Positions 1 to 58,277 of a stretch of 58,277 nucleotides of DNA are shown piece by piece (position 1 is the stretch's first letter; every line of letters begins with the position of its first letter). The position numbers and the translations under genes are program-made. The stretch lies in NCBI RefSeq assembly GCF_004341395.1, contig NZ_SLXT01000020.1:1-58277 (forward strand), read 5' to 3'. The notes under the pieces are model-generated. The model ran no database searches and had not been told where the DNA came from. It worked only from the letters and a program-made list of their open reading frames with translations. This DNA comes from Heliophilum fasciatum (GTDB taxonomy: Bacteria > Bacillota > Desulfitobacteriia > Heliobacteriales > Heliobacteriaceae).

Positions 1-88
1 GAAAGACGATCTGGTCGATCGGCCCGGCATGTACGCACCGCGAGGTGTTTAGTGGACGGGTACGAATCAGTCGAGGTCTTGACCTCAC
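1..88 (+). rRNA. 23S ribosomal RNA, 3' end (partial)
   Basis: The first ~88 bases match the conserved 3' terminus of bacterial 23S rRNA (domain VI end: the GACGATCTGGTCGATCGGCC segment, then GGTACGAATCAGTCGAGG and CTTGACC). The rest lies off the left edge. The 3' boundary is approximate. No 5S rRNA gene follows; a terminator comes within 70 bases. Confidence 0.88.
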
Positions 89-154
89 AGGACGTTCATC
101 ACTCACCCAAGTTACTGTGCAGTTTTCAGTGAGCAAATTTTTTCAGTTTTTAGA

Positions 155-187
155 AGAAGGCTTATCAGCCTTTTTTTCTTTTTTTAA
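155..187 (+). terminator. Rho-independent terminator of the rRNA operon
   Basis: AAGGCT-TATC-AGCCTT hairpin (157-172) followed by a long T-rich run. It lies directly after the 23S 3' end, so the 23S gene is the last gene of this rRNA operon. Confidence 0.75.
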
Positions 188-207
188 ATCAATAGCATTG
201 ATCATAG

Positions 208-270
208 AATAAATGACCCGTAAGAATAGGACTATTTAAAAAGCTCCTATTCTTTACGGGTCATTTATTT
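208..270 (+). terminator. Long near-perfect hairpin, probable bidirectional terminator
   Basis: The left arm (208-231, AATAAATGACCCGTAAGAAT...) is the reverse complement of the right arm (243-268, ...ATTCTTTACGGGTCATTTATT). The stem is about 24 bp with one bulged base and an A/T-rich loop of about ten bases. The A-rich 5' flank and T-rich 3' flank allow termination in both directions. A small palindromic element is the alternative. The rest of 89-418 holds no gene. Confidence 0.55.
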
Positions 271-365
271 TAATAAACTGTTTCATAAAAGGTATTGGCC
301 ATTTACATATACTTAGATGACTTTGAGGAACTTTTCACCATGACAAGCACAATTAAGAGAGCATG

Positions 366-377
366 GGCATACTATAG
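366..377 (+). promoter_or_regulatory. Possible sporulation-type -10 element (GGCATACTATAG)
   Basis: CATACTAT resembles the -10 element of forespore/mother-cell sigma factors (sigma-E/G/K family), about 45 bases before the twin P-loop ATPase start. The same 12-mer occurs ahead of dnaG (36023-36034). No convincing -35 element is seen, so this is a weak call. Confidence 0.25.
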
Positions 378-418
378 GAGCATCCCCAAACTCCAGAAAT
401 GAAAAGGTGTGGTAGCGG

Positions 419-1534
419 ATGAGCGGTAAAGCGAGACATTTCTATGCAGGAGGGAATACGTCGGTTGGTTTTTATTCGCTCTTTGACTCAGTCTTTCAAG
501 ATGTGGAGCGGAAGTTGATCTTGAAAGGCGGACCGGGAACGGGCAAGTCAACATTGATGAAGACGGTGGGAGATCGATTTTTACAAGCAGGTTTTGACGT
601 AGAGTTTATCCATTGTGCTTCAGATAATGGCTCTCTTGACGGGTTCATCGTGCCATCTTTAAAGTTAGGGATGGTCGATGGGACAGCACCTCATGTTATT
701 GATCCGCGTTATCCAGGAGTCGTTGACGAGATCCTTAATCTCGGTGATTTTTGGGATGGCAGTAAACTCTATCTGCATAAAAAAGAAGTGATCGCCTTAA
801 CCGATGAGATCTCCGCTAATTTTGCCTCCGCCTACGAACGCTTTGCTGAAGCTAAGATCATTCATGATGAATGGGAACAGTATTATATCGAGGGCATGGA
901 CTTCAATAAGATGTCAGCAATGACAGACGAACTGATTCAGAAAGTTATCGCCATTGTACCTGATAAGGGCGGTTCAGGGAGAGAACGCCATCTTTTTATG
1001 GGTGCGGCAACACCGGACGGTTCTCGCGATTTCTATGATAATCTTACCGGCCATCTGGATCGTCGGTTTATCATTAAAGGAAAGCCGGGGAGCGGTAAAT
1101 CAACCTTACTTAAAAAGATAGCGACGGCTGCTTTGACAAAAGGCTATGCGGTGGAACGTTATCACTGTGGTTTTGATCCCCATTCGCTCGATATGATTCT
1201 GCTTCCTGAGTTATCAATCGCGCTACTTGATGGAACTGCACCACATGTACTCGATCCTTCGCGGCCCAATGATGAACTGGTCGACCCTTTTCTCTATATG
1301 GATCAGCAAGTTTATGAGAAGAACTTGCAGCAGATCGAAGAAGTGGAGCAACGTTATCGTAAAGTTGTGGCAGAGGGAACAGCATTCTTAGCCAAAGCGA
1401 AGGATCGTCATGATGAATTAGAAGCTATCTATGTATCAGCGATGGATTTTGAGCGTATGGGGCAGCAGAGCCGCAAGGTCGTCAATCATTTTTTCAGGAT
1501 CGGCAATGATGTAGGGATTCCGGAAGTGCTTTAG
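419..1534 (+). CDS. Twin P-loop ATPase, PRK06851 family
   Basis: A 371-residue soluble protein made of two homologous halves. Each half has a Walker A loop (GGPGTGKST at 37-45, GKPGSGKST at 221-229) and, further on, a matching DGTAPHV-DP signature. This internal duplication is the hallmark of the uncharacterised PRK06851 family of Firmicute nucleotide-binding proteins. The cellular role is unknown; nucleotide hydrolysis is inferred from the two P-loops. The ATG at 419 is the first possible start after an in-frame TAG (413-415) and has an AAGGTG ribosome-binding site about ten bases upstream. It is a single-gene unit between the 208-270 hairpin and the 1581 terminator. A sporulation-like -10 element upstream is only suggestive. 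Confidence 0.85.
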   Translation: MSGKARHFYAGGNTSVGFYSLFDSVFQDVERKLILKGGPGTGKSTLMKTVGDRFLQAGFDVEFIHCASDNGSLDGFIVPSLKLGMVDGTAPHVIDPRYPGVVDEILNLGDFWDGSKLYLHKKEVIALTDEISANFASAYERFAEAKIIHDEWEQYYIEGMDFNKMSAMTDELIQKVIAIVPDKGGSGRERHLFMGAATPDGSRDFYDNLTGHLDRRFIIKGKPGSGKSTLLKKIATAALTKGYAVERYHCGFDPHSLDMILLPELSIALLDGTAPHVLDPSRPNDELVDPFLYMDQQVYEKNLQQIEEVEQRYRKVVAEGTAFLAKAKDRHDELEAIYVSAMDFERMGQQSRKVVNHFFRIGNDVGIPEVL

Positions 1535-1580
1535 AATAAGATTTGATTTGTAACGAAGAATTCAAATAAATTTATGGATG

Positions 1581-1620
1581 AAAAGGCGACTTCGCTTTTG
1601 CGGCAAGGTCGCCTTTTCTT
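1581..1620 (+). terminator. Rho-independent terminator
   Basis: AAAAGGCGAC (1581-1590) pairs with GTCGCCTTTT (1608-1617), followed by CTTTT. It ends the twin P-loop ATPase unit. Confidence 0.75.
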
Positions 1621-1640
1621 TTGGGAAGCAATCGGTGATA

Positions 1641-1699
1641 TTGAGCGTATTGAGCGATGAAGCGATGAAGCTATTGAGCGATGAAGCGATTGAACGATA
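1641..1699 (+). repeat. Short tandem repeat, 24-bp period
   Basis: TTGAGCGATGAAGCGAT occurs at 1650 and again at 1674, preceded by a partial copy (TTGAGCGTA) at 1641. Sub-repeats of GCGATGAA and TTGAnCGAT lie inside. It is intergenic, between the terminator and the UbiD gene. Confidence 0.7.
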
Positions 1700-1769
1700 C
1701 CCGATTTGTTGAACGAGCGGAAATAAGATAAAATAAAAGTGACAAAACATCATTAGGAGCAAGTGACGA

Positions 1770-3611
1770 ATGTATCAAAATCTCGAAGAAGTGATTGATG
1801 ATCTTGAGAAGCATGGCCATTTAGTTCGCATTCGGGAAGAAGTAGACCCTTATCTCGAAATGGCTGCGATTCATCTGAAAGTGTACGAGGAAGGCGGTCC
1901 CGCTTTATTATTTGAAAAGGTAAAAGGGTCAAAGTATCGGGCTGTTTCCAATTTATTTGGCTCGATCGAAAGAAGTAAATTCATTTTCCGTAAAACCTGG
2001 TCAAGCACACAAGATGTAATTGCCTTAAGGAACGATCCTTTCAAAGCGCTGAAAAATCCTTTTGCCCATGTTCGCTCAGCCATGGCTGCTACACAGGCAT
2101 TACCGAAGCAAGAGTCGTCATTACCGGCGTCATTCCAAGAAATCAAGATAGCCGATCTGCCGTTGATTCAGCATTGGCCCAATGATGGGGGCGCATTTAT
2201 TACCTTGCCTCAAGTCTATAGTGAAGACCCGGAAAAGCCGGGAATTATGAACGCCAACCTGGGTATGTACCGAGTTCAATTGAATGGCAATAAATATGAA
2301 TTAAACAAAGAAATCGGTGTGCACTATCAAATCCATCGAGGTATTGGGGTACATCAAGCTAAAGCAACGAAAAAAGGTGAACCATTAAAAGTCAGCATTT
2401 TCATTGGCGGGCCACCGGCTCATACGCTATCGGCGGTGATGCCCTTGCCGGAAGGCCTAAGTGAGATGACCTTTGCCGGTATGCTTGCCGGCCGTCGCTT
2501 TCGCTACAGCTACGTTGATGGCTATTGTATTAGTCATGATGCTGACTTTGTGATTACCGGTGAAATTCATCCGGGAGAAACAAAACCCGAGGGGCCTTTT
2601 GGGGATCATCTTGGTTATTACAGTTTGACCCATGATTTTCCCCTGATGAGAGTTCATAAAGTCTACGCCAAGCAAAATGCGATTTGGCCTTTTACCGTTG
2701 TGGGACGGCCGCCCCAAGAGGATACATCCTTTGGGGAGCTCATTCATGAACTGACCGGTGATGCTGTCCAAAAAGAAATCCCCGGTGTGAAAGAAGTGCA
2801 TGCCGTCGATGCGGCCGGAGTACATCCCTTGCTTTTTGCCATTGGCAGCGAGCGCTACACGCCGTACCAACAAGTGAAGCAACCGGCGGAACTGTTGACG
2901 CTGGCCAACCGGATATTAGGGACTGGGCAACTGAGTTTGGCCAAGTACTTATTGATTGCAGCGGAAGAAGACCAACCGCTGGATACGCACCGGGAAGTTG
3001 ATTTTTTAACGTATATCTTAGAGCGAGTGGATTTGCGTCGCGATATTCACTTCCAAACCAACACGACGATCGATACCTTGGATTATTCCGGTACCGGCTT
3101 AAATCAAGGCAGTAAGGTGATTATTGCCGCTTGTGGGGACCGTAAGCGAATCTTATGCCAAGAAGTACCCGAGCAAATCAAAAAACTGCCGGAAGAACTG
3201 CAAAATTTTAGCCATCCACGATTCGTTATGCCCGGTGTCGTAGCCCTTCAAGGACCGGCTTTTTCAACGTACGCAAAGGCGCAGAAGGAATTCGATGAAC
3301 TAGCTAAAGTAATTCAACAAAAGGGTGCCATGTCTTCTTGTCCGCTGATCTTGGTCTGTGATGACAGCGAAGATATCAGTCGTTCGATCAAAGATTTTCT
3401 TTGGGTTACCTTTACCCGCAGTAATCCCGCCTGTGATATGTATGGCGTGAACGCCTCTTATGCTAACAAACACTGGGGCTGTGACAATATGATCATTGAT
3501 GTGCGCAGCAAGCCGCATCATGCACCGCCATTGATTCCGGATCGGGATGTAGAGAAAAAAATTGAACGATACTTTACCAAGGGAGCTCCATTAGCGGGTA
3601 TGGCGTTTTAA
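1770..3611 (+). CDS. UbiD-family decarboxylase
   Basis: A 613-residue member of the UbiD (prenylated-FMN dependent) decarboxylase family, in the longer form common in Clostridia and Bacteroidetes. The conserved EGPFGDHLGYYS block begins at E274 and supplies acidic active-site residues and cofactor/metal ligands. Family members decarboxylate aromatic or alpha,beta-unsaturated acids, for example in quinone biosynthesis; the substrate here cannot be read from sequence. No UbiX flavin prenyltransferase, which makes the cofactor, is in the window. AGGAG lies about ten bases before the ATG. The gene stands alone with a strong terminator after it. A role in menaquinone synthesis is plausible inference only. 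Confidence 0.88.
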   Translation: MYQNLEEVIDDLEKHGHLVRIREEVDPYLEMAAIHLKVYEEGGPALLFEKVKGSKYRAVSNLFGSIERSKFIFRKTWSSTQDVIALRNDPFKALKNPFAHVRSAMAATQALPKQESSLPASFQEIKIADLPLIQHWPNDGGAFITLPQVYSEDPEKPGIMNANLGMYRVQLNGNKYELNKEIGVHYQIHRGIGVHQAKATKKGEPLKVSIFIGGPPAHTLSAVMPLPEGLSEMTFAGMLAGRRFRYSYVDGYCISHDADFVITGEIHPGETKPEGPFGDHLGYYSLTHDFPLMRVHKVYAKQNAIWPFTVVGRPPQEDTSFGELIHELTGDAVQKEIPGVKEVHAVDAAGVHPLLFAIGSERYTPYQQVKQPAELLTLANRILGTGQLSLAKYLLIAAEEDQPLDTHREVDFLTYILERVDLRRDIHFQTNTTIDTLDYSGTGLNQGSKVIIAACGDRKRILCQEVPEQIKKLPEELQNFSHPRFVMPGVVALQGPAFSTYAKAQKEFDELAKVIQQKGAMSSCPLILVCDDSEDISRSIKDFLWVTFTRSNPACDMYGVNASYANKHWGCDNMIIDVRSKPHHAPPLIPDRDVEKKIERYFTKGAPLAGMAF

Positions 3612-3658
3612 AGCAGACATGGCTTTTAAAGCGGGTATGGTGCTTAATAGGTAAAGAT

Positions 3659-3695
3659 AAAGGAGGCAACATGCAAAAGTTAGCCTCCTTTTTTT
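3659..3695 (+). terminator. Rho-independent terminator
   Basis: AGGAGGC (3661-3667) pairs with GCCTCCT (3683-3689), followed by TTTTTTT. It ends the UbiD-family gene. Confidence 0.85.
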
Positions 3696-3776
3696 GCCAC
3701 GGAAATAGTAGGTCCGTAGTCCGTCTGTACAGAATTTCATAGTATGTTATTATATGAATTATTAAATGACACTACG

Positions 3777-3806
3777 TTGCAAAAAATCCATTTAATTGGC
3801 TATTAT
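3777..3806 (+). promoter_or_regulatory. Possible sigma-A promoter for the 67-68 residue orphan gene
   Basis: TTGCAA (3777-3782), an 18-base spacer and TATTAT (3801-3806), about 80 bases ahead of the small gene. Moderate match to consensus. Confidence 0.4.
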
Positions 3807-3887
3807 CTAGCGGAGGTAGCCGAGAATATCTTGATTAACGATATTATTTAATTTAATAGGGATTTTATAGGGAAAGAGGAGATGGGT

Positions 3888-4091
3888 TTGCAGTTCTTTA
3901 CGATTTGTTACGTAGATGACGTTTCATCTACAATCAAAGAAGTTCATTTACTTGGGGAATCAGAGACTGAAATCCATCAACTATTTTATAATTTTTATGA
4001 AAATGCGGAAATTATCTCCGTTGAAAAAAATAAAGATAAAACAGATCTACTTCATCAGACATTGACTTCGATTAGCAACAGTTTGGAGTAA
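3888..4091 (+). CDS. Small hypothetical protein
   Basis: A 67-residue acidic protein of unknown function. No signal peptide, membrane segment or known motif is apparent. An ATG lies at 3882, but the strong GAGGAG site (3876-3881) abuts it directly. The TTG at 3888 has ideal spacing of six bases and is chosen, giving a start at LQFFTICYVDD. It has its own candidate promoter upstream and a clear terminator five bases after the stop, so it seems to be an independent one-gene unit, which supports it being real. No homology is claimed. Confidence 0.55.
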   Translation: MQFFTICYVDDVSSTIKEVHLLGESETEIHQLFYNFYENAEIISVEKNKDKTDLLHQTLTSISNSLE

Positions 4092-4095
4092 CTTG

Positions 4096-4117
4096 GCCTA
4101 CGCTAGGCTTTTTTTTA
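4096..4117 (+). terminator. Rho-independent terminator
   Basis: GCCTA-CGC-TAGGC hairpin (4096-4108) followed by eight T. It ends the small orphan gene. Confidence 0.8.
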
Positions 4118-4192
4118 TTTAGATGATGTTGTATGACTGGCTAAGTATGACACTTATATTTTCAGGGTATGTTACGCTCGGAGGTGCTTGCA

Positions 4193-4615
4193 TTGGAATA
4201 TCGCAGATTCGGGAATAAAATCATCGTTCGTCTGGACAAAGGCGATGAAATCATTACGTCGATAAAACGGTTATGTCAGGAGCAAAAGGTTTTCCTGGGT
4301 ACGGTTACTGGTCTCGGTGCCATTGGCCATGCCGTCATCGGTCTTTTTGCATCAGGGACCAAGCAATATCATTCGCAAGAGCGTACCGGTGATATGGAAA
4401 TCGCCAGCTTAGTGGGCAATATCTCGCAAATGAACGGTGAAGTATATCTTCACGTCCATGCTACGCTTACCGACGCGACATATCAGGCTTTTGGCGGTCA
4501 TCTGTCATCGGCCGTAATCAGTTGTACCGGAGAATTGGTCGTTGAAGTGATTGAAGGAGCGATTGCTCGCGCTTTTAACGAAGAGATCGGATTAAATCTG
4601 ATTAAATTTTCTTAA
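4193..4615 (+). CDS. PPC (DUF296) domain protein
   Basis: A 140-residue single-domain protein of the plant-and-prokaryote conserved (PPC/DUF296) fold. The typical GTVTGLGAI stretch and the HVHATLTD...GGHL motif, whose histidines bind metal in solved family structures, are present. Bacterial members are trimeric and of uncertain function; plant members are fused to AT-hooks and bind DNA, but no AT-hook exists here. An upstream ATG (4169) would add eight residues, but GGAGGTG (4180-4186) sits six bases before the TTG at 4193, so that start is preferred. A terminator hairpin follows. Confidence 0.8.
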   Translation: MEYRRFGNKIIVRLDKGDEIITSIKRLCQEQKVFLGTVTGLGAIGHAVIGLFASGTKQYHSQERTGDMEIASLVGNISQMNGEVYLHVHATLTDATYQAFGGHLSSAVISCTGELVVEVIEGAIARAFNEEIGLNLIKFS

Positions 4616-4652
4616 CGTAGCTATTATGCTGCTTTTGATGCGCGCTTCTTCG

Positions 4653-4679
4653 GCTGCTGACCCTGTCAGTGGCCTTTTT
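4653..4679 (+). terminator. Rho-independent terminator
   Basis: GCTGCTGAC-CCT-GTCAGTGGC, a nine-pair stem with two G-U pairs, followed by CTTTTT. It ends the PPC-domain gene. Confidence 0.6.
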
Positions 4680-4800
4680 AGCGTGATGTTTTATATTTTA
4701 ACATTTAATAGCGTTGCCTATAAACCCCAGCATAGGATACACTGATTTTTAAATGTCGCATGTTGCCCCCACAAAATCGTCGTTATGAAGGAGCCGTTAC

Positions 4801-5982
4801 ATGGGAACTGGTTTTTACGCAATCTTTGCAGTTGTACTTTCCGTTTATGGACTCATCAACTACTATATTGGATCGCATATTTGGAACTGGCTAAAAGCAT
4901 TGGGTCTGTCGCCAAACATGCGCTTCTTTTTTTGGGGATTGCTCACGTTCATTGCGTCTTCTTTCCTGCTTTCCCATTTCGCCAAAGCATTCTTGCCGGT
5001 AGTGGTGATTGATGGACTGGCGCTGATCGGTTCGTACTGGCTTGCCGCGATGCTTTATTTTACTTTAACCCTTTTGGTTTTCGATCTTTTGCGCCTTTGG
5101 CAACGCTGGGTAGGACTGCTGCCCAGCGCGTGGGTGGAAAGGCCCGATGCGGGGGTCATCGCCGGTGCGGTGATCGGCGCCATTGTGCTGACGATTTTAA
5201 GTTATGGTATCTGGAACGCCCGTCACCCCGTAGCCAACTCCTATGATCTGCAGATCAACAAAAGTGCACCAGGCCTGAAGGAAGCTCATGTGGTGATGCT
5301 GTCCGATATTCATCTGGGCACGATTATTCACAGCGACCGTTTAGCGGAGATGGTAGCGCAAGTCAATGCGCTGCAACCGGATTTAATTTTGCTGGCCGGC
5401 GACACCCTCGACAGTGATATTGGACCATTTATCGATCAAGATATGGCGAGCATCATGAAGAAATTGCGCGCTAACTGGGGTGTTTATGCAATCACTGGCA
5501 ACCACGAATATATCGGCGGCCATGGCTTTGACTTTGTGCAGGCCTTGGAAGGGGTAGGCATCGCTGTATTGCAGGATCGAGCGGTTAAGATCCAAGATGC
5601 TTTTTATGTAATCGGCCGCATGGATCGAGCCAGTGAGCGGTTTACGGGGGAGAAACGCAAAGACATGGAAGCGTTGCTGGCCGATGTTGATCGCTCCTTA
5701 CCGATGATTCTCTTGGATCACCAGCCCTTTCAGTTAGAGCAACCGGAGCAAGCAGGGATTGACCTGCAGCTTTCCGGACATACGCATCGGGGACAGATGT
5801 TTCCTTTTCACTGGATCACCGGATCAATGTATGAAGTCGATGCCGGCTATCTGCGCAAAAATGCTTTGCAGGTGATCGTTTCTACCGGCTATGGTACTTG
5901 GGGACCGCCGCTGAGAATCGGCAATCGTCCGGAAATCGTTTCGGTGAAGTTGCACTTTACCGGTGGGGATCAACGGGATTAG
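4801..5982 (+). CDS. Membrane-anchored metallophosphoesterase
   Basis: A 393-residue protein with about four hydrophobic segments in the first ~145 residues, followed by a calcineurin-like phosphoesterase domain. The metal-binding motifs appear in order: LSDIHLG (D169, H171), LAGDTLD, GNHEY and SGHTHRGQ. This is the YkoQ/YaeI-type architecture in which the catalytic domain is tethered to the membrane; some relatives hydrolyse lipid phosphodiesters, but the substrate here is unknown. AAGGAG lies ten bases before the ATG. A 12-bp perfect hairpin follows, separating it from the next gene. Confidence 0.85.
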   Translation: MGTGFYAIFAVVLSVYGLINYYIGSHIWNWLKALGLSPNMRFFFWGLLTFIASSFLLSHFAKAFLPVVVIDGLALIGSYWLAAMLYFTLTLLVFDLLRLWQRWVGLLPSAWVERPDAGVIAGAVIGAIVLTILSYGIWNARHPVANSYDLQINKSAPGLKEAHVVMLSDIHLGTIIHSDRLAEMVAQVNALQPDLILLAGDTLDSDIGPFIDQDMASIMKKLRANWGVYAITGNHEYIGGHGFDFVQALEGVGIAVLQDRAVKIQDAFYVIGRMDRASERFTGEKRKDMEALLADVDRSLPMILLDHQPFQLEQPEQAGIDLQLSGHTHRGQMFPFHWITGSMYEVDAGYLRKNALQVIVSTGYGTWGPPLRIGNRPEIVSVKLHFTGGDQRD

Positions 5983-6015
5983 GTCCCTCTTCCGTCTCCG
6001 TTACATAAGGATAAA

Positions 6016-6051
6016 GAAAGCCATCGCTACCGCAACAGGGCGATGGCTTTC
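6016..6051 (+). terminator. Hairpin, likely terminator
   Basis: GAAAGCCATCGC (6016-6027) is perfectly complementary to GCGATGGCTTTC (6040-6051). The T run is short (TTT within the stem), so termination is likely but not certain. Confidence 0.6.
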
Positions 6052-6082
6052 CATGATGAACGGTTGGCGGGGGGAGGAAACC

Positions 6083-6664
6083 ATGCCAAGTGACCTCACT
6101 TTTTTTCAGTTTCTCTTTTTTTTCATTCCCGGGTTTATCTCGATCAAAGTCTATGATTTATTGATGCCGGGGCTGCCGCGCGATTTTTCGCAAGCGATTT
6201 ATGAAGCGATAGCCTATAGTTCACTTAATTTTGCCGCCATGTCTTGGATGATCTGGCCGCTCGTTACCGGTAATGTGCTGATGGTCAATCCGGCTCGTGG
6301 CGCTGTTGAACTGATGGTCATCCTGATGATTATGCCGGTGATCTGGCCGCTGCTGATCATTCATCTCTCGCGCTTACCTTGGGTAGCCCGGTATATTGTT
6401 ACGCTCAAACGGCGTCCCTGGGACGAGGTCTTCAGTGATCGCCAACATTACTGGGTGATCGTTCACCTCAAAGATGGCCGTAAAATCGGCGGCAAGTATG
6501 GCGATAATTCCTACGCTTCGGTGTTTCCGGAGAATGAACAGATTTACCTGGAGGAGCTTTGGCAAATTGACGATCACGGTGCTTTTGACCGGAAAGTAGA
6601 ACGGTCGCAAGGGATGATTATCTTAAATACGGAAATTGTGGCTGTTGAGTTTTTTGAACCGTAA
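6083..6664 (+). CDS. DUF6338 family membrane protein
   Basis: A 193-residue protein. The N-terminal half has about three hydrophobic helices (FFQFLFFFIPGF near residue 10, then two more up to about residue 100). The C-terminal half is a soluble beta-rich segment with the WVIVHLKDGRKIGGKYGDNS and ...LYLE-type strand pattern seen in DUF6338 proteins, which are often found near phage or defence genes but have no proven function. The open frame extends to 5963, but GGGGAGG (6070-6076) fixes the ATG at 6083; the longer start would run through the upstream terminator hairpin. The family call rests on pattern memory. Confidence 0.6.
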   Translation: MPSDLTFFQFLFFFIPGFISIKVYDLLMPGLPRDFSQAIYEAIAYSSLNFAAMSWMIWPLVTGNVLMVNPARGAVELMVILMIMPVIWPLLIIHLSRLPWVARYIVTLKRRPWDEVFSDRQHYWVIVHLKDGRKIGGKYGDNSYASVFPENEQIYLEELWQIDDHGAFDRKVERSQGMIILNTEIVAVEFFEP

Positions 6665-6734
6665 GCAGTGGAAATATCGAAGCGCTTCGTACGGTTGGTA
6701 ATGATCGGTTAATAACGGAGAAAGGGGGTGCGCT

Positions 6735-6962
6735 ATGGATAAAGAAAAAGGGGCCAACCGGCAAAATACCTACAAGAACTTGACCTACCGGCCTTTAGGT
6801 GAGTGCCAACGCAGTTATCAACCGGTGACCGGTGAATTTACAACGCCGCCCCAGGGGGGAAGTGGGATGCCGCCGAAGCCGAAAGAGGAAAAGAAAAAAG
6901 GCAAAGGCGCCCGAAGCGGCACCCTTGCCAGTAACAACAAAAATGATCGAGAAGTTGAATGA
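6735..6962 (+). CDS. Small basic hypothetical protein
   Basis: A 75-residue, Lys/Pro/Gly-rich, probably disordered protein. It has a PPQGGSGMPPKPKEEKKKGKG stretch and no hydrophobic segment. AAAGGGGGTG lies just upstream of the ATG at 6735, a strong ribosome-binding site that supports translation. It follows the DUF6338 gene by 70 bases and converges with the HD-GYP gene. Function unknown; low-complexity composition limits any homology inference. Confidence 0.5.
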   Translation: MDKEKGANRQNTYKNLTYRPLGECQRSYQPVTGEFTTPPQGGSGMPPKPKEEKKKGKGARSGTLASNNKNDREVE

Positions 6963-6974
6963 CAGTAACTGAAC

Positions 6975-8102
6975 TTATGTAGATAGCGCTTCGGCCGGCG
7001 GTGCTTGCGCAGCATCGACAAAACGCGCAGCGATTTGATGAAACTCGGCTTGGGCTTCAAGAAAAGCATCAACAATATCCGGGTCAAAGTGTGTGCCTTT
7101 GCCGTCGGTAATGACGGCGACGGCTTCGTGATGCATCATCGCCGGTTTATAAATGCGTCGTGTGATTAAGGCATCATAAACATCAGCCACGGCCATGATC
7201 CGGGCAAAAACAGGGATGGAATCGCCGCTAAGCCCATCGGGGTAGCCGGTGCCATCCCATTTTTCATGATGATGTAAGGCGATTTCTTTGGCCGATTGCA
7301 AAAAGGCCACTTTTCTACCAAGCTGTGTTTCGGCATGCTCGATGGCATCACGGCCGATGATGGCATGGGTTTTGATGATTGTAAATTCTTCCTCAGTGAG
7401 GCGTCCCGGTTTAAGCAGTACGCGATCGGGAATACCGACTTTGCCGATATCATGGAGGGGGGCACACTTAAAGAGCATCTCAATGTCACCGTCGGTAAGT
7501 ACATCGCGAAAGCGTGGGTGAGCCTGTAATCTTCGAGCCAGTGCTTGGACATAGTATTGGGTTCGCTGGATGTGATTGCCCGTTTCATTGTCCCGTGTTT
7601 CCGCGAGGGATGTCATCATCAGTATGGTGGCATCTTGGATCTCTTGGATTTCTTGCGTTCTTTTCAAGATTTTTCGTTCCAAAATTTGATTTTGATCACG
7701 CAAGATGTCGGTCGTTTCTTTCAGTTGCATATGGGTGCGGAGACGAGCGAGAACGATGGGTGGACTGATTGGTTTGGTGATATAATCTACGGCCCCCAAT
7801 TCAAGCCCTTTTTGTTCGTCATCGATGTTGGACTTGGCCGTTAGAAAGATAACAGGAATGGTTTTGGTTCGCTCATCGGCTTTCAGTCTGCGGCAAACTT
7901 CGTAACCGTCCATGACGGGCATCATGATGTCGAGCAAAATCAGATCAGGCATTTTTTCGCCGCCGGCGATACGCAATGCTTTTTCGCCGCTGTTGGCTAC
8001 TTTAACTTTGTACTCATCTTTAAGCAACGCGCTCATTAAGGCAAGATTATCCGGTGTATCGTCGACGACGAGAATAGTTTTCTTTTCATCCGGATTTAGC
8101 AT
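6975..8102 (-). CDS. HD-GYP response regulator (c-di-GMP phosphodiesterase)
   Basis: A 375-residue two-domain regulator. Residues 9-125 are a receiver domain with phospho-acceptor D58 in LILLDIMMP. A coiled linker (about 130-165) leads to an HD-GYP domain carrying HDIGKVGIPD and the diagnostic HHEKWDGTGYPDGL. HD-GYP domains hydrolyse cyclic di-GMP, so the protein would lower c-di-GMP when phosphorylated. AAAGGAGG lies seven bases before the ATG. The hybrid kinase gene ends only 37 bases upstream with no terminator between, so the two are co-transcribed and the kinase is the probable phosphodonor. Confidence 0.92.
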   Translation of the reverse strand: MLNPDEKKTILVVDDTPDNLALMSALLKDEYKVKVANSGEKALRIAGGEKMPDLILLDIMMPVMDGYEVCRRLKADERTKTIPVIFLTAKSNIDDEQKGLELGAVDYITKPISPPIVLARLRTHMQLKETTDILRDQNQILERKILKRTQEIQEIQDATILMMTSLAETRDNETGNHIQRTQYYVQALARRLQAHPRFRDVLTDGDIEMLFKCAPLHDIGKVGIPDRVLLKPGRLTEEEFTIIKTHAIIGRDAIEHAETQLGRKVAFLQSAKEIALHHHEKWDGTGYPDGLSGDSIPVFARIMAVADVYDALITRRIYKPAMMHHEAVAVITDGKGTHFDPDIVDAFLEAQAEFHQIAARFVDAAQAPPAEALST

Positions 8103-8139
8103 GGCTTTCCTCCTTTATCGTTTCATTTTATCAAAGATG

Positions 8140-10848
8140 TCAAGATGCGTTGAGGAATTGGTTGAGCTCATGCAGGGCAAGGTTAAATTCAAAGTCTTGG
8201 ATGGCTTGGGCGATAGGCTCGTAATGGTCTCCGAGCCAGAGCTTGAGGATTGCTTCATGTTCCGTAAGGAGATCGACGGCTTCGGAATCATCTTCAGCAA
8301 GGAGGGCAGTCAAGCGTTTACCGATTTCAACGGCTTTGGTTTGATCAATGGGCAAGGTTGAAGCAGGGTCAATAGTGGAAACCCGGGCAGATGGTAGGTC
8401 GGGGGCGGGAGCAGTATCAACAGGGGTTTGTGATGCCGCCGATTCGATTCCCAGTGCTTTTTCCAATTGGGTGATTAGCGATAACAGATCGAATGAAAAT
8501 GCATCCAATAAGCGCTCCACATCGCCAGGGCTTGTTTGGTTGCGAATTGCTGCTTCCAGCGTTGCCGCCTGCTCCATCAGTGCTGTAGCACCGAGATTAC
8601 CCAGCAATCCTTTTGTTGTATGGATCAGCCGTTCGGCACCAACTTGATCACCGGAAGACAAAGCGGCTTGAGTCTGTTCAGGAAGTGATTTTTGACTGGC
8701 CACAAACTTTCGTAACAACGAAATATAAAGCGCTTTTTTGCCGAGTACCCGCCTAAGGCCGACAGAGAGATCGATACCTTCTACCGGCGATAGAAAGCCC
8801 AATTCGAAGGCGGTATCGACTGCCGGGGAAGCGGTATCGGATTGTTGCGGCTCCCCTTGCCCCGTGCTTAACATGACCTGGGAGGGAGGATGGGCCGTCG
8901 GTTGGGCAGCGGGTATTGTTGATGAGGAAGTGGCAGCAAGGGCAGTTGGAGCGGTGCTGGGCGAAGAGGCTGGTTGCTTGATCCAGTGGTGCAAGGCGTT
9001 CCAGAGTTTCTCTGGATCAATCGGCTTACTTACATAATCGTTCATACCGGCCTGGAGACAACGCTCGCGATCACCTTGAATGGCATTGGCCGTCATCGCG
9101 ATAATCGGCAGATCTTTAAACCGTGCTTGCTTCCGGATCTCTTTGGTTGCGGTGATTCCATCCATCACCGGCATCTGCATGTCCATCAGGACAAGGTCGT
9201 AGCGTTTTTTATCCAACATGCGCAGTGCTTCTTGGCCATTAACGGCAACATCAACGTTGATCGCTGCTTCTTCAAGAATGCCCATCGCCACTTCTTGATT
9301 GATTTCGTTATCTTCGACCAGCAGGACATGGCTGTCGCAAAAAGCTTCCATGTTGGCGTCGTGTTGATTCTGAGGTTCCGCTTCGATACTGCGCAGCGTG
9401 TCTTCTTCGGTGGTGCAGAGAATCGAGGCCACTGTTTCAAAGAGTATGGACGGTTGAATCGGTTTAACGAGCACACTTTGGAAACCAACGGCTTGGGCCT
9501 GCGGAAAGAGTTCTTCCCGGCCATAGGCAGTGATCATGACAAGATGGGGCTGCGTCGGTATCGGTTTCTGGCGGATACGGCGTCCGGCTTCCAAGCCGTC
9601 CATGGCCGGCATTTGCCAGTCCATAAAAACGATCTCATAAGGTTTGTCTTTGGCTTTGGAGACCAACTGAATCGATTCTTCACCGGAACCGGCTTCGGTC
9701 ACGTTAAAGCCCAGGGACTCCAAGGTTTCGGCAATGATGTTGCGAGCCGTCACGTTATCGTCAACGACCAAGACTTTGCGGCCACGCAAGTTGGATTCAA
9801 TGAGACGAAGGGGTGTACGCGCTTTGCCTTTGCCAAGGCGACAACTAAACCAGAAGGTACTTCCTTGGCCCAAAGTGCTTTCTACGCCGACGGTGCCATT
9901 CATGAGTTCGGCCAACTTTTTGGAGAGGGCCAGACCTAAGCCGCTGCCGCCGTACTTGCGGGTCGTTGAGGAATCGGCTTGATGAAAACTCTGGAACAAG
10001 TTGCGTTGCTGTTCCTCCGTCAGACCGATGCCTGTATCGCGCACGGCAAAATAAAGCAATACGTCCGTTTCAGTTTCCTCTTCGACGCGGATACGGATGG
10101 TGATTTCGCCTTTTTCGGTAAATTTGACCGCGTTATTGGTGTAGTTAATCAGGATTTGGCCGAGCCGCAGGGGATCGCCGATGAGATTGTTGGGCACTTG
10201 TTGATCAATGTCAAAAATGATCTCGATGTTTTTGGCGGCCGCCCGATCAATGTTCTGCGATGCAACCGTATCGAGTACCGATTCCAATTGGAACGACGTA
10301 TGTTCGATGGTCATTTTTCCGGCTTCCACTTTGGAAAAGTCGAGAATATCGTTGATGATCCCCAGCAGGTGTTGACCGGAATGCTGGATTTTCTTGCCGT
10401 AATTGCGTTGCTGATCCGTAAGGGGGGTCTTGAGCAAGAGGTGAGTCATACCGATAATCGCATTCATCGGGGTGCGAATTTCATGGCTCATGTTGGCCAG
10501 AAAATCGCTTTTGGCTTTGTTGGCTTCTTCGAGAATGCGGTTTTCTTCCAGCAGCTTTTTTTCAGCGATAATGCGCCTGCCGACGAGGGCACCGATGGCG
10601 ATATTAAGCAAGATCGTTAAGGTCAGGAAGAGCATTTGACTTTTTCTTGCTTCATGATAACGCCGGATGTTTTCCTGATGGGCTTGTTCCGCACCGGCTG
10701 ACAGAAAATCAGCGATGGCATATAACTCATTCATGTTTTGCTTCATCATCCGTAACGATGAATCGCCGATTACCCAGTTACCAAAGATCAGGGCGACCGA
10801 TAAGAGGATCATTAAACAGAGGCTGGAAAGTGTTTTATTTTTGAACAT
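8140..10848 (-). CDS. Hybrid sensor histidine kinase (HisKA-HATPase-REC-REC-HPt)
   Basis: A 902-residue membrane kinase. Two transmembrane helices (about 8-28 and 72-90) enclose an extracytoplasmic loop of only about 43 residues, much shorter than the usual four-helix-bundle sensor. Then follow HisKA (SHEIRTP, phospho-His H122), HATPase (about 225-340), receiver 1 (D410), receiver 2 (D556), a Pro/Ala/Ser-rich linker (625-675) and an HPt domain ([13 protein letters not shown]743), then a second linker and a helical tail. This is a full BarA-like phosphorelay in one chain. AAGGAG lies upstream of the ATG. It precedes the HD-GYP regulator in an operon. The short sensor loop suggests sensing in or near the membrane or through a partner. 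Confidence 0.93.
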
Positions 10849-10877
10849 GGCCGATTCTCCTTCAAAACGGTACCTAT

Positions 10878-10922
10878 AGAAAAGGCAAAGCCCCGGTAGA
10901 ATTAAAATGGTGGCTTTGCCCT
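10878..10922 (-). terminator. Rho-independent terminator (minus strand)
   Basis: On the minus strand GGGCAAAGCC pairs with GGCTTTGCC across a 19-base loop and is followed by TTTTCTAT. It separates the chemoreceptor gene from the kinase operon. Confidence 0.65.
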
Positions 10923-10948
10923 GTAACGGATGAGTATGGGGTTGTAGG

Positions 10949-12151
10949 TTAACCTTGGCTACCGAGTTTCGTAATGCCGAATTGGAAAGCTTGGATGATG
11001 TTTTCTAAGTTCTCTGCTGTTCGGGCGACTTGTTCCAAGGCCTGATGCTGCACATTACTGTTTTCAAAGGTGTTTTTGGACAGCCCAGCCGCTTCTTTAA
11101 GCGAGGTCACCACACCGGTTGTGGCTTCTGATGTTTTGCGGTTATAGCTGATCAATTGCTCGATGGCGCGATTGCCTTTTTCGAGGTCGCTTTGGGTTGC
11201 TTTGATCGCATCGATTGATTTTTTGACGAGGTCATTGATTTCTTCAAGGGTGACTTTAATTTCTTGGGCAGAACGGGCCGAGATCTCGGCAAGTTTGCGC
11301 ACTTCACCGGCCACCACAGCGAAGCCGCGGCCGTTTTCACCGGCGCGGGCCGCTTCAATGGCTGCATTTAAAGCCAGCAAGTTGGTCTGCGAAGCAATAT
11401 CTTCAATCAAGGTGGCGATCTGTTCGACTTCGGTGGAACGCTGCTCTAACTGTCCAATATTATCATTGGAAAAATTCATGGAAGCGATGACTTTTTCGGA
11501 ATTGCGTTTGACATCATCGGTGAATTGGAGCGATTGTGCCGTTTGCTGCTGTAACAACTGTGCATCCGCAAAGCCTTTCGAAGAAAGCTCCATCGTTTTG
11601 TGGGAGTATTGGTTCACTTCATGAGAAAGGCTGGTTACTTCTTGGGATTTGGCACTAATTTCTTGCGATAATTGTACTAATTGTTGAGCTGTCGTTTCAA
11701 AGGTTTGCAGCAGATCCTGCCGTGGGCGATTGTCTTTGAAAAATCCAACGGCGCCAATGAGTTTTTTCTGCTCATCGTAAATGCCGCCATTCGTCATCAA
11801 CATGTGCAGCGGTGTGCCGGCTTTATTATAAATGGTCACAGGGGCATCTTTGAAGAAGTTACCGGAATCGAGGCACTTTTGGGTAGGGCAGTTCTGACAA
11901 TGGTCACCTTTGAAAATATCATGGCATTTCATCCGCATGGCTTCGCCTTCACTGTACCCGGTTAGTTCAGCAATGCTTTTAGGCCAATAAAGAATGTTAT
12001 AATTCATGTCCCGTACATAGTAAGGATCAGGCACGGCAGCAGCGATGCTTTCCAAAATTTTCGACGCACTGTTTACCGGTGATATTTGCGTGATTTCCGG
12101 TGGTCGAATATTTTTATTGCGCTTTTGAGTCGGCGGGAACAAATTAAACAT
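10949..12151 (-). CDS. Soluble PAS-domain methyl-accepting chemotaxis protein
   Basis: About 400 residues without transmembrane helices. Residues about 30-145 form a PAS domain with a cysteine cluster (CHDIF...[10 protein letters not shown]). The C-terminal half is a methyl-accepting signalling domain whose hairpin tip ([30 protein letters not shown]) would bind CheA/CheW. It should sense an intracellular cue, perhaps redox or metal through the cysteines, or a small ligand. Two in-frame ATGs exist at 12157 and 12151. AAGGAG is two bases from the first but eight from the second, so 12151 is chosen. It is monocistronic, with its own terminator and a divergent upstream region. Confidence 0.9.
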
Positions 12152-12400
12152 GAGCATCGCTCCTTCGCTGGTGAAAAATCGTCAAATCAAAACATACTCT
12201 TTCACTTATAACCATAATATATCATAATTTTTCAATGTGGTCTTATGCAGAACTGGTTAACGCAAAGATAATTCTATGATACGGTGCTTTCCTCGAAAAA
12301 ATCACGCAATTGCTTCGCTTAGCAGTGAACATGAAGGAAAATAGAAAAAAAACAACGAATATACCAGACCAAAGAAATACATAAAAAGGACACGAACAGG

Positions 12401-14503
12401 ATGCATCATAATCCAGTTGATCAATGGGTGAAAATTCTTTTGCCAGAAGCTCTGACGGGGTGCTTAACGGAAAAAGCGACACAAGCCTCGATTGATAAAT
12501 ACCTGGAAACGGGGCAGTTATTATCGCATCGATGGGATCCGGCAGCCATCGTTCCCGATGATGGGACCGACTGGAGTCATGTTGATGCGATCCAACGTAT
12601 TGAAAAGATCGAAGTGGCCGGGTTTCGGGAGAACTGTTTTCCCCAACCGTGGAGCATGCGGCCAGCAGGGATGAATGTGATCTATGGTCCTACCGGTTCG
12701 GGCAAAACGTCCTTGCTGGCCGCGATGGAATTGGCGATAACCGGTCAAATGGCGCATGTACCGGACGGTGACGCTGCTGAGCTCGCCCACGCCATCGGTT
12801 TGTTTTATCGCAACCAAAAGGGGCAGTCGAAGCAGATGGGGAAAGACCGTCCATGGCCCTTCGAAACGTTGGAAGCAGCTTGGTATGGCACTGTCTATGG
12901 ACGTAGCCAGCATTCATTGAACCGACAATTCGGACGCTTTAATCATTTGAACATGGCCAGTGCCGCTGCTTTTGCATTGGAAGCCGGTCAGCCTATGCCC
13001 GGCAGTGCTGAGGTTGAACTTTTTTCGCGGCTGCTTTTTGGTGATGAAGTCATCAAGATGGAGAAAACTTGGATACGCTTTCGCGGTGCTTTTGAAAAAC
13101 GCTGCAAGAAATTGCACAGTGAGTTGGAGCAACTGCATGAACTGATTATTGGGCAAGAACAAGCGATGGCCGTCGAAAGTTGTGCGGTGAGTGCTGATGC
13201 AAACATGTTGCCCGATGAACGGTTACAGTTGGAAAAGGAATATGCCATACGGGCAGAGGAGATCGCTCGTTTTCAACAGGAGCAGGGCGATTTTCAGACA
13301 TTGATGGCCCGGTACCAAGCGGTGCTTACGCAATATAGCGAGGCGAAGCGGTGGTTGCTCAATCCCTCCATTGGCGAAGAGTTTGAAAAAATTCAGCAGG
13401 AAATTGCCGACTTATTGGCGCAGGAAGCGCAGGAAGAAACGGAAAAGCGAAGCCAGGAAAGGACCATCGGGGACAAGGAGTCTGCGTTGCTGGAGGAAGC
13501 GAAGGAGCGCTTGCAGGCTTTTGGACGAGAATATTTGCGTTATGCTACGAATGAGAGTACTTGTCCCTTATGTTATGCTGCTTACGGTTCGCCGGAAGAA
13601 TTGCGCGATCATGTATTTGGGCAACCTCGGCAAACACAGGAACAAGCCAACCGCAAAGCGCGAATTGTGGAATTACAAAACAAAGTCGATCTTTTGAAAC
13701 GCATGGGCATTACGGCCGAAGCCATGACAAAGGCGCGTAATTTTACGAATGATGATCCGATCTATCGCGAATATTTGCAGGATTGTCCGGAAGTGACTTT
13801 TGAAATTTATGTACAGGGATGTATGGATGATCTTCATGTCAAAATCAAGTCCATCGAACAAAGTATCGGGCGGCTACGGCAGGTGCAAGCTGCGATCCAA
13901 CAAAACTTGGCCGGTGAGGAGGCTGTCCATGACTTGCCAACGACGGAGCAGCACCAGGAGGCCTTGCAGAACTATCAACAACTGCAGCGGGAACGATTGA
14001 AGCAATATGCCCGGGTGCAGCAGGCACTGGAAGTATTGCGTTCCTTACCGCCCCTGAAGCAGTTCACCACAGCGATCTTGACGCAACTGGGGGAAATGAT
14101 TCGTGATGGCTTTATGCGCATTCACGGTGCCGATGGATTTGCCGATTTGAAGAACGACCGGCGCGGTTTCTGTGCACTGCGTACCGATGACGGTGCCAAG
14201 TTGACGCTACGGCAGATGAATCCAGGACAGCGAACCACACTGGCGCTGTCGGTGTTATTGTCCCTGCACCGATTGCGGCCGCAGGTACCGCGGTTTTTGC
14301 TTTTGGATGAACCGGCGCAGCATTTAAATGAAGAACAGATGAAAAACTTTGTTGATATGCTCATGGACGTGATGAACGAAGGTATGCAATGTTTTATTGC
14401 TACCGCTGATCCTGTGTTTGCACGACATTGTTGGGATAAGATGCAACAGTTCCGTGGTCAAACCCGTTTTGTCCGGTTGCCGATTCATTTACAGGAAGCG
14501 TAA
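12401..14503 (+). CDS. Rad50/SMC-like AAA ATPase with zinc-hook CxxC
   Basis: A 700-residue ABC-type ATPase. After an extra N-terminal segment (1-65) comes the Rad50/RecF-like start (IEVAGFREN) and Walker A GPTGSGKT (96-103). Glu/Gln/Arg-rich coiled-coil regions (about 235-380 and 410-560) flank CPLC (about 387-390) with a downstream histidine, resembling a zinc hook. The C-terminal lobe has a degenerate signature (MNPGQRTTLALS) and Walker B FLLLDEP (about 632-638). It is shorter than Rad50 or SbcC (850-1050). It probably acts on DNA ends or structures together with a nuclease. The DHH phosphoesterase 87 bases downstream is a candidate partner. The RBS is weak (AGGA near the ATG). Confidence 0.8.
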   Translation: MHHNPVDQWVKILLPEALTGCLTEKATQASIDKYLETGQLLSHRWDPAAIVPDDGTDWSHVDAIQRIEKIEVAGFRENCFPQPWSMRPAGMNVIYGPTGSGKTSLLAAMELAITGQMAHVPDGDAAELAHAIGLFYRNQKGQSKQMGKDRPWPFETLEAAWYGTVYGRSQHSLNRQFGRFNHLNMASAAAFALEAGQPMPGSAEVELFSRLLFGDEVIKMEKTWIRFRGAFEKRCKKLHSELEQLHELIIGQEQAMAVESCAVSADANMLPDERLQLEKEYAIRAEEIARFQQEQGDFQTLMARYQAVLTQYSEAKRWLLNPSIGEEFEKIQQEIADLLAQEAQEETEKRSQERTIGDKESALLEEAKERLQAFGREYLRYATNESTCPLCYAAYGSPEELRDHVFGQPRQTQEQANRKARIVELQNKVDLLKRMGITAEAMTKARNFTNDDPIYREYLQDCPEVTFEIYVQGCMDDLHVKIKSIEQSIGRLRQVQAAIQQNLAGEEAVHDLPTTEQHQEALQNYQQLQRERLKQYARVQQALEVLRSLPPLKQFTTAILTQLGEMIRDGFMRIHGADGFADLKNDRRGFCALRTDDGAKLTLRQMNPGQRTTLALSVLLSLHRLRPQVPRFLLLDEPAQHLNEEQMKNFVDMLMDVMNEGMQCFIATADPVFARHCWDKMQQFRGQTRFVRLPIHLQEA

Positions 14504-14527
14504 CAGCCAATGAATCGAGCTGTGGTC

Positions 14528-14556
14528 TTGACGTTCAAGGCGAGGGATAGCAAAAT
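14528..14556 (+). promoter_or_regulatory. Possible sigma-A promoter for the DHH phosphoesterase gene
   Basis: TTGACG (14528-14533), 17-base spacer, CAAAAT (14551-14556), ahead of the gene at 14591. The -35 is good, the -10 poor. Confidence 0.33.
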
Positions 14557-14590
14557 AGATGATAGGCATGTTTAGAAAGGAAGATTTCCG

Positions 14591-15505
14591 ATGCGCTTGC
14601 TTACACGTTCTGATTTTGATGGCTTAGCTTGTGCTGTTCTTTTTGAAGAACTGGGTATGGTTCATGAGCGTAAATTTGTTCATCCTAAGGATCTGCAAGA
14701 TGGTGTAGTCGAAGTAACGGCTGATGATATTTTAGCCAATGTGCCCTATGTACCGGGATGCGGCTTATGGTTCGATCATCATGCCAGTGAAGAGGAACGG
14801 GGATCGCTGCAGAATCAATGTGCCGGTTGCAGTCGCCAAGCACCCAGTGCTGCCCGGGTGATCTACGACTACTATGGCGGTGCGGAGCGTTTTCCGCAGC
14901 ATCTGAACGACTTGATGGCCGCTGTCGACAAGTCCGATTCGGCCGCTTTTACCATCGATGAAGTGTTGCATCCGCAAGGGTGGCCCTTGCTGTCCTTTAT
15001 TATGGATCCGCGTACCGGATTGGGGCGTTTTCGGGATTATCGCATCTCCAATTATCAATTGATGGATGCGTTGATCGGCTATTGCCGGACGCTGACGATC
15101 GACGAGATCTTGGCGTTGCCCGATGTGCAAGAGCGGGTGAAACGGTATTATGAACAAGACCGGTTGTTCCGGGAAATGGTGGCCAAGCATACGCAACTCC
15201 ATGGTAATGTGATCGTCACCGATTTACGTAATGTCGATTTGATCTATAGCGGCAATCGCTTTATGATCTACGCCATGTATCCGGAACAAAATATATCGAT
15301 TTGGGTGGTCGATGGTCGTAACAAGCAAAATTGCGTTTTTGCTTGCGGTCATTCGGTATTTAACCGAACATCCACAACGAATGTCGGTTCGTTAATGCTC
15401 AAATACGGCGGCGGCGGTCATCCCAAAGTAGGGACATGCCAGGTTCCCTATGCCGAGGCTGATCAAGTGCTGCAAGTATTGATTGAGCAAATGAAGCAAG
15501 ACTAG
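14591..15505 (+). CDS. DHH-superfamily phosphoesterase
   Basis: A 304-residue protein with the motifs of the DHH superfamily: an N-terminal SDFDGLACA (metal-binding Asp residues), WFDHHASE (the DHH motif) and the C-terminal DHHA1 glycine-rich GGGGHPKVGTCQ. Relatives include exopolyphosphatases, nanoRNases and RecJ-type exonucleases; this version is often annotated as exopolyphosphatase-related. A hydrolase acting on phosphodiester or phosphoanhydride bonds is well supported, the substrate is not. AGAAAGGAAG precedes the ATG. It follows the Rad50-like ATPase in the same direction, and ilvB follows within 40 bases. Confidence 0.85.
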   Translation: MRLLTRSDFDGLACAVLFEELGMVHERKFVHPKDLQDGVVEVTADDILANVPYVPGCGLWFDHHASEEERGSLQNQCAGCSRQAPSAARVIYDYYGGAERFPQHLNDLMAAVDKSDSAAFTIDEVLHPQGWPLLSFIMDPRTGLGRFRDYRISNYQLMDALIGYCRTLTIDEILALPDVQERVKRYYEQDRLFREMVAKHTQLHGNVIVTDLRNVDLIYSGNRFMIYAMYPEQNISIWVVDGRNKQNCVFACGHSVFNRTSTTNVGSLMLKYGGGGHPKVGTCQVPYAEADQVLQVLIEQMKQD

Positions 15506-15543
15506 TTGATGATTCAGACAGCGTGACGAAAGGGTTTTTTGGA

Positions 15544-17238
15544 ATGAAGATGACAGGTGCACAAGCGGTTGTTGCTTGTTTAGAAAAAGAAGGCGTTGAA
15601 CTGATCTTTGGGTATCCCGGTGGGGTTGTACTGCCTCTCTATGATGCTCTCTATGACTCTTCCATTCGCCATGTGCTGACCCGCCATGAGCAGGGGGCAG
15701 CCCATGGGGCTGACGGTTATGCCCGGGCAACCGGCAAGGTCGGCGTTTGCTTTGCCACCAGCGGCCCCGGGGCGACGAACTTGATCACAGGGATTGCGAC
15801 GGCTAACATGGACTCCGTTCCCATGGTTTGTATTACCGGACAGGTGGTGATGCCGGTCATCGGTAAGGACTCTTTTCAGGAAGCGGACATTACGGGGATA
15901 ACCGCGCCGATTACCAAGCATAACTACCTGGTGAAAAACCCCGCCGATTTGCCGCGGATCTTAAAAGAAGCTTTCTACATTGCGCGCACCGGCCGCCCCG
16001 GTCCGGTCGTCGTCGATATTCCCAAGGATATCTTTACCGCCACCATTGACTTTGTCTATCCGGAGGAAGTGAAGCTGCGCGGTTATAAACCGCTGTTCGC
16101 CGGCCAGGCGGAACAAGTGGATGCATTGGCGGAAGCACTGAGTAAGGCAAGCAAACCGCTGTTGTTTATTGGTGGTGGTGTCATCTCTGCCGGGGCATCA
16201 GCGGATCTGGTGCGGTTGGCTGAAACCTATGAAATTCCGGTGATCAGTTCGTTGATGGCGCTTGGGGCCATGCCGACGGATCATCGCCTCCACCTCGGTA
16301 TGGTCGGCATGCACGGGACCGTAGCGGCGAACTTGGCCGTCATGAATTGTGATTTGCTTATCGGTGTGGGCGCACGCTTTGATGATCGTGTGACCGGCAA
16401 GATTACCCATTTTGCGCCTAATGCGCGAATTGCCCACCTGGATATCGATCCGGCCGAAATTGACAAAAACGTGCGGACCCATCTGCGCGTAATCGGTGAT
16501 CTGGCCTGGAGCCTGCCGACGTTGCAGCAGTCCCTGGCCCGTTATGATTTTGTGGTCGAGAAACATACAGCCTGGCTTAATCAAGTCGTTCAGTGGCAGA
16601 CCGATTCGCCGCTGACCTATCAAGCCAGTGAGACGGTGATTAAGCCGCAGTTGGTGATTCAAGAGTTGAATCGCCTGTCAGAAGGACGCGGTCTGGTCGT
16701 TACCGATGTGGGACAGCACCAGATGTGGACAGCCCAGTATCATCGTTTTTCACGGCCCCGGACCTTATTGACGTCGGGCGGGTTAGGTACGATGGGCTTT
16801 GGCTTGCCGGCGGCCATCGGCGCCCAACTGGCTTTTCCTGACGAACTGGTAACCTTAATTTCCGGTGACGGCTCGATCATGATGAACATTCAGGAACTGG
16901 CGACGATCGTCGAGCATCAATTGCCGATCAAAGTGGCCATTCTCAACAACAATGCCCTGGGTATGGTTCAACAGTGGCAACGCATGTTCTTTAACCAGCG
17001 CTACTCTCATTCGAGCTTTGGCGTAGGCGCTTCGGACTATGTGAAGATTGCCGAAGCTTTTGGGGCAACGGGCCTCCGGGCAACGACGCCGGGAGAACTG
17101 ACGGAAGTGATTACGCAGGCGCTGGCGATCAATGGACCGGTTGTGATGGATATTCATGTTTGTGCAGAAGAAAATGTGTTGCCCATGGTGCCTGCCGGAG
17201 CATCTTTGGATCAGATGATTGAAGGAGGCGTAGGCTGA
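15544..17238 (+). CDS. ilvB: Acetolactate synthase, large (catalytic) subunit
   Basis: A 564-residue thiamine-diphosphate enzyme that condenses two pyruvates (or pyruvate and 2-oxobutyrate) in the first shared step of valine, leucine and isoleucine synthesis. Visible are the N-terminal catalytic-Glu region (FGYPGGVVLPLYDAL, HEQGAAHGADGYARATG), the central FAD/nucleotide-fold domain (GVGARFDDRVTG) and the C-terminal ThDP motif GDGSIMMN...LNN (about 440-467). A GTG at 15523 is in frame, but AAAGGG nine bases before ATG 15544 fixes the start. The stop overlaps the ilvN start by one base, showing translational coupling. Confidence 0.96.
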   Translation: MKMTGAQAVVACLEKEGVELIFGYPGGVVLPLYDALYDSSIRHVLTRHEQGAAHGADGYARATGKVGVCFATSGPGATNLITGIATANMDSVPMVCITGQVVMPVIGKDSFQEADITGITAPITKHNYLVKNPADLPRILKEAFYIARTGRPGPVVVDIPKDIFTATIDFVYPEEVKLRGYKPLFAGQAEQVDALAEALSKASKPLLFIGGGVISAGASADLVRLAETYEIPVISSLMALGAMPTDHRLHLGMVGMHGTVAANLAVMNCDLLIGVGARFDDRVTGKITHFAPNARIAHLDIDPAEIDKNVRTHLRVIGDLAWSLPTLQQSLARYDFVVEKHTAWLNQVVQWQTDSPLTYQASETVIKPQLVIQELNRLSEGRGLVVTDVGQHQMWTAQYHRFSRPRTLLTSGGLGTMGFGLPAAIGAQLAFPDELVTLISGDGSIMMNIQELATIVEHQLPIKVAILNNNALGMVQQWQRMFFNQRYSHSSFGVGASDYVKIAEAFGATGLRATTPGELTEVITQALAINGPVVMDIHVCAEENVLPMVPAGASLDQMIEGGVG

Positions 17239-17735
17239 TGCGGCATACTCTGGCAGTGTTAGTAGAAAATCATCCTGGCGTATTGGTTCATGTAGCCGGT
17301 CTGATTGCCCGGCGCGCTTTTAATATTGAGAGTATCTCGGCCGGTCATACGGAAGAGCCTGACATGACACGGATCACCATCGTGGTGGAAGGTGACGATC
17401 GCGATTTGAATCAGGTGGTCAACCAGTTGTCGAAGCTGGTCGATGTCATTAAAATCATTGACTTGACCCAGGAACCATCGATTGAGCGGGATATGGCCTT
17501 GATCAAAGTCAAGGCGCGGGCCGAGACTCGCTCCCATATCGTCGATATTGTCGAGATTTTCCGGGCGAAGATCGTCGATGTGAACCGGGAGACGATGGTG
17601 ATTGAGTTGACCGGTGAAGAATCGAAGATTGACGCGCTCTGTGAAGTTCTTCAGGACTATGGCATCGTCGAGATGGTACGGACCGGTAAGATTGCCCTGG
17701 CTCGCCGTCCGGGAGCCGCCAAAGACGACGAGTAA
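17238..17735 (+). CDS. ilvN: Acetolactate synthase, small (regulatory) subunit
   Basis: A 165-residue regulatory subunit. An ACT domain occupies the first ~75 residues (HTLAVLVENHPGVLVHVAGL, then RRAFNIESISAGHTE), followed by the C-terminal ALS small-subunit domain. It binds branched-chain amino acids, giving feedback inhibition, and activates the IlvB catalytic subunit. The ATG overlaps the ilvB stop (TGATG). GGAGG lies about ten bases upstream inside ilvB. Confidence 0.96.
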   Translation: MRHTLAVLVENHPGVLVHVAGLIARRAFNIESISAGHTEEPDMTRITIVVEGDDRDLNQVVNQLSKLVDVIKIIDLTQEPSIERDMALIKVKARAETRSHIVDIVEIFRAKIVDVNRETMVIELTGEESKIDALCEVLQDYGIVEMVRTGKIALARRPGAAKDDE

Positions 17736-17787
17736 ATCATTGCTGTCGCGGCGTTGAAGCTGCGAATAAACACAAGGGGGACCCGGG

Positions 17788-18960
17788 GTGGAACAACGGC
17801 AGCAACGCAAACTGGATCATATTCGCCATGCCCTGGCCTTAGCCGACGGGCCGCAAACGAATGGTTTTGAAGATGTACGGTTAGTTCCTCAGGCGCTGTC
17901 GGGCGTGGATATGAACGCGATCGATCTGGGATGCGCTTTTTTAGGCAAACGATTACGGTTGCCGCTGTTGATCAATGCCATCACGGGCGGGACAGCCCAG
18001 GTGACGGGCATCAATGCCGCCTTGGGGCGTGTGGCTCGCCAAGCGGGAGTCGCCTTAGCAGTTGGTTCGCAAGCGGCAGCGATTCGTGACGCTTCGCTGT
18101 GGCCGACTTATCGCGTAGCGCGGCAAGCAAATCCCGATGGTGTGCTGATTGCCAATGTCAACCCCAATGTGGCTGTAGCCGATGCGTTGCGGGCCATTGA
18201 GGCGATTGAGGCCGATGGCTTGCAAGTCCATGTGAATGTGGCCCAAGAACTGAACATGACCGAAGGTGATCGTGATTTTCACCGTTGGTTAGACAATATT
18301 GCCGCCATCGTCAAAGCATCGCCGGTGCCGGTGATCGTCAAGGAAGTGGGCTGTGGGATCTCGGCGGAAGTTACTGCCCGCTTGCTCGATGCCGGTGTAC
18401 GGTACATTGATACCGGTGGTGCCGGTGGTACCAACTTTGTGGCGATTGAGCAGCAGCGGCGCCAAGTGCCGGCGGTGCAGACGGCACAAGATGCTCAAAC
18501 ACCCAGCTTATTGCCGGCTGATCAAGCAGCACTCATGGCCTGGGGATTGCCGACGGCGGTATCGCTGGCGGAAGTGCTCTATGCGGTGCGGCGCTTTCGC
18601 CGGGAAGCCCGTTCTTCTACCGCTGTTGGCCAGCAGGAGCACCTGCCGGCGCCTGGTGATGATGTTCACGTCATCGCCAGCGGCGGTGTACGCGGCGGCT
18701 TCGAAGTGGCCAAAGCGCTGGTGATGGGCGCTTCGCTGGTCGCTGTGGCCGGTGAAGTGCTGCGGTACTTACTGACACCGCAGGGTGATTGGCATGAATC
18801 GGGTGAGCAGGCAGCGCTTGATTACCTGGATCGTCTGCAGCGAGGCTGCGCTACGGCCATGACGATGGTTGGCAGTGGTGATATCGCTTCGTTACAACGC
18901 TGTCCTTATGTGCTTACCGGCGCGACCCAAGCTTGGTTGAGCCAGCGTGGGATGAATTAA
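17788..18960 (+). CDS. fni: Type 2 isopentenyl-diphosphate delta-isomerase
   Basis: A 390-residue FMN-dependent isomerase that interconverts IPP and DMAPP for isoprenoid synthesis. It has the TIM-barrel signatures of the family: RLPLLINAITGG, the flavin-binding AVGSQAAA region, HVNVAQEL, VIVKEVGCGIS, DTGGAGGTNF and the late ASGGVRGG. The start is GTG 17788 after GGGGGA. It is 30-40 residues longer than typical members, with low-complexity insertions after the DTGGAGG strand (about residues 225-250) and before ASGGV (about 272-290). It follows ilvN by about 50 bases with a terminator after it, so it may share the ilv transcript. Confidence 0.92.
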   Translation: MEQRQQRKLDHIRHALALADGPQTNGFEDVRLVPQALSGVDMNAIDLGCAFLGKRLRLPLLINAITGGTAQVTGINAALGRVARQAGVALAVGSQAAAIRDASLWPTYRVARQANPDGVLIANVNPNVAVADALRAIEAIEADGLQVHVNVAQELNMTEGDRDFHRWLDNIAAIVKASPVPVIVKEVGCGISAEVTARLLDAGVRYIDTGGAGGTNFVAIEQQRRQVPAVQTAQDAQTPSLLPADQAALMAWGLPTAVSLAEVLYAVRRFRREARSSTAVGQQEHLPAPGDDVHVIASGGVRGGFEVAKALVMGASLVAVAGEVLRYLLTPQGDWHESGEQAALDYLDRLQRGCATAMTMVGSGDIASLQRCPYVLTGATQAWLSQRGMN

Positions 18961-18972
18961 TTTTTCGATGAT

Positions 18973-19016
18973 AGCAGGATGTTTGCCCGAAAAGGCTCGT
19001 CCTGCTTATTTATTTT
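18973..19016 (+). terminator. Rho-independent terminator
   Basis: AGCAGGA (18973-18979) pairs with TCCTGCT (19000-19006), followed by TATTTATTTT. It separates fni from the hydrogenase operon. Confidence 0.65.
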
Positions 19017-19079
19017 CCGCTGATGGTCCCGGAAGGGATAGCAGGCGATGATAGGGCATCCTTTGGGGATTACAGTGTC

Positions 19080-19108
19080 TTGGTTGAAATTTTGGATAGG
19101 TGTAAAAT
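19080..19108 (+). promoter_or_regulatory. Possible promoter of the hydrogenase operon
   Basis: TTGGTT (19080-19085), 17-base spacer, TAAAAT (19103-19108), about 55 bases upstream of the first gene of the operon. No obvious regulator-binding palindrome is visible. Confidence 0.42.
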
Positions 19109-19164
19109 AAGTGGGTATGTAAGCTGCGGTGGATTCTGGAATTCAGCAAAAGAGGGAGGAAGCG

Positions 19165-21225
19165 ATGATGAGCAGCCAAACGCTGATGATGACTGCATTC
19201 TTTTTGTTTTTGCTTGGTAGTTTATCGACGCTGACTCGCCGGATGATGGCCATAAGACTCGGTCACGCCTTACTGATGATGGCCGGTCTTTCTGGGTTCG
19301 TGGCGGCACTCCTTGTGCTCTGGTCGGGAACAGCGTGGTCCCTTGATTTGTGGTCGATGGCGCCCTTTGGCATGATAACGCTGCGGATGGATGGGCTGGC
19401 CGCTTTTTTTATTTTGCTTTTTCACGGTGTGGCCATGCCGGTAGCGTTATTTGGCAGTTCCTTTGCCGCCGGCGAGGCCAAGCCGCTGTGGCAAACGGCA
19501 CTGTTAAATCTGTTTTTTGTGGCGATTGATCTGGTGGTATTGGCCGATCAGGCGATCCTTTTTTTGCTGGCTTGGGAGAGTATGTCCTTGGTATCAACAG
19601 GACTGGTGTTGAGCCGTCATGAAGAGTCACCGGTGCGCCATGCCGGTTTTGTTTATCTAGCCATGACCCATCTGGCCGGCGGCTTTGTGGTGTTATTCTT
19701 GCTGTATTTGACGGTGCAAGCCGGTGATGGTCATTTCGCTTCGCTGGCGGAAGCGCTGCAAGGCCAAGTGCCGGAAGTGCAACTGCTGCTGCTTCTGGCG
19801 GCGTTGCTGGGGTTGGGGACGAAGGCTGGCTTAGTACCGGTACATATCTGGTTACCTCGGGCTCATCCGGTGGCATCGGCCCATGTCTCGGCCGTCATGT
19901 CCGGGCTGATGGTCAAAGCGGCTCTTTATATGTTGATCCGGGTGTTTTTTGGCTGGGCAGAAGCGTTGCCGATGGCCTTGGCGCTGCTGGTGTTGGGCGT
20001 AGGTACCTTATCGGCGCTGGCCGGTGTTTACTATGCGCTGGTGGAAAAGGATCTCAAGCGGATGCTGGCTTTCAGTACGGTGGAGAATGTGGGGATCATC
20101 GTGATGGCGCTGGGGGCAGCGTTAGTCGCGCGCGAAGCCGGGTTGGCTGAGGTGACGTCGCTGGCGCTGTCGGCAGCGTTATTTCACGGATTGAATCACG
20201 GGTTATTTAAATCGTTGCTTTTTTTGTCATCCGGTGCGGTGTACCGTGCGTCTCACGAAAAAAACATGGATCATCTGGGTGGCTTGATTCGTCAGATGCC
20301 GGCGACGGCGGCGGCCTTTTTTATCGGGTCGCTGGCGGTGGCCGGGATTCCTCTCGTCAATGGTTTTGCCAGCGAGTGGCTGACGTTGCAGAGTTTATTT
20401 TACGTGGGCGCCTTTGGGTTGAACGCCGATATGGGCATGGCGATTGGGGGCAGCGTAAACAGCGGTGCGACGATGCTCGGGGGACTTTCATCGCTGAATT
20501 GGACCTTAGTCGGCGGGGTCTTGGCGTTGCTGGCGGCGGCGCTGCTGGGGTTGGTCGGTGCGCTGGCGGCGGCTTGTTTTGTGAAGGCTTTCGGTACCGT
20601 CTTTTTGGCGTTGCCACGCTCCCAAGGTGCTCGGGAAGCCAGGGAAGTGCCGGCGGTGATGCGGGCAGCGATGGCGTTGCTGGCGGGAGCTTGTGTGTTT
20701 TTCGGTCTCTTGCCGTCCGCTGGGTTGCGGTTAACCTTGCCGGCTCTGGAGGCGGTGCTGGGGCCAACCGCATCATCGCCACTGGTGTTGATGGACCAGG
20801 GGTTAGGGTTGATTTTCTGGTCAGCGCCAGGGAATCTGCCGATAAGCGGTGGGGCGTCGGCGGGGAGCCAACTGATGATTTATGCCGTGGCTGGGCTTTT
20901 GATGGTGGTGGCGCTGTTGGTAGCCGCTGTGTTAACGCTGCTGCGTAAGCGGAGCGGGCGGGCACCGGTCGTGGCGGAGACGTGGAACTGCGGTTTGCCG
21001 CTGGAGCCGACGATGGAGTATAATGCCACTTCCTTTGCGACGCCACTACGACTGGCTCTTGGTTTTGTGGGACGTTTTGCTGTGGAGCGCGATCTTTACC
21101 GCCCCTTCGCTGACGGGTTGTTACGGTTGGCGCAGCGGATGCGACCGTTGCAGGGGGGCAATGTCCATATCTATCTCAGTTATATTTTTGCAACACTTTT
21201 GTTGCTTTTGCTGTTTGGAAGGTGA
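19165..21225 (+). CDS. hyfB: Hydrogenase-4 component B-like ion-translocating membrane subunit
   Basis: A 686-residue polytopic protein of the NuoL/MrpA/HyfB antiporter-like family with about 14-16 hydrophobic helices. The family core (ALLGLGTKAGLVPVHIWLPR, HPVASAHVSAVMSGLMVKAALY and the KDLKRMLAFSTVENVG stretch) contains the conserved Lys and His residues of the proton path. It forms part of the membrane arm that couples redox chemistry to ion transport. An upstream in-frame ATG exists (19129), but AGGGAGGA sits five bases before ATG 19165. First gene of the six-gene operon ending at 26379. Confidence 0.9.
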   Translation: MMSSQTLMMTAFFLFLLGSLSTLTRRMMAIRLGHALLMMAGLSGFVAALLVLWSGTAWSLDLWSMAPFGMITLRMDGLAAFFILLFHGVAMPVALFGSSFAAGEAKPLWQTALLNLFFVAIDLVVLADQAILFLLAWESMSLVSTGLVLSRHEESPVRHAGFVYLAMTHLAGGFVVLFLLYLTVQAGDGHFASLAEALQGQVPEVQLLLLLAALLGLGTKAGLVPVHIWLPRAHPVASAHVSAVMSGLMVKAALYMLIRVFFGWAEALPMALALLVLGVGTLSALAGVYYALVEKDLKRMLAFSTVENVGIIVMALGAALVAREAGLAEVTSLALSAALFHGLNHGLFKSLLFLSSGAVYRASHEKNMDHLGGLIRQMPATAAAFFIGSLAVAGIPLVNGFASEWLTLQSLFYVGAFGLNADMGMAIGGSVNSGATMLGGLSSLNWTLVGGVLALLAAALLGLVGALAAACFVKAFGTVFLALPRSQGAREAREVPAVMRAAMALLAGACVFFGLLPSAGLRLTLPALEAVLGPTASSPLVLMDQGLGLIFWSAPGNLPISGGASAGSQLMIYAVAGLLMVVALLVAAVLTLLRKRSGRAPVVAETWNCGLPLEPTMEYNATSFATPLRLALGFVGRFAVERDLYRPFADGLLRLAQRMRPLQGGNVHIYLSYIFATLLLLLLFGR

Positions 21226-21230
21226 TGACC

Positions 21231-22157
21231 ATGGAATTATGGACGGGCGCCTTACAGGCGGTACTGGCGTTGGTGGCGGCACCGTTGCTGCAGGGCTGGA
21301 TCAAGTGGCTGAAAGCACAGATGCAGGGGCGGCACGGTCCGTCGATTTGGCAGCCCTATCGTGATCTGTTCAAGTACAGCCGTAAGGGTGAGGTCATTTC
21401 CGGGCACACGTCGTGGATCTTTCGAGCAGCACCGGTGGGGCTGTTGACGACGACGGTGGTGGCGGCCATGCTGCTGCCGTCGCCCTTGGTAGCGGCGGCT
21501 TTGCCGGCGATGAGCGGCGCTGCGATCGGTGAATTGCTTTTATTTGTTTATCTGCTGGCGATGGGCCGTTTTTGCTTGGCCCTGGCCGGTCTGGATGCCG
21601 GCAGTTCTTTTGGCGGGATGGGCAGCAGCCGGGAGATGTATGTAGCGGCGCTGGCCGAACCGGCCTTGATCTTGGCGGCACTGGTGTTGATGATCGATGC
21701 CGGAACGACCAACTTGACGGCGATCGGCGAAACGGTGCGGCAAGCAGGTTGGGATTGGTGGTCGGCCAGTCACTTGCTGGCCTTTTTGGCACTGGCGGTG
21801 CTCGTTGTCGCCGAAACGGGCCGGGTCCCCGTCGATAATCCCGATACGCATTTGGAACTGACGATGATCCATGAAGGAATGATCTTGGAATACTCTGGCC
21901 CGTCGCTGGCGTTGATTCAACTGGCGGTCTGGATGAAGCAGTGGTTATTGCTTAACGTATGGCTGCAGGTGATGGTGCCCTTCGGACAGGGATGGATGTT
22001 TGCCGGTTTGTTTTGCTTGCTTTTGGCGTTGGTCGGTGTGGGCCTGGCGCTGGTGGAGTCTTTTTTTGCGAAGGTGCGGATTTTTCGTGTGCCCCGGATG
22101 ATGGGGGCATCGCTGATGTTAGGGGTGCTGGCGTTGCTGGCGCGGTTTGTACAGTAG
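21231..22157 (+). CDS. hyfC: Hydrogenase-4 component C-like (NuoH/HycD family) membrane subunit
   Basis: About 308 residues with eight or so membrane helices, homologous to complex I subunit NuoH and to HycD/HyfC. The conserved cytoplasmic loops (GPSIWQPYRDLFKYSRKGEV near the N-terminus and ETGRVPVDNPDTHLELTMIHEGM) contact the hydrophilic hydrogenase module. Possible starts are GTG 21222, ATG 21225 and ATG 21231. GGAAGGTG at 21217-21224 favours 21231, five bases after the hyfB stop. It anchors the catalytic subunits to the membrane arm. Confidence 0.9.
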   Translation: MELWTGALQAVLALVAAPLLQGWIKWLKAQMQGRHGPSIWQPYRDLFKYSRKGEVISGHTSWIFRAAPVGLLTTTVVAAMLLPSPLVAAALPAMSGAAIGELLLFVYLLAMGRFCLALAGLDAGSSFGGMGSSREMYVAALAEPALILAALVLMIDAGTTNLTAIGETVRQAGWDWWSASHLLAFLALAVLVVAETGRVPVDNPDTHLELTMIHEGMILEYSGPSLALIQLAVWMKQWLLLNVWLQVMVPFGQGWMFAGLFCLLLALVGVGLALVESFFAKVRIFRVPRMMGASLMLGVLALLARFVQ

Positions 22158-22168
22158 GAGGTGAGCCG

Positions 22169-22810
22169 ATGCAATTGGTAGAGATCGTGGGGACCGTGTT
22201 GTTGCTGGCAGCGATCTGGCTGGTCGGGAATCGCCGCTTAGACCGAGCCGTAGTGAACTTGACGATCCAAGCGCTTTTGTTGACGCTGGTGGCCTTGATC
22301 ACGGCCGTCGTGGCCGGCGTCCATCATATGTATGGTGTAGCTTTACTGCTGTTTTTGATTAAAGTGGTGGCCATGCCGATGGCTTTTTTCTGGGCCCTGC
22401 GCAGGTCGGAGCGGGTCTTGGAAATGCAGCCGGTCTTATCGCCGGTGGTGGCCACGGTGGGAGCGGTAGCGCTGGTGGTCATGGTTTATTTTGCAGTGGG
22501 CTCGATTCGGCTCCCGGTACCGGCGGTGATGAGCGGGCTGTTACCGGTATCGCTCAGTGTGATTTTGCTGGGGATCTTGACGATGATCACTCATCGCAAG
22601 GCCTTGCTGCAGGTGGTTGGGTTGATGACGATGGAAAACGGACTGTTTATGTTAGCCATGGCATCGACCTTTGGTATGCCTTTTATCGTCGAACTGGGAA
22701 TTTTCTTTGATGTGCTTGTAAGCGCGGTGATCATGGGCGGTTTGACCCATCAGATGAAAGTGGTCTTTGCTTCCACTGATACGGATCGACTGAATCAATT
22801 GAGGGGGTAA
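22169..22810 (+). CDS. hyfE: Hydrogenase-4 component E-like membrane subunit
   Basis: A 213-residue membrane protein with about six helices, matching the length of E. coli HyfE (about 216), whose C-terminal part is NuoK-like. The loop LTIQALLLTLVALITAVVAG and the RRSERVLEMQPVLSP stretch fit the family. The open frame runs back to 21959 inside hyfC, but GGAGGTG seven bases before ATG 22169 decides the start. Placed between HyfC- and HyfF-like genes as in hyf operons; no HyfD gene is present. Confidence 0.82.
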   Translation: MQLVEIVGTVLLLAAIWLVGNRRLDRAVVNLTIQALLLTLVALITAVVAGVHHMYGVALLLFLIKVVAMPMAFFWALRRSERVLEMQPVLSPVVATVGAVALVVMVYFAVGSIRLPVPAVMSGLLPVSLSVILLGILTMITHRKALLQVVGLMTMENGLFMLAMASTFGMPFIVELGIFFDVLVSAVIMGGLTHQMKVVFASTDTDRLNQLRG

Positions 22811-22814
22811 GCTC

Positions 22815-24293
22815 GTGGAGATGTGGTTCTTGGCGATCCCGGCGGTAACGGCCTGCTTGTGCCTATTCGTTCCGTCGCCGGCATGGAAGCATCGGATCAA
22901 TGCACTGGGGGGCTTACTCTTACCGATAGCGGCGATGCCTTTGATTGCGCAGGTCCTCCGCGAGGGGCCGCAAGTGCGCTGGGGCGGTCATCTTTATGTC
23001 GATGCATTGTCGGCGCTATTATTGATGATTATTGTTTTGGTTGGTTTTTGCGCGGCTTGCTTTTCCCTTGCTTATATGGAAAGGGAACGGCAGGCGGGGA
23101 TTATCGATACAGCCAAATTGGGTCGCTATTATCTTTGGATGCATCTTTTTTTGCTGACGATGCTGGCAGCGGCGATGGTCAATAACCTGGGTTTGCTGTG
23201 GGTCGCCATCGAAGCGACGACGCTCGTTTCGGCACTGCTCGTTGGTTTTTATGGACGGGAAGCTTCCATTGAAGCGGCCTGGAAATATATTTTGCTTTGC
23301 TCTGTAGGGATCGCGTTGGCACTTCTGGGCTTGATTTTGCTTTATTTTGCGGCCATGCAATCGGGCCTGATGACGCTGAATTGGTCGGAATTGTTACCGG
23401 CGGCGGGGCGGTTCGATCCGGAATTGGTCAAGTTGGCTTTTATCTTTGTGGTGATTGGCTTTGGCACCAAAGCGGGTTTTGCACCGATGCATAACTGGAT
23501 GCCCGATGCGTACAGCCAAGCGCCGTCGCCGATCAGTGCTTTGTTATCGGCCGTGCTGATCAATTGTGCCCTCGTCGGGGTGTTTCGTTTTCATGTGCTC
23601 GTTGTGCGGGCCGTGCCTGGTGATTTTGCCTCTCATCTTTTGCTGGGGTTCGGGATCTTTTCCATGGTGATCGCTGTGCCTTTTGTGCTGTTGCAGCATG
23701 ATATCAAGCGCTTGTTGGCTTATTCCAGTGTGGAGCATGTGGGCTTGATTGTCGCGGCCGTAGGGATAGGCTCACCCTTGGCGCTTTTTGGGGCAACGTG
23801 GCACTTGTTTAACCATGCTTTGACGAAGGCCGCTTTGTTTCTGATCGTCGGTCGCTTGGAGCAGCAATATAAGACCCGTAAGATTGCCCGGATTCGCGGG
23901 GCTCTTGCGCGGACGCCCTGGTTAGGTGCGGCGCTGCTGGCGGGAATCTTGGCGTTAGCCGGGGCGCCACCCTTTGGGTTGTTTATGAGTGAGCTGACTG
24001 TCGTGGCGGCCGGATTAGGAGCGCCGAAGGGGTGGACAGGAATGGCCTTGTTGGCGCCGTTGCTATTGGCTTTTACCGGTATGGTTTACCATGTGGGAAA
24101 GATGGTCCTGGGGATGCCGTCGTTAAAGTGGCAGCGCTCCGCGGCGATGGTGCAGGCAACCTCCGGTAGCCCCCTCGAATGGATTGCCTTGTTGCCGCTG
24201 GCGCTGGTGTTGATGATGGGCATCATGCTACCTGAAGTAGTTCGTGAAGGTTTGTTGCAAGCAGCGGCAGTGTTAGGAGGAGCAGGGCGATGA
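22815..24293 (+). CDS. hyfF: Hydrogenase-4 component F-like ion-translocating membrane subunit
   Basis: A 492-residue polytopic protein of the NuoM/NuoN/HyfF group. Conserved family segments include LGLLWVAIEATTLVSALLVGFY (the conserved membrane Glu is near residue 135), FGTKAGFAPMHNWMPDAYSQ (Lys and His of the discontinuous helix), PSPISALLSAVLINCALVG and KRLLAYSSVEHVGLI. It gives the complex a second antiporter-like module beside HyfB. The start is GTG 22815 after GAGGGGG, four bases past hyfE. The stop overlaps hyfG by four bases. Confidence 0.9.
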   Translation: MEMWFLAIPAVTACLCLFVPSPAWKHRINALGGLLLPIAAMPLIAQVLREGPQVRWGGHLYVDALSALLLMIIVLVGFCAACFSLAYMERERQAGIIDTAKLGRYYLWMHLFLLTMLAAAMVNNLGLLWVAIEATTLVSALLVGFYGREASIEAAWKYILLCSVGIALALLGLILLYFAAMQSGLMTLNWSELLPAAGRFDPELVKLAFIFVVIGFGTKAGFAPMHNWMPDAYSQAPSPISALLSAVLINCALVGVFRFHVLVVRAVPGDFASHLLLGFGIFSMVIAVPFVLLQHDIKRLLAYSSVEHVGLIVAAVGIGSPLALFGATWHLFNHALTKAALFLIVGRLEQQYKTRKIARIRGALARTPWLGAALLAGILALAGAPPFGLFMSELTVVAAGLGAPKGWTGMALLAPLLLAFTGMVYHVGKMVLGMPSLKWQRSAAMVQATSGSPLEWIALLPLALVLMMGIMLPEVVREGLLQAAAVLGGAGR

Positions 24294-25861
24294 TTCGTAA
24301 GGTGTTGAGTGCCTGGGTATCTCTAAAGAGCGATCGGCAGGGGAACTTATGGGGTACCGTGCTGCCGGAACAAGGGCCGGAAGTAGCCCAAGTGGTTCAT
24401 GGGCAGTTGGGGTTACCGCTGACGATGATGGTGGCCGTTGATGAGCGGGCAAAAAGCGGTGTTTATCGTTTGACCTACTTGTTTTCCTTGATCGACAAGC
24501 CGGCTTTTTTGGCCCTGGAAATGGCTGTGGATGGACAGGCGGCCGAGTATCCTTCGTGGACACCGGCAGTACCGGCAGCCAACTGGCATGAGCGAGAAGC
24601 GCGCGATTTGCTGGGGGTGGTGCCGGTCGGTCATCCCGATCCGCGCCGGCTGGTGTTGCACGGTAACTGGCCCCATGGGTATCATCCGCTCCGTCAGGAT
24701 GCACCGAGTGAGGTGGCGGCCACCGCTCCACGGCGCTTTTCCTTTCGTCCGCCTGGTGAAGAAGCGATGCAGATCCCGGTAGGGCCGATTCATGCCGGGA
24801 TCATTGAGCCTGGTCATTTTCGTTTCACTGCCGTTGGCGAGCAGATTCAAGCTCTGGAAGCCAATTTGTTTTATACCCATCGCGGCATCGAAAAATGGTG
24901 TGAAGGCAAGCCGGTGATGACGGTGTTAGCGGCAGCGGAGCGGCTTTGCGGCGTTTGCTCGCTGACGAATAGCTTGGCTTTTTGTCAGGCCGTGGAAGCG
25001 ATTGCGAAAGTGGAAGTGCCGCCGGCAGCGCGATACGGGCGGGTGCTGCTCTGTGAACTGGAGCGGCTGTATAATCATATCGGCGATCTGGGCAATATCT
25101 GTGCCGGCACAGCGGTAGCGCTGGGGACGATGGCGGGCACACGGATCAAAGAGCAACTGCAACAACTCAACGACGCGCTGACCGGATCGAGGTTTTTGCG
25201 GGGGATCTTGGTTCCCGGTGGGCTGCGCCGACCCCTAGCCGCTGAAGGGATCGACAAAGTGCTCCGGGAAGTACGGCGTGATGCAGCCATGTTGGCCGAT
25301 ACGCTGTTGGGGCATGCATCGTTTATGGATCGTTTGGATCACACGGGAATCGTGGACCGGGCGACGGCTTGGCGACTGGGGGCTGTCGGTGTCGCGGCGC
25401 GAGCTTCCGGGATTGACCGTGATTGCCGCCGTGATCATCCCCATGCGGCCTATCACGAGCTGCGTTGGCAGGTGCCGGTACATCAGGAAGGGGATGTGGC
25501 GGCGCGATTAAAAGTGCGCATTGAAGAAATCGAACAAAGTTTATCCCTGATTGAGCAGGCCCGAGCGGCATTGCTGGCGATGGCGACGACAACGACAACG
25601 ACAATGAAGCCTGGCGACTGGGCGGCGGTGATCGACGAATACCCGGCGGGACGGGGCTGGGGCGTAGCGGAATCGCCGCGAGGGGAAACGGTTCACTGGT
25701 TGGAGATTGACGCACAAGGCTTGGTGAGCCGTTACCGGGTCCGTACGGGGTCCTATGCCAACTGGCCCGTGGTGGTGGCGGCTGTGCCAGGCAATATGGT
25801 GCCTGACTTTCCGCTGATCAATAAAAGCTTCGAACTTTGCTACGCTTGTAGCGATCGCTAG
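24290..25861 (+). CDS. hyfG: Group 4 [NiFe]-hydrogenase large subunit (HyfG/HycE-like, NuoC-NuoD fusion)
   Basis: A 523-residue catalytic subunit. Residues about 20-140 resemble the 30-kDa NuoC domain, the rest the 49-kDa/[NiFe] large-subunit domain. Both Ni-Fe ligand pairs are present: C220-G-V-C223 (ERLCGVCSLTN) and C517-Y-A-C520 (FELCYACSDR). This distinguishes a true hydrogenase from complex I or cysteine-less hydrogenase-related complexes. Two oddities stand out. The protein stops right after CYACSDR, with no C-terminal extension for a maturation endopeptidase, as reported for a few group 4 enzymes such as CooH. The usual CxxCxxxH of the first motif has Asn (N227) in place of His. ATG overlaps the hyfF stop. 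Confidence 0.88.
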   Translation: MIRKVLSAWVSLKSDRQGNLWGTVLPEQGPEVAQVVHGQLGLPLTMMVAVDERAKSGVYRLTYLFSLIDKPAFLALEMAVDGQAAEYPSWTPAVPAANWHEREARDLLGVVPVGHPDPRRLVLHGNWPHGYHPLRQDAPSEVAATAPRRFSFRPPGEEAMQIPVGPIHAGIIEPGHFRFTAVGEQIQALEANLFYTHRGIEKWCEGKPVMTVLAAAERLCGVCSLTNSLAFCQAVEAIAKVEVPPAARYGRVLLCELERLYNHIGDLGNICAGTAVALGTMAGTRIKEQLQQLNDALTGSRFLRGILVPGGLRRPLAAEGIDKVLREVRRDAAMLADTLLGHASFMDRLDHTGIVDRATAWRLGAVGVAARASGIDRDCRRDHPHAAYHELRWQVPVHQEGDVAARLKVRIEEIEQSLSLIEQARAALLAMATTTTTTMKPGDWAAVIDEYPAGRGWGVAESPRGETVHWLEIDAQGLVSRYRVRTGSYANWPVVVAAVPGNMVPDFPLINKSFELCYACSDR

Positions 25862-25872
25862 GGGGGACTGCG

Positions 25873-26379
25873 GTGTTTCGTTTATTGTGGCACCATCTTG
25901 CCAAGACGCCGCCATCGCCTCCCATTGCAGCAGCCCAAACCGATGGGCATGCCGGTGAAGCGGTGCTGGTGCGTCCGTTACCCGATGGTTGGTGTGGTAC
26001 ATCGGTACATATGCGCCATGTGGATTGTGGCTCCTGTAATGGCTGTGACTGGGAACTCAGTGCGCTGTTGAATCCGGTCTATGATATTCAGCGCTATGGG
26101 TTAGATTTTGTGGCTTCACCGCGTCATGCTGATTTGCTGCTGGTTACCGGTTCGGTGACCCGGCACTTGCAGGAAGCCTTGACGATGACATACGAAGCGA
26201 CGCCGGATCCGAAGGTGGTTGTCGCTGTCGGTGATTGTGCTTGCGGCGCCGGACCTTTTTCCGGTGCCTACGCTTGTGGTACCGGAGCCGAAGATCATGT
26301 ACCTGTTCACTTGAAAATTCCTGGTTGTCCGCCCAGTCCGGCGATGATCATTGCGGCGTTACGCGCTCTCCTCAAGTAG
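25873..26379 (+). CDS. hyfI: [NiFe]-hydrogenase small subunit (HyfI/HycG-like, NuoB family)
   Basis: A 168-residue electron-transfer subunit. The [4Fe-4S] ligands match the NuoB/HycG pattern: DCGSCNGCDWE (C55, C58), GDCACGAGPFSG (C122) and PGCPPSP (C152). It passes electrons between the Ni-Fe site and an external carrier. The start is GTG 25873, 11 bases after hyfG. No ferredoxin-like HyfH or HyfA gene follows, so this single cluster is the only iron-sulfur centre encoded in the operon. The last codons lie in the stem and loop of the operon terminator. Confidence 0.9.
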   Translation: MFRLLWHHLAKTPPSPPIAAAQTDGHAGEAVLVRPLPDGWCGTSVHMRHVDCGSCNGCDWELSALLNPVYDIQRYGLDFVASPRHADLLLVTGSVTRHLQEALTMTYEATPDPKVVVAVGDCACGAGPFSGAYACGTGAEDHVPVHLKIPGCPPSPAMIIAALRALLK

Positions 26380-26396
26380 GAGGGCGCTTTTGCGTT
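26363..26396 (+). terminator. Terminator of the hydrogenase operon, overlapping the hyfI stop
   Basis: GCGCTCTCCT (26363-26372) pairs with AGGAGGGCGC (26378-26387), a 10-bp stem with the TAG stop at the loop, followed by TTTTGCGTTTGT. Confidence 0.7.
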
Positions 26397-26454
26397 TGTA
26401 ATGGCCGTCAGCGGGCAATCTATGGGGAGTGAATTTGTTGGTGGAGGGGTGCGC

Positions 26455-27123
26455 ATGGCGCGCTATCCGTTGGGTTCAATGGTGTTACTGGTGATGTTGA
26501 TCTTTTGGTTGTTTGGCTTGTGGCGCGGCGTAGCGCAACGGCTCGGCATCACCTATCCGGCGCTGGTGGCGGCGACGGCGCTGTGGTGGTTGATGGCTTT
26601 GTTTGATGAGATGAATGCCAGTGACAACGGTATTTATCTGGCCAGCACGTTGCTACCGTTGATCTTTGGCATGATTTTGTGGCGGCAGCAGCCATTGAGT
26701 CAGTGGCGTTTTGCTGTGGCGGTAGCTTTGGTTGCTTTTTTCGGTTGGGTTGCTCGTTTTTGGGTGGGGCTGGAACCGGAAGGGTTTTACCTCAACGGCC
26801 ATGGCGCGCTGGCGCTGCTGAGCGCACTGGTGGCGACGGCGATTTTGCGCGATGGGCGCGCCGTGTTGATCGCGCTTTTGTGGGGAACGGTGGTGGCGGA
26901 AGTCGTCAGCGGTAGTTGGCTCGCCCTGACTGTAGGGTGGCGCAATATAACGTGGGGAAGCGGACTGGCCTTTGATCGCGTGGTCTTAGCGTCTTTTTTT
27001 TCCTTGCCCTTGTCCTACCTGGGTGACTGGCTCGATCGCCCATTAGCCAACTGGCTCGGAAAAAAAGCAGAAGCAAGCAACAAGCAGCATTCGTTCGAAG
27101 GTGCTCGTGATGATGAACGCTGA
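26455..27123 (+). CDS. Hypothetical membrane protein (YphA-like position)
   Basis: A 222-residue integral membrane protein with seven or so hydrophobic helices and a short basic C-terminal tail (KKAEASNKQ). No motif identifies a family. Its place upstream of a SpoIIP-like gene and the DUF512-der-plsY-gpsA-spoIVA block parallels the small sporulation membrane gene yphA/seaA near der in Bacillus, but that equivalence is inference from location only. An upstream in-frame ATG (26401) is ignored because GGAGGGG lies seven bases before ATG 26455. It overlaps the following gene by 14 bases. Confidence 0.65.
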   Translation: MARYPLGSMVLLVMLIFWLFGLWRGVAQRLGITYPALVAATALWWLMALFDEMNASDNGIYLASTLLPLIFGMILWRQQPLSQWRFAVAVALVAFFGWVARFWVGLEPEGFYLNGHGALALLSALVATAILRDGRAVLIALLWGTVVAEVVSGSWLALTVGWRNITWGSGLAFDRVVLASFFSLPLSYLGDWLDRPLANWLGKKAEASNKQHSFEGARDDER

Positions 27124-27967
27124 GCGCAGGATCATCGGAAGGCGCTGTCTGGGCGCGCTGATTCTCCTGCCGTTGCTCTTTGCAGCGATAGCCGGACTGG
27201 CTTGGATCAGCTTTCGCTATGGGCCGTGGCACCGGATTGCCGAAGCGGCGCCCTGGGAAGTGCAACGCAGGGTGATTGATGAGCGCGGCGGCTCCTTGGC
27301 GATCACCTTTCGGCCTTGGCAACCCGGGGAAGGGCTGCTGGATGAGCAAGGTCGATATTGGCAGGTCACGGAAGTCTCGGAACAAGCTATCCAGGTGAAA
27401 TCGGCGTCCCCGGCGGACCGATGGGCAGAAGATGATTTGGTGAGCCGATGGGGGCCGGCTTGCCAGCTACGTTTTCCTGACGATGGAGGGCGCGGCACGG
27501 TTGTCTTGATCACCGAAATAAGCGACAAGGTCCAATGGGAGACGCTTGAGCCGCTGACGCAGGCGGTGCAACGTGTTGGCTATGAAGTCGTCGTGGAAGA
27601 TGCCACAAAAATTGACCAACTCCGGTTACAAGCCTGGGCAGAAAAAGGCCCGGCGGCCATTGTGCGCATCCATCAACAAACAACACCGCTTTGGTCTAAC
27701 GGTGAGCCGGATCGTCGTCCGGCCATCGGGGTGGCCCTTAATCACGTGCGCGTGGCCGCCAACAGCCGTTTTGCCGAGCGATGGGCACTGGCCCTGCCGG
27801 CACCGGAACGGCCGCTGGTGTTTTGGCATCGTCAAGCGTCACAGCAACATTTGTGCCCGCGCATGCTTGACCTATGGGTGCCGCCAGCAGTGCCCGGCGA
27901 ATTGGCCCAGGCAGAGAAAAGGATGGATGCCTTGGGGGGAGCTTTAGGCAGGGCACTGGACTCGTAA
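27110..27967 (+). CDS. SpoIIP-like protein, probably catalytically degenerate
   Basis: A 285-residue protein with one N-terminal membrane anchor (about residues 10-35) and an extracytoplasmic domain. The order of strands (GTVVLITEISD..., then a helix, QRVGYEVVVEDAT, then ...GPAAIVRIHQQTTP) parallels the SpoIIP peptidoglycan amidase domain, where the corresponding sites carry the zinc ligands H-T-H and H-R-D. Those catalytic His/Asp residues are not conserved here, so it may bind rather than cut peptidoglycan. A SpoIIP-annotated gene commonly occurs between this membrane gene and DUF512 in Clostridia, which supports the assignment. Homology is distant. Starts GTG 27101/27107 and ATG 27110/27113 are all possible; GAAGGTG spacing favours 27110. 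Confidence 0.5.
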   Translation: MMNAERRIIGRRCLGALILLPLLFAAIAGLAWISFRYGPWHRIAEAAPWEVQRRVIDERGGSLAITFRPWQPGEGLLDEQGRYWQVTEVSEQAIQVKSASPADRWAEDDLVSRWGPACQLRFPDDGGRGTVVLITEISDKVQWETLEPLTQAVQRVGYEVVVEDATKIDQLRLQAWAEKGPAAIVRIHQQTTPLWSNGEPDRRPAIGVALNHVRVAANSRFAERWALALPAPERPLVFWHRQASQQHLCPRMLDLWVPPAVPGELAQAEKRMDALGGALGRALDS

Positions 27968-27982
27968 CTGGTACCTCTTTCC

Positions 27983-28011
27983 TTGACGAAACAAGGGTAG
28001 TCCTGCATAAT
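27983..28011 (+). promoter_or_regulatory. Sigma-A promoter for the DUF512-der unit
   Basis: TTGACG (27983-27988), 17-base spacer, CATAAT (28006-28011), about 65 bases before the DUF512 start. Good match to consensus. Confidence 0.6.
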
Positions 28012-28074
28012 AGAAAAGATAATGGGTAGCCAGTGAATTGTTGTTCGTAAGGGTGTTCGTAAGGAGGCTACAAG

Positions 28075-29466
28075 GTGCGCACCGCAGGCGGGTTGATTGA
28101 AGGCGTAGAGCCCGGTGGACTGGCAGCATCATTGGGCATTCAACGGGGTGACCGGTTGGTGCGGATCAATGGGCAAGCCATTCACGATGTGTTGGATTTT
28201 GGTTTTTTCATTCGCGATCGGGCGGTTACGCTGGAGGTGCTGCCTCAAGGCGCGCAGGAGCCTCTTTGTTTTCATGTGCAAAAAAATGAAGACGATGATC
28301 TGGGATTGTCTTTTGCGGAAGCGACGTTTGATGGCATGCGCCGTTGCCACAATCGTTGCCTTTTTTGTTTTGTTGATCAAATGCCGCCGGGGTTGCGCCG
28401 CTCGCTTTATCAAAAGGATGATGACTATCGGCACTCCTTTTGGCACGGTAACTTTATTACCTTGACGAATATGAGTGACGATGACTGGGCACGGCTGTTG
28501 ATGATGAGGCTAAGTCCGCTATATGTATCGGTGCAAGCGACCGATCCGGCGGTGCGCAGCCGGTTACTGGCGCAGCCCAAGGCGGCGGAACTGATGCCGC
28601 GATTGCGCCAACTGGTCGATGCACGGATGCAAGTGCATACGCAGATTGTTTGCTGTCCCGGCGTCAATGACGGTGAAGTCTTATCGCGTTCCTTTGAAGA
28701 TCTGTGGTCCCTCGGTGAAGGGCTGGCCAGTGTGGCTGTTGTGCCGGTGGGTCTGACGCAATTTCGCCAGGGCTTGTACCCGCTGCGGGTGTTTACGCCG
28801 GAGGAAGCGGCGGCCGTGATCGATGAAGTGGAGCGGTGGCAAGCGGTGGCCCGGCCAGAGCGTGGCGAATCGCTTTTTTACGCGGCCGATGAGCTTTATC
28901 TGGCGGCCGAGCGGCCTTTTCCTGAGGCGGAAGCTTATGATGACTTCAGCCAGTTGGAAAATGGCATCGGCATCAGCCGCTTGTTTATCGACAGTTGGTC
29001 GGAACAAATGGAAGCATCGCTGGCTGGTGTGACGCCGGTAGGTACGGGAAGAACCTTCGTGATCGCTGGTGTGTCGGCCGAGCGGGTGTTGGTGCCATTA
29101 CTGGACCAAGCACAGGAACAGGGATTGCCCGGTTCGGAGCACATTCGCCTCGTGGCGGTAAGGAATACTTTTTTTGGCCCCACGGTGACGGTGACGGGGC
29201 TGTTGACAGGATGCGATGTGGTAGCGACGCTGCAGGCCTTGGATGACCCGCCAAGGCCGGGTGATCGAGTATTGTTGCCGGCGACGATGTTGCGCGCCGA
29301 TGGAGATATCACCTTAGATAGCATGACGGTAGCGATGATCAGCGCTGCGCTTGGTGATGTAACTGTAGAAGTGATTGAAGCAGATGGAGGGGCCTTTTGG
29401 TCCGCCTTATGGCGTCGCCAAAAGCGCCAACGAAAGGGGAGAGGATTATGGCAAGACCGATCGTAG
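28075..29466 (+). CDS. DUF512 family PDZ/radical-SAM-like protein
   Basis: A 463-residue member of the DUF512 family found beside der across Clostridia and cyanobacteria. An N-terminal PDZ-like domain (about 5-60) is followed by a radical-SAM-like cluster motif, C91-x3-C95-x2-C98 (CHNRCLFCF), and the DUF512 C-terminal domain (from about 280). It presumably binds a [4Fe-4S] cluster and may use S-adenosylmethionine; the reaction is unknown. The start is GTG 28075 with AAGGAGG upstream. The 3' end overlaps der by 19 bases, so the two are translationally coupled. Confidence 0.88.
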   Translation: MRTAGGLIEGVEPGGLAASLGIQRGDRLVRINGQAIHDVLDFGFFIRDRAVTLEVLPQGAQEPLCFHVQKNEDDDLGLSFAEATFDGMRRCHNRCLFCFVDQMPPGLRRSLYQKDDDYRHSFWHGNFITLTNMSDDDWARLLMMRLSPLYVSVQATDPAVRSRLLAQPKAAELMPRLRQLVDARMQVHTQIVCCPGVNDGEVLSRSFEDLWSLGEGLASVAVVPVGLTQFRQGLYPLRVFTPEEAAAVIDEVERWQAVARPERGESLFYAADELYLAAERPFPEAEAYDDFSQLENGIGISRLFIDSWSEQMEASLAGVTPVGTGRTFVIAGVSAERVLVPLLDQAQEQGLPGSEHIRLVAVRNTFFGPTVTVTGLLTGCDVVATLQALDDPPRPGDRVLLPATMLRADGDITLDSMTVAMISAALGDVTVEVIEADGGAFWSALWRRQKRQRKGRGLWQDRS

Positions 29467-30779
29467 CTGTGGTAGGCCGGCCGAATGTAGGTAAATCCAC
29501 ACTTTTTAATCGTATTACCGGTGGCCGTGTGGCGATCGTGGAGGATCAGCCCGGGGTGACGCGGGATCGTCTTTATCGCCATGCCCAGTGGGGAGAGCGA
29601 GAGTTTACCTTAGTCGATACGGGCGGGTTAGAATTGGGCGGCGCTGAGGATAATGTATTCTCAGGAGGTACGCGGTTGCAAGCGGAAGCGGCTATCGCCG
29701 AAGCTGATGTGATCGTTTTTCTCGTTGACGGACGGCAGGGGCTGACGGCCGGTGATGAGGCAATTGCGGAATTGCTGCGCCGGTCGAAAAAGCCGGTTTT
29801 TTTAGTTCCGAACAAAGTGGAGGATTTTTCGAAACCTGAGCGCTACATGGAGTTTTATAGTTTAGGTTTAGGAGAACCGATTCCGATCTCGGCATCGCAC
29901 GGGATGAATACAGGCGATCTGCTCGATACCATAGTGGCAGCGCTGCCGCCGGAAGATTCTGGCGATGAGGATCCGGACGCGATTAAAATTGCCTTTATCG
30001 GCCGCCCCAATGTCGGTAAATCTTCGCTGGTCAACGCGATGTTAGGTGAAGATCGGGTCATGGTCTCCGATATTCCCGGTACAACCCGTGATGCTATCGA
30101 TACGCTTTTTGAACGGGACGGCAAGCACTACATGCTGATCGACACGGCCGGCATGCGCCGTAAAGGGAAGATCGACGAAGCGGTGGAGCGCTACAGCGTG
30201 ATGCGGTCCTTGCGGGCCATTGACCGCAGTGATGTGGTCTTGATGGTCATCGATGCGTCCCAGGGCGTGACGGAGCAAGACAAAAAAATCGCCGGGTATG
30301 CCCACGAAGCGGGAAAACCTTGCGTGCTTGTACTCAATAAATGGGACTTGGTCGTGAAAGACGACAAGACCATGGCCCGTTTTGATAAAAAGGTGCGCTC
30401 GGAATTGCTGTTTTTAAGTTATGCGCCGACGATCTATGTGTCGGCCTTGACCAAACAACGGTTGCCGAAGATCTTAGAACTGGTTGATTTTGTTGTTGAG
30501 CAAAATACGCGACGCATTGCCACATCGGTAATTAATGAAGTGATGGCCGATATTTTACGAGTCATGCCGGCTCCTTCCGATAAAGGGCGGCGCTTAAAAA
30601 TTTTGTTTGTGACACAAGCTGATGTAAGACCACCGACGTTTGTTTTCTTTGTGAACGATGAGAAGCTGTTCCATTTTTCCTTCAAGCGACATATTGAAAA
30701 TCGTTTCCGTCAGACCTTCGGCTTTGAAGGTTCGCCGATTCGCTTTATCATTCGTCAACGGGAAAAAGAGAAGGTGTGA
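29448..30779 (+). CDS. der: Ribosome biogenesis GTPase Der (EngA)
   Basis: A 443-residue tandem GTPase needed for 50S ribosomal subunit assembly. It has two complete G domains: GRPNVGKST...DTGG...NKVE and GRPNVGKSS...DTAG...NKWD, then the C-terminal KH-like domain (about 350-443). The open frame extends upstream to 29397, but AAAGGGGAGAGG before ATG 29448 and the conserved MARPIVAVVGRPN start fix it. It lies inside the DUF512-der-plsY-gpsA run. Confidence 0.97.
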   Translation: MARPIVAVVGRPNVGKSTLFNRITGGRVAIVEDQPGVTRDRLYRHAQWGEREFTLVDTGGLELGGAEDNVFSGGTRLQAEAAIAEADVIVFLVDGRQGLTAGDEAIAELLRRSKKPVFLVPNKVEDFSKPERYMEFYSLGLGEPIPISASHGMNTGDLLDTIVAALPPEDSGDEDPDAIKIAFIGRPNVGKSSLVNAMLGEDRVMVSDIPGTTRDAIDTLFERDGKHYMLIDTAGMRRKGKIDEAVERYSVMRSLRAIDRSDVVLMVIDASQGVTEQDKKIAGYAHEAGKPCVLVLNKWDLVVKDDKTMARFDKKVRSELLFLSYAPTIYVSALTKQRLPKILELVDFVVEQNTRRIATSVINEVMADILRVMPAPSDKGRRLKILFVTQADVRPPTFVFFVNDEKLFHFSFKRHIENRFRQTFGFEGSPIRFIIRQREKEKV

Positions 30780-30789
30780 TCGAGAAGCG

Positions 30790-31386
30790 ATGATGGGTCA
30801 AGAATGGGTTGGATCCCTGTTGCTGATGGTAGCCGCTTTTGTCTTGGGTTCCATCCCCTTTGCGTACCTGGCCGGTCGTCTGCGTGGGATCGACATTCGC
30901 CAACATGGCAGTGGCAATGTGGGGGCGACGAATGCCTTTCGCGTCTTAGGCGCGCCGCTCGGTGCGCTGGTGCTGTTGTGCGATGCATCGAAAGGGGCGC
31001 TGGCCGCTTGGTGGGGGCTGGCACAGGGGGAATTGATTGCGGTGTTGATGGGCTTGGCCGCCATCCTGGGACATACCTTTTCGCCGTTTATGCGATTTAA
31101 AGGTGGCAAAGGTGTGGCCAGTGCGGCCGGTGTTTTTTTGCTGCTGGCGCCCGATGTCATGGGCGTAACGGTAGTTTTGTTTTTGGCTTCTGTATTGCTG
31201 ACGCGTTATGTTTCCGTTGGTTCCATGTTGGCGTCGGTTACGTTGCCGGCATTAATGGTATGGTGGGATAAACCCTTTCCCTATCAGATCGTGGCCGTTG
31301 TTACCGGTGCCTTTGTGTTCTACCGGCATATTCCGAATTTACAACGCTTATTGGCCGGTCAAGAAAATCCCATTCGCCGCAAATGA
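30790..31386 (+). CDS. plsY: Acyl-phosphate:glycerol-3-phosphate acyltransferase PlsY
   Basis: A 198-residue membrane enzyme that transfers an acyl chain from acyl-phosphate to glycerol-3-phosphate, starting phospholipid synthesis. It has about five helices and the three PlsY cytoplasmic motifs: GSIPFAYLAGRLRGIDIRQ followed by GSGNVGATNAFRVLG, then HTFSPFMRFKGGKGVA, and the late VTGAFVFYRHIPNLQRL. ATG 30790 is preferred; the frame continues upstream into der without a ribosome-binding site. It is directly followed by gpsA, which makes its glycerol-3-phosphate substrate. Confidence 0.95.
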   Translation: MMGQEWVGSLLLMVAAFVLGSIPFAYLAGRLRGIDIRQHGSGNVGATNAFRVLGAPLGALVLLCDASKGALAAWWGLAQGELIAVLMGLAAILGHTFSPFMRFKGGKGVASAAGVFLLLAPDVMGVTVVLFLASVLLTRYVSVGSMLASVTLPALMVWWDKPFPYQIVAVVTGAFVFYRHIPNLQRLLAGQENPIRRK

Positions 31387-31437
31387 TGAAACCATCTTCG
31401 GTAACATGCAATAACTGTCATAGGAGGTCTGTTCGGG

Positions 31438-32472
31438 ATGCAAGCAGATAAGGTAGCTGTATTAGGAGCAGGGAGTTGGGGCACGGCGTTAGGGCGTTTA
31501 TTAGCGCAACCGGATCGGACGGTACAGTTGTGGTCGCGTCGTTCCGACTTGGCGAAGGATATTAATGGATACCGGGAAAATCGTCGTTATTTAGCGGGCG
31601 TGCTGCTGCCGGCACGGGTACGGGCAACGGCCAACCTGGACGATGTGATCACCGATGCGTCGGTCATTTTACTGACGGTGCCTTCGGCGGCGCTCCGGGA
31701 AACGGCGCGGCTGGTCGCGAAAAAAGGATCGCCCGATGCGGTGATTATCAGCACATGCAAGGGGATTGAGCCCAGCACAGGCAAACGACCGTCGGAAGTC
31801 TTAAAAGAAGAACTGCCGGCGGCGATGGCCGAGCGGGTCGTCGTGCTTTCCGGCCCCAGCCATGCGGAAGAAGTGGCCCGCGATATTCCGACGACGGTCG
31901 TCGTTTCGTCAGAGTCCCGGGCGATGGCCGAAGCGGTGCAGGATTTGCTGATGCGTCCTCATTTTCGTGTGTATACCAATCCCGATTTGCTGGGTGTCGA
32001 GTTGGGCGGCGCGCTGAAAAACGTCATCGCCTTAGCTTGTGGGATCGCCGAAGGCCTGGGCTTTGGTGACAATACGAAGGCAGCCTTGGTGACACGGGGA
32101 TTGGCGGAAATCACTCGTCTCGGTGTGGCGGCCGGTGCCCAGGCCAGCACCTTTTCCGGCCTGGCCGGTATCGGCGATTTAGTCGTTACCTGTACAAGCC
32201 ACCATTCGCGGAATATGCGTTTTGGCGTACTCATTGGTAAAGGCAAAAAGTTGCAGGCTGCCCTCGATGCGGTCGGTCAAACCGTGGAAGCCATTCGCAC
32301 CACCGAAGCGGCCTATCAAATGGCGCAGACCCTGGGCGTCGAAATGCCCATCGTTACCCAATGCTATCGCGTTCTTTTGGAAGGCGTCGCACCGTCCGAG
32401 GCCGTAGCCAACTTGATGGGACGCTTAAAAACCCATGAGGTGGAAGAGGGCGTCAAAGGCTGGGCCCATTAA
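31438..32472 (+). CDS. gpsA: NAD(P)-dependent glycerol-3-phosphate dehydrogenase
   Basis: A 344-residue enzyme reducing dihydroxyacetone phosphate to glycerol-3-phosphate for lipid synthesis. Visible are the N-terminal Rossmann motif GAGSWGTALG, the LSGPSHAEEVARDIPT block, catalytic Lys in GGALKNVIALACGIAEGLGFGDN, and GLAGIGDLVVTCTS. AGGAGG precedes the ATG. It forms a metabolic pair with plsY and is closed by a strong terminator. Confidence 0.97.
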   Translation: MQADKVAVLGAGSWGTALGRLLAQPDRTVQLWSRRSDLAKDINGYRENRRYLAGVLLPARVRATANLDDVITDASVILLTVPSAALRETARLVAKKGSPDAVIISTCKGIEPSTGKRPSEVLKEELPAAMAERVVVLSGPSHAEEVARDIPTTVVVSSESRAMAEAVQDLLMRPHFRVYTNPDLLGVELGGALKNVIALACGIAEGLGFGDNTKAALVTRGLAEITRLGVAAGAQASTFSGLAGIGDLVVTCTSHHSRNMRFGVLIGKGKKLQAALDAVGQTVEAIRTTEAAYQMAQTLGVEMPIVTQCYRVLLEGVAPSEAVANLMGRLKTHEVEEGVKGWAH

Positions 32473-32511
32473 GCAACATAGCGTTGGAAATCATGATTTT
32501 GTCTGCTAGCG

Positions 32512-32547
32512 AAAAAGCAGGATCGCATGTCGATCCTGCTTTTTTTG
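32512..32547 (+). terminator. Rho-independent terminator
   Basis: AAAAAGCAGGATCG pairs with CGATCCTGCTTTTTT across a 5-base loop, with a long T run. It ends the der-plsY-gpsA unit. Confidence 0.85.
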
Positions 32548-32712
32548 TTCTGGAAAGTCATGCGGGTTCATACCCTTGCTTGAGAGGAGTTAACTTCCTT
32601 CTTCTGGGACCTCTTGAGGATCGATTGGAATGGAACTGCTCTGGTAGGTCTAGGTGTGAGGTTGTCCTCATATATTGGTAGCGGTATTACCTGCTTGTGT
32701 TTGTTCAGGGCG

Positions 32713-32737
32713 CTTTTGCCCGGGCGGCTAGGGCAAA
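32713..32737 (+). promoter_or_regulatory. Leader hairpin ahead of spoIVA
   Basis: TTTTGCCC and GGGCAAAA form an 8-bp stem with a nine-base loop, ending just upstream of the AGAGGAGGG ribosome-binding site. It has no T tract, so it is more likely a 5'-UTR structure than a terminator. The 32550-32764 leader also holds CATACCCT and CATATATT, which loosely resemble sigma-E -10 elements. Confidence 0.3.
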
Positions 32738-32764
32738 AAACAAAAGAGGAGGGATAAGACCGCG

Positions 32765-34243
32765 ATGGAGAAGCTCGATATTTTTCGTGATATCAGCGAT
32801 CGCACCGGAGGCGACATCTACATCGGGGTGGTAGGCCCGGTCCGCACGGGTAAATCCACCTTTATCAAACGCTTTATGGAATTACTGGTCTTGCCAAACA
32901 TCAAGAACGTTCATGATAAGGAACGGGCGCGCGATGAATTACCGCAATCTGGTGCAGGTCGAACGATTACGACGACAGAACCGAAGTTTATTCCCAATGA
33001 AGCCGTCGAAATCGGCGTCAAAAACGGGATCAAAATGCGGGTGCGGATGGTCGATTGTGTAGGCTATTCAGTGGACGGGGCATTAGGCTATGAGGAGGAA
33101 GCCGGTCCCCGCATGGTCATGACGCCGTGGTCCGATGAAGAGATGCCTTTTCAAGATGCAGCGGAAATTGGTACGCGCAAGGTGATTGCTGACCATTCGA
33201 CGATCGGCATTGTCATGGTTTCCGACGGCTCCGTTACGGATCTGCCGCGGGAAGCCTACGTGGAAGCTGAGGAGCGCGTGGTTCAGGAACTCAAAGAACT
33301 GCGCAAGCCTTTTGTGGTGATCTTGAATTCCACACGACCCCATACCAAAGATACGGCCGAGTTAGCGTATGAACTGGAGGGGCGCTATCAGGTACCGGTG
33401 TTACCGCTGAATGTGGCGACGCTTGATCAGCATGATGTGCTGAAAATCTTAGAAGAAGCCCTCTATGAGTTTCCGGTGACCGAAGTGAACATCAACTTGC
33501 CCTTGTGGATCGAAGAATTAAGCGCCGACCATGCAGTGCGTCAGCAATTCGAGCAAGCCGTTCGGGATACGATCGCCCAAGTCAAACGGCTACGTGATAT
33601 TGATCTGGCCGTGGAGCAACTGGGCAGCTTTGACTTTGTCAACGAAGCCTTTTTGCAGGAGATGAACCTTGGGTCCGGAGCGGCGACGATCGAGATGACC
33701 GCGCCGGAGGGCATGTTCTACGAAGTGCTGCAGTCGGAAACGGGACTGCGGATCGGCGGAGAGCATGACTTGCTGCGCCTGATGAAAGAACTGACGATGG
33801 CCAAGCGGGAGTTTGACAAAGTGGCCGGTGCCCTGGAGGATGTGCGTCAAAACGGCTATGGCATGGTCAATCCCAGCCTGGAAGAAATGTCCCTGGAAGA
33901 GCCGGAATTGATTAAGCAGGGTAGCCGGTTCGGTGTCAAACTCAAAGCCAGCGCCCCGTCACTGCACATCATTCGCGCTGACATTACGACGGAGATCACA
34001 CCGATCATCGGTACGGAGAAGCAGTGTGAAGAACTGGTTCGCTACATGTTAGATGAGTTTGAAGAAAACCCGCAAAAGATCTGGGAATCCAACATATTCG
34101 GCAAATCACTCCATGATCTGGTGCGGGAAGGTGTCCAAAATAAACTGCAGCGGATGCCGGAAAACGTCCAAGGCAAGCTGCAGGAAACGCTGCAGCGGAT
34201 CGTCAACGATGGGCACGGTGGACTTATCTGTATTATTATCTAA
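32765..34243 (+). CDS. spoIVA: Stage IV sporulation protein A (spore coat base ATPase)
   Basis: A 492-residue ATPase that polymerises on the forespore surface and forms the basement layer of the coat. Walker A GPVRTGKST lies at residues 24-32. The protein keeps the family's N-terminal MEKLDIFRDISDRTGGDIY and C-terminal GHGGLICIII tails; the latter is required for localisation in Bacillus. It is monocistronic between terminators, as expected for a gene under mother-cell sigma-E control, though the promoter is not clearly readable. This gene marks the organism as an endospore former. Confidence 0.98.
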   Translation: MEKLDIFRDISDRTGGDIYIGVVGPVRTGKSTFIKRFMELLVLPNIKNVHDKERARDELPQSGAGRTITTTEPKFIPNEAVEIGVKNGIKMRVRMVDCVGYSVDGALGYEEEAGPRMVMTPWSDEEMPFQDAAEIGTRKVIADHSTIGIVMVSDGSVTDLPREAYVEAEERVVQELKELRKPFVVILNSTRPHTKDTAELAYELEGRYQVPVLPLNVATLDQHDVLKILEEALYEFPVTEVNINLPLWIEELSADHAVRQQFEQAVRDTIAQVKRLRDIDLAVEQLGSFDFVNEAFLQEMNLGSGAATIEMTAPEGMFYEVLQSETGLRIGGEHDLLRLMKELTMAKREFDKVAGALEDVRQNGYGMVNPSLEEMSLEEPELIKQGSRFGVKLKASAPSLHIIRADITTEITPIIGTEKQCEELVRYMLDEFEENPQKIWESNIFGKSLHDLVREGVQNKLQRMPENVQGKLQETLQRIVNDGHGGLICIII

Positions 34244-34261
34244 GTGGTCAAGAGACAAGGC

Positions 34262-34293
34262 AAAGGAGTCGGGAGTGCGATCCCGGCTTCTTT
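34262..34293 (+). terminator. Rho-independent terminator
   Basis: AAAGGAGTCGGGA and TCCCGGCTTCTTT form a 13-pair stem (two G-U) with a six-base loop. It ends spoIVA. Confidence 0.7.
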
Positions 34294-34389
34294 GTTATGA
34301 GAGAAAAGCAGGTATTTTGCCATTGGAAGTGGTATTAACTAAGGGTCATATCGTAGGGATGGCTTAAAATCGGATAGGAGCGATGATGG

Positions 34390-34977
34390 TTGAAGATTGT
34401 AATTGTCAATGGCAGTCCGAATCGTGACGGCAATACGGTAACCTTATTAAAAGCAGCCGAGGAAGAATGGCAGGCAGCCGGCATCGAAGTGATCTGGCTC
34501 CACGCCCAGGAACGAGTGCTGGCAGCGAAACATCCCTTCTGTACGGCTTGTTCCAATCCTTGCAGCGGCGTTTGCTTTCGCGGGACAGCGCTGGAGGAAG
34601 CCTTCCGGATCATCGGCGAAGCCGATGCCGTATTATGGGGCAGCCCCGTTTATTTTGGCAGCGTCAGCGCACAACTCAAGGCTTTTTTCGATAAAACGCG
34701 GCAAGTACGCGGCACGAAAGCGTGGCTGGGCATTCCAACCGGTGTGGTCACCGTCGGCGCTTCCAAATACGGTGGACAGGAAACAACCACACGGGCGCTT
34801 CATGATCTGTTGCTCGTCCAAGGCATGACGATTGTCGGCGACGGCTATGGTGATGCCGACTGCGGCCACTTTGGCGCATCAGCGCAGCGTCCGGCGGCCA
34901 ATGACAGTGATGGCTTGAAGCGCGCCAAGATTTTAGCACGCCGTTTGGCGGCCATGGCCAAACTGGGCCGCATCTGA
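34390..34977 (+). CDS. NADPH-dependent FMN reductase-type flavoprotein
   Basis: A 195-residue flavodoxin-fold protein. The N-terminal phosphate loop (VNGSPNRDGNT), the WGSPVYFGSVSAQLKAFFDKT motif and GASKYGGQETT fit the NAD(P)H:FMN reductase/iron-sulfur flavoprotein family. A cysteine cluster CTACSNPCSGVC (about 51-62) resembles, but does not exactly match, the [4Fe-4S] motif of archaeal/clostridial iron-sulfur flavoproteins. An electron-transfer or quinone/disulfide reductase role is inferred. The start is TTG 34390 with AGGAG ten bases upstream. Confidence 0.8.
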   Translation: MKIVIVNGSPNRDGNTVTLLKAAEEEWQAAGIEVIWLHAQERVLAAKHPFCTACSNPCSGVCFRGTALEEAFRIIGEADAVLWGSPVYFGSVSAQLKAFFDKTRQVRGTKAWLGIPTGVVTVGASKYGGQETTTRALHDLLLVQGMTIVGDGYGDADCGHFGASAQRPAANDSDGLKRAKILARRLAAMAKLGRI

Positions 34978-34999
34978 TCCAGGTACGGGAGGTGTGACC

Positions 35000-36001
35000 G
35001 TGATCATGCGTGAAGACTGGGAGCAACGGGAAGAAGCACTCCTGTCCCCTTTGGCAGTTCGCAGTAAGAACAGTCGCGGCCGCAGCCGGCCCGAAGATCC
35101 TTGTCCGATGCGCACTTGTTTTCAACGGGATCGGGATCGCATCATTCATGCCAAGTCCTTTCGCCGTTTAAAGCACAAGACGCAGGTCTTTATCGCGCCG
35201 GAAGGCGATCACTTCCGGACGCGGCTGACCCATACCTTGGAAGTAGCGCAGATCGCGCGCACCATCGCCCGTTCACTGGCACTTAATGAAGACTTGACGG
35301 AGGCAATTGCGTTGGGGCATGACCTTGGTCATACCCCTTTTGGGCATGCGGGGGAAGAAGCGCTCGATCAAGTCTACCCCGGCGGTTTTTCCCACTGCGC
35401 CCAGAGTTTGCGGATCGTCGATCTGCTGGAAGAAGGTAAAGGGTTGAACCTTTCCTGGGAAGTACGCAACGGGATTCTCAATCATAACAGCCGTGGCCGA
35501 CCGGCGACGCTGGAAGGTCAAATTGTTCGCTGGGCCGACCGCTTTGCCTACATCAATCATGATATTGATGACGCGCTGCGGGCCGGGATCATCAGCCGCC
35601 ATGATTTGCCGGCGGAATGTACGGGCATTCTCGGTGATCGTCATGGCGTGCGGATCAATACGATGATCATGGATATCGTGCAAGCGTCTCAGGGGCAAGG
35701 GACCATCCGTCTTTCGCCGGCCGTGGAAGAAGCGACACTCTGCTTGCGGCAATTTATGTTTGATCGGGTCTACATTGGTTCTGTGGCCAAACAAGAGGAA
35801 ACCAAAGCCAAAGAGTTACTGGTTGCGCTGTATCGTTTGTTTGTGGCCCGGCCGGAACATTTACCGGAAGAATACCTGGCGAATGTCGAGCGCGACGGTT
35901 TAGAGCGAGTGGTTGTCGATTATATCTCGGGCATGACCGATCGTTTTGCCCTCAAGATCTATGAAAAAATGTTTTTGCCCATGCCTTGGTTTACCCGTTG
36001 A
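35000..36001 (+). CDS. dgt: dGTPase-like HD-domain triphosphohydrolase
   Basis: About 333 residues of the deoxyguanosinetriphosphate triphosphohydrolase-like family, which releases tripolyphosphate from dNTPs and is widespread in Firmicutes just upstream of dnaG. HD motif residues are seen in HTLEVAQIARTIAR and GHDLGHTPFGHAGE, after the conserved RDRIIHAKSFRRLKHKTQVF block. GTG 34994, GTG 35000 and ATG 35006 are possible starts; GGGAGG spacing favours 35000. It lies 22 bases after the flavoprotein, so the two are probably co-transcribed. Confidence 0.9.
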   Translation: MIMREDWEQREEALLSPLAVRSKNSRGRSRPEDPCPMRTCFQRDRDRIIHAKSFRRLKHKTQVFIAPEGDHFRTRLTHTLEVAQIARTIARSLALNEDLTEAIALGHDLGHTPFGHAGEEALDQVYPGGFSHCAQSLRIVDLLEEGKGLNLSWEVRNGILNHNSRGRPATLEGQIVRWADRFAYINHDIDDALRAGIISRHDLPAECTGILGDRHGVRINTMIMDIVQASQGQGTIRLSPAVEEATLCLRQFMFDRVYIGSVAKQEETKAKELLVALYRLFVARPEHLPEEYLANVERDGLERVVVDYISGMTDRFALKIYEKMFLPMPWFTR

Positions 36002-36022
36002 GATTATAGGCTGTAAACTTCT

Positions 36023-36034
36023 GGCATACTATAG
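36023..36034 (+). promoter_or_regulatory. Possible sporulation-type -10 element upstream of dnaG
   Basis: GGCATACTATAG, identical to the 12-mer at 366-377. CATACTAT resembles sigma-E/G/K -10 elements, and an ATA 16 bases upstream could serve as a sigma-E-type -35. It lies about 180 bases before dnaG. Confidence 0.25.
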
Positions 36035-36207
36035 CCGTTCGCGATGAAAAAAAATGTCGTATTGTGAAGGAAATATTAGCTCCGACGCGAATTAAAAGAT
36101 ACTTGAACAGGGAGGTTGCCCTTCGCTCGCGACAGGAAAGCGGGAAACCGAGTCAAAAAAGCAGGAATTACGCCCATAATGGCGAAATCATGATGGGGTG
36201 ATGAGCA

Positions 36208-38121
36208 TTGCAGGATCCCCGTATCGTGGATGAGGTTCGCCATCGGTTGGATATCGTCGATGTAGTGGCTCAATATGTACCTTTGAAACGCCAAGGCGGC
36301 CGATATGTGGGACTTTGTCCTTTTCATTCGGAAAAAACGCCTTCCTTTAGTGTTTCCGGGGAAAAGCAAGTTTTTCATTGTTTTGGTTGCGGTGTTCACG
36401 GCGATGTCTTTAGTTTTGTGATGCTTCGCGAGAATTTAAGTTTTCCTGAAGTCTTGCGCAAGCTGGCGGAACAAGCCGGAGTGACCTTGCCGGAAAAGGA
36501 ACTGACACCGGCGCAGCGGGAGGCGCGTTCGCTTGTGGAACGCGGCTATGCGTTGCACCAGCGGGCAGCGGAACTTTTCTTTCAGTGCCTGCGTGAAGAC
36601 GCACGGGCCCGGGTCGCCCGCGAATACTTTCACCGCCGTGGCCTTCAAGACAGTGTGATCATTGCTTTTTCGCTGGGCTTTGCACCGCCGGGGTGGGATT
36701 TTCTTTACCGGCGCTTGCTGGCAGAAGGGTATCGCGTCGATGAGTTGGAGCGCTTTGGTTTGGCCGTGCGCCGACCGGAGGGCGAGGGAGCTTACGACCG
36801 ATTTCGTGACCGGGTGATGTTTCCGATTCATGATGTACGTGGACGGGTAATCGGCTTTGGTGGACGTGTTCTTGATGATACGGTTCCTAAGTATTTAAAT
36901 TCACCGGAAACGGCATTATTTAAAAAAGGGCAGCAGCTTTATGGATTGCATAAAGCAGGTCCGGCAATTCGGCAAAAAGGATTGGCTTTATTAGTCGAAG
37001 GATACATGGATGTCATTGCTTGTCATCAGTACGGTATTCCCCAAGCGGTGGCCACCTTAGGAACAGCGTTGACGGCAGACCAGGGACGGTTGCTGTTGCG
37101 TTATGCGTCACAAGTGGTGATCGGTTATGACAGTGATAAAGCGGGAATGGAAGCGACGGTGAAGGCAGGACGGATCCTTGTTCCCCTTGGTGCGCAGGTA
37201 AAAGTCATTTCGCTTCCTGATGGAAAAGATCCTGACGAATACCTGCAAAAGCATGGTACTGATGCTTTTTGGCGAATTATGGATAGCGCATGCTCTTTTT
37301 TTGAGTTTCGGTACCGGCAAGAAGCGGCCCAGCATGATGGCGCCCAAGTCGATGGGAAAGTAGCGTTAGTGCGAGCGTTAGCGCCAGATATTTTGATGAT
37401 GCGCAGTCCTGTGGAACAGGAAGCGACGATTCATTGGCTGGCACGACAGTTGTACTTGGCACCCAATACGATTGAGTCGGAATTGCGAGGAATTGCCCGG
37501 AATGGGGCCGAAATGGGGCATAAAAAGGGAATTTCTAGGCAAACTATTCCTGAACATGCTACGGTTTCATCAGAAGCAAGCCCGGCGGCAGCGAAAGGCC
37601 CCGACGGTGCCAGTCGCCTGGAACAAGCGTGGCGCTATCTGATTCACTGGATGACCGATGATGGGGAGCGCGTGCGCTGGCTGGAGCAGCGTTTGGGTGA
37701 TCAATTTCCTCCGGCCAGTCCGGAGATCCAAACGATTGTCCAGGCTATGCAACGCGCTGCAGGAGAACGCTCTGGTTCCTTGACCATGGCCGTAACGGAT
37801 CAACTGGCGGCATCGCCGGCCGGTGCTTATTACAGTTCCCTGTTGCTGACCGATTGGGGTAGCCCTGATGAAGCAACCGTGGAGGATTGTGTTAATATCT
37901 TACGCTACGCCTGGATGTTAAGTGAAATCGAGCGCTTAGAGTTGGAGATTGCAGTGCGATCTCAGCAAGGCGATTTGGATACAGTACGACATATTTTGCC
38001 GCAATTGACGAGCTTACAGCAAGCCCGCAATCGCGCGGCGCGCATATACGGAGCCATGCCGTTAGGAACTCGGTGGAATCAACGGCTCTGGCACAAGGGG
38101 GGAACCACGGATGAAAGATGA
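36208..38121 (+). CDS. dnaG: DNA primase DnaG
   Basis: A 637-residue primase that makes RNA primers for DNA replication. The CHC2 zinc-binding domain (C37, H40, C58, C61) opens the protein, followed by the TOPRIM catalytic core ([26 protein letters not shown]) and the C-terminal DnaB-binding helical domain. The start is TTG 36208 with GGGGTG seven bases upstream; the nearest in-frame ATG (36190) runs into a stop. It overlaps sigA by 11 bases, the classical macromolecular-synthesis operon arrangement. Confidence 0.97.
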
Positions 38122-39217
38122 GCAAGTCCAACAGATGGAAAACGTCAAGGACCTGATTGTCAAGGGCAAGAAAAAAGGGATTCTTACTTATCAGGAAATC
38201 ATGGATGCCTTGCAAGGGATTGAAATGACGCCTGAACAAATTGACGAGATCTATGAAAACCTTGGCAACATGGGCATTGAGGTGGTCCCCGGAACTGCTG
38301 AAGAGGTTGAAGCCATCGTCAAGACGGAAGAACCGGTGATTCGGGAAGAAGAAGAGATTGAAGTTGATCTTTCCGTTCCGGAAGGTGTCGGTATTGATGA
38401 TCCGGTGCGGATGTATCTCAAGGAAATCGGCCGGGTACCGTTGCTTTCGGCCGAAGAGGAGATCTCCCTGGCCAAGCGCATGGAAGAAGGCGATGAAGAA
38501 GCCAAGCGCCGCTTAGCAGAAGCCAATTTGCGCCTCGTCGTTTCCATTGCCAAACGGTATGTGGGCCGGGGGATGTTATTCCTGGACTTGATTCAGGAAG
38601 GAAATCTCGGTTTGATCAAAGCGGTAGAAAAATTTGACTACCGTAAGGGCTATAAATTTTCTACTTATGCTACGTGGTGGATTCGCCAAGCGATTACGCG
38701 GGCGATTGCTGATCAAGCACGGACGATCCGGATTCCGGTGCACATGGTGGAGACCATCAACAAATTGATTCGCGTTTCGCGCCAGTTGCTGCAGGAATAC
38801 GGCCGTGAGCCCATACCCGAAGAAATTGCCAAAGAAATGGACATCCCTGTCGAGCGGGTCCGTGAGATCATGAAGATCGCCCAAGAGCCGGTCTCCCTGG
38901 AAACGCCGATCGGTGAAGAAGAAGATTCCCATCTTGGTGATTTTATTGAAGATCAAGATGCACCGGCCCCGGCGGAAGCCGCTTCCTTTATCCTGCTCAA
39001 AGAGCAACTGGAAGAAGTGCTGGAAACGCTGACACCGCGGGAAATGAAGGTGTTGCGCCTCCGCTTTGGCCTCGATGACGGCCGGTCACGGACGTTAGAA
39101 GAAGTGGGACAAGAGTTTGGGGTAACCCGGGAGCGGATCCGGCAGATTGAAGCCAAAGCGCTCCGCAAGTTGCGCCATCCCAGCCGCAGCAAGAAGTTAA
39201 AAGATTATTTGGATTAG
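38111..39217 (+). CDS. sigA: RNA polymerase principal sigma factor SigA (RpoD)
   Basis: A 368-residue primary sigma factor. Region 1.1 is short and acidic (1-95), then region 1.2 ([16 protein letters not shown]), region 2 ([57 protein letters not shown]), region 3 and region 4 ([29 protein letters not shown]) are all recognisable. It directs housekeeping transcription at TTGACA/TATAAT-type promoters such as that of the tRNA just downstream. GGGGGG precedes the ATG, which lies inside the end of dnaG. Confidence 0.98.
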
Positions 39218-39277
39218 CCGAGGCGATACCCGCCCTGAGCGGCTCCAGCCAATCGCAAGAATTGGTCCGTTCACCCG

Positions 39278-39306
39278 TTGACGAAGGTGGGCAAGTGGGG
39301 TATAAT
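39278..39306 (+). promoter_or_regulatory. Strong sigma-A promoter of the tRNA gene
   Basis: TTGACG (39278-39283), exactly 17 bases, then TATAAT (39301-39306), placing +1 near 39313, a few bases before the mature tRNA 5' end. Confidence 0.85.
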
Positions 39307-39315
39307 ATTGCCCAC

Positions 39316-39390
39316 GGGCCTATAGCTCAGCGGTAGAGCGGCCGGCTCATAACCGGTTGGTCCCTGGTTCGATCCCAGGTGGGCCCACCA
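39316..39390 (+). tRNA. tRNA with CAU anticodon (Met or Ile2)
   Basis: A complete cloverleaf of 75 bases with encoded CCA. The acceptor stem GGGCCTA pairs with TGGGCCC. The D arm is GCTC-AGCGGTA-GAGC. The anticodon stem is GCCGG/CCGGT with loop CTCATAA (anticodon CAT). The T arm is CCTGG-TTCGATC-CCAGG. The acceptor stem begins with a G-C pair, so it is not obviously the initiator. CAU can be elongator Met or, if C34 is lysidinylated, Ile2; sequence alone does not settle this. Confidence 0.93.
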
Positions 39391-39404
39391 ATTTGTTTTA
39401 AGCG

Positions 39405-39437
39405 ACCCCGTCTGCTCTGGTGGCAGACGGGGTTTTT
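39405..39437 (+). terminator. Rho-independent terminator after the tRNA
   Basis: ACCCCGTCTGC (39405-39415) pairs with GCAGACGGGGT (39423-39433), an 11-bp perfect stem, followed by TTTT. Confidence 0.85.
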
Positions 39438-39458
39438 GTATCAAGAAAGGAACGAATC

Positions 39459-40223
39459 ATGACCGTCCTATTGAGTCCGCGTTTAGCTTGGATCCATGAT
39501 GCCATTCCCCAGGGATGGGGCATGGCCGATATTGGCACTGATCATGCGTATATTCCCGTTTCGCTGGTGCGGCAAGGTGCGGTACCGATGGCGGTAGCCG
39601 GTGATATTCATTCCGGTCCGCTCGCAACGGCTCGGCAGCATGTGGCCCTTTATGGCGTTGCTGATCGTGTGCATGTGCGCGAAGGCAATGGCCTGGAGGT
39701 GATCGCGCCGGGCGAGGTGCAAACCATCGTCATCGCCGGTATGGGCGGCGGCACGATCCGGCACATCCTTGATGAAGGTATGGCGCAGGGCAAGCTTGCC
39801 GGTGTCGAATGCTTGATCTTGCAGCCCTTAGAGGGAGCGACGGGATTACGAACATGGCTGGCGGACCATGGCTGGTTTTTTAATCAGGAAGATCTAATTG
39901 CTGAAGGGCCACGCATCTATGAAGTGATGCAGATGCACCGTGGCAACGGGCAGGCCCAGTTGCAGCATCCCGATTGGCCGGCTTATGTGCAATCCTTGAG
40001 CGCCGAGTTGGGACCGCTGTTGCTGGAGCGGCGCCACCCGCTGTTGGTCACCCTGATCGAGCGGTTACTGGAGCGAGACCGGCGAGCGCTTGCCGGGATG
40101 GGGCGCAGCAAACAGCCCGATACGGCAGCGATCGGCCATAAAGCGGAACGAATCAAGAATCTGGAGATGGTGAAAGAATGGCTGTTGCTTGCGCACAAAT
40201 CATCCAATGGATCGAACAGCTAG
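39459..40223 (+). CDS. trmK: tRNA (adenine-22-N1)-methyltransferase TrmK
   Basis: A 254-residue Rossmann-fold methyltransferase that methylates A22 of tRNAs. The SAM-binding motif MADIGTDHAYIPVSLV and the later VIAGMGGGTIRHIL are characteristic of the TrmK/YqfN family, followed by a C-terminal coiled coil. Reading frame continues upstream through the terminator, but AGAAAGGAA before ATG 39459 marks the real start. It sits after sigA as in Bacillus, here with a tRNA between, and overlaps the Nif3-family gene by 46 bases. Confidence 0.93.
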   Translation: MTVLLSPRLAWIHDAIPQGWGMADIGTDHAYIPVSLVRQGAVPMAVAGDIHSGPLATARQHVALYGVADRVHVREGNGLEVIAPGEVQTIVIAGMGGGTIRHILDEGMAQGKLAGVECLILQPLEGATGLRTWLADHGWFFNQEDLIAEGPRIYEVMQMHRGNGQAQLQHPDWPAYVQSLSAELGPLLLERRHPLLVTLIERLLERDRRALAGMGRSKQPDTAAIGHKAERIKNLEMVKEWLLLAHKSSNGSNS

Positions 40224-41299
40224 CACCGAAAAGGCTGGCGGAAGATTGGGATGCCATTGGCCTGCAAGTAGGAAGTCCCGCTGCAGCGATCGATGGGGTC
40301 TATGTAGCCCTGGATTTGGATCAGCAGGTGATTGACGGGGCGCTGGCAGCCGGATGTCAGCTAATCGTCACCCATCATCCCTTTTTATTTAAGCCCTTGA
40401 AAGCCTTGCGCTGGGATCAACCGCAAGGTGCCCTGATCCGTACGCTGGTTGCCGAACAACTGCAAGTGTATGCGGCCCATACTAATTTAGACAGTGCGAC
40501 CGGCGGTGTGAATGACGTGCTGGCCGAGACGCTGGGACTGCAAGAAGTGCGGCCGCTGGCCGATGATCGCGCGGAAGAACTGATGAAGATTGTGGTTTTT
40601 GTCCCACTGGCGCAGGAAGCGATGGTGCGTAAAGCCATGGGTGACGCCGGTGCCGGACAACTGGGCGATTATTCCCATTGTACCTTTCGCACGGAAGGGC
40701 TGGGCAGCTTTTTACCGTTACCGGGTGCGCAGCCTTTTATCGGGCAAACCGGTGTGATGGAAGAAGTTCAAGAGTGCCGCGTGGAAGCGATTGTCCGTAA
40801 ATCGCAATTGTCGCGCGTACTGAAAGCGATGCTGAAAGCGCATCCTTACGAAGAAGTGGCCTATGATGTGTATGGACTGGTCAACCGCGGCCCCGCCCAA
40901 GGCCTGGGGCGCTACGGCTGGTTAGCGCAATCGATGACCGTGGAAGATCTGGTGGACCTGGTGAAATCGCGCCTGTCCATACCGGCATTGCGCTGGATCG
41001 GCCGTGATCGCCAGCGGATTGTCCGGAAGATTGCTCTTTGTGGCGGTTCCGGCATGAGTTTGTTGCGCCCAGCATCGATGCAAGGCGCTGATTTGTTGCT
41101 TACCGGTGATGTGAAATATCATGAAGCGCAAATGGCGCTGGAATTGGGAATTGATGTACTGGATGCCGGGCATTATGCTACAGAGCAACCGGTGATCGCA
41201 GCGCTTTGTACTTATTTAACCCGTTGTGCCGGGGAGGCGAAGGTGCCCCTGACCGTGGTGCCGCATCGCCAGAATCAAGATCCCTTTACCTTTTGGTAA
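40178..41299 (+). CDS. Nif3-like dinuclear metal-centre protein (YqfO family)
   Basis: A 373-residue protein of the Nif3/DUF34 family. It has an N-terminal metal-site region (AEDWDAIGLQVGS, IVTHHPFLFKPLKAL, YAAHTNLDSATGGVND) and a C-terminal half with GDVKYHEAQMALELGIDVLDAGHYATE. The extra length versus ~250-residue relatives is the inserted PII-like domain (about 140-220) found in Bacillus YqfO. Members are often called GTP cyclohydrolase 1 type 2 homologues, but the true function is unsettled. The unusually long 46-base overlap with trmK implies coupling. The ribosome-binding site is weak. Confidence 0.92.
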   Translation: MAVACAQIIQWIEQLAPKRLAEDWDAIGLQVGSPAAAIDGVYVALDLDQQVIDGALAAGCQLIVTHHPFLFKPLKALRWDQPQGALIRTLVAEQLQVYAAHTNLDSATGGVNDVLAETLGLQEVRPLADDRAEELMKIVVFVPLAQEAMVRKAMGDAGAGQLGDYSHCTFRTEGLGSFLPLPGAQPFIGQTGVMEEVQECRVEAIVRKSQLSRVLKAMLKAHPYEEVAYDVYGLVNRGPAQGLGRYGWLAQSMTVEDLVDLVKSRLSIPALRWIGRDRQRIVRKIALCGGSGMSLLRPASMQGADLLLTGDVKYHEAQMALELGIDVLDAGHYATEQPVIAALCTYLTRCAGEAKVPLTVVPHRQNQDPFTFW

Positions 41300-41324
41300 G
41301 GGAGGATGAAAGGGGAGTCCGGTG

Positions 41325-41927
41325 ATGCGTTGGGGTCTTTTTGCCGATGTGCACGGCAATGCACTTCAGACGGCGGCAGCCTTGGCCCTGCTGCAAGCAA
41401 CGGATCGCTTGATTTTTTTAGGTGATGTCTTGCCTTATGGTGACACTGATGGATTGGCCGATTGTCTGACCCTTTTTCATCATGCCCATGTGCTGGGGAT
41501 TAAAGGAAATTGCGATCGTTTTGTCGAAAGGTATCCGCGACCGGCCGATGTGAGCCCGGCACTGTGGGACTATTATGGTTCGTGGCCGCTGGCCCGGCGT
41601 GAAGACGGTCTGTTGTTTGTTCATGGCGGACCGCTGCGTGCCGATTCGACGCGCATCCATTCTCCGGAGATGGCCTGGCGTAATTTTTTGGCCGATGACT
41701 TTACGGTTTGTTTTCATGGTCATACGCACTTGGCTACGTGTTATATTTGGAATGACGGTGATGTTCAAGAGGTACCGTTTACGGAGCATCAGCCGCTTCG
41801 GTTACAGCCCGGTGAACGATATATTATCGGTGTGGGGTCCTTAGGGGTACCGCGCGATCATCGGCGTGGCAGTTTGGCCATATTTGATGATGAACAGGCC
41901 CAAGTTACATTGATGCGACTGCCATAG
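41325..41927 (+). CDS. Metallophosphoesterase (YfcE/MJ0936-like)
   Basis: About 200 residues, cytosolic calcineurin-like phosphoesterase. Metal-binding motifs run in the usual order: FADVHGNALQ, FLGDVLPYG, IKGNCDR, FVHGG and FHGHTHLA. Small proteins of this type hydrolyse phosphodiesters or phosphomonoesters; the substrate is unknown. GTG 41322 is possible, but AAAGGGGAG spacing favours ATG 41325. It lies in a run of co-directional genes from trmK to fdhD. Confidence 0.85.
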   Translation: MRWGLFADVHGNALQTAAALALLQATDRLIFLGDVLPYGDTDGLADCLTLFHHAHVLGIKGNCDRFVERYPRPADVSPALWDYYGSWPLARREDGLLFVHGGPLRADSTRIHSPEMAWRNFLADDFTVCFHGHTHLATCYIWNDGDVQEVPFTEHQPLRLQPGERYIIGVGSLGVPRDHRRGSLAIFDDEQAQVTLMRLP

Positions 41928-41959
41928 CTAGGAAAAGAGAGGATGAGGTGAGATACAGG

Positions 41960-42625
41960 ATGGCCCCTTTTCTGGTTAGTGGCCTGCAGAAGCAGACGGA
42001 ACGGTTGCGACGGTGGCTTGAACGTGATCAAATCATACTCTTGTTGATCTTGATTAATTTTGTGGGTACTCTTTATGGATTCTGGTGGTACAAAGAACAA
42101 TTAGCCGATACGCCCTGGTATCTTTGGCTTTTGGTTCCGGACAGCCCGCTGGCTTCGCTGGATTTTACGATCATCTTGGTCCTACGTTTGATGGGGACGC
42201 ACTCATCATGGCTGAATTGCCTGGCGCCGGCGGTATTGATCAAATACGGCCTGTGGGCGGTGATCCTGAATATCCATGGGGCCTATCTAGCCGGAGGCCC
42301 GTCGATCGTCAACTGGATGTTGGGATTGTCCCATCTGGGCATGGCCGTGCAGGCGCTGTTGTTTTGGCCGCGATTCGCCTTTTCCACGATCACCTGGAAG
42401 TGGGTTAGTCTGTGGATTGTCTTTAATGACGCCGCTGACTATGGATTGAACATTTACCCGACACTGTTTGATTTTCGCCAGTACCACTGGGCGTGGATCA
42501 GTGCGGTTGTGCTTTCGGTACTGGTGATCCTGTTGGCCTATCAACAACTCCGGCAACGTCCGGTACGGCAGCCGGGTTTTCGCGTCCGCCGCTATATTCC
42601 GGTGGAAACGGGGCATCTGGAGTAG
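41960..42625 (+). CDS. DUF1405 family membrane protein (YpjA-like)
   Basis: A 221-residue integral membrane protein with five to six helices. The stretches NFVGTLYGFWWYKEQL, LVPDSPLASLDFTI and WIVFNDAADYGLNIYPTLF match the DUF1405/YpjA family of Firmicutes, which has no proven role. The C-terminal tail is arginine-rich and cytoplasmic by charge. Starts GTG 41948 and ATG 41960 are both plausible; GAGGTG nine bases upstream favours 41960. fdhD follows within 13 bases. Confidence 0.85.
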   Translation: MAPFLVSGLQKQTERLRRWLERDQIILLLILINFVGTLYGFWWYKEQLADTPWYLWLLVPDSPLASLDFTIILVLRLMGTHSSWLNCLAPAVLIKYGLWAVILNIHGAYLAGGPSIVNWMLGLSHLGMAVQALLFWPRFAFSTITWKWVSLWIVFNDAADYGLNIYPTLFDFRQYHWAWISAVVLSVLVILLAYQQLRQRPVRQPGFRVRRYIPVETGHLE

Positions 42626-42637
42626 GAGGCATCGTCA

Positions 42638-43483
42638 GTGCAAGATGAAAATATAAGCGGTTCCGGTGAACGCTTCGATCAAACAAGGCGGTATGAGCAA
42701 CCATACCGCCTTGTTTCGATCGAGCGCATCGCTGACGGCCGGAAGCAGGAAAAAGACGATCCGGTTGTCTGTGAATCGCCGGTGACGATCTATGTAAACG
42801 GGGAGGAACTGGTGACGCTGCTGGCCAGTCCGGAGTATCTGGAAGATCTGGCTCTGGGGTTCTTGGTGGCCGAAGGTTTTATTCGAGACTTGTCGGACGT
42901 GACGGAGCTGCGCTGGGAACGGGTGACGGGGCAGGTGTTTGTGGAAGGAAAAACATCACTGATCGCGCCGAAGACGTTTATGAAACGGTATGTGACGACG
43001 GGCTGCGGCAAAGGAACGACTTATTATGATGTGACCGATACGCAACTGGTGCGTCCCCTCCACGATCGCCCGCTGCAAGTGTCGGCGGAGCAGATTCTCC
43101 AGGCGATGGGCGAGATGCAAGGGCGATCGGATCTGTATCGTGAGACCGGCGGTGTGCACGGGGCGGCGCTGGCCAGTGCGCAAGGCATCACCATCTTTCG
43201 GGAAGATGTAGGGCGTCATAATGCCGTCGATAAGATCATCGGCCACTGTTTCCGGGCAGCGATCCCGCTGGATGAATGTTTTTTGCTGACATCGGGACGA
43301 ATCTCTTCGGAAATCTTGCTGAAAGTCGCGAAGATGGGCATTCCTTTGCTGGCTTCCCGCTCTGCACCGACCGATCTGGCCCTCAAGTTGGCCGAAGAGA
43401 TCGGTGTGACCGTCATCGGTTTTGTCCGGGGACGGCGGATGAATATTTATACTCATCCGGGGCGGATAATCTGTGATTTGTAA
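42638..43483 (+). CDS. fdhD: Formate dehydrogenase accessory sulfurtransferase FdhD
   Basis: A 281-residue protein that transfers sulfur from IscS-type desulfurases to the molybdenum/tungsten cofactor of formate dehydrogenase. Conserved segments are EYLEDLALGFLVAEGFI, VTTGCGKG (the loop cysteine), TGGVHGAALA, EDVGRHNAVDKIIG and LTSGRISSEILLK. The start is GTG 42638 with GGAGG upstream. No formate dehydrogenase gene is in the window, so its client lies elsewhere. Last gene before the hdr operon. Confidence 0.95.
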   Translation: MQDENISGSGERFDQTRRYEQPYRLVSIERIADGRKQEKDDPVVCESPVTIYVNGEELVTLLASPEYLEDLALGFLVAEGFIRDLSDVTELRWERVTGQVFVEGKTSLIAPKTFMKRYVTTGCGKGTTYYDVTDTQLVRPLHDRPLQVSAEQILQAMGEMQGRSDLYRETGGVHGAALASAQGITIFREDVGRHNAVDKIIGHCFRAAIPLDECFLLTSGRISSEILLKVAKMGIPLLASRSAPTDLALKLAEEIGVTVIGFVRGRRMNIYTHPGRIICDL

Positions 43484-43620
43484 TTTCCACCACTAGGTTT
43501 TTTCTACTATCCGTGATAGGATTAATATATCGACATCCGGTTGTTTGACAGGGGATTTCCCATGACGGACACTGGATTTTTTTTTAGGGTTACCGGGCTA
43601 CTCCAAAGGAGGGACGCAAA

Positions 43621-44193
43621 ATGGGGACCGTGATGGTATCTACGACCGTCGACAATAGCGAAGATTTTCGCCGTCGGCTTAAAGAGGTGTACGGCATTGA
43701 TACCGCTCTTTGTTATCAATGTGGCAAATGTGCCGCCGGTTGTCCAACGGCTTTTGCGATGGAAAATACAGTTCGCCAGTTAATCCGCATGATTCAAATG
43801 GGATTGATTCGCGAAGTACTTTCTTCCTATAGTATCTGGGCTTGTGCCGCTTGTGAAACTTGCTCCGTGCGCTGTCCACGGGAAGTGGAACCGGCGCGGC
43901 TGATGGAGTCGCTGCGCATTGAAGCGCAAAGAGCGGGACTGGTCTCGGATAAAACCAGCAAAACTTTTCATGATCTGTTTTTGCAGTCCGTGGAGGATCA
44001 TGGATTGCTGCATGAAGTGGGCATGATGGCGCGCTTAAATGTATTGACCGGCAACTTGTTTAGCAATGCTGAATTTGGGCCGGCCATGCTGGCTCAAGGC
44101 AAATTGCATTTTTTGCCGAAAAAGATTGAAAACCCGGAAGCTGTAGCGCGCATCTTTGCCAATGTGCGCAAAAAGCGAGGTGAAATCAAGTGA
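43621..44193 (+). CDS. hdrC: Heterodisulfide reductase subunit C-like protein
   Basis: A 190-residue iron-sulfur protein. Two [4Fe-4S] motifs are complete: C31-x2-C34-x2-C37-x3-C41 (CYQCGKCAAGCP) and C75-x2-C78-x2-C81-x3-C85 (CAACETCSVRCP). It relays electrons from HdrA to the HdrB active site. GGAGGG lies upstream of ATG 43621. The stop overlaps the hdrB GTG by four bases. It is the first gene of a seven-gene operon; the 137-base upstream gap shows no clear promoter. Confidence 0.93.
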   Translation: MGTVMVSTTVDNSEDFRRRLKEVYGIDTALCYQCGKCAAGCPTAFAMENTVRQLIRMIQMGLIREVLSSYSIWACAACETCSVRCPREVEPARLMESLRIEAQRAGLVSDKTSKTFHDLFLQSVEDHGLLHEVGMMARLNVLTGNLFSNAEFGPAMLAQGKLHFLPKKIENPEAVARIFANVRKKRGEIK

Positions 44194-45065
44194 GATATGG
44201 GTACTATCCTGGTTGTTCGTTGACTGGAACCGGCATCGAGTATGGCCTGTCTGCTGATGCGGTGATTCGCCATCTCAATATGGATATGAAGGAGATCCGC
44301 GATTGGAATTGCTGCGGCGCTTCATCGGCCCATAACCATGATCCGTTGTTGTCGATCGCTTTGCCGGCGCGCAATCTGGCCTTGGCGGAGCAACAGGGGT
44401 TTCGTGAAGTGGCTGTTCCTTGTGCCGCCTGTTACCAGCGCATCAAAGCGGCGGAAGTGGCGGCACGGGATCCGCTAAAGCGTCGGGAAATGGAAGAAGT
44501 GATTGAAGAAGAATTGAGCGGTGCCATTGTGGCTCGTTCACTTTTGGAGATCATGGTACATGATATCGATGACAGTGCATTGGCAGCCCAGATCCGCCGT
44601 CCCTTGCAGGGATTGAAAGTGGCTTGCTACTACGGCTGTTTACTGGTGAAACCCCGTGCGATCGCCATGGATGAAGCGGAAAATCCCATGACGATGGATC
44701 ACTTGATGGAACGGCTCGGGGCCACACCGGTGGAATGGGGCTATAAAACGGAATGTTGCGGCGGCAGTTTGACCCTGACGCGACCCGATACAGGCGTGCA
44801 GATGACGGCAGAAGTCCTGAAGTATGCAAAGCTGGCCGGCGCCGATTGTGTAGTGACACCTTGTCCGCTTTGCACATCCAATCTCGATATGCGGCAAGGG
44901 ACCGCCGAAAAAAAATTAGGCCGTTCCCTGGGATTGCCGATCTATTACTTTACGGAACTGATGGGCTTCGCTTTTGGTCTGCCGATGAAAACACTGGGAC
45001 TTGATCGCCACTTTGTGGAAGCAACGGGCCTGTTGCAATCGTTGCCGGTCCCGGCCAGCGGCTGA
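44190..45065 (+). CDS. hdrB: Heterodisulfide reductase subunit B-like protein
   Basis: A 291-residue protein with two cysteine-rich CCG domains: WNCCGASS with PCAACYQR, and TECCGGSL with TPCPLCTSNLD. In methanogens these bind the two noncubane [4Fe-4S] clusters that reduce CoM-S-S-CoB; in bacteria without those coenzymes the disulfide substrate is unknown. Early residues YYPGCSLTGTG are typical. The start is GTG 44190 with GAGGTG eight bases upstream. Confidence 0.93.
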   Translation: MRYGYYPGCSLTGTGIEYGLSADAVIRHLNMDMKEIRDWNCCGASSAHNHDPLLSIALPARNLALAEQQGFREVAVPCAACYQRIKAAEVAARDPLKRREMEEVIEEELSGAIVARSLLEIMVHDIDDSALAAQIRRPLQGLKVACYYGCLLVKPRAIAMDEAENPMTMDHLMERLGATPVEWGYKTECCGGSLTLTRPDTGVQMTAEVLKYAKLAGADCVVTPCPLCTSNLDMRQGTAEKKLGRSLGLPIYYFTELMGFAFGLPMKTLGLDRHFVEATGLLQSLPVPASG

Positions 45066-45076
45066 GGAGGTAAAAG

Positions 45077-47059
45077 ATGAAGCGAATAGGAGTTTTTGTT
45101 TGTCACTGCGGCAGCAACATTGCCCACACGGTGGATTGTAAGCAAGTGGCTGATGAAGCCGCAGCCATGCCGGGCGTTGTCCATGCCCAGGAATATAAGT
45201 ATATGTGTTCGGAACCGGGACAAGTGTTGATTCAAGAGGCCGTGAAGGAACACAATTTGGATGGGTATGTCGTTACGGCTTGTTCACCGCGGATGCATGA
45301 AACGACTTTCCGCAAATGTGCCGGTCGGTGCGGGCTTAATCCTTACATGGTCGAGCAGGTGAATATTCGTGAGCATTGCTCATGGGTGCATGCCGATAAA
45401 GAAGCCGGCACGGAAAAAGCCATCGACTTGATGCGCATGGGTGTGGCCAAGGTGCTCAAGAATGAGCCCTTGAAGGCGGCAACGATTCCCATGACCAAGC
45501 GCGCTCTGGTTATCGGCGCCGGAATTGCCGGGATTCAAGCGGCCCTGGACATCGCTGATAACGGCTTTCCGGTGACGCTGCTGGACCGGGAACATTCGAT
45601 TGGCGGGCGGATGGCCCAGATCGACAAGACCTTCCCCACGCTGGATTGCTCCGCTTGTATTTTGACGCCAAAAATGGTGGAAGTGGCCCAGCATCCCAAT
45701 GTGGAGCTGATGACCTATGCCGAAGTGGAGTCGGTCGGCGGTTTTATCGGCTCTTTTGATGTGACGATTCGCAAAAAAGCACGCTATGTCGATACCAAGC
45801 GGTGTACCGGCTGCGGCGCTTGTATTCAAAAATGTCCCAGCAAAGTGCCTTCGGAGTTTGAGATGGAAATGGGTCCTCGTAAGTCCATCTATGTGCCCTT
45901 TCCGCAGGCGGTGCCCAATAAACCGGTCATCGATGCGCCTCATTGTCGCTATTTGCAGACTGGCAAATGTGGGATCTGTAAGAAGATTTGCCCGACCGAC
46001 GCGATCCGCTTTGATGATCAAGATGAAGTCGTCACAGAGCGTTTTGGTACGATCGTGGTCGCCACGGGCTATCAGCAGTTTGATATCAGCGCTTATGAAG
46101 AATACGGCGGCGGCCGGATCCCTGATGTGATCACGGGGATGCACTTGGAGCGCTTATTGAATGCCTCCGGGCCGACATCCGGCAAGATCAAGCGGCCTTC
46201 TGACGGCAAAGAACCAAAGAACATTGTGTTTATTAAATGCGTCGGTTCCCGCGATGAAGCGAAGAATCGACCTTATTGTTCCAAGACTTGCTGTATGTAT
46301 GTGGCCAAACAAGCGACGCTACTCAAGGAAAAACTGCCAGCATCGAAATCATACATCTTCTATATGGATGTGCGCACCGGCGGTAAAAATTATGAAGAAT
46401 TTTACCGGCGCACGCAGGTCGATTATGACGGCCACTATATCCGTGGGCGTGTGTCGAAGATTTTCCAAGTGGGCGATCGGTTGATCGTGCGCGGCGACGA
46501 TTCGCTTTTGGGCCGCCCGGTGGAAATCGAAGCGGATCTGGTGGTCCTGGCGGCGGGGATGGATCCGCAACATGACGCCCGGGAACTGGCCCGGACGCTG
46601 GGGATCGCTTATGATGCCCATGGCTGGTACACAGAAGCTCATCCCAAACTGAAGCCGGTAGAAACGCAAACGGGCGGTATTTTCCTGGCCGGCGCTTGTC
46701 AAGGCCCCAAGGATATTCCTGATTCGGTGGCCCAAGGTTCAGCGGCGGCCGTCAAAGCCTCCGCCTTGCTGACCAAAACAGAACTGACGGGGGAACCGAT
46801 GATCGCCCAGTGCAATGAAGCAATGTGTTCCGGCTGCGGTCTTTGTGTAACCATCTGCCCCTACAAAGCGATTACACGGCAGCCCAAGCAGGAACGGATT
46901 CATGGTAAGATGCGCGAACGGATGGTATCGACCATCAACAGCGGCCTTTGCCAGGGCTGTGGCGCTTGTACCGTTGCCTGCCCGTCCAGTGCGATGAATA
47001 TGGGCGGCTTTTCCGATGAACAAATCATGGCGGAGGTGGATGCTTTATGTCAGCGCTAA
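45077..47059 (+). CDS. hdrA: Heterodisulfide reductase subunit A-like flavoprotein
   Basis: A 660-residue iron-sulfur flavoprotein, the electron-bifurcating core of Hdr complexes. In order: an N-terminal domain with VFVCHCGSNIA and C-P-R cysteines, a thioredoxin-reductase-like FAD domain (GAGIAGIQAALDIADNGFPVTLLDRE, GGRMAQID), an inserted ferredoxin domain (CTGCGACIQKCPS; CGICKKICPTDA), and a C-terminal ferredoxin domain (CSGCGLCVTICPYKA; CQGCGACTVACPSSAM). The FAD would split electrons between high- and low-potential acceptors. GAGGAGG precedes the ATG. It overlaps the MvhD-like gene by 13 bases. Confidence 0.95.
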   Translation: MKRIGVFVCHCGSNIAHTVDCKQVADEAAAMPGVVHAQEYKYMCSEPGQVLIQEAVKEHNLDGYVVTACSPRMHETTFRKCAGRCGLNPYMVEQVNIREHCSWVHADKEAGTEKAIDLMRMGVAKVLKNEPLKAATIPMTKRALVIGAGIAGIQAALDIADNGFPVTLLDREHSIGGRMAQIDKTFPTLDCSACILTPKMVEVAQHPNVELMTYAEVESVGGFIGSFDVTIRKKARYVDTKRCTGCGACIQKCPSKVPSEFEMEMGPRKSIYVPFPQAVPNKPVIDAPHCRYLQTGKCGICKKICPTDAIRFDDQDEVVTERFGTIVVATGYQQFDISAYEEYGGGRIPDVITGMHLERLLNASGPTSGKIKRPSDGKEPKNIVFIKCVGSRDEAKNRPYCSKTCCMYVAKQATLLKEKLPASKSYIFYMDVRTGGKNYEEFYRRTQVDYDGHYIRGRVSKIFQVGDRLIVRGDDSLLGRPVEIEADLVVLAAGMDPQHDARELARTLGIAYDAHGWYTEAHPKLKPVETQTGGIFLAGACQGPKDIPDSVAQGSAAAVKASALLTKTELTGEPMIAQCNEAMCSGCGLCVTICPYKAITRQPKQERIHGKMRERMVSTINSGLCQGCGACTVACPSSAMNMGGFSDEQIMAEVDALCQR

Positions 47060-47589
47060 GCCCCAAATCGGGTTCGCCGGCCGATTGCGCCGTCACGGAG
47101 GGCCATGTGGGCCTGCCGGTACTCGATCCGCCACCAACAGCGGCGCCGGATACGGGCAAGACCAAAAACGGCGAATGGCAACCCTATATTGTCGGCTTTG
47201 CTTGTAACTGGTGTACCTACGCCGGTGCGGACTTGGCGGGGCTGTCGCGCATGCAGTATCCGCCGAATATGCGGCTGGTGCGGGTGCCCTGCTCCGGCCG
47301 GGTCAATCCGCAGTTTGTCTTGCGGGCTTTTCAAAAAGGTGCCGATGCAGTGCTGGTGGCCGGTTGCCACCCCGGTGATTGCCATTATGGAACAGGCAAC
47401 TATTTTACGCGCCGCCGGTTTTTATTGATGCAGCGCTTGCTCACCTTTATGGGTGTCGATCCGCGCCGCTTTCAAGCACGGTGGATTTCTGGTTCGGAAG
47501 CGCCGAAATTCCGCGATGTTGTGACTGAACTGACCGAACAAGTGCGCCCACTGGGACCGAACCGTCTCTGGAGGGAGGTAGAGCCTTGA
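47047..47589 (+). CDS. flxD: MvhD/FlxD-like hydrogenase iron-sulfur subunit
   Basis: A 180-residue protein whose C-terminal ~135 residues match the MvhD family (VGFACNWCTYAGADLAG, VRVPCSGRVNP, VAGCHPGDCHYGTGN). Five conserved cysteines bind a [2Fe-2S] cluster that links an electron-donor module to HdrA. An extra ~40-residue Pro/Ala-rich N-terminal segment is absent from standard MvhD. With no MvhA/MvhG hydrogenase here and FlxA-C genes following, the FlxD name fits. It overlaps hdrA by 13 bases and the next gene by four. Confidence 0.9.
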   Translation: MSALSPKSGSPADCAVTEGHVGLPVLDPPPTAAPDTGKTKNGEWQPYIVGFACNWCTYAGADLAGLSRMQYPPNMRLVRVPCSGRVNPQFVLRAFQKGADAVLVAGCHPGDCHYGTGNYFTRRRFLLMQRLLTFMGVDPRRFQARWISGSEAPKFRDVVTELTEQVRPLGPNRLWREVEP

Positions 47590-48509
47590 AGGAATTGCAT
47601 AATGTAAATGTAGCGATGCGTACACTGGCGCGGGAACTGCTGGAGTCCGGTACCGTCGCCGGTGTGTATGGATGGAAAAAAGGCAGTCGGCCGACGCTGA
47701 CGTCGCCCTTATATATTCAAGATGCCGCCAAAGCCGATCGGCTGGCCTACGATCAATACGCGGTATCGAACTTATCGGCGTTGCTCCTCGATCACCGCAA
47801 CAATGACAAGAAGCGGGCGATCTTTGTCAAAGGCTGTGATAGCCGCGGCGTCGTGCGCCTCTTGCAGGATCAACAGATCACGCCGGAGCAGGTGCTGGTG
47901 ATCGGCCTACCCTGTCCGGGTATGGTTGATGAAGCCGGTTCGCTTTTGACGAAATGTGCCGAGTGCCGCTTTCCCAACCCGGTCATGGCCGATCAGGTCC
48001 TGGGCGGTGTGGAAGTTTCCAAGCAACCGTCGGCACCGACCGGTGTAACGGCGGAAGCCGCGCGGAAAGTCGGTGTGGGCAGCCGCGCCGGTGAGCGCAT
48101 GGCCCAGGTGGCCCAACTGGAAGGGAAGACAGCGGCCGAGAAAGAAGCCTATTGGGCGGAGCAGCATGACAAGTGCATTCGTTGTTATGCTTGCCGCAAC
48201 GTTTGTCCGGCATGCAATTGCCGTGACTGTATTTTTGATACGGAGAAAAAAGGCTGGGTCAGTAAAGCGGCCACATCGTCGGCCAATGCCTTCTTCGCGA
48301 TCACCCGAGCCATGCATGTGGCCGGGCGCTGCGTCGACTGCGGTGAATGTGAACGGGTTTGCCCCATGGACATTCCGATCATGACGGTCAACCGCAAACT
48401 GCAGCAAGATATTGAAGCGCTTTTCGGCCCCTATGATGCCGGTGTGGACGAAACGGTCGTACCGCCGTTGGGACGCTATCAAACCGATGACCCGGAAGAA
48501 TTCCTCTAA
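47586..48509 (+). CDS. flxC: FlxC-like iron-sulfur protein
   Basis: A 307-residue protein. The N-terminal half (FVKGCDSRGVVRLLQ, VIGLPCPGM, KCAECRFPNP) resembles the coenzyme F420 hydrogenase beta-type N-terminal domain. The C-terminal half carries a dicluster ferredoxin region: CIRCYACRNVCPACNCRDC and CVDCGECERVCPMD. It is expected to pass electrons between FlxA/B and the Hdr module. The start is TTG 47586, overlapping flxD, with GGAGG upstream. The FlxC name is assigned from the mirror order D-C-B-A relative to the flxABCD cluster of sulfate reducers, so the B/C assignment is inference. Confidence 0.75.
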   Translation: MKELHNVNVAMRTLARELLESGTVAGVYGWKKGSRPTLTSPLYIQDAAKADRLAYDQYAVSNLSALLLDHRNNDKKRAIFVKGCDSRGVVRLLQDQQITPEQVLVIGLPCPGMVDEAGSLLTKCAECRFPNPVMADQVLGGVEVSKQPSAPTGVTAEAARKVGVGSRAGERMAQVAQLEGKTAAEKEAYWAEQHDKCIRCYACRNVCPACNCRDCIFDTEKKGWVSKAATSSANAFFAITRAMHVAGRCVDCGECERVCPMDIPIMTVNRKLQQDIEALFGPYDAGVDETVVPPLGRYQTDDPEEFL

Positions 48510-48525
48510 GGCAGGTGAAAAGCGA

Positions 48526-49539
48526 TTGAAAGCGTTAGCCAAAAAAAATCTGGCCGATGCCTTGGCCCTGTTGGCGGGCCAGGCAACCGTCTGGGTGCCG
48601 GCCAAGGTGGCCGGTGTGACGCGCTTTGCCCCCTGGTCCCCAGCGGTGACGCTTGATCTAGAAGCAACGCCGCCAGCGGTCAGCCCCAAAGAAATCTTGC
48701 TGCCGGAGACGGAAAGCCTCTACCGCTACAGTGCTTACGGCATGGATGTGACTTTTGAAGCGGTCGAGCAAGAAGTACCGCCGACGATCATCTGGGGAAT
48801 TCATTCCTGTGATGTGCAGGCGATTCTTTGCCAGGATGATGTGTTTTTAAGCCGTGAGCCTCAAGATGCTGCTTATGCCAAGCGGCGGGCGGCCACAACG
48901 CTGGTCGCATTGGCTTGTACAACGCCGGGACCGGACTGTTTTTGTACGTCTATGGGGCTTGAGCCGGCGGAACATGCATCAACGGATGTGCAACTCCACA
49001 TACTGACGGATGGTTACGGTGTGGAGGCGCGTACAGCGCGCGGCGAAGAAATCGTTGCGCGCTTGGCCGAAAAAGGGCTGTTGGTGGAGACCATCGAACC
49101 GCCGGCAAAAGCCCAGGCATGTACCCGGGCGGTGAATCCGGAAGGCATCGATAAAAAGTTAGTGGAGATGTTTGAGCATCCCTATTGGGATGAACTGGCG
49201 GCAACGTGCTTAAACTGCGGTGCCTGCACGTTCTTGTGCCCGACGTGCCACTGTTTTGATCTGACGGACCATCGCCGCAATGCTCATGAGGGAACAAAGA
49301 TTCGCTGCTGGGATGCTTGCATGTTTACGGAATATACGGTGATGGCCGGCGGTCATAATCCCCGGCCCGGTAAAAAAGAGCGTGTCCGGCAGCGGTTTAT
49401 GCATAAGTTACGCTATTTTCCTGAGCGTTACGGCAAGTGGCAATGTACAGGCTGCGGCCGTTGTGTCGCCCGTTGTCCGGTGCATATCGAGATCACCGAT
49501 GTGATCAAAGAAGTTGGCGAGGTGACCTTGGATGGGTGA
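48526..49539 (+). CDS. flxB: FlxB-like (AsrA-type) iron-sulfur protein
   Basis: A 337-residue protein similar to the AsrA/HydB-like dicluster ferredoxin family. Features: WGIHSCDVQAI, a middle CTTPGPDCFCTSMG cysteine motif, and two C-terminal [4Fe-4S] motifs (CLNCGACTFLCPTCHC and CTGCGRCVARCP). Such subunits sit between an NAD(P)H-oxidising flavoprotein and downstream clusters. The frame extends upstream to 48412 inside the previous gene. TTG 48526, eight bases after GGCAGGTG, is the better start. It overlaps flxA by eight bases. Confidence 0.78.
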   Translation: MKALAKKNLADALALLAGQATVWVPAKVAGVTRFAPWSPAVTLDLEATPPAVSPKEILLPETESLYRYSAYGMDVTFEAVEQEVPPTIIWGIHSCDVQAILCQDDVFLSREPQDAAYAKRRAATTLVALACTTPGPDCFCTSMGLEPAEHASTDVQLHILTDGYGVEARTARGEEIVARLAEKGLLVETIEPPAKAQACTRAVNPEGIDKKLVEMFEHPYWDELAATCLNCGACTFLCPTCHCFDLTDHRRNAHEGTKIRCWDACMFTEYTVMAGGHNPRPGKKERVRQRFMHKLRYFPERYGKWQCTGCGRCVARCPVHIEITDVIKEVGEVTLDG

Positions 49540-50368
49540 AGGGCAACGTGAATTGATCCCTCAGAGCGTTACGGTGACAAAGATCATTGATGAAACACCG
49601 GATGTGAAGACCTTTTACCTGGCGCTTCGTGATCAAGGGGGCCGTTGCTCGGCACCTTTTCATACCTTGCCCGGCCAATTAGCGATGCTGTCACTGCCGG
49701 GTGTCGGGGAAGCGATGTTTTCGGCGACCGATGGCGGCGATCATCTGCAACTGTCGATCAAGAAGGTCGGCCGTCTGACTGATGAACTGCATGAGATGGC
49801 CGAAGGTCAGCAAGTGGGTTTGCGCGGTCCTTACGGTAACGGCTTTCCCATGACCGAGATGCAGGGGAAGAATGTGTTGTTTATCGGCGGCGGGATTGGT
49901 TTGGCGCCGGTGCGTTCTGTCGTGCGCTACTGTGTTGATCATCGCGCTGATTATGGTAAGCTGCATTTGGTCTACGGTGCCCGTACGCCGGCCGATCTGA
50001 TTTTTCTGGACGATCTCACGAAGCATTGGCCGGCTGTTGAGGATTTTACCGTATCGATGACGGTCGATAACGGTGATGATGAGTGGCAGGGCCATGTCGG
50101 GTTTGTACCGGCTTATGTGGAGGAGTTACGGCCGGAGGTAGCGAATACGGTCTGTGTGCTCTGCGGGCCGCCGATCATGATCAAGTTTACGTTGAACGTA
50201 TTGCGTAAGCTGGGCTTCCAGCCGGAAAATATCTATACAACGCTGGAGATGCGCATGAAGTGCGGGATTGGCAAGTGCGGCCGGTGTAATATCGGCCACA
50301 GCTATGTTTGCCTTGATGGCCCGGTGTATCGATTGGATCAGCTGCATGAGTTACCGAATGAGTATTAG
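49532..50368 (+). CDS. flxA: FlxA-like FAD/NAD(P)-binding oxidoreductase
   Basis: A 278-residue flavoprotein of the AsrB/ferredoxin-NADP reductase type. An N-terminal FAD barrel (TLPGQLAMLSLPGVGEAMFSA, LRGPYGNGFP) is followed by the NAD(P)-binding domain (FIGGGIGLAPVRSV, VYGARTPADLIF, CGPPIMIKF) and a C-terminal cysteine motif (MKCGIGKCGRCNIG...C) for a [2Fe-2S] cluster. It would oxidise or form NAD(P)H as entry point for the Hdr-Flx complex. Last gene of the operon, closed by a strong terminator. Confidence 0.9.
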   Translation: MGEGQRELIPQSVTVTKIIDETPDVKTFYLALRDQGGRCSAPFHTLPGQLAMLSLPGVGEAMFSATDGGDHLQLSIKKVGRLTDELHEMAEGQQVGLRGPYGNGFPMTEMQGKNVLFIGGGIGLAPVRSVVRYCVDHRADYGKLHLVYGARTPADLIFLDDLTKHWPAVEDFTVSMTVDNGDDEWQGHVGFVPAYVEELRPEVANTVCVLCGPPIMIKFTLNVLRKLGFQPENIYTTLEMRMKCGIGKCGRCNIGHSYVCLDGPVYRLDQLHELPNEY

Positions 50369-50391
50369 CGCCGGAGTGTTTGAATGAAGTT

Positions 50392-50418
50392 GCGCCAACC
50401 GCTCGGTTGGCGCTTTTT
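50392..50418 (+). terminator. Rho-independent terminator of the hdr-flx operon
   Basis: GCGCCAACCG-CT-CGGTTGGCGC, a 10-bp perfect stem, followed by TTTTT. Confidence 0.88.
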
Positions 50419-50440
50419 GCTTTGAAAGGATGGATGAACA

Positions 50441-51370
50441 ATGCGGGTTGCAGTTGTTGGTTTAGGTGGAGTCGGTGGGTATTTTGGCGGATATCTGGCT
50501 CGGTATGGGCAGGAGCACCGGGAGCATGAGGTGTGTTTCTTAGCCCGCGGCAAGCATTTGCAGGCGATCCAAGAAAAAGGGCTGCTGGTGAAGGGGCAGG
50601 ATCAGGAATTTGTGGCCGTGCCTGCGTTAGCGACGGATAAGGCCGAAGCGATCGGGCCGGTGGATGTGGTGCTGTTTTGTACGAAAGGGTATGATCTGGA
50701 AGCGACGGCGGAGCAGATTCGCCCGATCGTCCAAGCGACGACGGTGGTGATTCCCTTATTGAACGGCGTGGACAATGCCGAGCGATTACAGGCGGTATTG
50801 CCGGAGGCACAAGTGGTGAACGGCTGTTGCTACATTTTTTCATGGATCGCCGGGCCTGGGGAGATCGTGCAGAGCGGCCCACACTCACGGATGGTCTTTG
50901 GGCTGAACGGGGAAGGTGCCGATACGGGGTTGAAGGAGAAGTTGCAGGCGTTCGAGGCCTTGTGCAAAGCGGCGTCGATCCGGGCGAAGTTCACCACGGC
51001 GATTGAAGAAGCGGTTTGGATGAAGTATCTCATGATCTGTGCGATGGGCGGCGCGACGGCTTATTATGGGGAACCGGTCGGGGAAGTGCGCAAGGGACCG
51101 GAGAAACGGGCGTTGTTGACGGGGTTGTTGCAGGAGATTGCGCAGTTGGCGCAGGCTAAGGGAATTGCGCTGGCGCCGGATGCGGCGGATAAGACGTTGG
51201 CATTGATTGATACGTTAGACCCGGCGAGCACGACATCGCTGCAGCGGGATGTAGCCCAGGGGCATCGGACGGAGATTGGGTCCTTTTCGGGGTATGTGGT
51301 GCGGGCTGCGGAGGCGTTGGGGTTGGATGTGCCGGCGCATCGGCAGGTGTTGGAGCGGTTGGGGGAGTGA
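50441..51370 (+). CDS. 2-dehydropantoate 2-reductase family protein
   Basis: A 309-residue NADP-dependent ketopantoate reductase family (PanE/ApbA) protein. The N-terminal VVGLGGVGGYFGGYLARYG Rossmann motif, LLNGVDNAE, and the C-terminal domain with the catalytic-Lys region (EEAVWMKYLM) and late DVAQGHRTEIGSFSGYVVR motif are clear. True PanE makes pantoate for coenzyme A; many Clostridia have paralogues, and no panB/panC is nearby, so the substrate is uncertain. GAAAGGA precedes the ATG. Downstream the base composition drops sharply, marking the start of the accessory region. Confidence 0.85.
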   Translation: MRVAVVGLGGVGGYFGGYLARYGQEHREHEVCFLARGKHLQAIQEKGLLVKGQDQEFVAVPALATDKAEAIGPVDVVLFCTKGYDLEATAEQIRPIVQATTVVIPLLNGVDNAERLQAVLPEAQVVNGCCYIFSWIAGPGEIVQSGPHSRMVFGLNGEGADTGLKEKLQAFEALCKAASIRAKFTTAIEEAVWMKYLMICAMGGATAYYGEPVGEVRKGPEKRALLTGLLQEIAQLAQAKGIALAPDAADKTLALIDTLDPASTTSLQRDVAQGHRTEIGSFSGYVVRAAEALGLDVPAHRQVLERLGE

Positions 51371-51659
51371 GTAGGTCTTTAGATTTATTTGAGACTTCAG
51401 GTAACAAACGGTTATCTGCTCGAAACTTCACCAATTGTGGTGGGGTATTTACTTTATATGGGTGGAAACGTAGTTTGTAGGTTAGATAAGAGATGGGAGG
51501 ATGTTTAAACAGAGGATTTAAAGAAGGGCACTGGATTGCGAAGTCGGGTTAGCTTAATTCTAAATTCGTACATGCTTCATAAGAAAAAAATATTATGAAA
51601 GAAAAATCAAGAAGCTATTGAAAATAAGCTAAAAGTAACGGAAATGGAGGGCTTATGTT

Positions 51660-52892
51660 TTGATTACTAACTTAATTTTATCAAGCGAGATATTTCAAGA
51701 ATTCATACAAAGACATAATTTAACAAAATATCTCCGTTATATTAAATATCTATTAGGAACTGTAACCTTTTTGTTTTTTTATGGGTTAGGATATTCTTTT
51801 TTATACGGATTTTATTTTGGAAAACAATTAAATACACCGCTCCCGTCATTGCAGGAATTGGTAATTAATGCAGTGCCAATAAATTTTAGATCGATTTTAA
51901 TCATAGGTGTCCTCTATTTTCTCAACGTACTTTTAGTTTTATATTTGATTTATATCATTGGACAAATGAAAAAGTATCCCAGTAATTATAGGTTAGATTA
52001 CGCGATCTATTCAGTGGTAGTGTTTTTAACAATGCAATTCTGTTTGTCTATTTTCTTTCTAGGTGACATATCTTCTAGAACTATTGAGTTTGTGTTTTAT
52101 CTATGGATTACTCCGTTAATCGTTGCATTAATGTTATGGTGGTTATTTAACTTAGCATCAAGGCCGATTCCAACACTAAGTGGTTTGTTTTGGGCTTTGA
52201 TATTTTTTTTGTACATAGGATTATTTATTGGAAAAATTGAATACTTTAAAGAAATAAACAATGATCAAAAGTTTCTGATATCAATGATTTTGTTTCTAAT
52301 ATTATTTGTGTCTAGCGCTTTTTTTGGTAGATTACTCGAAAAGAAATTAAAGGGGGGGGTTAGAAAGACGATACTTGTAGCTCCTTTGGCTTTTATTATA
52401 ATACTAGTTATAGCTATTTCTTTTACTAAAAATGATCTTATGATTTCTTCTGTTATTTCTTTTGTGGCTTCTGCTTTTATATGCATTGTAATTTATTTTA
52501 CTCCAAATCGTATAAATAAACAGAATAAAGAACAATTAAATATTATTATGACGATACCTACTTTAATATCTCTTGTGGTATTGCCGACCACCATTGGTTT
52601 AAATGTGGTGATTGGAAGTTCTTATATGTCATTAATATCCGGAAAATATGTAAGAACAGCTATTCCTGACGAAGTAATTAAAGGGTATAAATGTAATGTT
52701 GAGTTTTACATAAATAATTACACAAACGTATTAATCGATAGTATAGTCGTGGCGATTGATGGTAATGTTTTTTATGTATCAGATAAGGATTGGAATTTAG
52801 TGGTTTTAACAAGTCCATGGGTTCACGCTAATGCCAATCCACTATTTTGTACAAGTACAAATAAAGCCACCTATGATGGCGGCGTTAAATAA
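51660..52892 (+). CDS. AT-rich hypothetical multi-pass membrane protein
   Basis: A 410-residue protein with about nine to ten predicted hydrophobic helices between residues 25 and 325, followed by an extracytoplasmic-looking C-terminal domain of about 80 residues (NVEFYINNYTNVLIDSIVVA...). No family is recognised. The start is TTG 51660 with GGAGGG ten bases upstream; an ATG at 51655 is out of frame and stops at once. Codon use is strongly A/T-ending (many ATA, TTA, AAA), unlike the G/C-richer core genes to the left, which points to horizontal acquisition. The 289 bases before it contain no gene. It stands next to decayed mobile elements and a CRISPR-Cas operon. Confidence 0.7.
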   Translation: MITNLILSSEIFQEFIQRHNLTKYLRYIKYLLGTVTFLFFYGLGYSFLYGFYFGKQLNTPLPSLQELVINAVPINFRSILIIGVLYFLNVLLVLYLIYIIGQMKKYPSNYRLDYAIYSVVVFLTMQFCLSIFFLGDISSRTIEFVFYLWITPLIVALMLWWLFNLASRPIPTLSGLFWALIFFLYIGLFIGKIEYFKEINNDQKFLISMILFLILFVSSAFFGRLLEKKLKGGVRKTILVAPLAFIIILVIAISFTKNDLMISSVISFVASAFICIVIYFTPNRINKQNKEQLNIIMTIPTLISLVVLPTTIGLNVVIGSSYMSLISGKYVRTAIPDEVIKGYKCNVEFYINNYTNVLIDSIVVAIDGNVFYVSDKDWNLVVLTSPWVHANANPLFCTSTNKATYDGGVK

Positions 52893-52908
52893 AATAACTT
52901 AGACTTTT

Positions 52909-53327
52909 TCAACTTCCGGGGTAACCGATATCTCTATGGAACACCTTTTCATAGAGTTCTAGAACAATCGATTTATAAGGAATAACTACATAATGAAACG
53001 CTGTGGATGCACTACAGCGGATAATGTTCCTATAGTAGAATACCAGAGAATCGTTTTTGTTTTTGGGTGTACTTTCCGCGTCCATTTTTCTCTGACGACC
53101 TGTTTTTTTGTGGAGGCTTTGGGTCCGTGGTTCTTCCATTGAATCCATCAAGACCACATGTGGATCGACCACTTGTCGGAGACACCAGCATAATGGTTTT
53201 CGATAAAAAGTCGGACCTCCGGATAATCCAGAAACCAACGGATGAGCGTTGATTTCTGCCGATCCAGTGATACATCAAACAATATAATGACAGGAGGATA
53301 ATCCGAGGGTAGATCTAGGGGATGCAT
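52909..53327 (-). pseudogene. Decayed coding remnant, possibly transposase
   Basis: On the minus strand a 59-codon frame (ATG at 53327 to TGA at 53148) reads MHPLDLPSDYPPV...DVSLDRQKSTLIRWFLDYPE. A second frame overlaps it and runs to 52909 (…VVLMDSMEEPRTQS…). Neither has a convincing ribosome-binding site or full-length domain, and the shift between frames suggests a broken gene. The neighbourhood of other transposase debris suggests a mobile-element origin, but no family is recognised. Confidence 0.3.
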
Positions 53328-53499
53328 ACAATCCAGAGTTCAAAGAATCGATCATACGTAGATGATGCCTCCCGAGAATACCCCCATATCCACCCTGACC
53401 CGGGAGACGGGAATCACTGAAGTGACATTATACAAGTGGCCGGAAATAAGCGCGAATTCAAGGGCATGCTACACCCAGTACGGCCAGGAATTGAAGTAG
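53327..53499 (+). pseudogene. Remnant of an IS3-type transposase OrfA (HTH_Tnp_1)
   Basis: The plus strand reads YNPEFKESIIRR (53327-53362), then after a one-base deletion MMPPENTPISTLTRETGITEVTLYKW (from 53362), ending at TAG 53497-53499. This is the N-terminal helix-turn-helix of the transposase OrfA type common in Clostridia (pattern YNPE-KESII-RM-PP...ETGI-E-TLY-WR). It is frameshifted, lacks a proper start and is cut after about 55 codons. It overlaps the minus-strand remnant only at its first base. Confidence 0.6.
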
Positions 53500-53827
53500 T
53501 AGACTTCCGGGACTCACGGCAATGCCTAAAGGCTTCTGCTATCCAAAGACGTCTTGAACATTGGAGACTACAGCGATCAGACGAAGAAAATCATCCAACG
53601 TAACGTACGACGAGCATGTCGCCGGATTACATGCTGCCGTTGTTCAGTAAAGTACTGGACGATCCAATTTATTGAAATAGGAAAAACCTACCTACCATAC
53701 ACATAAGGGATTTGTCTCGACGCACCTGACCTGGTTAGCCTCCGAAAAAACTAAAAAATATATTGAAATCCAAGATGTTTTTATTGTTTTCAAAAGTGGG
53801 GTTTGGTGAGCAAGACTGCTGGATACG
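53500..53827. other. Gene-free accessory sequence
   Basis: No intact gene is seen. A plus-strand frame from about 53500 (…VVDFRDSRQCLKAS…QRRLEHWR…) stops near 53600 and may be further transposon debris; no family is recognised. The next ~200 bases are AT-rich without motifs. Confidence 0.4.
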
Positions 53828-53868
53828 AAGAGAGCTTAGCTGGTGCTAATATGCTCTCTTTTTTTTTG
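53828..53868 (+). terminator. Rho-independent terminator
   Basis: AAGAGAGC (53828-53835) pairs with GCTCTCTT (53853-53860), followed by a run of T. It has no intact gene directly upstream and may be a leftover from a lost gene. Confidence 0.65.
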
Positions 53869-53968
53869 ATTTGATTGGGTACCAATTATTTTATTCATGT
53901 ATGTGATCATATCTACATGAGAACAAGTGAATATTACGGCATCTTAAAGCCACCATTCCGGTAGTAAC

Positions 53969-54275
53969 TGAGCCAAGTCTCCGGAAAAAATGAGCCAGCT
54001 TTCCGAAATCATAGAGCCAAACAAACACACAACTAAACTAACACTGGCTAACTGCCGCACTCCGTTCACGACTGATGGCTGTCAATGGGCCTCGAAGCAA
54101 CGCGTAGAGGCAGGCGAAGCCCCTCGCCATTGACGGATGGCAGACGCGAACGGACAATCCGAGAGGCAGTGTTTGTGTCCGCTTGACGTATGGCCCCCGG
54201 ACCGGAAGCGTGGCTCAAAATTACTGGAACCGTGGCTCTCATATTCCGGAATAGGTGCTCATTTTACTCCGGAGT
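53969..54275. mobile_element. Transposase-less IS21-like element (paired ends)
   Basis: Left end: TGAGCCA at 53969 and 53991 and AGAGCCA at 54013, exactly 22 bases apart, each followed by a CCGGAAA/CCGAAA-like stretch. Right end, in opposite orientation: TGGCTC at 54211 and 54233 and GTGCTCA at 54255, again 22 apart with TCCGGAA-type spacers. Multiple 22-bp repeats inverted between the two ends are typical of IS21-family transposase-binding sites. The ~190 bases between them encode no istA/istB, only a long hairpin. It is therefore a MITE-like derivative or an internally deleted IS. Exact outer boundaries and target duplication are not defined. Confidence 0.6.
54041..54172. repeat. Long imperfect hairpin inside the IS21-like element
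   Basis: Nested complementary arms: ACACTG/CAGTGT (54041/54167), TCCGTTC/GAACGGA (54061/54148), GTCAATGG/CCATTGAC (54081-54088/54127-54134) and an inner GCCTC/GAGGC (54089/54107). The segment could fold as one rod-like stem of about 130 bases in RNA or single-stranded DNA. It is more G/C-rich than its flanks. Confidence 0.6.
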
Positions 54276-54544
54276 ATTCACAAGTGATTGCAATGGACTG
54301 GTAAATGAAGAGCGGTAGTTAGTGACAGAAGGCAGTTGTTCTCATCCTAATTTACGAAGGATTTCCTTGTCGAATGTTGAATAATATCTAAAAACAAAAA
54401 TGGATAATCGATACATGATTGGGATTCGCAAAGAGATAAAAAAAGCAAGGAACAGTGTTCAACGGTGAAAGTAGCAGTAGCAACATATCAGCGAACGCAA
54501 TGGATGCGTCCCGAAGATGGGGGCCATCAAAAGGAGTCGGTAAA
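54276..54544. other. AT-rich leader region before the WYL regulator
   Basis: No gene, array or clear promoter is seen. A frame joined to the regulator reaches back to 54455, but it lacks a ribosome-binding site; the AAAAGGAG at 54529-54536 serves the ATG at 54545. Confidence 0.4.
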
Positions 54545-55528
54545 ATGTCCAGTTATGGCCGGCGGTTGTTATTTCTTTTGAACTTATTAGAAAAGGAAAC
54601 CGATGATGAACAACATATTTCCGTAAAGTACATAATGGATAGAATGAAAGAAGAGGAAATCAAAACAACCAAAAGCACCTTGATGAGCGATATTGAAGTA
54701 TTGCGAGACGCAGGATACTCTATCGGCGAGATTCTGGATAGTGAAGATGGCAAAAAGGGTTTTTATTATAGCGGTCCTTTTGACACCAATGAACTTAGAA
54801 TTCTAGTGGATGCAGTATCATCTGCGCGGTTTCTGACTAAAAAACAGACAGAATCGATCATCAATAAACTAAAAGAACTGACCAGTGAAAGCGTTGCTGA
54901 AAAGTTAACAAGTCAGATTTATATTGATGAACGCATCAAAGCACAAAACAGTAAGATTCACTATCTTATCGAAACAATTAACCAAGCGATCACGGAATCG
55001 AGGATAATTACGTTTAAATATAAGAAATACGATCTCAACAAAAATTTTATTTATAGAAATAACGGCAACCATTATACGATTATTCCCTATGGTTTAGTTT
55101 AGGATAGCGATTATTACTACCTTATTGGTAAAAAAATAGGGGAAACCGGATTTCGCCACTACCGGGTTGATCGAATGGAAAGTGTTTCGATAAAAATCAA
55201 AAAAACTATTGAGAATACCATCGAGAAAACGGAATTTAACGTCAGTGAATATGTGCGCAAGACATTTTTAATGTATTCCGGAGAACCGGAATACATTGAG
55301 ATCCAGTTTGATAACTCACTGATTAATGTCATCTTGGACAAGTTTGGGCAGGACATTGATATTGAGAAAGTGGATGGAAACTCATTTAAAATTGTCTTTG
55401 AAGCTGCCGTCAGTGATGGCCTATTCCGCTGGGTCCTGTCCTGGGGAAGTGATGCTAAGGTGTTGTCCCCTAACAGTCTGATTGAGAGGATAAAAACAGA
55501 AAGTCATAAAGTGGCTAACTTATATTGA
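54545..55528 (+). pseudogene. WYL-domain transcriptional regulator interrupted by an in-frame amber codon
   Basis: One continuous reading frame of 328 codons encodes a DeoR-type helix-turn-helix (about 1-65, YIMDRMKEEEIKTTKSTLMSDIEVLRDAGY) and a WYL domain with its C-terminal extension, except for a TAG at 55100-55102 (codon 186). It falls in PYGLV-TAG-DSDYYYLIG, where relatives have Trp, so a single TGG-to-TAG change explains it. Everything downstream stays in frame and looks well conserved, so the damage is recent, a sequencing error, or suppressed. WYL regulators often sit beside CRISPR-Cas operons and bind nucleic-acid ligands; cas3 starts 224 bases downstream. AAAAGGAG precedes ATG 54545. 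If functional, full length is 327 residues. Confidence 0.8.
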
Positions 55529-55544
55529 TTACCGCAGCATTTTT

Positions 55545-55588
55545 TCAGTATGGCAGTATCGAAGAACAGCATACTGATTTTTTATTTT
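55545..55588 (+). terminator. Rho-independent terminator
   Basis: TCAGTATG (55545-55552) pairs with CATACTGA (55570-55577), followed by TTTTTTATTTT. It separates the WYL regulator from cas3. Confidence 0.7.
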
Positions 55589-55752
55589 GTAAAACAGGAA
55601 GTTGAAATTTGTCAATATACCTATCAAACGATTTTCCAGGTCATTTGCAATAGCTATAACGATAGATAATAATTAAAGGGAAGGGCGTATCTGGAAAAGA
55701 AAATTCAAATCATAATCGAGCTTTTAATCAGTGTCGGAACGGGAGGGACCAT

Positions 55753-57912
55753 ATGGAATATTGGGCGCACTCATCCGAAAGTAGCGATCGACGACATTTG
55801 CTGACCGATCATGCAAGGGAAGTTGCCATGATGGCCAAAGAGTTTGCCGACAAGTTTGGGAATGGTGACGCTGCTTATTGGTTAGGTTTATGGCATGATC
55901 TGGGCAAATTTCAAAAAGGATTTCAAACCTATATTCGAAATCCTGAAGGAAAAAAAGGACCACCCCACGCTTGGGTAGGTGCTGTGTATGCCAAAGAATT
56001 AGCTGGCGGTATGCTAAGTGGAACCATTGCCGGACATCACGCGGGTTTGCCCGATTGGGATACGGTTAAAAAACTTCATTTTGATAAAACACGCGATAAC
56101 ATCTTTGAAGAAGTGAAGAATATCGCTGCATCAATGTTCAAGGGGTTATCACCAACAGAGGCCAATAAAAAACAGATCATCGCCAAGCTAACGCCCATGG
56201 TCAAAACAAAAGAAGAAGCAGAAGTCTATCTCCGTATGCTTTTTTCTACCCTCGTTGATGCAGATTTTTTAGACACCGAGAATTACTTTTCTCCTGAAAA
56301 GACAGAATTACGCCAACAATCACACAAACTAGCGCTGCTTTGGGAGAAGTTTATTGATGATCAAGAACGCCTGAGTGGACATAGCGAAAGTATGCTAAAT
56401 CAGTCGCGAAACGAGATTTTCCAAGCCTGCCTTGAAGCGGCCGAAAACCAACCGGGCTTTTATCGATTAACGGTTCCAACCGGAGGGGGAAAAACCCGCT
56501 CTGGAATGGGATTTGCCTTAAAACACGCCATGATCCATAACTTGGACAGGATTATTGTCGCGATTCCCTACACTTCCATTGTGGAGCAAACCGTGGATGT
56601 GTATCGAAAAATTTTCGGGGAAGACGCTGTCTTAGAACATCACAGCGCTGTTGAGCCGCATTTGGGTAACGAGGCAGAGGAAGAAAAGCATCAACTGGCA
56701 ACAGAGAACTGGGACAGTCCGCTGATTGTTACTACAACCGTTCAACTTTTTGAAAGTTTATTTGCTAACAAAACGTCCCGTTGCAGAAAAATCCATAACA
56801 TTGCCCGGAGTATTATCATTCTCGACGAGGCGCAAACGTTGCCGACTCATTTGCTTGATCCGATCTTGGATATGTTGAGAATCCTGGTTAAGCACTATGG
56901 TGTAACCGTCGTTTTTTGTACGGCCACGCAACCGGCGCTGACCGAAAACCAGGACCTTCAAAAAATCAACGGCATCACGGAGATCGTTCCACAACCGGAA
57001 CGGTATTTCCAGCGCTTAAAACGGGTGGATTATCAACGGTCCGATGAAGCATGGTCATGGGCTCAAGTTGCCGAGGCGATGCGGTCCCATGAACAGTGCC
57101 TTGTTGTGGTCAATACCAAAAAAGACGCATTGGCTCTATTACAAGAACTTGATGATGAAAGAGCGATGCATCTTTCCACTTTATTATGTGGGGCACACCG
57201 CAGGCAAGTTTTAGCGGAAGTAAAACGGCGTCTCAAGGCGGGGGAAGATTGTCGCCTCGTATCCACACAGGTCATTGAAGCGGGGGTGGATGTTGATTTT
57301 CCGGTCGTGATGCGTGCGATTGGCCCACTTGATCGCATCGTGCAAGCAGCAGGACGATGCAATCGAGAGGGCCGGTTGAAAGATGAAGCAGGTCGACCTT
57401 GTTTAGGCCAAGTAATCATCTTTGATCCCAGTGAAGGAAGCGCACCGCCGGGCACCTACCTTTCGGCAATGCAACAATCACGAATGATGCTTGCGAATCC
57501 TTCCATCGATCTTCATGATCCGGCCGTTTATGAAAAATTCTTTCAAGGCCTATATCAGAATGTCGAGACCGATGCCAAAGGAATACAATCGCTGCGCCAA
57601 AATTTCCGATACCCAGAAGTAGCCGAAAAGTTTCGCATGATTGATCAATCCGTTGTGCCGGTGATCATTTCTTATGACGAAGAAGCCCGATGTTTAATTG
57701 ATACGATCCGGCGCAGCGGAGTGCTCACACGCCGTATCATTCGTCAACTTCAGCCCTATATCGTCAACGTCGCTAAATTTAATGAAAAGCAATGGGTGCG
57801 TGAGGGCCTGATGGAACCACTTGCCGGAGATATGTTTGAATGGCTAGGTGGCTATCATCCCGTCATGGGCTTAGAAACCAAAGGGCGTGATCCGGAAACA
57901 CTCATTTTTTGA
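55753..57912 (+). CDS. cas3: CRISPR-associated helicase/nuclease Cas3 (type I-C)
   Basis: A 719-residue HD nuclease-helicase that degrades DNA recruited by Cascade. The N-terminal HD domain has H20, H48-D49 (LWHDLGKFQ) and GHHAGLPD. The superfamily 2 helicase has motif I PTGGGKT (242-248), DEAQ at 358-361 (instead of DExH), TATQP (motif III) and QAAGRCNREG (motif VI). Length and the cas5c gene immediately downstream indicate subtype I-C. GGAGGGACCAT precedes the ATG. The gene appears intact, although the following cas5c is interrupted, so interference may be lost unless the complex is encoded elsewhere. Confidence 0.95.
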   Translation: MEYWAHSSESSDRRHLLTDHAREVAMMAKEFADKFGNGDAAYWLGLWHDLGKFQKGFQTYIRNPEGKKGPPHAWVGAVYAKELAGGMLSGTIAGHHAGLPDWDTVKKLHFDKTRDNIFEEVKNIAASMFKGLSPTEANKKQIIAKLTPMVKTKEEAEVYLRMLFSTLVDADFLDTENYFSPEKTELRQQSHKLALLWEKFIDDQERLSGHSESMLNQSRNEIFQACLEAAENQPGFYRLTVPTGGGKTRSGMGFALKHAMIHNLDRIIVAIPYTSIVEQTVDVYRKIFGEDAVLEHHSAVEPHLGNEAEEEKHQLATENWDSPLIVTTTVQLFESLFANKTSRCRKIHNIARSIIILDEAQTLPTHLLDPILDMLRILVKHYGVTVVFCTATQPALTENQDLQKINGITEIVPQPERYFQRLKRVDYQRSDEAWSWAQVAEAMRSHEQCLVVVNTKKDALALLQELDDERAMHLSTLLCGAHRRQVLAEVKRRLKAGEDCRLVSTQVIEAGVDVDFPVVMRAIGPLDRIVQAAGRCNREGRLKDEAGRPCLGQVIIFDPSEGSAPPGTYLSAMQQSRMMLANPSIDLHDPAVYEKFFQGLYQNVETDAKGIQSLRQNFRYPEVAEKFRMIDQSVVPVIISYDEEARCLIDTIRRSGVLTRRIIRQLQPYIVNVAKFNEKQWVREGLMEPLAGDMFEWLGGYHPVMGLETKGRDPETLIF

Positions 57913-57958
57913 TACCCATTAGTTTCACAAACAGTTGGTTAGGGAAGGAGGGGTGAAG

Positions 57959-58184
57959 GTGTCACAACACCCACCCTTAACAGTCAAAGTCTGGGGCGAT
58001 TTTGCTTGTTTTACGCGGCCGGAGATGAAAGTGGAGCGTGTATCGTATCCAGTTATCACTCCCTCAGCGGCTCGTGGGGTATTAGAATCAATCTTCTGGA
58101 AACCGGAGATCTGGTGGCGAATTCAAGAAATCCAGGTGCTTCGCCCGGTAAAACACTTTTCCATTTTGCGTAACGAGGTTAATA
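57959..58184 (+). pseudogene. cas5c: cas5c (type I-C Cascade/crRNA-processing subunit), interrupted after ~75 codons
   Basis: The frame starts at GTG 57959, seven bases after AAGGAGG, and shows the Cas5c (Cas5d) N-terminus [43 protein letters not shown]...FSILRNEV. Cas5c normally continues to about 210-240 residues and replaces Cas6 in processing crRNA in type I-C. After RNEVN the frame changes to an unrelated tail (…[10 protein letters not shown]…) that stops at 58261, coinciding with sequence that looks like an IS end from 58185. The gene is thus broken by insertion; the remaining 3' part lies off the window. Confidence 0.72.
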
Positions 58185-58277
58185 GAGTCTGTCTAAAAAC
58201 CCCCGCATCCCAAGGGTCGATTCATAAAACTCAGTATTCAATGGTATTTTGTGCCATTTAAAGGTATTTTGGCTTCG
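58185..58277. mobile_element. Probable insertion-sequence end (partial)
   Basis: Homology to Cas5c stops abruptly at about 58184, where GAGTCTGTCTAAAAAC begins, a sequence resembling terminal inverted repeats of several Firmicute IS families. The last 93 bases are non-coding, with GGTATTTTG repeated at 58242 and 58262. The rest of the element is off the right edge. The family cannot be named. Confidence 0.5.

Follow-up and report, generated by a model that had tools for sequence, protein, structure and literature searches.

Question raised by the operon

How do electrons enter a membrane-bound hydrogenase whose operon encodes no ferredoxin-type subunit? The question is raised by six genes at positions 19165-26379 of a 58,277-nucleotide stretch of Heliophilum fasciatum DNA, the whole of which we call the window. 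In our opinion, the best answer, to which we give a probability of about 0.55, is that these genes specify a membrane-bound [NiFe] hydrogenase of the energy-converting kind with six subunits, that this enzyme belongs to a branch of group 4f which lacks the ferredoxin domain of the small subunit HyfI, and that a soluble carrier feeds it.

Subunits of the complex

All six genes lie on the forward strand. The membrane part comprises a HyfB-like antiporter-type subunit (19165..21225, 686 aa; Proton_antipo_M 1.4e-48, hydrogenase 4 subunit B model 3.6e-146), a HyfC or NuoH-like anchor of the membrane arm (21222..22157, 311 aa; NADHdh 7.2e-38), a HyfE or NuoK-like subunit (22169..22810, 213 aa; hydrogenase 4 membrane subunit model 6e-26) and a HyfF-like antiporter-type subunit (22815..24293, 492 aa; Proton_antipo_M 6.3e-51, hydrogenase 4 subunit F 5.8e-133). 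These are followed by the catalytic large subunit HyfG, a fusion of 30 kDa and 49 kDa parts (24290..25861, 523 aa; Complex1_49kDa 1e-42, Complex1_30kDa 6e-24), and by the small subunit HyfI, which has one proximal cluster and no ferredoxin domain (25873..26379, 168 aa; Oxidored_q6 1.5e-30). In the profile search the family matches of all six were far above chance, and putative ribosome-binding sites are plausible for most of the genes. Where hyfI ends there is a terminator-like hairpin (26363..26387, forward strand), a consensus match only, which suggests that the transcription unit stops there.

An earlier note on this DNA had listed homologues of HyfB, C, E, F, G and I, and the absence of HyfA, HyfD, HyfH and formate dehydrogenase from the operon. 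Both points are confirmed: the six genes stand in that order, and there is nothing else. No ferredoxin motif was found near the operon within the window, where the nearest Fe-S genes begin at 43.6 kb. An HdrABC/flavin oxidoreductase cluster (43.6-50.4 kb) is the only bifurcation-type cluster of the window. The suggestion that the hydrogenase is linked to bifurcation finds no encouragement here, as this cluster is 17 kb away and none was noticed in passing beside the operons of relatives.

For the membrane subunits we counted as conserved those columns that hold a charged residue, His or Cys in at least 90% of relatives. HyfB keeps 15 of 15 such columns; in HyfC 16 of 16 charged columns are kept, and in HyfF 19 of 20 (H233 is replaced by Tyr). 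With that one exception, the three proteins retain the conserved charged residues expected of an energy-converting complex.

Which class of hydrogenase is it?

The earlier note speculated that this could be a distinct type of hydrogenase. We disagree, since the same six-gene set is that of group 4f, and one branch of the relatives is syntenic with an operon of Desulfitobacterium hafniense, Dhaf_4277-4288 (PMC3306737). The hydrogenase proteins of that operon (ACL22288-93) have been assigned to group 4f (PMC9888536), and EhfE of Desulfosporosinus orientis is a representative of the same group (PMC7811984). The HyfG family of the window includes loci syntenic with the published operon; three of the ferredoxin-less ones (L050, L052 and L053) share its 12-gene content. 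A six-subunit set with neither HyfA nor HyfD, and with no HyfH of its own, is indeed the Ehf, or group 4f, architecture, and the window has it. The N-terminal ferredoxin domain of HyfI, which is common in the 4f family but is not given as a defining mark, is missing from the window and from a whole sub-branch to which the Desulfitobacterium-like loci belong. It had been said that the idea of a new type would fail if HyfG fell inside a class whose lack of HyfH was on record; synteny and architecture largely place it there. The baseline of the earlier note was E. coli Hyf, while the proper one is a family that has no HyfA or HyfD and carries the HyfH-like part inside HyfI.

Group 4a can be set aside. 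None of its marks (HyfA or HycB, HyfD, HyfH, a C-terminal extension of the large subunit) is found in the window operon, and multi-subunit trees separate the window family from 4a with support of 100. A tree of HyfG only was unstable for the window row, which has a long branch and an odd composition, so trees of five or six subunits were used.

The class, then, is already known but barely studied. Its version in the window is without the HyfI ferredoxin domain and has its Ni-Fe ligands intact.

Loss of the ferredoxin domain

The comparison of operon content that the earlier note called for gave the B-C-E-F-G-I order in about 45 relatives. In most of these a ferredoxin with two 4Fe-4S motifs is fused to the N-terminus of HyfI. 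The domain is lacking in the window and in L007, L008, L049-L054, L056, L057, L099, L102 and L103. In the five-subunit tree the window falls inside a ferredoxin-less clade of 10 rows (support 97), and a single-clade origin of the whole ferredoxin-less set is not rejected by the AU test (p 0.89). A quick tree had pointed to many independent losses; this idea was dropped after the one-clade test, with L099 and L103 left unplaced. Two further lineages have degenerate ferredoxin domains. Judged from the sequences, the window branch has lost the ferredoxin domain while the Ni-Fe ligands remained.

In one genus (g6) the ferredoxin-less operons L049, L051, L054 and L056 share their locus with a ferredoxin-fused one (L042), which suggests that the two forms are equivalent in function. 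The operon was not found in the other eight heliobacterial-family genomes that we compared, hence its role would be dispensable within the family.

Could the domain have been overlooked? HyfI starts with GTG, 11 bases after the HyfG stop codon, and an in-frame stop immediately precedes the GTG, so the protein cannot start further 5'. That stop and the lack of room rule out that a ferredoxin was masked by a different reading frame or a misassigned start codon. Only 49 residues lie upstream of the cluster domain, versus 113-186 in ferredoxin-fused relatives, and the motif CxxCxxCxxxC is absent from the window HyfI. What remains matches MbhJ (1.1e-33) and HycG (2.7e-32) and has four cluster ligands, C55, C58, C122 and C152, from which a single proximal cluster is predicted.

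Could the domain have moved elsewhere? A search of ten genomes of the ferredoxin-less branch gave nothing closely related to the fused domain, and the host genome has no close homologue either. The best match reached 45 bits, as generic ferredoxins do, whereas in three controls the fused domain itself scores 81-246 bits. A second trace of the loss is seen near the cluster. The window HyfI has Lys148 (26314..26316, forward strand, counted from the first base of hyfI, 25873) two residues ahead of the ligand motif Pro-Gly-Cys152, at a position that is Tyr or Phe in small subunits partnered with a ferredoxin. In ferredoxin-less small subunits the aromatic residue before the fourth ligand is gone, mostly in favour of Lys, by one or two independent events, which is too small a number for a p-value from an independent-pairs test. 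Because the genomes hold no close homologue and this aromatic residue is lost, the ferredoxin has probably not been relocated, and the search for an unlinked HyfH-like ferredoxin proposed in the earlier note came back empty in this sense. A missing subunit encoded elsewhere, one of the two options that the note had offered, is thus unlikely. As HyfH is absent and one cluster is predicted for HyfI, the docking place of the donor must be the small subunit or an unrelated partner.

An electron-input subunit lent in trans by another complex, such as NuoI from complex I, or a tightly binding generic ferredoxin subunit, is the strongest of the rival explanations, but in our view still an improbable one. 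The genome does encode NuoI (at C9) and several 2[4Fe-4S] proteins, and proteins of NuoI size are among the matches in several ferredoxin-less genomes. However, none of these candidates comes near the fused domain in score, NuoI is required by its own complex, and the aromatic residue typical of partner-binding small subunits is missing from HyfI.

Electron donor and direction of the reaction

We consider it most likely that the complex is an ion-translocating, H2-evolving and possibly reversible enzyme whose electrons come from a soluble carrier of low potential that docks on HyfI. The host is photosynthetic, of the Heliobacterium kind (PshA is present), and encodes small 2[4Fe-4S] ferredoxins. 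The carrier, most likely such a ferredoxin or a flavodoxin, would receive its electrons from the photosynthetic reaction centre or from fermentative enzymes and would dock on HyfI at the position formerly held by the ferredoxin domain. Electrons would pass through the single proximal cluster to HyfG, whose Ni-Fe centre would reduce protons to H2, and the energy released would drive ion translocation via HyfC, HyfE, HyfB and HyfF. The enzyme can probably work in both directions. CODH was considered as a dedicated donor and rejected: CODH-like genes exist, but in the stretches read none is accompanied by hydrogenase genes or by a clear CooF.

HydDB terms group 4f 'formate-coupled (putative)' (PMC5037454), so the operon might encode a minimal formate hydrogenlyase fed by formate dehydrogenase. 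Indeed, the genome has one formate dehydrogenase alpha gene (TIGR01591, 830 bits), and fdhD lies inside the window. But the alpha subunit has NuoE- and NuoF-like partners, by which the dehydrogenase is probably NAD(P)-linked, no linker of the HycB/HyfA type adjoins either the operon or the dehydrogenase, and no dehydrogenase subunit was noticed by the operons of relatives whose gene contents were read. We regard formate coupling as unlikely.

We would say the same of an enzyme working in the uptake direction, using H2 and the ion gradient to reduce a low-potential carrier, or serving only to recycle the H2 of nitrogenase. Ech-type group 4 enzymes are physiologically reversible (HydDB table, PMC5037454). 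Against this, the 4f proteins of D. hafniense were detected, and they were less abundant when H2 was the donor than when lactate was (PMC9888536), which fits H2 evolution; moreover, at least three further NiFe large-subunit genes are present in our host.

If the soluble-carrier reading is right, its wider form would be a conserved single-cluster branch of energy-converting [NiFe] hydrogenases, in which the proximal cluster itself is the docking point of soluble ferredoxin or flavodoxin, where the ferredoxin domain used to be. This would be the shortest input module known in the superfamily, and the loss of the ferredoxin module would be separate from the loss of the Ni-Fe site. We put this forward tentatively, at somewhat less than even odds. 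The ferredoxin-less form that retains Ni-Fe makes a testable prediction on electron entry, and D. hafniense, the closest studied owner, is culturable and its 4f proteins have been seen in proteomes, so that the donor can be tested there.

Active site of HyfG

The claim that HyfG has its four Ni-Fe cysteines, and is hence no cysteine-less hydrogenase-related complex, holds: C220, C223, C517 and C520 are all present, in the L2 and L4 pattern R-x-C-G-x-C ... C-x-x-C. The full L2 motif of functional hydrogenases, RxCGxCxxxH, is not matched; HyfG reads RLCGVCSLTN, with Asn227 (codon AAT) in place of a His found in at least 90% of 30 compared relatives. Aligned members with Ni-Fe ligands have His at this position, while several cysteine-less relatives have Asn, as does the window. 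Judging by this residue, the active site of the window copy could be altered. The closest solved structure is HycE of E. coli FHL (4.4e-83). The protein ends in CYACSDR, whereas 4a relatives run 32-33 residues longer. The earlier note mentions neither the change from His to Asn at 227 nor this shorter end.

That the Ni-Fe site is being lost in this copy, as in a degenerating or Ehr-like non-hydrogenase complex, is very improbable: the shared Asn227, the long branch and the odd composition hint at it, but the four cysteines, the L1 Glu, most conserved residues and the reading frame are intact, and the genome encodes the maturation protein HypD (at C25, 4.9e-132).

Comparison with known systems

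The operon shares with group 4f (Ehf) the six genes B-C-E-F-G-I, the four Ni-Fe cysteines and the HyfG family; it differs from many members in having no ferredoxin domain on HyfI, and in Asn227. Ehr, known from Sulfobacillus (PMC4378227) and here from rhizobia, has the same six-gene architecture, and the Rhizobium and Azospirillum copies lack the ferredoxin domain as the window does, but Ehr has no Ni-Fe cysteines. Group 4f is thus modular: the fused ferredoxin domain and the Ni-Fe site are each kept or lost, which gives four kinds of complex.

The E. coli formate hydrogenlyase and hydrogenase 4 (group 4a) have homologous B, C, E, F, G and I subunits, but also HyfA, HyfD, HyfH, often HycH/HycI, and a large-subunit extension of about 33 residues, none of which is found in the window. 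Mbh (4d) and Ech (4e) provide the working model proposed here, ferredoxin-driven, ion-pumping H2 evolution, though their two-cluster ferredoxin is a subunit of its own and their membrane modules are different.

The Rv0082-Rv0087 locus of Mycobacterium tuberculosis is not known to encode a ferredoxin, and its neighbour Rv0081 is an ArsR-type regulator. Its place beside the locus parallels that of an ArsR-type gene after hyfI in L007, L008, L099 and L103. By gene list only, this 'formate hydrogenlyase' resembles our operon in its six hydrogenase-like genes, which lie by the regulator Rv0081 (PMC6901956).

The operon and its products

All six genes that had been listed for this operon in the earlier note are indeed present and complete: hyfB (19165-21225), hyfC (21222-22157), hyfE (22169-22810), hyfF (22815-24293), hyfG (24290-25861), whose product fuses the complex I 30 kDa and 49 kDa families, and hyfI (25873-26379), which encodes the small subunit. 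We also confirm the four Ni-Fe cysteines of HyfG (C220, C223, C517 and C520). These are retained despite an Asn at residue 227 (codon AAT, 24968-24970), which replaces the His of the L2 motif RxCGxCxxxH. The same position is Asn in several cysteine-less relatives, and in our opinion this residue is a reason for caution over the mechanism of hydrogen evolution. HyfI, whose nearest relatives among solved structures are MbhJ and HycG, has four ligands (C55, C58, C122 and C152) for one proximal cluster. A longer HyfI is ruled out by an in-frame stop just 5' of the start and a hyfG-hyfI gap of only 11 bases.

Conserved charged residues are all kept in HyfB and HyfC, as are 19 of 20 in HyfF, so that ion translocation by the complex is plausible on sequence grounds. 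At the 3' end of the operon (26363-26387) there is a hairpin resembling a terminator, as a consensus match only. The two ORFs downstream (26401-27967; 240 and 288 aa) match nothing in Pfam or NCBIfam, and neither has a homologue adjoining the operons of relatives.

Loss of the ferredoxin domain

The order B-C-E-F-G-I is found again in relatives across the class and the phylum, and also in Sulfoacidibacillus. In the six-gene relatives HyfG stops directly behind its second Cys pair and lacks a C-terminal extension, whereas in group 4a (same-phylum operons, E. coli and Rhodovastum) the large subunit is 32-33 residues longer and genes for HyfD and HyfH are present. The claim that there is no ferredoxin-type subunit is true of the operon, but it misses the usual state of the family: most six-gene relatives carry the ferredoxin as the N-terminal domain of HyfI, where two CxxCxxCxxxC motifs precede the cluster domain. 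The window operon is part of a branch that lost this fused ferredoxin.

Among the operon loci compared, Ni-Fe ligands and fused ferredoxin are both there in L039-L044, L096-L098, L100 and L101. The ferredoxin is kept, with Ni-Fe ligands lost or incomplete, in L045-L048, L055, L058-L065, L104, L111, L114-L117, L119, L125 and L134. The Ni-Fe site is kept with no ferredoxin domain in the window, L007, L008, L049-L054, L056, L057, L099, L102 and L103, and both are lost in Azospirillum, Rhizobium, Cupriavidus and Paraburkholderia (L152, L153, L155, L156, L158 and L160). In L105-L110, L112 and L113, where HyfG has all Ni-Fe cysteines, the domain is degenerate (0 or 1 intact motif), a state that arises at two distinct points in the tree. 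In the ferredoxin-fused L045-L048 clade, Ser replaces half of the Ni-Fe ligands (SCSC), and genomes G020 and G027 carry such a copy alongside a ferredoxin-less, Ni-Fe-intact one. Ferredoxin-less HyfI has a short N-terminal leader (e.g. MWNLLKRSLKMGRLSE) similar to the one in fused proteins, suggesting that the domain was lost internally.

In the five-subunit tree the window groups with L102 and eight rows from family f2, a ferredoxin-less clade of ten rows in all (SH-aLRT 97). A wider clade (94) holds every ferredoxin-less row but L099 and L103, as well as the cysteine-less rows from proteobacteria and one Meiothermus row whose domain is degenerate. The AU test does not reject a single clade for those ferredoxin-less rows that bear Ni-Fe ligands (p 0.89; the constrained tree is 21.6 log units better). 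Given its long branch and odd composition, the exact placement of the window row is unsure.

Is the ferredoxin encoded elsewhere?

An unlinked HyfH-like ferredoxin is unlikely: a search of the host genome with a fused domain returned generic matches only (best 33 bits). Ten ferredoxin-less genomes likewise gave no close homologue of the domain (best match 45 bits); as controls, fused HyfI scored 246, 126 and 81 bits in three genomes, one of them the query source. The closest Fe-S genes to the operon within the window begin at 43.6 kb. The stretch 42638-50368 holds fdhD and then an HdrC-HdrB-HdrA-MvhD cluster, which also includes AsrA-like, AsrB-like and another Fe-S subunit and is similar to FloxABCD/HdrABC flavin-based bifurcation clusters; we saw no connection of this cluster to the hydrogenase operon.

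The second residue before the PGC ligand is Tyr or Phe in every partnered small subunit checked (six-gene fused, 4a, Ech, MbhJ and HycG), be the partner fused, separate or degenerate. Ferredoxin-less small subunits carry Lys, Glu, Ala, Ser, Arg or His there; across the two sets, L040, L099 and L152 were read by eye. We infer that this Tyr/Phe contacts the ferredoxin partner. Its absence supports loss of the docking site, but counts as only one or two independent events.

Host and possible function

Among the products of the host genome (3.14 Mb, 99% complete) is a protein of the type I reaction centre. Since such a protein, PshA, marks phototrophic heliobacteria, the host is presumably one of them. 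The six-gene operon is in none of the eight other genomes of its family compared, where only more distant complex I/hydrogenase homologues occur. Complex I, HypD and CODH-like proteins are encoded by the host as well, along with at least three further NiFe large subunits. A Cas3-like HD nuclease-helicase at the end of the window (55753-57912) probably belongs to a CRISPR locus.

In our opinion, electrons would come from ferredoxin or flavodoxin docked directly on HyfI, and the complex would evolve H2 coupled to ion pumping. Formate is a less probable source, since the single formate dehydrogenase of the host is encoded together with NAD-type (NuoE- and NuoF-like) subunits. In genus g6, the fused L042 shares a TerD/sigma-54 regulator neighbourhood with the ferredoxin-less L049, L051, L054 and L056; one chromosomal locus holds an operon of either kind, from different tree branches, an in-place replacement. 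This common locus suggests that the two kinds are interchangeable and do a similar job.

Relation to known systems

An ArsR-family regulator gene lies beside the operon in L007, L008, L099, L103 and L104 (immediately 3' of hyfI except in L104), which recalls Rv0081 adjoining the M. tuberculosis hyc locus. In L050, L052 and L053 a conserved gene block lies 3' of hyfI (in L050: yqfC-like of the YabP family, yqfD, phoH, a 7TM-HD hydrolase, ybeY and diacylglycerol kinase). The 12-gene D. hafniense DCB-2 operon Dhaf_4277-4288 (PMC3306737) matches these loci in gene content. If ACL22276 is taken as Dhaf_4271, formate dehydrogenase alpha (PMC3306737, PMC9888536), then by this offset of accession numbers the six proteins ACL22288-93 would be Dhaf_4283-4288. 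These six proteins have been called group 4f, and replacing lactate by H2 as donor lowers their abundance (PMC9888536). HydDB lists 4f as 'formate-coupled (putative)', its role undetermined (PMC5037454). Within the searchable open literature, a ferredoxin-less 4f variant has apparently not been singled out before. The suggestion of a distinct hydrogenase type is unsupported; our verdict is that the operon is a variant of group 4f without the ferredoxin.
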